Virus record (IMG/VR): IMGVR_UViG_3300017767_000081
Span: 1 to 29,364 of that record
Reading direction: 5' to 3' (one strand)
Source: a virus
DNA: 29,364 nt
Translations under genes and position numbers: made by a program
Notes under the pieces: generated by a model
What the model was told of the DNA's origin: nothing
Database searches by the model: none
What the model saw: the letters and a program-made list of their open reading frames with translations, nothing else
Shown here: positions 1 through 29,364 of the stretch, piece by piece
How the letters are laid out: the number at the start of each line of letters is the position of its first letter
How positions within the stretch are numbered: the stretch's first letter is position 1

Positions 1-2864
1 ACTTCTAAAGTAGTTCCTCCATTTTCAAAATTTACGTAAGGTGTAAGATTTATATATTGATAATTATTTTGAGATGTTGAGGTTAGTCTTCTTAAATAAA
101 CTCCATAAGTATTTTGAACAGGCCAAGTAATAGATGTAACTCTTATCTTTTCAGGATTTACATACTGACCTTGATATGAAACCTCAAACTTAGAAGTTCT
201 TGTTGGGTCTTCATTTACTTTGTCATCTGTATCTTCAAAACCTAAGTCAGTATCGTATACAAAAATGTTGTCTCCAACTTCAAAGTCTCCCTGAATATCG
301 TAGTAATCTAAATCTAAATTTATACTTCTTTTTGTTCTTTTAAGTTCATTTAAGAAAGCTAAAGCTCTTTCTTCTCTGCTTATGTATGGATGGTCTGGTT
401 CTGTGACGTAAGTTGCTCTTTCTAGTTTTTCACCATTTATACCTCTATATGGATTATCAGTATCAATAACATCTACTGCATCGTATTGCGAATTTCCATC
501 TGAGTAAATGTATTCAACAGTAGAAACATATTCTGTTGCATCAAAAGAAGTTTTTATAGCAGCTGGATTTATACCCGTTATAGCAGGGTCATCTCCACTT
601 CCTTCTCTAACTATTAGAGTCGTTGGGTCTGTGGTGTGTCCAGTAAAAAGATTTTCTCTTGGTCCTACATCTAAAAGTAATTTACCTACATTTGTACCAC
701 CTGGTATAGGTCTTGGTGTATCATCTGCACTTGTACCTATTCTCAACTTATATTCAATATCTAGTTGTACAGAAGCTTTATCTAAGGCACTAGAAACAGT
801 TTCTATGTGATGCTTACCGTAATAATTAGCATTGGTATTTACAATTGCAGGAGCAGATGTTGGTGTAGTAAAGTTTGAAGTGTATTTAGCAACTCCTTTA
901 GAAAGGCGTAATCCATCTATATATCCGTAATAATAATCAGCACCTTGTGAACGTCCAATAGACAAGTCAAGTGCAGTTTTTTCATATGAAGAACTAGGGT
1001 CAGCGACTGGTATTTTAATAGCTTTACTTGATTGCCAAGTATCTTGCTGGACTCCATTCTTAAATGTTCTAAATGTTGTACCACTTCTTGTTATAGCAAA
1101 GTGATTCCATGCACCATAGTTGATACTTCCCATTGATTTACCATCAGCAATATCGAATGCAGAAGTTATACCACTTTCTGTTGCAGTACCACTTTCATTA
1201 GAACGAATATATACTTTAGATACACCATTTCCACTTTCGTTTAATCCAATCATAAATGATGGTAGTTGTGATTCTCCTGTTGATGAGATTACTGCTCCAT
1301 GTTTAGTTGCAGCTCTTTTGTCACTAAATGCTGATTTACCGTGAAAGAACGAATCACCATCTTGCCAATACTTCGCATAATAGGATTGGTATATAGGATG
1401 AAATGTCCAATATTCTGTACCGTATTCGTCTGTATCTAAGTTCTCTACTGTTGTACCGAAATATTCATCTAAATAAGTACTTACGTCAAATCTATCATTT
1501 GTCCAAAAATCTGTAGTAGGTAAGTCTCCGACACCTATAGTCAATAGTTCATCTACATTGATTACACCATCACCATCTGTATCAATTGCTGAAGGTACAT
1601 ATGGTACTGTGCTTATTCCTCCTGGAATATTGTGTAAAGCTATTAACGAAGGGTTATCACCAGGAGGTCTTTTACTGGCTGTCTGATAGTCTCCAGATTT
1701 ATAGTCTTTAGGAGCAAAGTGAAAGTCTGTAGTAATTGCAGGACCTCCAGCATACCAATCAGGGTTTAGAGTTATACCTGTATGAGCATCAGAGCTACCA
1801 GCTTGTGCAGTTACTATAGAACTTAAACTATGTGTGGTAGTTGTCTTGTCGCTTTTAAGCATTAAGTTAATTAGCTGTTGCATGTGTGTAACTAATTTAC
1901 TTGAAAACCTATATTCGTTTGTTCCCATAATAGGCTTAACTGCAAACCAAGGAATTTGATAAGCTGCTGAATCATAAGCTGATAAATGACTGGCTTGAGT
2001 CACAGATGTTCCATCAACTTGTTTGTATTGATGAATGAAGTGACTTCTGCTTAAAACTTGTGGTCCTTTTATATAAGCAATCAAACACATTATGTCAAAA
2101 TGTTCTTGAGCTAGTGCGTTATCATAAGGGAAAGCATCTGCATTGTTAGCCATTATTGTCCTAACAAGAGGCACTATTCCATTAGCACCTGTTAAAGAAT
2201 CAGTAGCTAATTGTTTTGCTAATGTGTATGAAAATATTTGATTTGTGCTTACTGTGTCATCACCAGTATATTTAAAGTTTGTATCTGCATCTGTTACCTT
2301 ACTTCCATTACCAGTACCACTTTTAGGCAAGTAATGACCGCCAGAACCAACAGAAGCACCATAAGATACAGGAAATGTATACGAACTACCACCTATTTGT
2401 ATACCATTTATATTAACTTGTCTATATAAACCATTTGCATGTCTATAAGGATTTGGAATTTGTAAAGAGGAAGATAAGACTGGATTTAATAGTTCTGCAC
2501 TTGTTCCCAAACCAATACGTAAGTTACCTCCAATAAATGCGTGTAAATCTGGATTGTAAGGAACTCTACCATGAGTATTTAAATTACTATGTGCATAGTT
2601 TTGCTGTCTCTTAAAAAATATATTACCTGTTGTATATGCACTCGTATTTATAGGTTCGTTGTATGCATAAAAAGTATTTATGTCATTATTACTTGCGTCA
2701 ACAAGTAAGTCATCTAAACCTAAATCTGTTCTAACATCTTTGTTGTTAATAATATGAGGATAAGCATCATCATAAACCCAAGGGACGTAACCTACAACAG
2801 GATATAGAATATCATCAATAAAGGTATTACTGATTGTTGCTGAAGATACATTAAATTGTGGCAT
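1..2864 (-). CDS. Tail tip/hub protein with second half of a LamG domain (3'-truncated by window edge)
   Basis: An open frame of 954 codons starts at ATG 2864 and runs off the left edge without a stop, so the C-terminus is missing. Residues 1 to about 490 are unrecognised, apart from a DTDGDG calcium-loop-like motif at 428-433. Residues about 500-665 look like the later strands of a LamG/concanavalin-type jelly roll, with WNHFAITRSG around 586 and GYIDGLRLSKGVAKY around 650, but the first strands of the fold are absent. Residues 665-954 carry features of siphovirus tail hub (Tal-like) proteins, including VGDNIFVYD near 865. The start lies one base after the TGA of the upstream gene, so translation is probably coupled. 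By position (after tape measure and distal tail genes) it should sit at the tail tip and contact the host. The hub assignment is inference; the LamG call rests on motifs and is fairly firm. Confidence 0.75.
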   Translation of the reverse strand, partial: MPQFNVSSATISNTFIDDILYPVVGYVPWVYDDAYPHIINNKDVRTDLGLDDLLVDASNNDINTFYAYNEPINTSAYTTGNIFFKRQQNYAHSNLNTHGRVPYNPDLHAFIGGNLRIGLGTSAELLNPVLSSSLQIPNPYRHANGLYRQVNINGIQIGGSSYTFPVSYGASVGSGGHYLPKSGTGNGSKVTDADTNFKYTGDDTVSTNQIFSYTLAKQLATDSLTGANGIVPLVRTIMANNADAFPYDNALAQEHFDIMCLIAYIKGPQVLSRSHFIHQYKQVDGTSVTQASHLSAYDSAAYQIPWFAVKPIMGTNEYRFSSKLVTHMQQLINLMLKSDKTTTTHSLSSIVTAQAGSSDAHTGITLNPDWYAGGPAITTDFHFAPKDYKSGDYQTASKRPPGDNPSLIALHNIPGGISTVPYVPSAIDTDGDGVINVDELLTIGVGDLPTTDFWTNDRFDVSTYLDEYFGTTVENLDTDEYGTEYWTFHPIYQSYYAKYWQDGDSFFHGKSAFSDKRAATKHGAVISSTGESQLPSFMIGLNESGNGVSKVYIRSNESGTATESGITSAFDIADGKSMGSINYGAWNHFAITRSGTTFRTFKNGVQQDTWQSSKAIKIPVADPSSSYEKTALDLSIGRSQGADYYYGYIDGLRLSKGVAKYTSNFTTPTSAPAIVNTNANYYGKHHIETVSSALDKASVQLDIEYKLRIGTSADDTPRPIPGGTNVGKLLLDVGPRENLFTGHTTDPTTLIVREGSGDDPAITGINPAAIKTSFDATEYVSTVEYIYSDGNSQYDAVDVIDTDNPYRGINGEKLERATYVTEPDHPYISREERALAFLNELKRTKRSINLDLDYYDIQGDFEVGDNIFVYDTDLGFEDTDDKVNEDPTRTSKFEVSYQGQYVNPEKIRVTSITWPVQNTYGVYLRRLTSTSQNNYQYINLTPYVNFENGGTTLE

Positions 2865-2865
2865 A

Positions 2866-3564
2866 TCAACTAGAAGGGTCTAATCTATATTCCCACCACT
2901 CAATTGTGAAATCATCTCCTGATGGATGAAAAGTAGGATGGTAATCAACTTTAGCATGTGAGTTAGGTGCTGAAAGGTCTAAAGACTTACTACCAAACTT
3001 AGCTTGGTCTGCGTCAATCTCTGCACCTAAGTAGCAAGTAAACTCATGTTTATGCTCTGTCTCATCTAAAGTTTTAATATTACTTGTTGGGTTTTCAAAA
3101 TTTAAAAGTAAATCTGTTTCTTCATCCGATTTCTCTGTAATTGTACCTGGCCATACTCCTCGTAGTTCTCCATTGTCATTTCTTCTTAGTACACCATAAG
3201 GTGCTCCGCTATCATTATTTACAAAATATTCTAAAGTTACTGCTGTATAGTCCCTAGGTGCAGTAGATGTTCCTACATCCGTTACAGGCATACCTCGATT
3301 CTCAGCATCTCCTAAGTATAAATTTAATCCAGAACCTTCTATTTGAGCTACTTCTGGTTCTATACCTAAAGAAGTAATTACACCAATATATTCAGCAGTA
3401 GGCAACATAACACTATCAATGTAATCTTGAGTTTCCATTGGATTATTTGTAATAATAATTTGGTCGTATGGCTGTATAGCTGTAAGTATTGAGTTTGGAA
3501 CTAAAGATAGGTCTAATCCTATATTAAAAACACCTGGTGCCATCAATTTTTCTGTAACTGACAT
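2866..3564 (-). CDS. Tail tip/hub N-terminal protein ending in the first half of a LamG domain
   Basis: This 232-aa protein follows the distal tail gene with a TAATG stop-start overlap. Residues 1-145 resemble the N-terminal part of a tail hub protein by position and by motifs such as FNIGLDLSLVP, but I cannot name a family with certainty. Residues 151-232 match the opening strands of a LamG_3-type domain: LLLNFE at 152-157, KFGSKSLDL at 189-197 and DDFTIEWWEYRLDP at 217-230. The protein stops there at TGA, where a LamG domain would normally continue for another 100 or more residues. The missing part is present in the next gene after about 500 unrelated residues. Either the domain was split by an insertion or the two products complement each other. 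The reading frame is clear; the role is inferred. Confidence 0.7.
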   Translation of the reverse strand: MSVTEKLMAPGVFNIGLDLSLVPNSILTAIQPYDQIIITNNPMETQDYIDSVMLPTAEYIGVITSLGIEPEVAQIEGSGLNLYLGDAENRGMPVTDVGTSTAPRDYTAVTLEYFVNNDSGAPYGVLRRNDNGELRGVWPGTITEKSDEETDLLLNFENPTSNIKTLDETEHKHEFTCYLGAEIDADQAKFGSKSLDLSAPNSHAKVDYHPTFHPSGDDFTIEWWEYRLDPSS

Positions 3565-4931
3565 TACGCTTTAATTATCCTTTGTGCTTCATTAACATTG
3601 TCAATATATTGCTTAAAAACTGAATCTGCATCATTGTGTCCAAGAGGAGCAGATGTAGATGAGTCAACTAACTCATATCCAACTACTGCAGAGAAAGTAG
3701 AACCATTAGTAGCTCTTTGTATCATTCCTCTGTTAGTTATAGAAGTATTTGATTCTAAATCATGTGGGCTTCCTAATATCCAAAAGTTACCATCTTCTGG
3801 TGAAGTAGTACCGTCTTTTAAGTATCCATTATTTAAATTAGTTGCTGAAGCATTTGTTGATGGAGCTGTAGACAAACTTATATTCAATGGTGTTCCAGCA
3901 GTATGACTATTAGAAATAATTGACATATGATGCGCTCCTCTTCTTAATGCAAAATCTACTACAAGTCTACCTGATTTATCAGTATCTTTAAAGGTTGTAC
4001 ATCTAACTACTACAACTTCAGGTCTATTTGTTAGTATTTGCACTCTATGCCATCCATCATACTCTGTTCCTAAATGACTTCCTGAAACAGGGTCACCTAA
4101 ACTAAATGCCCATTCTTGTTCAGTTGAATATGCAGTTTCATCCCAAATGTAAGTTTTAAATTTAGATTGTGTAGTTGATGTACCAAGAACCATTTTAATT
4201 AATCCATTTTCTATTATTAAAGAATCACCGACATTCCATTGTCCTGCATATTTACCATGTCTTACACTGTCTATACTTGATGAAGAGTTTGTTGCATAAT
4301 TGTGTTCTGTGTGTTGACCCATACTTACTCTACAAGCTCCTTTGTAATAATCCTCAATATCTACAGAATATTGAGCATTGCTACTTCTTATGCTTGCTCC
4401 TGTTTTTAAATATAAAGTTGTTGTATCTGTTGCACTAGTAGTTTCTAAATTAGAGGCTGTTCTTGTATTAGAAGCACCAACATTATTATGAAAGTATGCA
4501 TAGTGATTACCTGGTGGTGCATGAAACTGCTCAGTAGTAGAGCTAATGCTATGATTATTTTCTAAAATAGAACCTGTCAATCTAGATTCAAAGTTTACAT
4601 CTCCTTCTCTACCTAGATATTCTAATTGAACACTATAACCAAAACCTCCTAATACATATCTAGTAGTATCTAGATTTGCACTTAAAATCTTTACAAAACC
4701 ATTTAAAGAAGTGTCACCATTATATTGAAGTGGAAATACTTCATCACATGCAGCCATTGAGGAAAGTTCATCCCTTATATATTTCAAATGGTCTACTTCG
4801 TTTTCTGCACCACCTAATTTACCATTTATAGTAACTTGTTTACCACCTGGTGAAGCGCTTATGTTTATTTGACTAGGAGAAGTAAACTTTAGTCTTCCTA
4901 TTTGTAATACATAGTTTGATATATAACTCAT
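3564..4931 (-). CDS. Distal tail (Dit-like) protein
   Basis: This 455-aa protein sits directly after the tape measure gene, overlapping it by 4 nt, which is the usual place of the distal tail protein. That protein forms the ring joining tail tube to tail tip. The N-terminal ~115 residues contain the expected pattern of a beta-rich ring domain (YVLQIGRLKF at 7-16, then a GGKQVTINGKLGG stretch and a GFGYSVQLEYLG strand near residue 97). The remaining ~340 residues are Ser/Thr/Asn-rich and beta-like, and could be a carbohydrate-binding or lectin-like extension; no catalytic motif is visible. Known Dit proteins vary from about 250 to over 500 residues, so the length is acceptable. The call rests mainly on gene order. 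Confidence 0.65.
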   Translation of the reverse strand: MSYISNYVLQIGRLKFTSPSQINISASPGGKQVTINGKLGGAENEVDHLKYIRDELSSMAACDEVFPLQYNGDTSLNGFVKILSANLDTTRYVLGGFGYSVQLEYLGREGDVNFESRLTGSILENNHSISSTTEQFHAPPGNHYAYFHNNVGASNTRTASNLETTSATDTTTLYLKTGASIRSSNAQYSVDIEDYYKGACRVSMGQHTEHNYATNSSSSIDSVRHGKYAGQWNVGDSLIIENGLIKMVLGTSTTQSKFKTYIWDETAYSTEQEWAFSLGDPVSGSHLGTEYDGWHRVQILTNRPEVVVVRCTTFKDTDKSGRLVVDFALRRGAHHMSIISNSHTAGTPLNISLSTAPSTNASATNLNNGYLKDGTTSPEDGNFWILGSPHDLESNTSITNRGMIQRATNGSTFSAVVGYELVDSSTSAPLGHNDADSVFKQYIDNVNEAQRIIKA

Positions 4932-7900
4932 CTTCTACTTAATCCTCCACCAGCAATTCCTTCTCTATCTAATCTATTCAAAGCACCTCTTATCTGAACA
5001 GCAGCTTTTCTAGCACTTGTAGGGTCAGCAGGAACTCCTGTGACGTTTACATTTAAATTTTCTACTATAGTATTTGTACCACGTCCACCTTGAGTTAATG
5101 GTTTTACTAAGAAACCAGAACCAGGTACAAACTTTACTTCTTCAGGACCATACTCTCCCACAAGAGCTCTTCTCATAGTGTCGCCTCTACCACCATATTT
5201 ATAACCCTTAGTTCTCATACCCATCATACCTGTAGGAACGGGGTCCCTTCGGAATGGCTTATAGATTTCAGCAAGTAGTTCCATATCTCTGAGATAGCTA
5301 TCAGTAAATTTATATCCAAGCTTCATACCAAGACCACCAACACCACCTTTTGATATAGGGTCATCAGGGTTTTGTGGTCCAACTTCATCTGCTGTAAAAT
5401 ATTGTTCTGCTATTGCTGCAGCTGCATTTAATGCAGATAACATTTCTACAACTGGTGTTAAAGTAGTAAGAATTTTTGTATTATCTACCTCTCCAAAAGC
5501 ATTTGTGGCATCTAGAACTGCTTGCACACTATCACTTACACCACCAAAGTGGTCTTCTAATACCTGTAATTCGTTTAAGAACTCTGGAGCTTTTTCTTTA
5601 TAAGCTAGCTGTGCTGTTTCTAAAGCTATAATTCCATTAGCAACACCTTCAGATGCAGCTTCAATTTTACCAAAAGCTATTTCTTTTTGGTCACCAAATG
5701 TTTCTAATTGAAATATTAATGATGCTTCAGCATCTCTAAGTTGTTGAAGTTGTTCGTCTTCTAGTAAAACTAATCTCTCTGTTTCTTGTAATTGTTCTTT
5801 AGCTAAAGCAGATTCAATAAAGAATAATTCCTTTTCAGCTTCTGATTTGAAACCTCCTGTCATATCTCTTAGTCTGTCTTGTTCTGATTCTAACTCTAAA
5901 GCTCCAGTAGCCCCTAAATTAAACATTCTTTGTAATTCTGCTACTTTTTTAGTTTGTTCATTAATTCCAAGTTGTTCTGATGCAGTAAAGTCACCTCTTA
6001 GTCTTCTTTCTCTATCCTCTATACTTATTTGTTGACTTAAGACATCACGTCTTTCAGATAAAGTAATATTTCCTGCAACTCCATCTCTTTCCATTTTTTG
6101 ACGCTTTCTTGATGTTTCGGAAAGTTGTCTCTGTATTGTTTTCTCAGAATTAAGTAACATAACGTAATCAAATTTAGATTGTGCTAATGTTTGAGCATTT
6201 TGAACCTGTTGTCTTTCAGCTTTAGTTATATCAGTAGTTAAATTAAATGCTTCTCGTAATTTACCAACAGCAGATTGTCTACCTTTAGAAACCATTTTAG
6301 CAAAGTCTTTTACAACACCTTCAGGGTCTGCTCCAGCACCCATAGCAGTAAGAGTAAATTCAATATCTTTTTTACTACCTCCAGCACCTTTTAATAAATC
6401 AATAAAATCTTGCATTCCAGGAACTTCAGCAGCTGCTTTGTCGACTGCATTCTTAACAACACCAACATAGGCATCAGCAACCTTATCTTTCATAAAGAAT
6501 GGTGCTAGTGCTATACCATCAATCATTGGTACACCGATTTCACGGAACATTAACATAGACGGAGATGATGAGTCTATATATAATTTAGTTTCATCAACTA
6601 CAAATTTCATAGTGTCAACTAAAGCAGTTGCTAATGCTCCTTCTCTATTAGCAAATCCTTTTGCTATACCGTCGACAATATCTTCTCCTAGTTGTTCATT
6701 TTCAGTAAGTCCTGGGTTTGTAGTACCAAATATATCTTGCAAATAGTCAGGTCCTACTGCTGCAGCTAGTGCTTGTTCTTGGGCTACTGCCATTCCAGGT
6801 CTTGTAGCAAATCTCTTTCCAAGTTCTAAACCGCCACCTTGAACTCCCATTTGAGCTAATTGGTCAGCAAGTAAAGGATTAGTCTTTCTTAATTGTTGTA
6901 TTACTCTTTCAAATTCTGCTTGTGCAAGAGCTTTGGCTTGAGTTTGACCTACCAATTCTAACAAAGTCATATCATCAAATTGATTATCAGGTAATGGTTT
7001 AGTAAAGTCAACCATTGCACTTCTTGCTTTCTTAAAGGCATCTTCAATTCTTATAGCTAATCTAAGAGCAGCCATTTCAGTAACACCAAACTCGTCCATC
7101 AAAGCATCAACACCTTTTTTGTTTTCGTTAATAAATTTTTCTTGTGCATTTTTAAATAAGTCAAATATTTTGTTATAATCGTCACCAGCATTATTTAGTT
7201 CATCTCTTGTTATGGTTCCTGCAGCTTCAAAGTCGTTTAATCTCTGTTTTAAAAATGCCTTTATTGCTTTAGCTGCTGGTGCTGATTCGTCTATTGCTGC
7301 AAAACCATCCATAGCATCTACAGTTTCTCCTGTCATTCCTTGAATGGCTAATATAAATCCAGATGTATCTACGACCATCTGTGCCAATTCATCGTTAGTC
7401 AAACCCATACCTTTTGTCAGCTCTTTAACTCTATCAACTACAGGTGCCAAAAAGCTATCATCTAATACGGTTTCAGCTGTAGCACCTCCTCTTATGAAGT
7501 CTCTTATACTGCCACCTATCTCCATGTATATTTCTTCAAGATTATTGATTTCTAATTTTTCACCCTCAATACCTAGGAATTTTAAAAACTCTTCACCATT
7601 CATTGCCTCTGATTCGTTGATTAGTTGTTCTATTATCTTTGCAGAAGTTCCTCTAAAAAATCCAGAAGGCAACATATCTTCTGCACCAAAAGTTCCTTCT
7701 TCAAATAAAAGGTTGCTTATAATCTTATTTCCAGTTGGTAACTTACCGTCTTCAGCCATACTCATTAAAGAATTACCCACTGCTTCAGACATTCTTTCCG
7801 ATGTACCCTCTGCATCTTGAGCAAACATACCACCAAATTCTATTAATCTTTCTAAAGCAGTTCCGCTAGCTACACCATCATCATTTTTTCCAAAAGTAGA

Positions 7901-10558
7901 AGTCATAATCTGGTTTATGAAACTTTCACCTATATCTCTTCTTACAGCTATTGATTGATTAAGTAAAGATTGTTCTAATTGCTCAATCTCCTTTTCTAAA
8001 ATTTCAACTATTTGTGCATCTCCTGCATTGTCTAGTAATAGTTGACGTGCTGAAGCAAGTTTTTCAGTATTTGTTGTTAATTCTTGAGTCGCTTGGTCCA
8101 TCTCTCTCATAGACTGAGTAAATTGCATAACTCCTCTTGCTTGCTCACCTATTTTTTCTACAAACTTAAATGCAACAGTTAAAGCAATACCAATAGCTGC
8201 TAATTTACTAAAACCTTTAACCATACCCTTAAGAGTATTTGAGAGTCTTCCAGTTTTAGATTCTACGTCCTGCATAGCTAAAGCTAATTCACCGCCCTTT
8301 ATGTCTCCTGCGTTTAAGGCTTCTACGGAATCTTGAAGATTTTTTTGAAACACTGCACTGTCTTTAGCAATAATTGGCATAGCTTTTTCTAATCTTTTTC
8401 TATCGAATAATCCTCTAATACCTTTACGTCCATCGACGCTCATTGCTTTTTGGAACTCTAGACCAATGTCACCAGTTTTTGAAAGGTTTTCTCGTAGTAT
8501 ATTTATACCTTTTGTTTTGCCTCCCCTACCAAAAGGCATTAAATCTTTAATTAAACCATTTAATTCTACGACACGTCTTTTGTTTATAGTTCTAAGTCTT
8601 TTTAATCTTTCTACATCGTCTAATAAAACTTTATCAACTTTTTTAGACCCTAAACCACTAAATATACTGCCACCTTCTTTGATATTCCTTAATCCACCTT
8701 TTTTATCTAAAAGACTTTCTACTAATCTTTGATTTTTATTTACAGAACTTTTAGCCTTTAGAGCTCCAAATAAACTACTTGGGTCTTGTATTTGATTAAA
8801 TACAGAACGCTTTCTTAGTTTTCTTACTTGTCTGCTCTCTTTTAGGAAATCAGTTTGTAAATTTCCAACAGCAGCCATACTGCTACTACCAAATTTAGTC
8901 ATGGTTTGTCCTGGACCATCTAACATAAATTTCATTGACTGAGGAACTCTACCGCCGTAAATAGTTTCTAGTAAAGCTGGATTAGCTACTACAGCTTTAC
9001 GCATTTCAGCATTTTTACCAGCTTTTAATGGATTAAGACTTATTCCACCTTTAAGTCCTCTATTGTAAAAACCACCTTCTGATAACTCTTGTTGAAATTC
9101 TGGAGTACCTAAAGCTGACTTTTCTCCTATCATTCTCATTCCACCACGAGAACCAGGTCCTGTAAGTGTTCCTGCTTGTAGTGAAGCATTAAACGCAGCA
9201 GTATTATTAATAGCTGCTTTAGCGTTAAAGGCATACAGACCCATTTCTTCTCTTACTACTGCTAGGGAACCTTTATAAGCTCTCAAACCTGCAATTAATA
9301 CAGTTATACCTCCAAAAAATCTAAATGACATATTTAATGCAGATGTAAAACCTTTAACTAGAGCGAATATTGCATTGTTAAATTGTCTTACTATTTCTGT
9401 ACCAGTATCTATGTTCTCTAAACCGAAATCTAAAATCTCACCTTTTATAACATTTTTACCTTTTGTTATTTCAGAAACTAAAGTTGCATATCTTCTTTCT
9501 GCTTCTTCATTCAAAGCATTGTTTTCTATAAAAGCGTCATTAGCTACATCAATAGCTTCAAATAATGTATCGCTTGCTTTAGCTGTTGCTAATATAGCTT
9601 TCTGTGTTCTAACCTGACCCAAGCCAAGTTTCTGTAGAACACCTATGTTTGTCATACCTATTTTTTCAGTATCATTTAATCCGTCTATAAATAATGCGAC
9701 TGCTTTAGTTGAATCTACATCAAACAAACTCTTAAAACTATCTGTTGACATTCCTGCAACTTTAGAGAAAAGTTCTAAATTAGCTCCACCTAAAGCTATA
9801 GCTTCAGAAAGCTCAGTCATTAATCTGACTATTGCAGTAGCACCTGCTTGTGAAGGTTGACCAATAGCTTTTAGAACTGTTGAAAATGCTAATGCATCTA
9901 CTGCTGTTTGGTTCATTTCTCCACCAATTTGAGCAGTTGCTGTTGCTATTTGTAATGCTGCATTTACTATTTCAGATTCTGTAGCTGCAAAGTTGTTACC
10001 TAAAGCAACAAGAGATGAAGCTAAATTGTCTAATTCTGTTCCAGTAGTACCAGTAATTTCTTGAAGTCGAGCCATTGATAGAGCTGCTTGGTCTGCTGAT
10101 AGGTTTGTAGCTATTGTAAGTTTTTGTATTGTATCTGTGAAGCTTACTATCTCACTAGCAGCTACACCCAACTGACCACCAATAGCAGCAATTTCATTTA
10201 TTGCTTGTGTTGTAATTGGAGCAAGTTTAACCATATCCCTTAAACGTTTAGAAATATTATCAAAAGCTTGTTCAGCCTGTCTTGTATCTCCAGCTACATT
10301 TAAAGTCTTTTTAACATTTACAAATTGTTCTTCAAAAGCTGCAGCAGCGGCAATGCTTGCACCAAATGCTGCCACATAACCAGCACCAATCATAGCTGCA
10401 GATTGTTGAGTAATGTTTGAAGCTCTTCCTATTGCTTTTAACTTACCTGTTAAAGCAGAGTAGCTTTGTGCAATATCCTTATTGGCTCGGTTAAGTGATT
10501 GTTTATCATAACCAGCTTCTATTATTGCACGTACTTTAAATGCGTTTACTGATGCCAT
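4928..10558 (-). CDS. Tail tape measure protein (TP901 type)
   Basis: This 1876-aa protein is the longest in the window and follows the frameshifted chaperone pair, the standard location. Residues 55-330 show the TP901 tape measure core: an Ala-rich segment at 62-75, AIGGQLGVAASEIVSFTDTI near 125-144 and AIGQPSQAGATAIVRLM near 231-247. Hydrophobic segments at about 397-427 and near 790-815 could enter the membrane during DNA ejection. SSSPSMLMFREIGVPMIDG near 1330 is a motif common in the distal part of these proteins. Residues about 1420-1640 are Glu/Gln/Leu-rich and probably coiled coil. No peptidase or lysozyme motif was seen. By the general rule of about 0.15 nm per residue, the tail would be near 280 nm. 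Confidence 0.93.
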   Translation of the reverse strand: MASVNAFKVRAIIEAGYDKQSLNRANKDIAQSYSALTGKLKAIGRASNITQQSAAMIGAGYVAAFGASIAAAAAFEEQFVNVKKTLNVAGDTRQAEQAFDNISKRLRDMVKLAPITTQAINEIAAIGGQLGVAASEIVSFTDTIQKLTIATNLSADQAALSMARLQEITGTTGTELDNLASSLVALGNNFAATESEIVNAALQIATATAQIGGEMNQTAVDALAFSTVLKAIGQPSQAGATAIVRLMTELSEAIALGGANLELFSKVAGMSTDSFKSLFDVDSTKAVALFIDGLNDTEKIGMTNIGVLQKLGLGQVRTQKAILATAKASDTLFEAIDVANDAFIENNALNEEAERRYATLVSEITKGKNVIKGEILDFGLENIDTGTEIVRQFNNAIFALVKGFTSALNMSFRFFGGITVLIAGLRAYKGSLAVVREEMGLYAFNAKAAINNTAAFNASLQAGTLTGPGSRGGMRMIGEKSALGTPEFQQELSEGGFYNRGLKGGISLNPLKAGKNAEMRKAVVANPALLETIYGGRVPQSMKFMLDGPGQTMTKFGSSSMAAVGNLQTDFLKESRQVRKLRKRSVFNQIQDPSSLFGALKAKSSVNKNQRLVESLLDKKGGLRNIKEGGSIFSGLGSKKVDKVLLDDVERLKRLRTINKRRVVELNGLIKDLMPFGRGGKTKGINILRENLSKTGDIGLEFQKAMSVDGRKGIRGLFDRKRLEKAMPIIAKDSAVFQKNLQDSVEALNAGDIKGGELALAMQDVESKTGRLSNTLKGMVKGFSKLAAIGIALTVAFKFVEKIGEQARGVMQFTQSMREMDQATQELTTNTEKLASARQLLLDNAGDAQIVEILEKEIEQLEQSLLNQSIAVRRDIGESFINQIMTSTFGKNDDGVASGTALERLIEFGGMFAQDAEGTSERMSEAVGNSLMSMAEDGKLPTGNKIISNLLFEEGTFGAEDMLPSGFFRGTSAKIIEQLINESEAMNGEEFLKFLGIEGEKLEINNLEEIYMEIGGSIRDFIRGGATAETVLDDSFLAPVVDRVKELTKGMGLTNDELAQMVVDTSGFILAIQGMTGETVDAMDGFAAIDESAPAAKAIKAFLKQRLNDFEAAGTITRDELNNAGDDYNKIFDLFKNAQEKFINENKKGVDALMDEFGVTEMAALRLAIRIEDAFKKARSAMVDFTKPLPDNQFDDMTLLELVGQTQAKALAQAEFERVIQQLRKTNPLLADQLAQMGVQGGGLELGKRFATRPGMAVAQEQALAAAVGPDYLQDIFGTTNPGLTENEQLGEDIVDGIAKGFANREGALATALVDTMKFVVDETKLYIDSSSPSMLMFREIGVPMIDGIALAPFFMKDKVADAYVGVVKNAVDKAAAEVPGMQDFIDLLKGAGGSKKDIEFTLTAMGAGADPEGVVKDFAKMVSKGRQSAVGKLREAFNLTTDITKAERQQVQNAQTLAQSKFDYVMLLNSEKTIQRQLSETSRKRQKMERDGVAGNITLSERRDVLSQQISIEDRERRLRGDFTASEQLGINEQTKKVAELQRMFNLGATGALELESEQDRLRDMTGGFKSEAEKELFFIESALAKEQLQETERLVLLEDEQLQQLRDAEASLIFQLETFGDQKEIAFGKIEAASEGVANGIIALETAQLAYKEKAPEFLNELQVLEDHFGGVSDSVQAVLDATNAFGEVDNTKILTTLTPVVEMLSALNAAAAIAEQYFTADEVGPQNPDDPISKGGVGGLGMKLGYKFTDSYLRDMELLAEIYKPFRRDPVPTGMMGMRTKGYKYGGRGDTMRRALVGEYGPEEVKFVPGSGFLVKPLTQGGRGTNTIVENLNVNVTGVPADPTSARKAAVQIRGALNRLDREGIAGGGLSRR

Positions 10559-10570
10559 ATATTACTCGTT

Positions 10571-10924
10571 TTAGGTGTCTTTTAAAGTTGTTTTATTCCC
10601 AAGCCCATCGGACTGGGCAATAAAATCGTCTAGAGATATTCTACTACGTGTACGACCTCTTCTGTTGGCTTTCCGGTCGTATTCTTGTTTTGTATTTCTA
10701 TATTGTGTATCAGAAGAAGAGCCAGGATTTGCTTCTTCATCGTTGAGCATCGCCTCATAATAAGGTCCTAAAAAGTTAGATTTATCTAATGGCAACCCTG
10801 ATAATAATATCATAAATTTTCTCCATGATATTTCTAAAGGACTATGTATGCTGTACCATCTAAGAAAGTCACCTTCAAGATGGCCCCATCTTTCAATTAT
10901 TTCATCAAAAGAAAAGCTTATGCT
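10571..10924 (-). CDS. Tail assembly chaperone, frameshift extension (gpT-like part of gpG-T)
   Basis: This is the downstream segment of a lambda G/G-T type pair. An ATG at 10813 would give only 80 aa, but the frame stays open upstream, without a stop, to the slippery heptamer at 10924-10930, and the extra residues (SISFSFDEIIERWGHLEGDF and onward) are coding-like. Translation therefore most likely enters by a -1 shift from the preceding gene, adding 117 residues. The tail is basic (KANRRGRTRSR), as in other T domains, which recruit the major tail protein onto the chaperone-coated tape measure. Gene order (major tail protein, G, T, tape measure) is canonical. The segment has no convincing ribosome binding site of its own. 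Confidence 0.88.
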   Translation of the reverse strand, partial: SISFSFDEIIERWGHLEGDFLRWYSIHSPLEISWRKFMILLSGLPLDKSNFLGPYYEAMLNDEEANPGSSSDTQYRNTKQEYDRKANRRGRTRSRISLDDFIAQSDGLGNKTTLKDT

Positions 10925-11268
10925 TTTGGGTCTGCATCACCTTCTGTTTCAGCTTCAATTTCTTGGTCTCCAGCTAGTCCATATTCTTCTAACAAAAATT
11001 GCAGAAGTTCGTCTAATTGGGGCCAAGTAGCTCCTTCGTCTAGCATTTCGTCTAAATTTGATTTACCAACTAAAGACTCTAGCCATTCAGGTAATGTATT
11101 TGCAGCCATTTCTCCATCAGCGTCCATAAACCTCATCTGTGTCAAAACGACTCTTGCTGGTAACTGACCAGGTAATTCGAATGTTTTACCTGCTAGTTTA
11201 AATGTTATCTTTTCCTCAGCTGCTTCAGCAATTGCAGCGTCGAAATCTTTAAATTTTTTGTCGACCAT
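10918..11268 (-). CDS. Tail assembly chaperone (gpG-like)
   Basis: This small acidic, mostly helical protein of 116 aa lies between the major tail protein and the tape measure gene, the position of lambda gpG. It contains KITFKLAGKTFELPG near the start and ends in an acidic, Glu-rich tail. I chose the ATG at 11268 because AGGAGA lies nine bases upstream of it. A GTG at 11277 would add three codons but leaves no room between itself and that AGGAGA. The slippery site three codons before the stop makes a minority product of about 232 aa. These chaperones wrap the tape measure protein during tail assembly and are not in the finished virion. Confidence 0.87.
   Translation of the reverse strand: MVDKKFKDFDAAIAEAAEEKITFKLAGKTFELPGQLPARVVLTQMRFMDADGEMAANTLPEWLESLVGKSNLDEMLDEGATWPQLDELLQFLLEEYGLAGDQEIEAETEGDADPKA
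10924..10930 (-). promoter_or_regulatory. Programmed -1 ribosomal frameshift site CCCAAAA
   Basis: Read on the minus strand in the frame of the upstream chaperone, the codons are GAC CCA AAA GCA TAA. The heptamer C CCA AAA has the exact X XXY YYZ form. A -1 slip gives CCC AAA AGC and joins the downstream open frame, which continues to 10571. The zero frame stops two codons later. A small stem, AAAAGC-ATAA-GCTTTT, overlaps the site; it is too close to act as a classical spacer-separated stimulator. Confidence 0.88.
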
Positions 11269-11311
11269 ACCGACCACTCTCCTATCCGTAAATTAATACT
11301 TATATCAACTA

Positions 11312-11962
11312 TTAGTTGACATCAAATGTACTTGTATCGTTTGTATTGTCAACGATTCTGAAAAGTTTATACTTTCCACCAGCATTACCAACATGAAATG
11401 TTGCGTCTGGAACAAGTAACTTAAACTCAGTTGCAATAACTACTTTTTGCGGAGCTTTTGCATGAGACATTGAGAATGCACCCACAGATACCATTCTAGG
11501 CATTTCTAAGTGCCTATCTGCACCTGCTGGACCTTCTGTAATAAGTAATCCAGCTAACTCAGCGAATGAGTTTGTGTCTGGAGTTGTTATTACATCGTAT
11601 CCGGCTGCAAAGTTGCTGTCATTTTCGCTAACGAAAGTGTCAGCTTGTCCCATAGCTACGGACAAGTTTTTAAGTGATGCCTGTGATAGCTCACCCATTA
11701 ATCTTGCTTCCTGAGCAGTCTTGATTGTTTTAATTGGGTCTACTTCTTCTGCTACCAATATGTCCTCGAATGTTCTATCCATTTCGAGTGTCCAACCATC
11801 TTCGGAATATCCGATATCTCTCCATTTAGCAGTATCTACTGCTGCCCAAGCTCCTGAACTGTCGCCTGGAAATACGAGAGAAGATGTTGTTCTATCAGCT
11901 ACATAAAGTACACCAGTACCGATTAATACTTCATTAATCGCACCGCTTGTATAAGTTGCCAT
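11312..11962 (-). CDS. Major tail (tube) protein
   Basis: This 216-aa protein is beta-rich and sits between the neck genes and the chaperone pair, the invariant place of the tail tube protein. The N-terminus (INEVLIGTGVLYVAD, then DIGYSEDGWTLEMDR near residues 50-64) matches the general pattern of actinophage and marine siphovirus tube proteins that open with an exposed arm and a first beta sandwich. The later part (KAPQKVVIATEFKLLVPDA) fits the closing strands. An AGGAG ribosome binding site precedes the ATG. The tube is built of stacked hexamers of this protein around the tape measure. The sequence alone does not show a family with certainty, but context makes the call strong. Confidence 0.85.
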   Translation of the reverse strand: MATYTSGAINEVLIGTGVLYVADRTTSSLVFPGDSSGAWAAVDTAKWRDIGYSEDGWTLEMDRTFEDILVAEEVDPIKTIKTAQEARLMGELSQASLKNLSVAMGQADTFVSENDSNFAAGYDVITTPDTNSFAELAGLLITEGPAGADRHLEMPRMVSVGAFSMSHAKAPQKVVIATEFKLLVPDATFHVGNAGGKYKLFRIVDNTNDTSTFDVN

Positions 11963-11973
11963 TTAATCTCCTG

Positions 11974-12303
11974 CTACTCTTCTTCTGTTACTATATCTTC
12001 GAAGATATCCTCTTGCGAGGAATCTACTTCGTCGTTTCCAATATTCGAATCAGATTCATTGTCTTCCTCTGATTCGTCATCATAAATGAAAATGTCCATG
12101 TTATTAGCTAACAATCTTTTTCCATCTTTGACACTAACCTCTACCCATGAGCTTGTTGTGAAAGTAGTACCTGTTACGGTATCACGTACTGTATCAGCCT
12201 TTAAGAATAAAGGATTTACTTTAATTTTCATTTTTTTACTCATAATGTTAAATGTTATAGGAGGTTCTACTTTTTCGTGGTATTTTAAAAATTTAAACTG
12301 CAC
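11974..12303 (-). CDS. Small acidic protein between tail terminator and major tail protein
   Basis: I do not recognise this 109-aa protein. It starts at a GTG (12303) overlapping the end of the preceding gene by 11 nt, so it is probably translated by coupling; no separate ribosome binding site is visible. The middle (KVNPLFLKADTVRDTVTG, then WVEVSVKDGKRLL) looks like a small folded domain. The C-terminal third is strongly acidic (many Asp, Glu and Ser), which suggests a disordered or DNA-mimicking tail. An internal ATG at residue 21 is possible as a start but lacks a Shine-Dalgarno sequence. Its place suggests a role in the tail tube or neck, but nothing more can be supported. Confidence 0.7.
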   Translation of the reverse strand: MQFKFLKYHEKVEPPITFNIMSKKMKIKVNPLFLKADTVRDTVTGTTFTTSSWVEVSVKDGKRLLANNMDIFIYDDESEEDNESDSNIGNDEVDSSQEDIFEDIVTEEE

Positions 12304-12763
12304 GATACATCATTGATAGACCAAAATCATACCTTCCAAGACCTGTGTTTATTTCATTCATTCTTGTAGGCATTTGTACTATATCAAATCCGTATATTTT
12401 TGCTTTTGTTGAACTTGTATCTGTTACAACATATTCATTTTCTGCATTAAAACATTCTTGAATTATTAAATTTGCTAAATTCATTGCACCACCATAATCA
12501 GGAGTTGATTTTGTACCATCTCCACCCCATTCTCCAGCAAAAGCTATGCATGGAAGTACTGCAGATTGTATATGTACTTGAGATGAAGGCCTTACTAATG
12601 TACCTCCTGCTCTCACAAATACTAAGAAAGGCATTGCTGCATCTCTAGGTAAATTAGTAGCTACTCTTTGACTTATAAGGTCAGTAACAGCAGTTTTGGA
12701 TAATATAAAATCTCTGAATATAATTTCAGCGTCTGGCGGTACTGGTTGTCCTGTTGTTGGCAT
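12293..12763 (-). CDS. Tail terminator-like protein (tail completion)
   Basis: This 156-aa protein has a clear AGGAG ribosome binding site. Its pattern fits the tail terminator family (DUF3168/gpU-like): an N-terminal helix, then SQRVATNLPRDAAMPFLVFV at about 36-55, a central strand pair, and a long helix (GGAMNLANLIIQECF). These proteins form a hexamer that caps the tail tube and docks to the head-closure protein. Its place just upstream of the tail tube gene supports this. The assignment rests on the Pro-rich LPRDAAMPFLVF motif and on order rather than on a domain search, so a different neck role remains possible. Confidence 0.65.
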   Translation of the reverse strand: MPTTGQPVPPDAEIIFRDFILSKTAVTDLISQRVATNLPRDAAMPFLVFVRAGGTLVRPSSQVHIQSAVLPCIAFAGEWGGDGTKSTPDYGGAMNLANLIIQECFNAENEYVVTDTSSTKAKIYGFDIVQMPTRMNEINTGLGRYDFGLSMMYRAV

Positions 12764-12789
12764 AAAACTCCTAATTCAGTATACAATGA

Positions 12790-15700
12790 CTACTTATCAT
12801 ATCGTTTCTTTTGATTTCTTAACTTCATAGCTTCTATATAAAATTTATTTTTATCAAAGCTTATATATTCTTTATATGATTCTTTACCAGTTTGTTTTAT
12901 TTTGTAATAAGCTCTACCTGTGTCTGTTTTATGTAGAGAAACGTTTCCTCTTCTACTTTTTTTAACTGTTTTACTATGTTTAACAAAATCTCCAGTGTGA
13001 TTTAAATTAAGAAGATTTGGGTCGTAATCTGTTTTTCTAATAAGTTTAGCTAGTCCTAGCCATGCACTATCAGTCCATAAACGTATATCCATTTGCTGTT
13101 TTAGTTGATAAGCACTCGGTAAATTCATACGAAATATTCTTTCCATTTTCGCATCTATTAGTACCAAACTTATTGGTACTCTTGAAATTCCTTGATGTGG
13201 ACTTAAAAATGCCATAGATTGATAAAAATTTTTTAAAAAATCAGCAGCTTCTGCTTGTGACGATGCATTATGAGCACCAGCAGCAAGTATGGCTGCTATA
13301 TCTATATCATCAATAGTTTGTTCCATAAAAGCATCGTATAAATCATCAGCGACTTGTCTTCCAGCTTTTGCACCACTACCAACTCCAGAAGAACTTCCTA
13401 GCATTCGTATTTTATTTTTAGCTTTAGCAAGTGCTGTTTTTTTGTCAAGAATGTTTATATTAGCTTTTAAATGAGTTTCATCATTATGAACTGCAGGTCC
13501 TCTTTTCTTTTCTGCAACTATAAAACCAAAGTTTGTTTTTATTGTATTATATCTATCGGTTCGATTCCCCATACCTTTAGCTTCTAGAAAAGCATCTAAA
13601 GCAGCTATTTCTTTGGCTACTACGGCATCACTCAATTCTCCTGTTTTACCTGCTTGCATTCTTGTAGTGAAAGCAGCAATCTGATTTCCTACTTTGTCAG
13701 CAACACTTGAATCATTCATTATTGCATTCACCATTTCAGAGTTATCGTTCATGAAATGACTAGCAGAAATACCTGTATCTTCAGCAAGCTCTTGTGCAAT
13801 AGACCATCTCTCACCACGTAAAAATCTTCCATCTGCTCCAACATCTTGCATACCTAATCTCAAACTTTTGTCCCATCTTATTTCTTGAAAATCAGAAACT
13901 CCTAAACTTGACAGTATGGCATCTTCTCTACTATCAAAATTATATATTTTTCCTATTTGTCTTCCTGTAGCATTACCACCTGCAAAGTCTGGCATTAAAG
14001 AACTAATTACAGGTAAGTTATCATCTAACTCAAATTCTTTTCTAAATCCCTGTGCACCTGAAAATGTAACAAAACCTGGAGTACCATTTTCATCATAACC
14101 AAAAGCTATGCCCTGACCTAAGAGTCTTTCTATTTCATCAAATTCTTTTGAAACGTCTATTGACATTGTTTCTTTTGCAAGATTAGCATTTAATCTTGCC
14201 ATTAATGCAGAGTCCATTTTTATACCTTGAGTAGCTCGTCTTAGCCTTTTGTGCATTTCAAATTTAAAATGTTCTTTGTTAGCTTCCAACAAGACAGCAA
14301 GTGTCATTGTTAAACTTCTAAAAGCATCTTCAGTTAAAATTTGATTACCCATAGCTTGCAGTGTTTGTCCTGTAACTCTTGAATAAGTTTTAGCAACAAA
14401 ACCTGCTTGAACTCTAAGTGCCCTTAATAACTCATTTTTTTCTTTTATTTTTCCTTGGGCTGTTAAAAGTTGAATTACAGGAGAAGCTTCTGAATCTGCT
14501 GTTCTAACAAATTGTCTAATTAATTCAGTTTCAAACTCAGCTCCAAAAAACATTTCTCTCATTCTATTGATAGGATGATTAGGATTTTGAGTATCTTTGC
14601 CAAGGTCATTTGTATGCCAAATGCTTCCAGTTCCATTTGGTTTAGTACCTAAAACGAAAGTTTTCTGCATAGCTTCATAAGGATTAGCTATAATAGCTTG
14701 AATATTTATATTTGAATCAAATCCACTCATAGCTAATTCAACTTGTGCTGCTACAGATTCAGCGTTTTGTGCTCCTTGAAAAGCTGCTTTACCTTTTTCG
14801 GTACCTCTTAAAGTCTCAGCTACTCTTGTTTTAGGAGTTTTATGACCTTTTGAAAGTGCATGTCCAGCAGTATCAAAAACCATAGGAACAAGAGGTGTAT
14901 AACCAGTTTCTACACTGATATTACCATCTCTATTCCTAAAAACGTTTTCCACTAAAGGAGATTCAAAACTTCCTGTTAAAAAGTTAAAGTTTGAAGTTCC
15001 ATCGCTATAAGTTTTACTAGTACTACCTCCTGGTTTCATTTGTATTTTTGAGTTTGCATTTTTGAAACCACCTAATTTATTTAAGTTAAACTGTTTATTT
15101 TTACTAGGACCTGTTCCTGTTTGTAAACCACCATCAACAATCCCAAACATTTTTTGTTCTCTTATACTTAAATTTTTAGATACATCATCTATATTTATTT
15201 GACCAAATCCACCACCTTTCTTAAATAAAGTCATTGCTCGTTGGTTTGCTAAACGGACTCCTTCATTACTAAAGTTTGCTTTTCTGTGGTCACTTACAGA
15301 TTTTTTAGCATCAGCAAACATTTTACTTACTCTACGTTGACCTTCAAAATCCATTCTTTTCTTTTCGTTGAATTTTTTTCTAGTAGCATTGAATACACCA
15401 GTACCCTCATCACTCATTCTAAATACTGCGTTATGAATACCTGCTTTACTAGCACTAGCTTTAAATGTTGAACCTTTATCAAAAATACCTAAAAATGCAG
15501 CAGCTTCTGAAGCAGCGGTACCTATAAAAAAACTAGGAAGATAAAACATTCTATCTCCTCTGTTTTTTAATTTACCTTGAGTGTCTGTGGCGGGACCACC
15601 AAACTCTATTGAAACAGCATCTCTAATTTTGTCAGCAGTTTGAGATTTCTCATTCTGACCACCAAAAGATACTTGTTCCCTAAATACAAAACCACTTCCA

Positions 15701-17985
15701 TCTTCTTCGCTCTTACCGTTAAGTTCAATATTGTGCATGTGAATAGACTCAATAATATGCTTTTGAGATGGAACATAATTGTTATGAGAATTTACAAAAG
15801 TGCTTTGACCTCTTCTAACTTCGTTACCACTTTCAAATTTATCTGGTGTGTGAGTTGAGAAATCATCATAATCTGTTACAGGAGGAATTTTAGTATTAAA
15901 TTGTTTTTTGTAATTTTTTTGACTTTTTTTAAATTCTTTTTCTACATGATTTAGTATCTGTTCAGTAGGTACTCCATCTTCAATAAATTTTGTAATTTCA
16001 CGCTCAAGTTTCTGATTCATTCTTTTACCATATTCATCTGTATTTATTGGTTTGCCATCAGGAGAATGCATCTTTACATCTTTAAAAGCTACACTATTTA
16101 CAAATTCATCAATAAAATCATTATTACGGTTTGCAGAACCTGCTATTCCTAAATCTCCCATATTTGCTTTCATTACGTTTTTAGCTATCTCAGCTCTTTT
16201 CCGTCTTGAATTTTGACTGTTTTCCATATAGTCTCTTTTTGATATAGGATATTTTTTCATTCTTTTATCAATTCGACGCTTGTTTTCTATATAGTCATCA
16301 AGACCACTTACATCACTATCTGTTAAATTTAATTCTGTTAATCTAATATCATTATTTGGAAAGTTATTTATGTGCCTATCAGCTTCATTAAATACAGAAC
16401 CGTATTGAAAATTTTGATTATAATCAGACTTTACTTGAATTAATTCTTTTCTTGCTTCCATAAAATGAGAACTGGGGATTGATGTCTCAGAAAAAGCGCC
16501 ACTTGTTCTTAAAACTTTTTTTGGGTCTATAACATTTAATACATCATCAGCAATATCTTCAAAACCTGCTCTACCTATCTCTCCAGTTAATTCTTGTAAT
16601 GCAGAAAAATCTCTAGACAAATCTGCTGCAAGTTTTGTAGATGAAGTTTCATTAGAGGACATGTTACCTGAAAACAGTACAGAAAAAATTCCCTGAGTTA
16701 TTTGTCCCATTCCAGCACCATCACTTAAATTCATACCGACTCTTCCCATCTTTGTTGCATAATTATTAAATGCTTGTATTACTTCAGGATTAGCAGGTAT
16801 GTTTGTAGCTAGTTTTAATATTTCTGCTGCAGAATCTCCTTTAAAGCTATTAAAAGTATTATTACTGTTTAAAAAACTAAGAAAAGCTTTGTCATGTATT
16901 TCTTTTGATAGATTTGTAGTAAATTGATTTGTATCCGGATTAGTTTCTAAACCTTTTGTTCTTTTAAGCCTCTCTGCATTAGCACCTCTAAATCCTAATG
17001 TACTTTTCTTTTCTGGTGTTTGTACATCATCTAAAAGACTTCTATAAGTTAAGTTATCAAATTTATCACTACCTTTTTGTCTAAATTTTTGATTCCTAAA
17101 TTTTTCATTGGCGCCAAATTGTTTCATAATTTCTTTAGAATTTGAAGATTTTTTAAACGTTACACCTTCAGCAGTTAACAAATCATCTATAGCCATAAGC
17201 TTTGCAGTAGCCTCAATAGCGTCTCTTTCTTGAAACATTGAGTCCGACATGTTCATAAGTTTTAATACATGAGCATCTGTATTTGCAGTATGAGGTTCAC
17301 TAACAACAGTCTTTCTAAACTTTTTTTGTTTCATTTGTTGATTTCTTCTAGCTTCTCTTGCTTGAATATATGGATTGTCACGCCAAGGGTCCGGTGCTGT
17401 TTTTATAGCTTTGTAATATGTTAAAGCTTTCCACTTAGCAAATACATTTCCTCTTACTGCTAACTGAGCTTGTTTTTGCACTTCTTTATCGAAAACTTTA
17501 CCGTCACCTATAGCTTCAACGAAAACTTTAAGCTGTTCCTTTTTACCCATATTTCTTGTGTAATGTAGGAATGCAGCTTTTTGCTGACCTACATAAATAT
17601 TTGCTGCTCTGTCAACAGCACCAACACCTGTAGGTGAAGATAGTGCCGATGTTATACTTCCAGCTGCTCTGTTTACAAAACTTGCACCACCTAAAAATCT
17701 ACCTCTACCTGTTAATGCACTTAAGTCACCTTGGAAAGCTTTTTTTATAGAAGCTGCGTTATTTGAAAGTTGACCAATAAAGTAAGGAGCAGCACCCAAC
17801 ATACCAGCATCAAAACCTGGTAATATTGCTGCCGCAGATGTTAAGTTATAACCTATTGCATAAAGTTTGTCTTTTCTTTTAAGACCAGATAAGGACTTAA
17901 ATAAGAATATTTTACTGTTATCTTTTCTCTGTGAAGGAGATTGATAAAGACCTACACCAGACTTTTTACTTAGCCCGAAAGCCAT
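12790..17985 (-). CDS. Giant 1731-aa protein of unknown function in the neck gene cluster
   Basis: I do not recognise this protein. It begins by TAATG overlap with the head-closure gene and ends just before the tail-terminator gene. In typical siphoviruses that slot holds a small HK97 gp10-like gene of about 130-150 residues, so this is more than ten times the usual size. Residues 41-75 are hydrophobic and Ala/Gly-rich, and a second short hydrophobic patch (LPSFFIGTAASEAAAFLGIF) lies mid-protein. The rest is Lys/Asn/Phe-rich and mostly helical-looking with many charged stretches. The C-terminal ~70 residues are very basic (KKSRRG to KKRYDK). I saw no polymerase, nuclease, protease, lysozyme or toxin motif. 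A virion-internal ejected protein or a large neck protein are possible. The frame is uninterrupted, so the gene is surely real. Confidence 0.85.
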   Translation of the reverse strand: MAFGLSKKSGVGLYQSPSQRKDNSKIFLFKSLSGLKRKDKLYAIGYNLTSAAAILPGFDAGMLGAAPYFIGQLSNNAASIKKAFQGDLSALTGRGRFLGGASFVNRAAGSITSALSSPTGVGAVDRAANIYVGQQKAAFLHYTRNMGKKEQLKVFVEAIGDGKVFDKEVQKQAQLAVRGNVFAKWKALTYYKAIKTAPDPWRDNPYIQAREARRNQQMKQKKFRKTVVSEPHTANTDAHVLKLMNMSDSMFQERDAIEATAKLMAIDDLLTAEGVTFKKSSNSKEIMKQFGANEKFRNQKFRQKGSDKFDNLTYRSLLDDVQTPEKKSTLGFRGANAERLKRTKGLETNPDTNQFTTNLSKEIHDKAFLSFLNSNNTFNSFKGDSAAEILKLATNIPANPEVIQAFNNYATKMGRVGMNLSDGAGMGQITQGIFSVLFSGNMSSNETSSTKLAADLSRDFSALQELTGEIGRAGFEDIADDVLNVIDPKKVLRTSGAFSETSIPSSHFMEARKELIQVKSDYNQNFQYGSVFNEADRHINNFPNNDIRLTELNLTDSDVSGLDDYIENKRRIDKRMKKYPISKRDYMENSQNSRRKRAEIAKNVMKANMGDLGIAGSANRNNDFIDEFVNSVAFKDVKMHSPDGKPINTDEYGKRMNQKLEREITKFIEDGVPTEQILNHVEKEFKKSQKNYKKQFNTKIPPVTDYDDFSTHTPDKFESGNEVRRGQSTFVNSHNNYVPSQKHIIESIHMHNIELNGKSEEDGSGFVFREQVSFGGQNEKSQTADKIRDAVSIEFGGPATDTQGKLKNRGDRMFYLPSFFIGTAASEAAAFLGIFDKGSTFKASASKAGIHNAVFRMSDEGTGVFNATRKKFNEKKRMDFEGQRRVSKMFADAKKSVSDHRKANFSNEGVRLANQRAMTLFKKGGGFGQINIDDVSKNLSIREQKMFGIVDGGLQTGTGPSKNKQFNLNKLGGFKNANSKIQMKPGGSTSKTYSDGTSNFNFLTGSFESPLVENVFRNRDGNISVETGYTPLVPMVFDTAGHALSKGHKTPKTRVAETLRGTEKGKAAFQGAQNAESVAAQVELAMSGFDSNINIQAIIANPYEAMQKTFVLGTKPNGTGSIWHTNDLGKDTQNPNHPINRMREMFFGAEFETELIRQFVRTADSEASPVIQLLTAQGKIKEKNELLRALRVQAGFVAKTYSRVTGQTLQAMGNQILTEDAFRSLTMTLAVLLEANKEHFKFEMHKRLRRATQGIKMDSALMARLNANLAKETMSIDVSKEFDEIERLLGQGIAFGYDENGTPGFVTFSGAQGFRKEFELDDNLPVISSLMPDFAGGNATGRQIGKIYNFDSREDAILSSLGVSDFQEIRWDKSLRLGMQDVGADGRFLRGERWSIAQELAEDTGISASHFMNDNSEMVNAIMNDSSVADKVGNQIAAFTTRMQAGKTGELSDAVVAKEIAALDAFLEAKGMGNRTDRYNTIKTNFGFIVAEKKRGPAVHNDETHLKANINILDKKTALAKAKNKIRMLGSSSGVGSGAKAGRQVADDLYDAFMEQTIDDIDIAAILAAGAHNASSQAEAADFLKNFYQSMAFLSPHQGISRVPISLVLIDAKMERIFRMNLPSAYQLKQQMDIRLWTDSAWLGLAKLIRKTDYDPNLLNLNHTGDFVKHSKTVKKSRRGNVSLHKTDTGRAYYKIKQTGKESYKEYISFDKNKFYIEAMKLRNQKKRYDK

Positions 17986-18335
17986 TACTCAAACGTATGG
18001 GCATTAATGATTGTTGAAAGAACCCGTCCTTGCCTACTTTTTGAACGTCTTACACTATCTATTTCATAGTATAAATCTGAATCAACTACATCTTGTAATC
18101 TATCACTAGCTTTTATATCTGAGTCACCATGTACATAGATAATAAACTGTTTTATTACAGTATTCCTACCGTCTCTATTTTCTGTTTCTCCTTGTTCTAC
18201 TATTTTACAAGCAAGATTAGTAAATTGATTACTCCAAGTATCTGATAATTCGCCTCTTTCATCTACAGTAGCTTGGTCTAACCTTTGTACGTTTATTTTG
18301 TGTTCAAATAATACTTTTTTTAGTTGACCTACCAT
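17985..18335 (-). CDS. Head closure (head-tail adaptor) protein
   Basis: This 116-aa protein fits the phage head-closure/adaptor family (SPP1 gp16-like, PF05521 pattern). It has an N-terminal strand with HKINVQRL at 12-19, ERGELSDTWSN at 26-36, a central barrel segment (KQFIIYVHGDSDIKASDRLQ) and a final strand with the DLYYEIDSVRR motif. Proteins of this family form a ring below the connector and plug the packaged head before tail joining. It follows the gp6-like connector after one intervening gene, which agrees. Length is normal for the family. Confidence 0.75.
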   Translation of the reverse strand: MVGQLKKVLFEHKINVQRLDQATVDERGELSDTWSNQFTNLACKIVEQGETENRDGRNTVIKQFIIYVHGDSDIKASDRLQDVVDSDLYYEIDSVRRSKSRQGRVLSTIINAHTFE

Positions 18336-18338
18336 ACA

Positions 18339-18980
18339 TTAGATATTATCAGTAACTTTACTATTTAATGTCCTTTTGTTCCTACGCATGTTGGATTTAC
18401 AAGTTTTACAGAATGGTACTAAACCGTCTTTAAAATTCTTGTTTGAAGTAAAAGATTTTTTTGACTTTTCTTTCTTACATTTAAAACAAGTTTTTCTATC
18501 TACCTTTATAGCAAAGTCATGATTAGCTGAACATTCTATACAAACTTTTACATAGCCATCACTGTATTTTTGACTTTTTTTAAATTCTTCAACTAATTTT
18601 TCTGTTTTGCATAATATACATAATTTATTTGATGGGTTAAGTTTTACTTTTTTGGCTTTGTATTGAGCTTCATTAATAATATTTTGTACTTCTTCGTTAT
18701 CTCTAATCCAAGTTTTAAATGCTTCAAATCCTACAGGTAAATCTTTATATAAATCTCTATTAGCAAGAGTGAATATTCCAAGAGATATTTTTTCGGCAAC
18801 TTGATTTACTACTTGCATGTCAACTTTAAATACGGCACCAACACCTGACTCATGTCGTATTTGTCTTACTCGTTCAGCAGAAGTTCCCCATAAATTAGCC
18901 CATTGTTGTAGGGTTCTATTGGGGTGTGTTAAAAAAAGCTTTCTAGCTTCTTCGGGTTGTGGTGCTTTTCTTGTAGGCAT
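18339..18980 (-). CDS. HTH protein with two tandem four-cysteine zinc fingers
   Basis: This 213-aa protein interrupts the connector and head-closure pair. Residues 21-45 look like a helix-turn-helix of the sigma region 4 type (TLQQWANLWGTSAERVRQIR). Two four-cysteine modules follow with identical spacing: C121-x2-C124-x22-C147-x2-C150 and C165-x2-C168-x22-C191-x2-C194. Such repeats with a DG between the cysteine pairs are common beside phage HNH endonucleases, but no HNH catalytic core is present here. The C-terminus is basic. It is probably a DNA-binding protein, either a regulator or a degenerate homing-endonuclease-like insertion; it is not a normal structural component. Confidence 0.8.
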   Translation of the reverse strand: MPTRKAPQPEEARKLFLTHPNRTLQQWANLWGTSAERVRQIRHESGVGAVFKVDMQVVNQVAEKISLGIFTLANRDLYKDLPVGFEAFKTWIRDNEEVQNIINEAQYKAKKVKLNPSNKLCILCKTEKLVEEFKKSQKYSDGYVKVCIECSANHDFAIKVDRKTCFKCKKEKSKKSFTSNKNFKDGLVPFCKTCKSNMRRNKRTLNSKVTDNI

Positions 18981-18993
18981 ATGCCTATTCTAA

Positions 18994-19647
18994 TTAGATA
19001 AAGAAATTTTTTCTATATTTACCAAGAAGTTGTAAGTCAGCAGCAGAAAGTATAGCTATCGAGTTCATTCCTATATTTCCTACATATTGTACAGAATAAT
19101 CACCTAAGGATTCAGAGTCGGCTGCAGTAAAGTTTGAAGCTTCAGTTGCTGAATGTGCTTTAATTTCACCAGGTTCTTGTTGCGCAGAAAGAACTAATGA
19201 TGCTTCTAAAACTCTAGCAGAAGCTCTTGCTGTTGCTACTTTAAAAGCTCTAGGTAAAGCAGGTCCTGTTCCTCCGCCAGTATCGTATCCAGCTGTATAG
19301 GTAACGACTATATTATCAGGATAAGCAAAAGACCACCTACTTCCTATTCTTCTAATCCTACCGTTATCGTACCAAAGAAATTCTGCTTGATTACCATAAG
19401 TTAGAGTATTTCCATCTTCAACTACAGAGCTAACAGCAACTACTGGTCTCTGCTCTAAGAATAGTTCTCTTGTTTGATTTCCTGACATAGTTTCAGTATG
19501 CGTAGCATAATCAATGTCATAACCTACATAGTCACGAATTACATCCTCAACAATAGGGATTAATTCATTTGTTAAATGTGTTTCTAATGAAGAGTTAAAG
19601 TTTATCTGCGCAAAAGATTCAACATCTGCAGCAGTACAGAAAGCCAT
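18994..19647 (-). CDS. Head-tail connector protein (gp6/gp15-like adaptor)
   Basis: This 217-aa protein has a very good ribosome binding site (GGAGGT). Residues 1-45 are the helical CTAADVESFAQINF and VIRDYVGYDID segments typical of gp6-like connectors. A beta hairpin follows (RELFLEQRPVVAVSSVVEDG), then the diagnostic NIVVTYTAGYD strand at about 107-117 and a helix beginning LPRAFKVATARASAR. These proteins assemble as a dodecamer beneath the portal and extend the DNA channel. It lies two genes after the small post-capsid ORFs, the expected neighbourhood. Confidence 0.82.
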   Translation of the reverse strand: MAFCTAADVESFAQINFNSSLETHLTNELIPIVEDVIRDYVGYDIDYATHTETMSGNQTRELFLEQRPVVAVSSVVEDGNTLTYGNQAEFLWYDNGRIRRIGSRWSFAYPDNIVVTYTAGYDTGGGTGPALPRAFKVATARASARVLEASLVLSAQQEPGEIKAHSATEASNFTAADSESLGDYSVQYVGNIGMNSIAILSAADLQLLGKYRKNFFI

Positions 19648-19663
19648 ATTTTAGACCTCCGTT

Positions 19664-19924
19664 TTACTTGTCTTCTTTTTCTACTTTGACAGCTTTGTCT
19701 TCAACTGGTTTTTGAGCTTTAGTTTTAGCTACGTCTGCTTTTTTAGCAGGAGCTTTTTTCTTAGGAGCATCTAATGCGCCTTGCTCTTTTAACCATTCTG
19801 TAGGGTATTCGTGTCCTGCTTTAGCAATCAAGTCAGATTGACTAGATGGTAAATCAGCTGGAACACCTTTCCAAATCTTACCGTCAGGTAATTTGTAAAT
19901 ATTTTGTTCTGGTATTGTATACAT
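19664..19924 (-). CDS. Small Lys/Ala-rich protein of the head region
   Basis: This 86-aa protein is not assignable to a family. The first ~50 residues look folded (YKLPDGKIWKGVPADLP, then EYPTEWLKEQGAL), while residues 52-86 are a repetitive Lys/Ala/Asp-rich disordered tail with many KKA and KA pairs. It lies between the small basic ORFs and the gp6-like connector. Small proteins of this composition occur near capsid genes in many phages and could bind DNA or decorate the head, but that is inference. The frame, position and codon pattern agree with a real gene. Confidence 0.65.
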   Translation of the reverse strand: MYTIPEQNIYKLPDGKIWKGVPADLPSSQSDLIAKAGHEYPTEWLKEQGALDAPKKKAPAKKADVAKTKAQKPVEDKAVKVEKEDK

Positions 19925-19940
19925 AATAATCTATCTTAAC

Positions 19941-20003
19941 CTATTTACCGCGCTTCTTTGGTTTTTTAGGTCCTTTCTTTGGTTTATATTTGCCGTAGCC
20001 CAT
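19941..20003 (-). CDS. 20-residue Lys/Pro/Gly-rich peptide ORF
   Basis: ATG at 20003 to TAG at 19941 encodes a 20-residue peptide that is almost half lysine and arginine (it starts MGYGKYKPKKG). AGGAGA lies about nine bases upstream, overlapping the end of the preceding tiny ORF. No family can be given. Tiny basic peptides of this kind next to major capsid genes could neutralise packaged DNA, but this is inference and the ORF is short enough to be chance. Confidence 0.45.
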   Translation of the reverse strand: MGYGKYKPKKGPKKPKKRGK

Positions 20004-20006
20004 ATT

Positions 20007-20093
20007 TTATCTTCTCCTAGCTTGTCGCTTTGGTCTTCTTTTAGGTCTAACCCTACCACCCATGCGGTATGATTTAGGTCTACCCCTTGGCAT
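20007..20093 (-). CDS. 28-residue Arg/Lys-rich peptide ORF
   Basis: ATG at 20093 to TAA at 20007 encodes 28 residues, of which about half are Arg or Lys (start MPRGRPKSYRMGG, end RRR). It overlaps the end of the 51-aa ORF in another frame and is followed after three bases by the next basic ORF, so the three look translationally coupled. Protamine-like composition suggests nucleic-acid binding. No homolog is known to me. Confidence 0.4.
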   Translation of the reverse strand: MPRGRPKSYRMGGRVRPKRRPKRQARRR

Positions 20094-20235
20094 CTACTTC
20101 TACCTCTTCCTCATCAGAAACTTTTGTTTTGGTTATAAATTGTTTTAACCTTTCTTTATCTTGTTTAAAAAATTCTTCATCTTTAACTATCATTCCAAAC
20201 ATTTCTAGTTGATTTTTTATATCTTGATTGTCCAT
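20080..20235 (-). CDS. 51-aa small charged protein after the capsid gene
   Basis: ATG at 20235 to TAG at 20080 encodes 51 residues. A strong GAGGAG ribosome binding site lies four bases upstream, just after the capsid hairpin. The protein is helical and charged (NQDIKNQLEMFGMIVKDEEF, then KERLKQF) with an acidic stretch near the end. No family was recognised. The strong ribosome binding site and good position make it a likely real gene, perhaps a head accessory factor. Confidence 0.65.
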   Translation of the reverse strand: MDNQDIKNQLEMFGMIVKDEEFFKQDKERLKQFITKTKVSDEEEVEVDAKG

Positions 20236-20248
20236 AGTTCTCCTCTAG

Positions 20249-20280
20249 TTTAAAGGGCGAATACGAATCCGCCCTTTAAA
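20249..20280 (-). terminator. Perfect 11-bp hairpin downstream of the capsid gene
   Basis: TTTAAAGGGCG (20249-20259) and CGCCCTTTAAA (20270-20280) form a perfect stem with a 10-nt loop, ten bases after the capsid stop codon. The transcript side has no U-run after the stem, so it may be an attenuator or an RNA-stabilising or processing hairpin rather than a full terminator. Such hairpins often help set high capsid expression relative to later genes. Confidence 0.6.
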
Positions 20281-20289
20281 ACTATTTTG

Positions 20290-21531
20290 TTACATCTGTG
20301 TTATTTTACAGAATGCTGTTGGTTTGTAAATTGCAAATCCTAATCTCATTGTCAATCTAATTGCCAATTGATTTTTTGCAAAGAAGTCACTATGGCTGTC
20401 AGAAACAGCAAGGTCTACACCTTCTCTCATAATAACTTGTGCAGCGTCTCCGCCACCAAATTTACCGACTAACATTGTACCAGCTGCGACGACTGTAGAT
20501 GGGACAACTTTTAGACCCCAAAGTCTTGGAGCAGCGTCCGCACCAAATCCGCCTGCGACTACGAATAAAGGATTCTTAGCTGCAGCACCACTTGTTGTGG
20601 TTGCGACATCTGTTACAGATGTTATGATTTGATACCAGTCTTCAGGATGCATGATGATAGCGTCTGCTTCAACAAATGCGTCCTTTCTGATTTCTGTTAT
20701 TGCTTGATAAATTTGTCCTAATCTTCCTAATTCTCCAGAGTATGAACCAAATGCAAAGGAATTAATTCCTGATTTGTTTAATACACCAGTTAAGTTAGGA
20801 GCTGAACCGTTACCGTCCATAAGTTGATTGTCTAATCTCAATTTCATCATTGTTGATAGTCTTGAGTTGACATAACCTTGGATTCCAGCAACATCAGCAA
20901 GCAACTCGTCAGTTACAGGTAAGAAAGTAGCAATCTTTCTGATTGACTCTGTCTTTTCTGTAAATGCAAGTGCGGATTCGTTAGCTGAGCTAATGTCTCC
21001 CGCTTCTGCGATTTCACCAGCATTGTTGGTGAATGTGGATTCTTCAAGATACACATAAGCATTTTGGCTTGTTTGAATTTGGTCAAACAATCCGATTACG
21101 CTATCTGGGTCTCTTAAAGCGGTTTCCAATATTCCAGGAGCCCTTAAGCTCTCTGGTGGATAACCTGTTGTATTTAAGGTTGTTTTAAATTCTACTTGTG
21201 AATCTACACCTTTAACACCTTTTTCTGTATATGCTTTGAAAGCATCAGAATTTGCGAATTGCTCACCAATAGATGATGGGCCCTTCTTTTCAGGCATTGC
21301 ATTAGGTATAGAATTTACAGGCTCATTATCAACCTCTAAAGCTTTCTCGTTTTGAAGCCTTGATTCTTCTACTTTTAAATCATCAACAAGTCCAGAAAGT
21401 TCGTCGTTGAAGCCTTTGATTTTCTCTTTGGCTTCAGCTGTGTACTTACCGTCTTCTTGTGAATCAAAAGCAGATTTCAATTCTTCACGAGACTTTGCAA
21501 TTTGCTCTTTGAGCTTTGCTACTTTACTCAT
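20290..21531 (-). CDS. Major capsid protein (HK97 fold)
   Basis: This 413-aa protein has the layout of HK97-type capsid proteins. The N-terminal ~60 residues form a charged coiled coil (KLKEQIAKSREELKSAF), the delta/scaffold domain normally removed by the prohead protease. The body contains PGILETALRDPDSVIGLFDQ, an E-loop region with YVYLEE and AGEIAEAGDISSANE, and the helix segment RKIATFLPVTDELLADV. The C-terminal half has LRLDNQLMDGNGSAPNLTGV and the P-domain strands ending near AIRLTMRLGFAIYKP. AGGAGA ten bases upstream supports the start; it overlaps the protease stop codon. The protein follows the protease and precedes the connector genes, as expected. Confidence 0.95.
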   Translation of the reverse strand: MSKVAKLKEQIAKSREELKSAFDSQEDGKYTAEAKEKIKGFNDELSGLVDDLKVEESRLQNEKALEVDNEPVNSIPNAMPEKKGPSSIGEQFANSDAFKAYTEKGVKGVDSQVEFKTTLNTTGYPPESLRAPGILETALRDPDSVIGLFDQIQTSQNAYVYLEESTFTNNAGEIAEAGDISSANESALAFTEKTESIRKIATFLPVTDELLADVAGIQGYVNSRLSTMMKLRLDNQLMDGNGSAPNLTGVLNKSGINSFAFGSYSGELGRLGQIYQAITEIRKDAFVEADAIIMHPEDWYQIITSVTDVATTTSGAAAKNPLFVVAGGFGADAAPRLWGLKVVPSTVVAAGTMLVGKFGGGDAAQVIMREGVDLAVSDSHSDFFAKNQLAIRLTMRLGFAIYKPTAFCKITQM

Positions 21532-21545
21532 GGTTTATATATCTC

Positions 21546-22724
21546 CTATATATTATCTTCTACTTCTAATTCAGCATCCAATGACTCAGCAATATTTTGC
21601 TGTGCCTCTACCCATAAGGCTTCAGCCTCTTCATCAACGGATTCAGTGTTATCTTCATCTTGGACTGGTTCAACCTCTGGGTTTGTTTGAACCTCGACTT
21701 CCTCAGTAACTTCTTCAGATACCTCGTCTTCTTGTTCCTCTAATGGTAGTTCTTCCTCTACGTCAACGCTTTCCTCAGTCACTACATTGTTCTCACCTAC
21801 GTTATCAATGAATTGGTCTAATTCGACCCATGCATCTTGTAAGTCTTCCTGAACTGCACGTAGTGCTTCAGTGGCTTTTTCGCCTAACTTCCTTCCATCT
21901 TTAGCACGCAACATCGCTATGGCGGTAGCTCGTACCATCAAGTCGTTTAATGCGGCAAGCACATCTTTGACTTGTTCCGAAAATGCTTTAGGGGCATCTT
22001 CTGAAATCTCTTCTTGAGTCTCTAACTGAGATTCTTTAAGTTTGTAGAGTTCCTTTAAATAAACTGTAGGCTTCTCTAATAACTCTTGAACAGTTACTGA
22101 CTTTTCTGTAGCCAACCCATCTACTTCAACTTCTGGATTAACCGAATCTGCTTCATTTATTGTTTCAGATACTGGTTCTTTACCAAAAGAGGAAGAGCTA
22201 AGTACAGCTTTTTCTTCTTCATTACCTAATATTTCTTTAATTAGCTCATCATTTGATTTGATTGCCATTGTATAGGTATCTTGATTTGCTCCAACAAGAA
22301 CAGGTGAGACTTCAAAAACTGTTAGGTCTTTTAAATACCTAGCATCTTTTTCTTCTTCGCCTTCACCAATTTTGCCTTGTTCAGCATCGTTAACTCTATA
22401 ACCGAATGACCATTGTTGCATATCAGCCATATTTTTAACTATCTTATAAGCTTCTTTACCGGATTCTGTATCCATAAAAAACTCACCAGAAAATGTAGCT
22501 TTATCGCCATCACTTTCTATTGAACCTTTACCAATAGGCATGTCCCACTTATGAGCCCATACCATAGGTACAGAACCAGATTTGAAACCTGATTTAATCG
22601 ACCCTGGGAGTACAACGTCTCCATCAGAATCGAGTGAATTGAATACAGAAAAAACAGCGGAAACTTTTCCCTCGGTCTCAGATTTGAGTTCGAGGTCTAT
22701 GTTTTTAACTTCTTTTTCAGACAT
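21546..22724 (-). CDS. Prohead maturation protease (HK97 gp4-like) with acidic C-terminal tail
   Basis: Residues 1-160 form an HK97-type prohead protease: FSVFNSLDSDGDVVLPGS at 25-42, the catalytic His58 in VWAHKWDMPIGKG, the catalytic Ser106 in QQWSFGYRV, and an acidic residue in LKDLTVFEVSPVLVGAN. The enzyme cleaves scaffold and capsid N-termini inside the prohead. The family core is about 160-200 residues, but this protein has 392. The rest includes a helical segment (residues ~225-305) and a tail of about 85 residues very rich in Glu, Val and Asp, which may act as an in-built scaffold. Upstream is AGGAG with a good start. Confidence 0.9.
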   Translation of the reverse strand: MSEKEVKNIDLELKSETEGKVSAVFSVFNSLDSDGDVVLPGSIKSGFKSGSVPMVWAHKWDMPIGKGSIESDGDKATFSGEFFMDTESGKEAYKIVKNMADMQQWSFGYRVNDAEQGKIGEGEEEKDARYLKDLTVFEVSPVLVGANQDTYTMAIKSNDELIKEILGNEEEKAVLSSSSFGKEPVSETINEADSVNPEVEVDGLATEKSVTVQELLEKPTVYLKELYKLKESQLETQEEISEDAPKAFSEQVKDVLAALNDLMVRATAIAMLRAKDGRKLGEKATEALRAVQEDLQDAWVELDQFIDNVGENNVVTEESVDVEEELPLEEQEDEVSEEVTEEVEVQTNPEVEPVQDEDNTESVDEEAEALWVEAQQNIAESLDAELEVEDNI

Positions 22725-22798
22725 ATTACCTTTAATCTCCTGTTAACAGTTAAGGTACGCTATATAAGAAATATTAACTTATCCTTTAAAAAGGTGTG
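22725..22798 (-). promoter_or_regulatory. 74-nt gap before the protease gene, possible weak promoter
   Basis: This is an unusually long gap for a compact late operon. On the minus strand there is TTAAAG (22784-22789) and TATATA (22761-22766) with a 17-base spacer, resembling weak -35 and -10 elements upstream of the protease and capsid genes. The match to consensus is only partial, so this is a candidate only. Confidence 0.2.
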
Positions 22799-25642
22799 TT
22801 ATTTAATAGGCTTAATAACTTTTAATTTTGAAATGGGCATTGTCACTTTTCTATCTGTTTTTTTGTGACTACCGTCTTCCATGATTGCCCATACTTGCAT
22901 TGTCGCTTCTTTCTTTTCGCTATTAATAGAAACTACAATTCCGTGAACTGTTGAAGGTGGTTGAGGGTCTTTGTTGATTGACCAACTTACTGACTGCCCC
23001 ATACGGACACTAGAAGCTTTCTCTTCTACGTCTAGAGATTTTTTAGAACTTAACGGATGGTTGCTAGGTAGTAAATCTTGGTCATAAGGTTTTCTCTTAA
23101 ATCTACCAGTTCTTAACGCATGAATAAAACCGTTAACTCTACCTAATCCCCACTGGTCAGCAGATGTAACATTACCTCTTACTGAACCAGGACTTGTTCT
23201 ATAAGCACCTACGCCTCTGTTAAATACAGATGTCAAAGTTCTTAGATTAGCCCTATACTTAGGTTTTTTTGCATTGTGTTCTTTTACTTTATTAACTAAC
23301 GCTTTCCTAACTCTTGCAGAAACAGCTTTTGTTTCAGTGAGATGTTTTTCATAAATATCATCAGCCATTTCCTCTGCAGCTTTTCTCCTAGCTCTTACAA
23401 TTTTCTTTTGTTCATTGATGACTCTCTTCATACCAGAAACACCAATGTTAGAAACTCCACCCCATTTGATATTGGCAACTGTTCCAGCAAGTCTAGTGTT
23501 ACCTTGATGTCTACCCATAAAACGTTCTCTTCTTCTTACCCAATTTAAAACTGATTCGCTTCTATCTCCTGATTGATATTTAGTCCATCTTGAATAAGCA
23601 TCATTACCAGTGAATGAGGTTGGGGGATTTCCTCCATTACCACCACGTCTCCAAATTTCTGGCCAGTTCTCTTTTAAATCTTTAGCGTAACCGTAAGGAA
23701 ATTGTTTATATTTAGAATTAGAAATTCTTACTTGCTTGTCATCACCTGGGCTTGGAAAGTTAGTCCTATCTTTTTTTGGCTTTTCAGCTTTCTTAGGTTT
23801 TACAGCTTCTTCATATGCATCATGTGTTTTACAAGGCATAAATACTTTTTTACCATTTACTTCATGAGTGTGAACACCAACTGCACATGATAATTCTTTT
23901 GACCTATTCATTGCTTCACCTGGATTATCAAAAACATCTTTAGGATTAGCAGCTTTGCTATTTTCTGGTTCTATTTCAAATTGTGATTCCATAAGTACTT
24001 CTGCTTCTTCTAAACTTACACCTAGTTCTTCAATATTATCATAATTTTTTTTAGGTTTGCGTTTTAAAAAGTTTTCTGCTTCTTTTCTAGTATCAAAACA
24101 TTTTATTACTTTGTTTGTTTCATGACTAAGTACACAGAAAGCACCATTAGGCATCTTGGCAATATACTTTTCTTCACTTCTTGGTTCATCATTCATTACA
24201 ACTTTTGGGTTCCTAGTGGATTCTGGTATGCCTTCCTCTGTTCCTAAAGTATCTTTTTGTTCTGTAGAAATAGAAGTATCAGCAGCTTGTAATTGTTCTT
24301 GTTCTCTTCTAGAAGCATCTCTATTTTGTTGAGGTGGGTCATTAAGAATTGCTTGACCCTCATCATCTACTTGAATCATGTTTAAAGGTCTAAGATAAAC
24401 ATCATGGTTTTGGTCTACCTCTAGTCCTACAACTTTTCTAGCTTCACCAATAGTTATCCAACCACCAGATACACCCATGTTTACTCTTTTGTAAAGATTG
24501 TCTACATCAGGTTGTAGTGCTCTAACAGATTGAACATCGTAATCACAAATCAAACCTTTATCGCCAAAATCAGGAATTAGTAATTGATGCGTTAATTCAG
24601 CAGCTACTGTTTTCCACATAGGTATCAATTTTTGTTCTGTAAAAAATTCTTTAAGTTCTTTTGTATTGTTAAAAGTGGCTGAATCTAATCCAGCTCCAAG
24701 ACCAGCGAGAATAGCTGGGACACCTAAAACTGCAGATACTCTTTCTTCCGGTATTCTTCTTAAGGAAGCTAGTCTCATTTGTTCAGGTGAAAAAGAAACT
24801 ACCTCTACGTTCATTGAACCTGATAAAACCATTGGAGCACCTCTGTTGGCTCCACCAAACTTTTCTTTATACATTGCAGATATTGACTCTGCTTCTTCTC
24901 TTGTAGGACCTCCATAGCCATCTGACCTTGGAGTAAGTACTACACCAGGAACTGCCATGTTATCTAACAAGGAAAAGGTAAATTGTCCTGCAGCTTCGTC
25001 TCCTAAAATTTCTCTTAATACTGTTTTAAGTGGAGCGTGTCCTCTTCTGTGGTCATTTGGGTCTATTCCTTGTCGGATATGTACCATATCTTCAAATGGT
25101 ATTTTTACAAAATCACCTTTACCGTAAGCGTAATATTCATAATGAGTAATTAGCTTTTGTTCAGTTCCTCTTACTTCTACCATATGAGGCATTAAAGGTA
25201 CTAGTTCTACAACTTGTCCTTGTTTATTACGATTTTTGTATAAGTAAGCATCACCAAGAGTATTGAGTGCCATAATTATGTAGTGAGAAAGTAAGTTTTG
25301 AGACATAAAAGGATTAGGTCTATGATAAAGCTCTGCTAATGGATGATTATATTGTATTTCTCTATCGCCAAAAATTTGGTCTCTTTTTACAATTTGTAAT
25401 GGAGGTTCTGAAAAAGAAGTTGATAAAACATTCAAACAAGCAATTACAGCAGAGTTGCCTGAACCATCTCCTATTTCTTTTAATTTATTGGATTCTACAA
25501 ATCCTGATGAGGTATTGTAACCAAAAATGGAGGCATCGTTGCCAAACATTTGATTATAATTCGATTGTAATTTCTCTTCATTCCCTCTTTGTGAAGGTCT
25601 AAAGACATCTAAAGCTTTTTGAAATCTACTTTTTTCTTCCAT
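22799..25642 (-). CDS. Portal protein with large multi-module C-terminal extension
   Basis: Residues about 20-430 form an HK97-type portal: SGFVE and GNSAVIACLNVLS near the start, HPLAELYHRPNPFMSQ at 100-115, GDAYLYKNRN, the stem region MRLASLRRIPEERVSAVLGV at 289-308 and the clip-like SATFNNTKELKEFF. The portal forms the ring through which DNA is packed and ejected. Families usually end near residue 400-450, but here another ~500 residues follow: FCVLSHETNKVIKCF (502-516), a VHTHEVNGKKVFMPC module (590-604), a FPYGYAKDLKENWPEIWRRGG module (648-668), a FNRGVGAYRTSPGSVRG to DQDLLPSNHPL module (807-864), and a small barrel at 881-947 (VSWSINKDPQPPSTVHGIV). From memory, these modules occur attached to other phage head proteins. 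The frame is unbroken. Confidence 0.88.
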   Translation of the reverse strand: MEEKSRFQKALDVFRPSQRGNEEKLQSNYNQMFGNDASIFGYNTSSGFVESNKLKEIGDGSGNSAVIACLNVLSTSFSEPPLQIVKRDQIFGDREIQYNHPLAELYHRPNPFMSQNLLSHYIIMALNTLGDAYLYKNRNKQGQVVELVPLMPHMVEVRGTEQKLITHYEYYAYGKGDFVKIPFEDMVHIRQGIDPNDHRRGHAPLKTVLREILGDEAAGQFTFSLLDNMAVPGVVLTPRSDGYGGPTREEAESISAMYKEKFGGANRGAPMVLSGSMNVEVVSFSPEQMRLASLRRIPEERVSAVLGVPAILAGLGAGLDSATFNNTKELKEFFTEQKLIPMWKTVAAELTHQLLIPDFGDKGLICDYDVQSVRALQPDVDNLYKRVNMGVSGGWITIGEARKVVGLEVDQNHDVYLRPLNMIQVDDEGQAILNDPPQQNRDASRREQEQLQAADTSISTEQKDTLGTEEGIPESTRNPKVVMNDEPRSEEKYIAKMPNGAFCVLSHETNKVIKCFDTRKEAENFLKRKPKKNYDNIEELGVSLEEAEVLMESQFEIEPENSKAANPKDVFDNPGEAMNRSKELSCAVGVHTHEVNGKKVFMPCKTHDAYEEAVKPKKAEKPKKDRTNFPSPGDDKQVRISNSKYKQFPYGYAKDLKENWPEIWRRGGNGGNPPTSFTGNDAYSRWTKYQSGDRSESVLNWVRRRERFMGRHQGNTRLAGTVANIKWGGVSNIGVSGMKRVINEQKKIVRARRKAAEEMADDIYEKHLTETKAVSARVRKALVNKVKEHNAKKPKYRANLRTLTSVFNRGVGAYRTSPGSVRGNVTSADQWGLGRVNGFIHALRTGRFKRKPYDQDLLPSNHPLSSKKSLDVEEKASSVRMGQSVSWSINKDPQPPSTVHGIVVSINSEKKEATMQVWAIMEDGSHKKTDRKVTMPISKLKVIKPIK

Positions 25643-25654
25643 GTACCCAGTACT

Positions 25655-26872
25655 CTAATACGCTGTCCACTCTCTTCTAGCTGAAAGTGTACTAGCTGCT
25701 AATCCCAGAGCGTCTACCATGTCATCATTTTTTCCGACAGGGAAGGTCAACAGTTCTCTTTCTAAGTCCGCCAACCAAAATGCACCCTTCTTAAAAAGGA
25801 TGTCACCTGACTCCATCCTAGCTGATAGTGGTAAACTTTTGGTTATTTTATCTTTTTCAGCTCTTATTTCTTTTACCCTTAAACCACTCCTATTAGCTTC
25901 TTGAATAAATGGTTTAGACAAACCTTGATTTTCAATGCAAATGTAAGACCAGTTATATTTACTTGCAAATCTTTTAGCTGTAGGGATTATGTCTGGAGAT
26001 TCAATTTTATCTCTAAATATATCTTCAATAAAGATTTTGCCCTCAGGAGTCATTGCACAACTAACAATTACAGTGTAATCACTTCTTTCTTCAGTAGTAA
26101 CTGCAACATCCATAGTTCCGAAATGAGTTAGCATCGTTGGATTAAACTGTCCACCACCACCAATATAAAATCCATCATCCATTTGGTCAAAGTAAGAAAA
26201 CCAGTCTTGTTTAAATAAACCTTGACCAGCTTCAATAAATTCAGCCATGTATTCTTGAGCAAAGACTATAGAGCCTACTTCAGTTTTGGCTGATTCAACT
26301 TCTTCGGGGTCTATTGCTGGATTATCAGTTGTTGCGAATTTAAATCTTTCCCAATCATCTCTACCGTCAGCTCTTTCCCATAAGTCATAAAACCAATTTC
26401 CTACACCAAGAGGGGTTGATATAAATAAAGCACCACCTTTTCTTTCGGTTAGTGTAGGTCTCAAGACTTCATGCCATACTTCTTCTTTAACGAAAGCTGC
26501 TTCGTCTATGACAATAAAATCTAAACCTTCTCCTCTTAGTCTTTGCGGATTATCAGCAGACTTACAAGCAATAAAACCACCATTGGGAAAATTAACTTCC
26601 ATGTTAGCAATAGAGATTTTAGGTTCAATTTCTTTAGGAAATGATAAAGCGGCATTTTCTAGAGCTCTCCAGCCAACCCTAGCAATACTATAAGTAGGAG
26701 CAACCCACCAAGCTCTACCACCAGCCAATGCTGTTTGTATGCAAAGTTGTACACCAAGTCTAGTTTTACCAAAACGCCTACCAGCACAAAGTATTTTCCA
26801 CCTTGCATCAGAATCTGCCACAGTTTGTTGCGCAACATGTAGTCCTGGAAGTTTTGGTGCATATTTAGCCAT
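25655..26872 (-). CDS. terL: Terminase large subunit
   Basis: This 405-aa protein is a packaging motor ATPase with nuclease. The Walker A is GRRFGKTR at 31-38, the Walker B is FIVIDEAA at 119-126 (Asp123, Glu124), and the coupling motif is STP at 152-154. The C-terminal nuclease half has the three acidic sites in FGTMDVAV, YICIENQGLSK and KNDDMVDALGLA. It cuts concatemeric DNA and pumps it through the portal, which is encoded immediately downstream. It overlaps the preceding small gene by eight bases. An HNH endonuclease lies three genes upstream, the arrangement seen in cohesive-end phages where the HNH protein assists terminase. Confidence 0.95.
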   Translation of the reverse strand: MAKYAPKLPGLHVAQQTVADSDARWKILCAGRRFGKTRLGVQLCIQTALAGGRAWWVAPTYSIARVGWRALENAALSFPKEIEPKISIANMEVNFPNGGFIACKSADNPQRLRGEGLDFIVIDEAAFVKEEVWHEVLRPTLTERKGGALFISTPLGVGNWFYDLWERADGRDDWERFKFATTDNPAIDPEEVESAKTEVGSIVFAQEYMAEFIEAGQGLFKQDWFSYFDQMDDGFYIGGGGQFNPTMLTHFGTMDVAVTTEERSDYTVIVSCAMTPEGKIFIEDIFRDKIESPDIIPTAKRFASKYNWSYICIENQGLSKPFIQEANRSGLRVKEIRAEKDKITKSLPLSARMESGDILFKKGAFWLADLERELLTFPVGKNDDMVDALGLAASTLSARREWTAY

Positions 26873-27077
26873 TCTTTTCTTTTGATTGAAATTTTCTCAT
26901 TCTTTCAATAGATTTTTCAATAGCTGTTATTTGTTGTTTCCAAACCATATGCTCATCTGGTGACTGTAATTGTGAAGGTTCAACTAAAGACATACTAAAA
27001 TGATTTCCTTCTAATTGTTTAAGTTGGTTCTCTATAATTGCTAACTTGTCTTCTTCGGTTATATATTTATAATCCAT
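26865..27077 (-). CDS. 70-aa coiled-coil protein before the terminase
   Basis: This short protein has a strong ribosome binding site (AGGAGAT) and ends in an 8-base overlap with terL. It is largely helical, with KLAIIENQLKQLEGNHF and a second helix ITAIEKSIERMRKF, likely forming a helical hairpin or coiled coil. No small terminase subunit is otherwise visible, so it could fill that role, but it lacks the usual helix-turn-helix, and similar small coiled-coil proteins next to terL are also unassigned in other phages. The function is not established. Confidence 0.7.
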   Translation of the reverse strand: MDYKYITEEDKLAIIENQLKQLEGNHFSMSLVEPSQLQSPDEHMVWKQQITAIEKSIERMRKFQSKEKNG

Positions 27078-27083
27078 AATCTC

Positions 27084-27329
27084 CTACCATCTATATTTTT
27101 GCTTACTTGCTTTTTGTCGTTGTGCTAATGACTTGGCACTTAATGTTGAAGGGTCTTCTACAAACTCTGCATCCATTGGTGTCTCAAACATTACATTGCT
27201 AGATACCTGTCTTTTAGTTGGACTAGCACATTTAGGACAATTAATGATTGGCTCTTCAGTTATTTTATAAGTTACTTCAAATAAAAATTCACAAATGTCT
27301 TTAATACACTTATGTTCATATATAGGCAT
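27084..27329 (-). CDS. FmdB-like zinc ribbon protein
   Basis: This 81-aa protein begins MPIYEHKC, the hallmark start of FmdB/CxxC_CxxC_SSSS zinc ribbons, with a second pair CPKC at 31-34 followed by TKRQVSS. The first pair is spaced C8-x4-C13 instead of the usual C-x2-C, so metal binding may differ. The C-terminus is basic. Its gene has a GAGGAG ribosome binding site and overlaps the HNH gene by one base. These small proteins are frequent near phage terminase genes; their role is unknown. Confidence 0.75.
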   Translation of the reverse strand: MPIYEHKCIKDICEFLFEVTYKITEEPIINCPKCASPTKRQVSSNVMFETPMDAEFVEDPSTLSAKSLAQRQKASKQKYRW

Positions 27330-27712
27330 TACACAAATCTCCTCAAGTAAGCTCTTACAAATTTAGTGTACTCTCTTTTTGCTCCAGTTATTGTTTTACC
27401 GTCAAAAATATCGTGATGAAACTTACAAAATATAGCTACGTTACCCTCATTGTTAGATATGTCTCTATTCATTCCACCCATACCTATTCCAACAATGTGT
27501 GCCATCTCTAGCCACTGTGTTGTCTCGCATTCTGGCCATTCGCACTTATAGTTTGCTCTTTTTAAAGCTTTCTCTCTAAGAGCAGATTTATTTATTTTTC
27601 CTGTACCTTCGCGTTTCTTTTGTCCCATACCAGATACACCATGAGATTCACTTCTTCGTTTTTTAAATTCTTTATAAGTTTCGTTTTCTGGGTCCCACTC
27701 AACTCTAGGCAT
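27329..27712 (-). CDS. HNH endonuclease
   Basis: Residues 50-104 contain an HNH fold: a zinc pair at C57 and C62, AHIVGIGMGG with His72, NNEGNVAIFC with C96, and FHHD with His99/His100. The first ~45 residues are basic. HNH proteins encoded beside terminase genes are known to be needed by the packaging machinery of many long-tailed phages for end cutting, and the position here, two genes from terL, fits that. A homing endonuclease role is less likely, as it is not inserted in a conserved gene. Confidence 0.88.
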   Translation of the reverse strand: MPRVEWDPENETYKEFKKRRSESHGVSGMGQKKREGTGKINKSALREKALKRANYKCEWPECETTQWLEMAHIVGIGMGGMNRDISNNEGNVAIFCKFHHDIFDGKTITGAKREYTKFVRAYLRRFV

Positions 27713-27714
27713 TA

Positions 27715-28023
27715 CTATTCTTCTTCACTAGATACAGGATTGTACATTGTGTACTTAACAGTAATTTCTTCTCCAGCTTGAATGTCTCTTAAGAAATATA
27801 AATACCTTACTCTTTGGACTTCTACAATTTTTGCATTAGGTTCTTCACTATGGTTAATAAATCCACCAAGAGGAGTCCTGTATAGTTTTTTTGTTATAGG
27901 GTCTGTCACATGAGTTATACCAGCATTAAGACCTTTTTCAATATTTATATCTGAAAACAATCCTAAGTTATCTATTGGTGATTTACGAATTGTTAAACCT
28001 TCAGGTAATGGTGTGTATGTCAT
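27715..28023 (-). CDS. Minimal SET-domain protein
   Basis: This 102-aa protein shows the short SET fold: NLGLFSDINIEKG at 19-31, the hallmark FINHSEEPNAK at 55-65, and AGEEITVKY at 83-91 with the conserved Tyr91. SET proteins are S-adenosylmethionine-dependent lysine methyltransferases; the NHS motif and the final tyrosine normally line the active site. It lacks the pre- and post-SET cysteines of eukaryotic enzymes, as is usual in phage versions. Its target is unknown. No clear ribosome binding site is seen. Confidence 0.82.
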   Translation of the reverse strand: MTYTPLPEGLTIRKSPIDNLGLFSDINIEKGLNAGITHVTDPITKKLYRTPLGGFINHSEEPNAKIVEVQRVRYLYFLRDIQAGEEITVKYTMYNPVSSEEE

Positions 28024-28117
28024 AAAACTACTTTAACAGAATCTTGATATAGATACAGCTCTTCCTAAGAAGAGCCGATGATGGGAGGAGGTCGGTGTGG
28101 ATGCCGACAATTTAACT
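28024..28117 (-). other. 94-nt structured gap with two hairpins
   Basis: On the transcript strand, GTCGG (28104-28108) pairs with CCGAC (28091-28095), 5 bp with an 8-nt loop, and GCTCTTC (28069-28075) pairs with GAAGAGC (28058-28064), 7 bp with a 4-nt loop. A CCTCCTCCC run (anti-Shine-Dalgarno-like) lies between the two hairpins. The region is locally G+C-richer than its surroundings. No ORF is seen. A leader, terminator or small RNA element is possible. Confidence 0.4.
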
Positions 28118-28345
28118 TTAGCTCTTCTTCTCTTTCAAAGTGGTATTTGATGAGGTCTTGATTAAAAATCTACTAGAGTACCAAAACAACAAAGCATTCC
28201 TAATCATATCTGGATTGTCTTGTTTTGGAATATAAAATTCATCTACAATTTGATTTTCTTTATAAAACTCTACTAGGTAGTGCTCTTCTGTTTCTCCTGT
28301 AATTTTAAATCTGTTTTTATTTGCGAAGATGTAATTTTCAATCAT
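28118..28345 (-). CDS. Small protein of unknown function (75 aa)
   Basis: This 75-aa protein cannot be assigned. The first half looks like a small beta sheet (NRFKITGETEEHYLVEFYKE) and the second half is a helix with aromatic residues (DMIRNALLFWYSSRFL). It is flanked by a terminator hairpin upstream and a structured gap downstream, so it may be transcribed alone from a promoter just upstream (TATGAT lies about 18 bases before the start). It may be an early or host-modifying gene rather than a virion gene. Confidence 0.6.
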   Translation of the reverse strand: MIENYIFANKNRFKITGETEEHYLVEFYKENQIVDEFYIPKQDNPDMIRNALLFWYSSRFLIKTSSNTTLKEKKS

Positions 28346-28380
28346 AGTTCTTTAACTATATCATAACGAAGTGGTATTTC

Positions 28381-28414
28381 AGAAAGAGAAAAGGTTGCCT
28401 CACAGGACAACCTT
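28381..28414 (-). terminator. Rho-independent terminator after the exonuclease gene
   Basis: AAGGTTG (28408-28414 on the minus strand) pairs with CAACCTT (28391-28397), with an inner CCT/AGG extension across a one-base bulge, followed on the transcript by the T-rich TTCTCTTTCT. It lies some 20 bases beyond the exonuclease stop and separates it from the next small gene. Confidence 0.65.
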
Positions 28415-28436
28415 ATTTCCTCTATAAGCAAATAAG

Positions 28437-29054
28437 TTAAATGAATAACCAGTCCTTAGTATAGTCTGTTTTAGGTTTATACATAATAGAAAAAATCCTA
28501 GCTAGAGCAAAAACATCTGCAATAGCGTTGTGATGGTCAAATTCTCCAAATCCAAAATAGTGATGTAAATGTTTTAATGTATGTCCTTTGCAGTGATTGT
28601 CGCATGTATCAAAACAAGGACCTGCATTGGGTAAATATTGTTTTGACATTGTAACTGTGTCTATCCATTCATTCTTTATTGGTTGTTCCATAATACCAAG
28701 CATTGAGTCATGAAAAACTTGTGAATCAAATTTTGCATTATGAGCAACAATTTTCTTATCTCCAATATTTCCTAATAGGATTGGGTATAACTCTCGAAAC
28801 CTAGGTGCGTTAATACAATGTTTTCTATCTGGGGATGCATGAGACCAACTCTTTAAATTAAAATAGTCATCAGCTGGTCTTATATAACTGTGTGCAGACC
28901 TTAGATGTACACCCTCAAACCAAGCAATAGCTATTTGTGTCGCATCATTCTTAGAAACACCATTATCAAAGTAATTCCTACCTATAAGGTCTCGTCCTGT
29001 TGTCTCGAAGTCTAAAAATACAAATTCATCTGCACCTTCGAAGTATGCAGTCAC
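28437..29054 (-). CDS. DnaQ-like DEDDh 3'-5' exonuclease
   Basis: This 205-aa protein has all catalytic motifs of a DEDDh exonuclease: ExoI FLDFETTG with Asp15 and Glu17, ExoII AHNAKFD with Asp110, and ExoIII HHNAIADV with His175 and Asp180. The family includes DNA polymerase epsilon subunits and RNases T/D-like enzymes. A Cys/His cluster at 147-158 (CFDTCDNHCKGH) is extra. It begins with GTG, overlapping the WhiB stop codon as GTGA, so the two genes are coupled. Likely roles are proofreading or nucleotide scavenging during replication. Confidence 0.9.
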   Translation of the reverse strand: MTAYFEGADEFVFLDFETTGRDLIGRNYFDNGVSKNDATQIAIAWFEGVHLRSAHSYIRPADDYFNLKSWSHASPDRKHCINAPRFRELYPILLGNIGDKKIVAHNAKFDSQVFHDSMLGIMEQPIKNEWIDTVTMSKQYLPNAGPCFDTCDNHCKGHTLKHLHHYFGFGEFDHHNAIADVFALARIFSIMYKPKTDYTKDWLFI

Positions 29055-29320
29055 TTATTCTCCTTTAATCTCCGCTCTCTACGAATAGCTCTACGCTCTC
29101 TTTCCGACTTACCACCCCAAATACCAAAGCGTTCTTTGCGTTCTACAGCGTATTCAAGGCATATATCGACAACTTTGCATTCGCTACAAATCTTTTTTGC
29201 TTTTATTGTTGAACTTCCTCGGTCTGGAAAGAAGTCATCCTGATTAGTGCCTTTACAATTAGCGTCTTTATACCAAGAGGGTATGTCAAGAAACTCTGCT
29301 AAATCACTATGTAAGTCCAT
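29051..29320 (-). CDS. whiB: WhiB-family iron-sulfur transcription regulator
   Basis: This 89-aa protein has the four invariant cysteines C22, C45, C48 and C54 in the C-x22-C-x2-C-x5-C arrangement that binds a [4Fe-4S] cluster, the GIWGG turn at 66-70, and a basic Lys/Arg tail (KSERERRAIRRERR) for DNA contact. WhiB proteins act with the host sigma factor and are restricted to Actinobacteria and their phages, so this gene identifies the host group. Phage copies can compete with host WhiB regulators. It overlaps the exonuclease start. Confidence 0.95.
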   Translation of the reverse strand: MDLHSDLAEFLDIPSWYKDANCKGTNQDDFFPDRGSSTIKAKKICSECKVVDICLEYAVERKERFGIWGGKSERERRAIRRERRLKENK

Positions 29321-29335
29321 ATAAGGTAACTCTAC

Positions 29336-29351
29336 TCGAACATATGTACGA
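29336..29351. promoter_or_regulatory. LexA/SOS-box-like palindrome upstream of whiB
   Basis: TCGAACATATGTACGA matches the known actinobacterial SOS box TCGAAC-N4-GTTCGA at all but one base (GTACGA for GTTCGA). It lies 16 bases before the whiB start codon, where a promoter is expected. Control by host LexA (DNA-damage induction) is inferred from this match only. Confidence 0.5.
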
Positions 29352-29364
29352 AAAAAGGATTGAA

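Follow-up and report, generated by a model that had tools for sequence, protein, structure and literature searches.

Our results confirmed that a single LamG fold is encoded in two pieces by the adjacent genes 1 and 2 of the window, the whole stretch of DNA analyzed here (29,364 nucleotides), which is a 29.4-kb IMG/VR phage fragment from a family of uncultured phages. The fold is in two pieces because it is interrupted by a predicted lysozyme-like domain that brings a start codon of its own. The explanation we favor, to which we assign a probability of about 0.7, is a nested insertion: a hub gene received a LamG domain and then a lysozyme, the latter with gene fission, and the two resulting chains would together restore the lectin, with the lysozyme carried at the tail tip. 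In the literature searched, no description of a LamG domain split between tail genes was found.

Gene layout

The minus strand holds most genes of the window, in the order terminase, portal, protease, capsid, connector, tail tube, and tape measure. Genes 1 and 2 are two adjoining ORFs located two genes downstream of the tape measure gene. The features of this region are as follows, with class C denoting the unsplit homologues described below:

4928..10558 (-): tail tape measure protein, 1876 aa (PHROG 13339, 3.2e-66)
3564..4931 (-): 455-aa protein in the distal-tail (Dit) position by synteny, directly upstream of gene 1
2866..3564 (-): gene 1, 232 aa, stop TGA; N-terminal part of the tail-tip (hub-like) protein plus N-terminal LamG strands
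3130..3564 (-): hub-N segment, gene 1 aa 1-145, homologous to aa 1-147 of single-gene LamG-free hubs
2878..3120 (-): LamG N-terminal strands, gene 1 aa 149-229, ending DDFTIEWWEYR
2862..2868 (-): gene boundary TGA-T-ATG within the LamG coding region (TGA 2868-2866, one base, ATG 2864-2862)
3..2864 (-): gene 2, 954 aa, cut by the contig end; lysozyme-fold domain, linker region, LamG C-terminal strands, and hub-C
1842..2858 (-): predicted GH24 (T4/P22-type) lysozyme-fold domain, gene 2 aa ~3-341, from predicted fold, Pfam matches of relatives, and motifs
1299..1841 (-): conserved linker region, gene 2 aa 342-522, ~180 residues; the window copy has a DxDxDG Ca-binding-like motif
846..1298 (-): LamG C-terminal strands, gene 2 aa 523-673 (Laminin_G_3 8.6e-9, profile 35-142; class-C profile 131-218)
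3..839 (-): hub-C segment, gene 2 aa 676-954, cut by the contig end; aligns with single-gene hubs

Complete homologues of gene 2 had 1327-1797 aa. The tape measure gene, the Dit-position gene, and the hub were syntenic in 14 of the 14 loci tested, with split, unsplit LamG, and LamG-free hubs all represented. The label "hub" comes from gene order, because no hub family in PHROGs or Pfam and no PDB hub was matched by the sequence of this part; its Foldseek and VIA lists were uninformative.

The LamG fold is divided between two genes

Matches to two PHROG families began in the terminal part of gene 1 and continued in the central part of gene 2, collinearly and without overlap. In PHROG 24074, for instance, profile positions 415-492 aligned with gene 1 aa 150-227 and positions 524-629 with gene 2 aa 559-678. 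The search with gene 1 alone against Pfam Laminin_G gave no match, and the Laminin_G_3 match of gene 2 covered profile positions 35-142 only. A full-length Laminin_G_3 match within one protein was absent from the window, and both parts were collinear across the gene pair. With the halves joined in silico, for comparison only, the Laminin_G_3 match began at position 7, and the joined halves aligned across the join with single-gene LamG domains from other phages. The observation is real, because the PHROG and Pfam matches complement each other and the joined halves match back to position 7.

A LamG profile was built from the class C homologues, with shuffled sequences as a control; none of the latter scored. 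Gene 1 of the window covered positions 3-84 of this profile (E 2.8e-14) and gene 2 covered 131-218 (E 1.1e-23). Across the split members, gene 1 covered 2-84, and gene 2, in the members where it extends that far, ran from about 79-132 to 220. A preliminary description of the window had proposed that gene 1 ends with the opening LamG strands and that gene 2 has only the later ones, and this complementary coverage bears it out. No second copy of the first strands (profile positions 1-78) was found in gene 2 of any split contig, so a complete sandwich in each protein, the arrangement that the preliminary description had set against a split domain, was not found. The joined halves were 36-43% identical to class C LamG domains (122-152 bits), as against 97-113 bits with the other LamG domains tested. 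In pairs with usable divergence, omega was mostly 0.02-0.23 in both halves. Both are under strong purifying selection.

The boundary is conserved in relatives

Scans of IMG/VR with gene 1, gene 2, the insert, or the tape measure singly gave nothing close. By tblastn against phage records, gene 1 and the insert had no match and gene 2 had LamG matches only. A scan of genome contigs also gave only generic LamG matches, and therefore no host. The family was found through a search with the major capsid protein, which yielded 80 relatives; whole contigs were searched with both proteins and then with a gene-1 profile, and 26 further split contigs were obtained. The split layout thus occurs in 27 IMG/VR contigs, window included.

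In all 27, gene 1 has 229-232 aa and stops shortly after D-F-T-[I/V/M]-E-W-W-E-Y-R, and gene 2 starts with ATG-MPQF, -1 to +8 bases after gene 1. Gene 1 of the relatives was 44-68% identical to that of the window in the contigs measured, and D-F-T-x-E-W-W-E-Y-R was invariant at its C-terminus even at 44% overall identity. The stop codon of gene 1 was TGA in 18 contigs, TAA in eight, and TAG in one, and the frame offset from gene 1 to gene 2 was +1 in 15, +2 in eight, and 0 in four. A Shine-Dalgarno-like GGAG or GGAGG was present directly 5' of gene 2 in seven contigs, and one more had a weaker AGGA match.

These data bear on two explanations in which the split would be only apparent. An assembly or sequencing error could have broken an intact gene, since a one-base change at the window junction would join the frames; the identical boundary in 26 other contigs, at the divergence given above, refutes this explanation, and we give it virtually no weight. 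Recoding (frameshift, stop read-through, or bypassing) would fuse the frames into one polypeptide and leave the split in the DNA only. The +1 arrangement is compatible with it, as several of these contigs end in CCG-TGA-T, where +1 slippage is imaginable, and read-through is possible in L172 and L144, which have no second stop. However, the frame-matched L156 and L161 have a second in-frame stop, the start of gene 2 is the same in every contig, and seven have their own putative ribosome-binding site before it. A boundary that recurs with varied stops and in each of the three frame offsets is the product of neither misassembly nor programmed frameshifting. As general explanations, sequencing error and recoding are thereby excluded, and we regard recoding as very improbable.

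In L165, L169, L170, and L173, a GGGAGG Shine-Dalgarno-like site lies in the last codons of gene 1, directly 5' of TAATG, and overlaps the conserved EYR coding sequence.

The insert begins with a predicted lysozyme-fold domain

The insert comprises ~520 residues, a lysozyme-fold domain first and then a conserved linker of ~180 residues. A profile of the insert copies, compared with PDB sequences, matched only lysozymes, and weakly. Pfam Phage_lysozyme (PF00959) matched the copies of six of 11 relatives, at best with 2.8e-5, and the window copy had no match; the Pfam cut-off for PF00959 was reached in two of 36 records. Residues 3-341 of the window gene 2 model resembled GH24 muramidases by VIA (Z 11.1, 10.9, 10.9, and 10.0, with 11.1 to 7m5i and 10.9 to 6h9d). 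The L144 model gave a VIA Z of 13.4 and a Foldseek value of 2.6e-4 (TMt 0.82), and for both models the top VIA rows were all GH24. The insert is therefore predicted to begin with a GH24 (T4/P22-type) lysozyme-fold domain, the model confidence being low to moderate outside the core. In the preliminary description, the N-terminal ~500 residues of gene 2 were said to be unrelated to the LamG strands that follow. They do precede these strands, but they are not an unrelated segment: they correspond to the predicted lysozyme domain (aa ~3-341) and the linker.

All 26 insert copies found in IMG/VR were within split-hub contigs, and no GH24 match was found in the unsplit and LamG-free contigs searched, which are fragments. 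The composition of the insert was similar to that of the neighboring sequence, and a repeat search around it revealed no convincing target-site duplication.

The catalytic residues of T4 lysozyme are Glu11, Asp20, and Thr26 (PMC3004832). We assigned the corresponding positions by motif. In the window they are V24 (Glu in relatives), D33, and R116 (Thr in relatives). Glu, Asp, and Thr were kept in L149-155, 158-160, 163, 164, 168, and 189, and the clade of L156, L157, L161, L162, L165-L167, and L169-L173 had Ile/Val, Thr/Ser, and Val. By the tree, the catalytic residues were lost twice, separately, in the window and in the L156-type clade.

Between the lysozyme Asp and Thr sites there are ~60 extra residues (window 2529-2765 (-), gene 2 aa ~34-112), ending in the motif (R/K)-x-P-(Y/F/L/V)-(N/D/E)-P/R..H, which is conserved in the aligned split members. 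In the linker (window 1542-1589 (-), gene 2 aa 426-441), DTDGDGVINVDE forms an EF-hand-like calcium motif (EF-hand_5 E 0.0015), present only in the window copy among the aligned relatives.

An insert that interrupts a domain continuous in homologues might also be a self-removing element, an intron or an intein. It is, however, open throughout and encodes the predicted lysozyme-fold domain, and a stop codon and a start codon come before it; neither intein ends (by eye) nor an endonuclease domain were found, and purifying selection acts at the protein level in the members compared. This explanation has next to no chance of being correct.

Unsplit and LamG-free relatives

In 14 contigs (L174-L187, class C), hub-N, LamG, and hub-C are in one gene. 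The ORF has ~998 aa in most of them, L178 and L187 being cut by the contig end; it aligns with the entire gene 1 (36-39% identity) and runs through LamG into hub-C, and Laminin_G_3 was matched at positions 2-142 of 151 within one protein. The preliminary description had suggested a search of metagenomic phages for a homologue with a contiguous LamG, and these ~1000-aa genes are such homologues. They also agree with its proposal that one hub-LamG-hub gene was broken by a segment that brought a start codon, the segment being of ~520 codons. In a third class, hub-N is joined directly to hub-C, without LamG. Scanning with a hub-C profile gave 80 loci: 24 split, 20 unsplit with LamG, and 36 without LamG.

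In the hub tree, the split hubs formed one clade (100/100), and a second (100/99) held the hubs with an unsplit LamG. The split arose once and has been stably inherited. The split clade was closer to a LamG-free clade (90/85), and arrangements that do not make the split and unsplit LamG classes neighbors had 82-90% support; a clade of split plus unsplit LamG hubs was not rejected (p-AU 0.066). Since the tree separates these two classes, either LamG was lost or exchanged, or it entered twice at one site, or the node is wrong. The order hub, LamG, lysozyme is deduced from the anatomy and from LamG similarity, not from the tree.

The history could also have run in the opposite direction, with the two-gene state ancestral and the unsplit LamG hub produced by lysozyme loss and fusion, and it is true that in the hub tree the split class does not branch from within the unsplit class. 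Nevertheless, LamG-free single-gene hubs are widespread and lie on either side of the split class, for which reason the single-gene state appears to be the simpler ancestor. We consider the opposite direction to be quite unlikely.

It had also been suggested that the arrangement diversifies a receptor-binding site. This was not supported: the split arose once (100/100), its position is fixed, purifying selection is strong, and what was inserted is a predicted lysozyme and not a variable binding domain.

Structure models and the putative joint fold

The model of window gene 2 had a mean pLDDT of 45. In L144 both genes are in one frame, and they were folded in cis with TGA read as W. This model had a mean pLDDT of 58, and residues 216-235, which include the terminal DFTVEWWEYR strand, were below 50. 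It supports the lysozyme assignment and does not settle how the LamG halves pack. The LamG region of gene 2 alone had weak lectin-fold matches (Z about 4-4.5).

These models bear on whether the halves act together. The strands of gene 1 might be a leftover or have acquired a new role, with the linker stabilizing the gene 2 half and no joint lectin being formed; the lack of a confident AlphaFold placement for the terminal WWEYR strand and the lectin match kept by gene 2 alone would fit this. What speaks against it is that the C-terminal motif of gene 1 is invariant at 44% identity, that omega is as low as reported above, and that gene 2 has no substitute for profile positions 1-78. On balance we think it unlikely. 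It seems fairly probable instead that the two tail proteins obligatorily complete one LamG beta-sandwich, a natural split lectin with a lysozyme, active or dead depending on the lineage, in one of its loops. The reassembly at the tail tip put forward in the preliminary description is thus retained by inference.

Proposed model and comparison with known systems

In the nested-insertion model, the ancestral tail-tip (hub-like) protein would have been a single chain, and in some lineages a LamG domain came to lie between the hub halves, as in the single gene of class C. In the window lineage, a GH24-type lysozyme ORF with its own ATG and a downstream linker would then have entered the loop after ...DFTIEWWEYR, and because it was inserted there, translation would stop after this motif and restart at MPQF. 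Gene 1 (hub-N and LamG-N) and gene 2 (lysozyme, linker, LamG-C, and hub-C) might be translated one after the other through coupling or reinitiation. Their products would associate so that both the LamG sandwich and the hub are restored across the break, and the lysozyme would be displayed at the tail tip with a free N-terminus. In lineages that keep the triad, it probably cleaves peptidoglycan at DNA entry, like T4 gp5; in the window, which lacks Glu and Thr, a remnant that binds peptidoglycan or has a structural role is more likely. We infer the coupled translation, the two-chain reassembly, the tail-tip location, and the function of the lysozyme.

T4 gp5 has a GH24 lysozyme in the middle of the polypeptide at the tail tip, and the chain is cleaved at Ser351/Ala352 into gp5* and gp5C (PMC3004832). 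The gp5-gp27 complex and our case share a GH24 lysozyme in a tail-tip protein and a tip of broken chains, presumed in ours. In T4, however, the break is proteolytic and located after the lysozyme, whereas in our case the chain is interrupted by a gene boundary that lies before the lysozyme and within LamG. Homology to gp5 or gp27 beyond the lysozyme fold was not detected.

Phage tail Laminin_G_3 and concanavalin-A-like lectins (PF13385; PHROG 24074, 3545) resemble our case in the sequence and the order of both halves, but elsewhere the domain is continuous and here it comes from two genes. The SpmX muramidase domain (6h9d), the endolysins 7m5i and 9kbq, and P22 lysozyme (2anv) have the same fold as that predicted for the insert (Z 10-13). 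The insert differs from them in being the N-terminal domain of a virion-type gene, in its ~60 extra residues between Asp and Thr, and in the loss of catalytic residues in the window. The class C unsplit hubs share the order hub-N, LamG, hub-C and the synteny with the tape measure and Dit-position genes, but they are a single gene without lysozyme or boundary.

If the model is correct, natural relatives show the states of this evolution side by side: a plain hub, a hub with LamG, and a LamG interrupted by a lysozyme. An enzyme could then be inserted into an essential structural protein without one continuous chain being kept, at the cost of a gene split inside a fold, which would be a genetic counterpart of the proteolytic nick of T4 gp5. 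The system would also make obligate fragment complementation in a virion open to test, and likewise the repeated loss of catalysis from a lysozyme domain that is retained.

Other genes of the window

Four other minus-strand genes of the window were noted. A 1731-aa ORF (12790-17985 (-)), without PHROG or Pfam match, is flanked by a head-tail adaptor-like gene and by the tail tube genes, where a protein of this size is unusual. An Endonuclease VII/HNH-like gene (18339-18980 (-)) is inserted amid the head-tail connector genes. The portal protein (22799-25642 (-)) has 947 aa, about twice the usual portal size, and its C-terminal half only weakly matches DUF5824/DUF3721. A 102-aa ORF (27715-28023 (-)) matches the SET domain (PF00856, 1.1e-8), which is rare in phages.

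Follow-up and report, generated by a model that had tools for sequence, protein, structure and literature searches.

A giant protein in the neck gene slot of uncultured siphoviruses looks like a hugely enlarged tail completion protein

Tail completion proteins (TCPs) are widespread among long-tailed phages. The known examples, which are listed at 112-255 amino acids and mostly lack pairwise similarity to one another, have been singled out as a remarkable exception to the good documentation that core proteins otherwise enjoy (in the accessible part of PMC11099176), and Ne1 proteins are given as spanning 56 to 231 residues (in the accessible part of PMC4362835). In the stretch of viral DNA analysed here (an IMG/VR virus record of 29,364 bases, termed ‘the window’), the place of such a small gene, between head closure and tail terminator, is filled by an open reading frame of 5.2 kb. 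An initial annotation regarded its product as an unrelated protein occupying a small neck gene’s slot. The question raised by the locus is whether that is so, or whether the giant is the neck gene itself in an enlarged form.

The frame (12790..17985, minus strand) opens with an ATG and encodes 1731 amino acids with no internal stop, as had originally been reported; the plus strand across the same interval is dense with stops, and the longest stop-free run in 100 mononucleotide shuffles of the window is 184 codons. The predicted product (192 kDa, pI 9.5, no cysteine) is indeed almost as large as that of the tape measure gene (1731 versus 1876 amino acids). Its surroundings follow the gene order usual for a siphovirus: large terminase (25655-26872), portal (22799-25642), prohead protease (21546-22724), major capsid protein (20290..21531, minus strand; PF05065, 4.6e-33), head-tail adaptor (18994..19647, minus; phrog_442, 1.5e-24), head closure, the giant, the presumed tail terminator, the major tail (tube) protein (11312..11962, minus; phrog_2175, an Ig-domain protein, at 4e-13, and phrog_476, a major tail protein, at 1e-3), tail chaperone, and tape measure protein (4928..10558, minus; phrog_13339, 3e-66). 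The head closure gene (17985..18335, minus) matches Phage_HCP at 4e-5, with a score of 24.5 bits that slightly misses the curated cut-off of 25, and a PHROG head-tail adaptor family at 3e-5; its stop overlaps the start of the giant gene in the string TAATG. On the other side, 26 bases separate the stop of the giant gene from the presumed terminator (156 amino acids; 12293..12763, minus), whose product has no significant family match in Pfam or PHROGs, so that it is called by position and look. With the terminator read in this way, the slot is the one that the initial annotation had assigned.

The same arrangement recurs in related viruses. With the capsid protein as bait, 80 viral loci were collected (one later search indicated that at least 596 stretches encode capsid relatives, of which 80 were kept), and a head-closure match was present in 53. 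An open reading frame of at least 200 amino acids lies directly past head closure in 50 loci, with a stop on the contig in 39 and running off its end in 11. Thirty-six of the 39 (some mutually identical) measure 1047-1774 amino acids; the three short frames (491 amino acids in L004, 554 in L009 and 278 in L051) were treated as cut off, because each ends at most 46 bases from the contig end. The set was enlarged by searching further, with the conserved domains as queries and with another capsid and a capsid motif; its final version holds 44 non-identical complete proteins of 1047-1791 amino acids from IMG/VR contigs, the window’s included; close pairs are among them, and a 97% identity cut leaves 30 of the 36 sequences of clades 1 and 2 (defined below). 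In all 43 homologues, the distance from the stop of head closure to the start of the giant is -1 to +6 bases, and that from the giant’s stop to the terminator match is 0-63 bases. Thus, in the window and in 43 of 43 homologues, a giant stands where a type 1 neck has its gene between Hc1 (head closure) and Tc1 (the terminator, called by position).

A small slot gene was not seen among the collected loci, which are relatives near in capsid or domain similarity; since the searches were ranked by such similarity or relied on an exact capsid motif, small slot genes of more distant phages would escape them. The slot was also inspected in two annotated phages that rank high among the capsid matches, with a capsid identity of 31-32%; they carry proteins of 148 and 161 amino acids at about the same place. 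An assembly or frame artefact was rejected on the strength of the 43 further homologues together with the ratios of nonsynonymous to synonymous substitution. The latter (dN/dS) are 0.19-0.40 in seven homologue pairs, several with synonymous distances near saturation, 0.37 for the window against L097, and 0.62 over the 491-residue N-terminal stretch common to the window and L004; these substitution patterns indicate that the giant protein is under purifying selection.

The absence of a recognisable motif, noted at the outset, was upheld by broader searches. No credible match was obtained for the giant in Pfam, PHROGs, NCBIfam or PADLOC, among PDB sequences, or by tblastn in 50,697 phage records; three giant homologues used as tblastn queries against these records gave no convincing match either, and no useful one was obtained for exact peptides of the protein in viral and genome contigs. 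A clear match to a described family over most of the length was looked for and did not appear: the best stray row, to the RAMP-family chain 8d9e_B, has an E value of 0.0043 over 82 residues (1516-1597), a row to methionine adenosyltransferase is weak (0.011), and such rows are short and do not agree with one another. In these sequence searches, no credible match emerged to a virion RNA polymerase, toxin, enzyme or defence family, with stray rows reaching E 0.004 over short stretches, and none to fibre, lectin or Ig families. The tape measure families (PhageMin_Tail, PHROG TMP) were likewise without a match, and a second tape measure was rejected on that ground, a bona fide tape measure gene being present separately at 4928-10558. 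A transmembrane or secreted protein was also rejected: the highest 19-residue Kyte-Doolittle mean is 1.36, and the hydrophobic N-terminal segment that had been proposed does not resemble a transmembrane segment. Even the TCP family profile PF04883 did not match the window protein, 24 full-length homologues or six domain constructs, and hhalign comparisons with 13 TCP-slot proteins (12 being HK97 gp10 and its relatives and one a morphogenesis protein of a neighbour phage) scored no better than those with six decoy neck and tail families.

The sequences of the giants diverge widely. Capsid identity to the window is 72-100% across the loci; summed blastp bits against the window giant place 28 of 29 other giants at 0-8% of its self score, the exception being the cut-off L004 at 26%. 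The giant of L097 is 44% identical to the window’s over its length. By length and sequence the proteins fall into three clades: clade 1, that of the window (10 proteins, 1670-1791 amino acids), clade 2 (26 proteins, 1108-1317) and clade 3 (eight proteins, 1047-1238, from L070, L005, L007, L034, L136 and others).

Two stretches of the window protein, each aligned from 21 sequences, are conserved, and they are read here as the two halves of a putative TCP-type domain. The basic N-half (about residues 25-205; 17371..17913, minus; alignment A6) terminates in an A-P-D/N motif at residues 197-199, and the C-half (about residues 735-835; 15481..15783, minus; alignment A5) carries the motif string SI .. 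VSFGG .. AD .. SIEFGG .. YLPSFF .. A. Between them lies an insertion of about 530 residues (206-734; 15784..17370, minus), the best-predicted part of which is a compact, mostly helical domain (residues 335-525; 16411..16983, minus), and behind them a C-terminal extension of about 900 residues (836-1731; 12793..15480, minus), recognisable in this form in clade 1 only. The insertion measures about 530-610 amino acids in clade 1 and about 260-370 in clade 2 and is absent from clade 3, where both halves are contiguous and the second stretch stands near residues 165-280. An extension of 570-943 amino acids is present in every member of all three clades. Between clades, no similarity of insertions or extensions was detected (hhalign probability under 1); a clade-2 insertion matches N-half profiles because it had been cut from residue 171 and so overlaps the N-half.

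The C-half links the clades firmly: the A5 core aligns with clade-3 profiles at hhalign probabilities of 94.5-95 (E 8e-8 to 4e-8), and hmmsearch with the A5 profile of the window-type core retrieves the clade-3 protein of L136 at 5e-4. The N-halves of clades 1 and 2 are clearly homologous (probability 99). For the N-half against clade 3, the comparison (E 1.1e-3, probability 20.6, 106 collinear columns up to the A-P motif) is suggestive of homology, not overwhelming, since the real score of 29.3 stands only just above the best of 60 column shuffles (28.4; 14.8 for the reversed alignment).

The contiguous clade-3 domain served as the target for fold prediction (L070:5548-6270; alignment A11, 25 rows, including 15 window-type cores). 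The AF2 model (mean pLDDT 71.5, pTM 0.61) contains a helix (94-109), a hairpin (115-126), short strands, a short helix (172-177) and a long helix (198-221). Foldseek alone returned no match at E <= 0.001 for this model or the window’s; re-alignment of Foldseek’s own 257 candidate chains with VIA-align 2 placed the 80alpha TCP (9mu2_P, from the 80alpha/SaPI1 neck) on top, with Z 8.6, 3.2 A and 107 of 109 residues matched to model residues 68-219, the runner-up reaching Z 4.2. The elements of the TCP fold (a long N-terminal helix, an extended loop with a beta-hairpin and short helix, and a C-terminal helix) are thus found in the model of a clade-3 homologue, and the match accords with gene order, a TCP being the protein expected in this slot.

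The window protein itself was modelled over residues 1-905 from a 30-row alignment, with a mean pLDDT of 59.8. Its core at 731-830 shows strands, a short helix and a C-terminal helix in the expected order (block pLDDT 73-90), residues 341-520 are compact and mainly helical (66-91 in 10-residue blocks), and the N-half is poorly predicted (blocks at or below 66, except 82-86 at 181-200). This model gave no TCP match and no recognised fold, in a search that barely tested most of it; the rows that did appear, to a T7-like core protein (E 1.5) and to AR9 RNA polymerase helices (Z 6.5 over 73 residues only), were too weak or too short. Relaxases, which Foldseek listed for the clade-3 domain model, came no better than E 1.8. 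That the match was obtained for the clade-3 homologue and not for the window’s own model counts against the TCP identity; for the window protein, the fold is one that we infer by homology to clade 3. Synteny and sister-clade homology, together with the fold predicted for the clade-3 domain, point away from an unrelated occupant: the giant looks like the small neck gene itself, hugely enlarged, and the slot gene very probably encodes an enlarged TCP-type protein (of the gp10-like/Ne1 slot).

The non-TCP alternative, by which the small gene gave way to one for another protein, such as an ejection protein from inside the head, and the likeness to gp51 is a chance helix-hairpin-helix, draws on the missing sequence link to PF04883 and on a Z score only slightly above the 7-8 that the best hits of unmatched models typically reach. 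That reference was, however, obtained against 48,161 chains and merely 257 were compared here; moreover, the match spans 107 of the 109 target residues, stands 4.4 Z units above the next row, and falls on precisely the protein expected from gene order. The replacement is regarded as highly improbable.

Where such a protein would reside is a separate matter, for which composition and length offer some guidance. The giant is basic (pI 9.2-10.2 in 39 of 40 proteins, 6.3 in one; one further homologue has 9.1), with the first 200-215 residues carrying about +90 to +100 net charges per 1000. The very basic C-terminus of the initial annotation holds for the window protein (+16 in residues 1601-1731) and not as a family trait: across 40 proteins, the net charge of the last 100 residues lies between -8 and +13. 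Capsid, adaptor and tube proteins are acidic, which was counted in favour of a lumenal position of the basic giant; counted against it were the portal, which is likewise basic in most relatives, the window’s acidic tape measure (pI 5.1), and the clade-2 insertions and extensions, which are near neutral. Cysteine is nearly lacking in the giants (0.17 per 1000 residues; absent in 36 of 44), as it is in tape measure and tube proteins (0.00 each), whereas adaptor (3.7), head closure (11.8), terminator (9.2), portal (5.2), capsid (2.3) and protease (4.7, frames read stop to stop) are richer, the terminase also falling within the band of 2.3-11.8; many of the portal and tape measure sequences counted are partial. 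The cysteine-poor, basic giant therefore resembles the tape measure and tube in cysteine content and differs from the neck rings, which supports lumenal placement, with the reservation that the window’s own protease has no cysteine in 392 amino acids and that depletion is thus not exclusive to lumenal proteins.

Across 19 genomes, the length of the giant rises with that of the tape measure (Spearman 0.62, p 0.004), as it does when clade 1 is set aside (n=12; 0.73, p 0.0065), but not inside clade 1 (-0.14, n=7), where lengths vary by 1.9% for the giant and by 16% for the tape measure. These are open-frame lengths, apart from the window’s 1876, with tape measure completeness judged by eye; left out of 27 records were G005, G014, G019, G022 and G025 (cut at a contig end or split), G020 and G026 (duplicates), and G010 and G018 (no match). 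Because the correlation vanishes inside clade 1, a ruler role is unsupported there and confounded by clade elsewhere. This bears on the notion of an assembly factor, which would act around the tape measure as a scaffold or second ruler and be absent from the mature virion or present there as a fragment only. The gene does sit among assembly genes, and the overall correlation was counted in favour of such a role; against it stand the confounding by clade and the lack of a tape-measure profile match, and it is considered very unlikely.

The model judged most likely, and held to be reasonably probable as a whole, is that of a giant TCP, present as a single lumenal copy and ejected with tape measure and DNA. 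It is modelled on 80alpha, in which gp51 is a monomer inside the neck that caps the DNA end, its hairpin forming a sheet with the tape measure N-termini and its two helices packing with three tape measure helices; its exit with tape measure and DNA is the authors’ presumption (accessible text of PMC11661146). In SPP1, gp16.1 helps heads and tails to join, and the routing of DNA into the cell depends on it (accessible text of PMC11099176). By analogy, one copy of the giant would lie inside the neck channel, capping the genome’s last base pairs and touching the tape measure N-termini. The insertion would point to adaptor and portal, because it leaves the domain after the A-P motif, where the N-terminal helix ends and the DNA-facing loop starts; the C-terminal extension would run down the tail along the tape measure, because it comes after the C-terminal helix, an element that packs with the tape measure in 80alpha. 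The extensions would thereby fill the lumen of neck and tail. On infection, the whole giant would be expelled with the tape measure, ahead of the DNA, and its nearly cysteine-free, fast-changing extensions might route DNA through the envelope, act in the host, or both. Lumenal position with co-ejection, considered by itself, is at best an even call. The earlier conjecture of a protein ‘packaged and ejected’ or of an ‘enlarged neck’ includes this model, packaging and ejection being the parts that we infer.

An effector-cargo reading goes further: the TCP domain would anchor a protein of 110-200 kDa, delivered as one copy per virion and entering before the genome, whose insertion and extension are effectors, with a part in countering defences or taking over the host, for example, and are exchanged or diversify at a pace well beyond that of the surrounding capsid genes. 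This is a speculative reading, on the doubtful side. An external neck structure, in which the TCP-type domain serves as the anchor where head and tail meet while a collar, whiskers or neck fibres are built from the extensions (used, for instance, in adsorption to a receptor or particle surface, with divergence reflecting an arms race at the virion surface), would explain why the extensions diverge very fast while the capsid stays 72-100% identical. The compact insertion domain of about 190 residues, which may exceed the width of the neck channel and was counted against the lumenal model, would also fit more easily outside, and T5 p143, from the neck slot, has been placed at the side of the tail tip (PMC11784142, accessible text). 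The authors of that T5 study, however, question whether p143 belongs among the TCPs, and the sole canonical TCP for which a described location was found, 80alpha gp51, is lumenal (PMC11661146, likewise in part). Given in addition that no fibre, lectin or Ig match exists in the giant and that its cysteine level is that of lumen and tube proteins, an external structure appears unlikely.

The hosts of these phages are likely to be actinobacteria, as judged from gene content: a WhiB gene lies at 29051-29320 (E 2e-21), WhiB occurs in 14 of 28 records examined (the window included; many are fragments), and WhiB has been described as confined to actinobacteria (PMC3861242, accessible text). Among 14 control genomes only Corynebacterium glutamicum matched, and WhiB is also reported from phages of ‘Ca. 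Actinomarinales’, among them one that has 29 kb and a GC content of 35.5% (PMC7771536, accessible text). A capsid search of genome contigs from 84,980 species gave 215 pattern matches, none of them a relative, and no host genome was found.

A TCP is a known kind of protein; what is new, within the reach of the searches, is its size class and architecture, no giant TCP having been found in the literature searched (titles and abstracts, with subscription papers mostly outside reach). At 1047-1791 amino acids, the 44 slot proteins fall outside the 56-255 amino acids described for TCPs, a range that is descriptive and not defining, and are at least four times the size of the largest TCP described in the accessible parts of PMC11099176 and PMC4362835; in this phage group such giants fill 43 of 43 further complete slots that were collected. 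Giant TCPs would suggest room, in the neck channel or around it, for far more protein than has been assumed, and they offer a natural case for testing whether TCPs are lumenal and ejected. Delivered extensions would amount to a reservoir of proteins of early infection, so far unexplored, in uncultured phages whose hosts are probably actinobacteria.

Set beside known systems, the giants share with the tape measure proteins their size, their freedom from cysteine and, likely, their compartment, and differ in that the slot giants lack a TMP profile match. Lambda gpZ, at 192 amino acids (accessible text of PMC11099176), has an insertion that is far smaller. HK97 gp10 (PF04883), SPP1 gp16.1 and Ne1 proteins occupy the same slot, and the motif order of the C-half is similar by eye (SI .. 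strands .. Y/E-F-G-G/T .. P-F .. A), unaccompanied by Pfam or hhalign support and at sizes listed in the two accessible sources as 56-231 and 112-255 amino acids. The closest comparison is with 80alpha gp51, which at 115 residues, against 1047-1791, has neither insertion nor extension and no detectable sequence similarity to the giants, and whose partner, the 80alpha tape measure, is not acidic, unlike the window’s (pI 5.1); yet it stands in the same slot between head closure and terminator, and the predicted clade-3 fold matches 107 of its 109 modelled residues.

The window genes described here all lie on the minus strand. The portal (947 residues; window 22799-25642) is a second enlarged head-tail protein of this phage, besides the giant, the 1731-residue tail-completion-type protein; within its C-terminal part (approximately 500 residues), weak matches to DUF5824 and DUF3721 each fall below the respective cut-off. 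The adjacent prohead protease (window 21546-22724; PF04586, 1.4e-20) is acidic (pI 4.1 and net charge -62 for the whole protein), with a long, acidic C-terminal part that may be a fused scaffold.

Between the adaptor and head-closure genes sits a cysteine-rich, endonuclease-VII/HNH-like gene (window 18339-18980), which is perhaps mobile, because some loci of clade 2 of the giant's homologues (for example L032, L035, L046 and L052) lack it at that site. Clade 3 loci L005, L007, L034 and L070 harbor two additional reading frames of 97-120 codons upstream of the head-closure gene, placed between it and the HNH gene; the window is without them.

Across six clade 1 relatives, the tape measure protein displays 72-74% identity in its C-terminal ~100 residues (1776-1875; window 4934-5233), in contrast to mostly 25-40% in its middle parts, where these could be aligned. 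A 954-residue gene, cut off in the window (3-2864), encodes a Laminin_G_3/concanavalin A-like domain (8.6e-9), and is likely, on the basis of that match, to specify a receptor-binding tail protein.

A 102-residue protein (window 27715-28023) matches both PHROG 28741, of unknown function, and, over its C-terminal part, the SET domain (PF00856, 1.1e-8), making it a possible phage protein methyltransferase. Finally, a WhiB-type regulator (window 29051-29320), which 14 of the 28 records examined encode, counting the window, suggests that the host is an actinobacterium.
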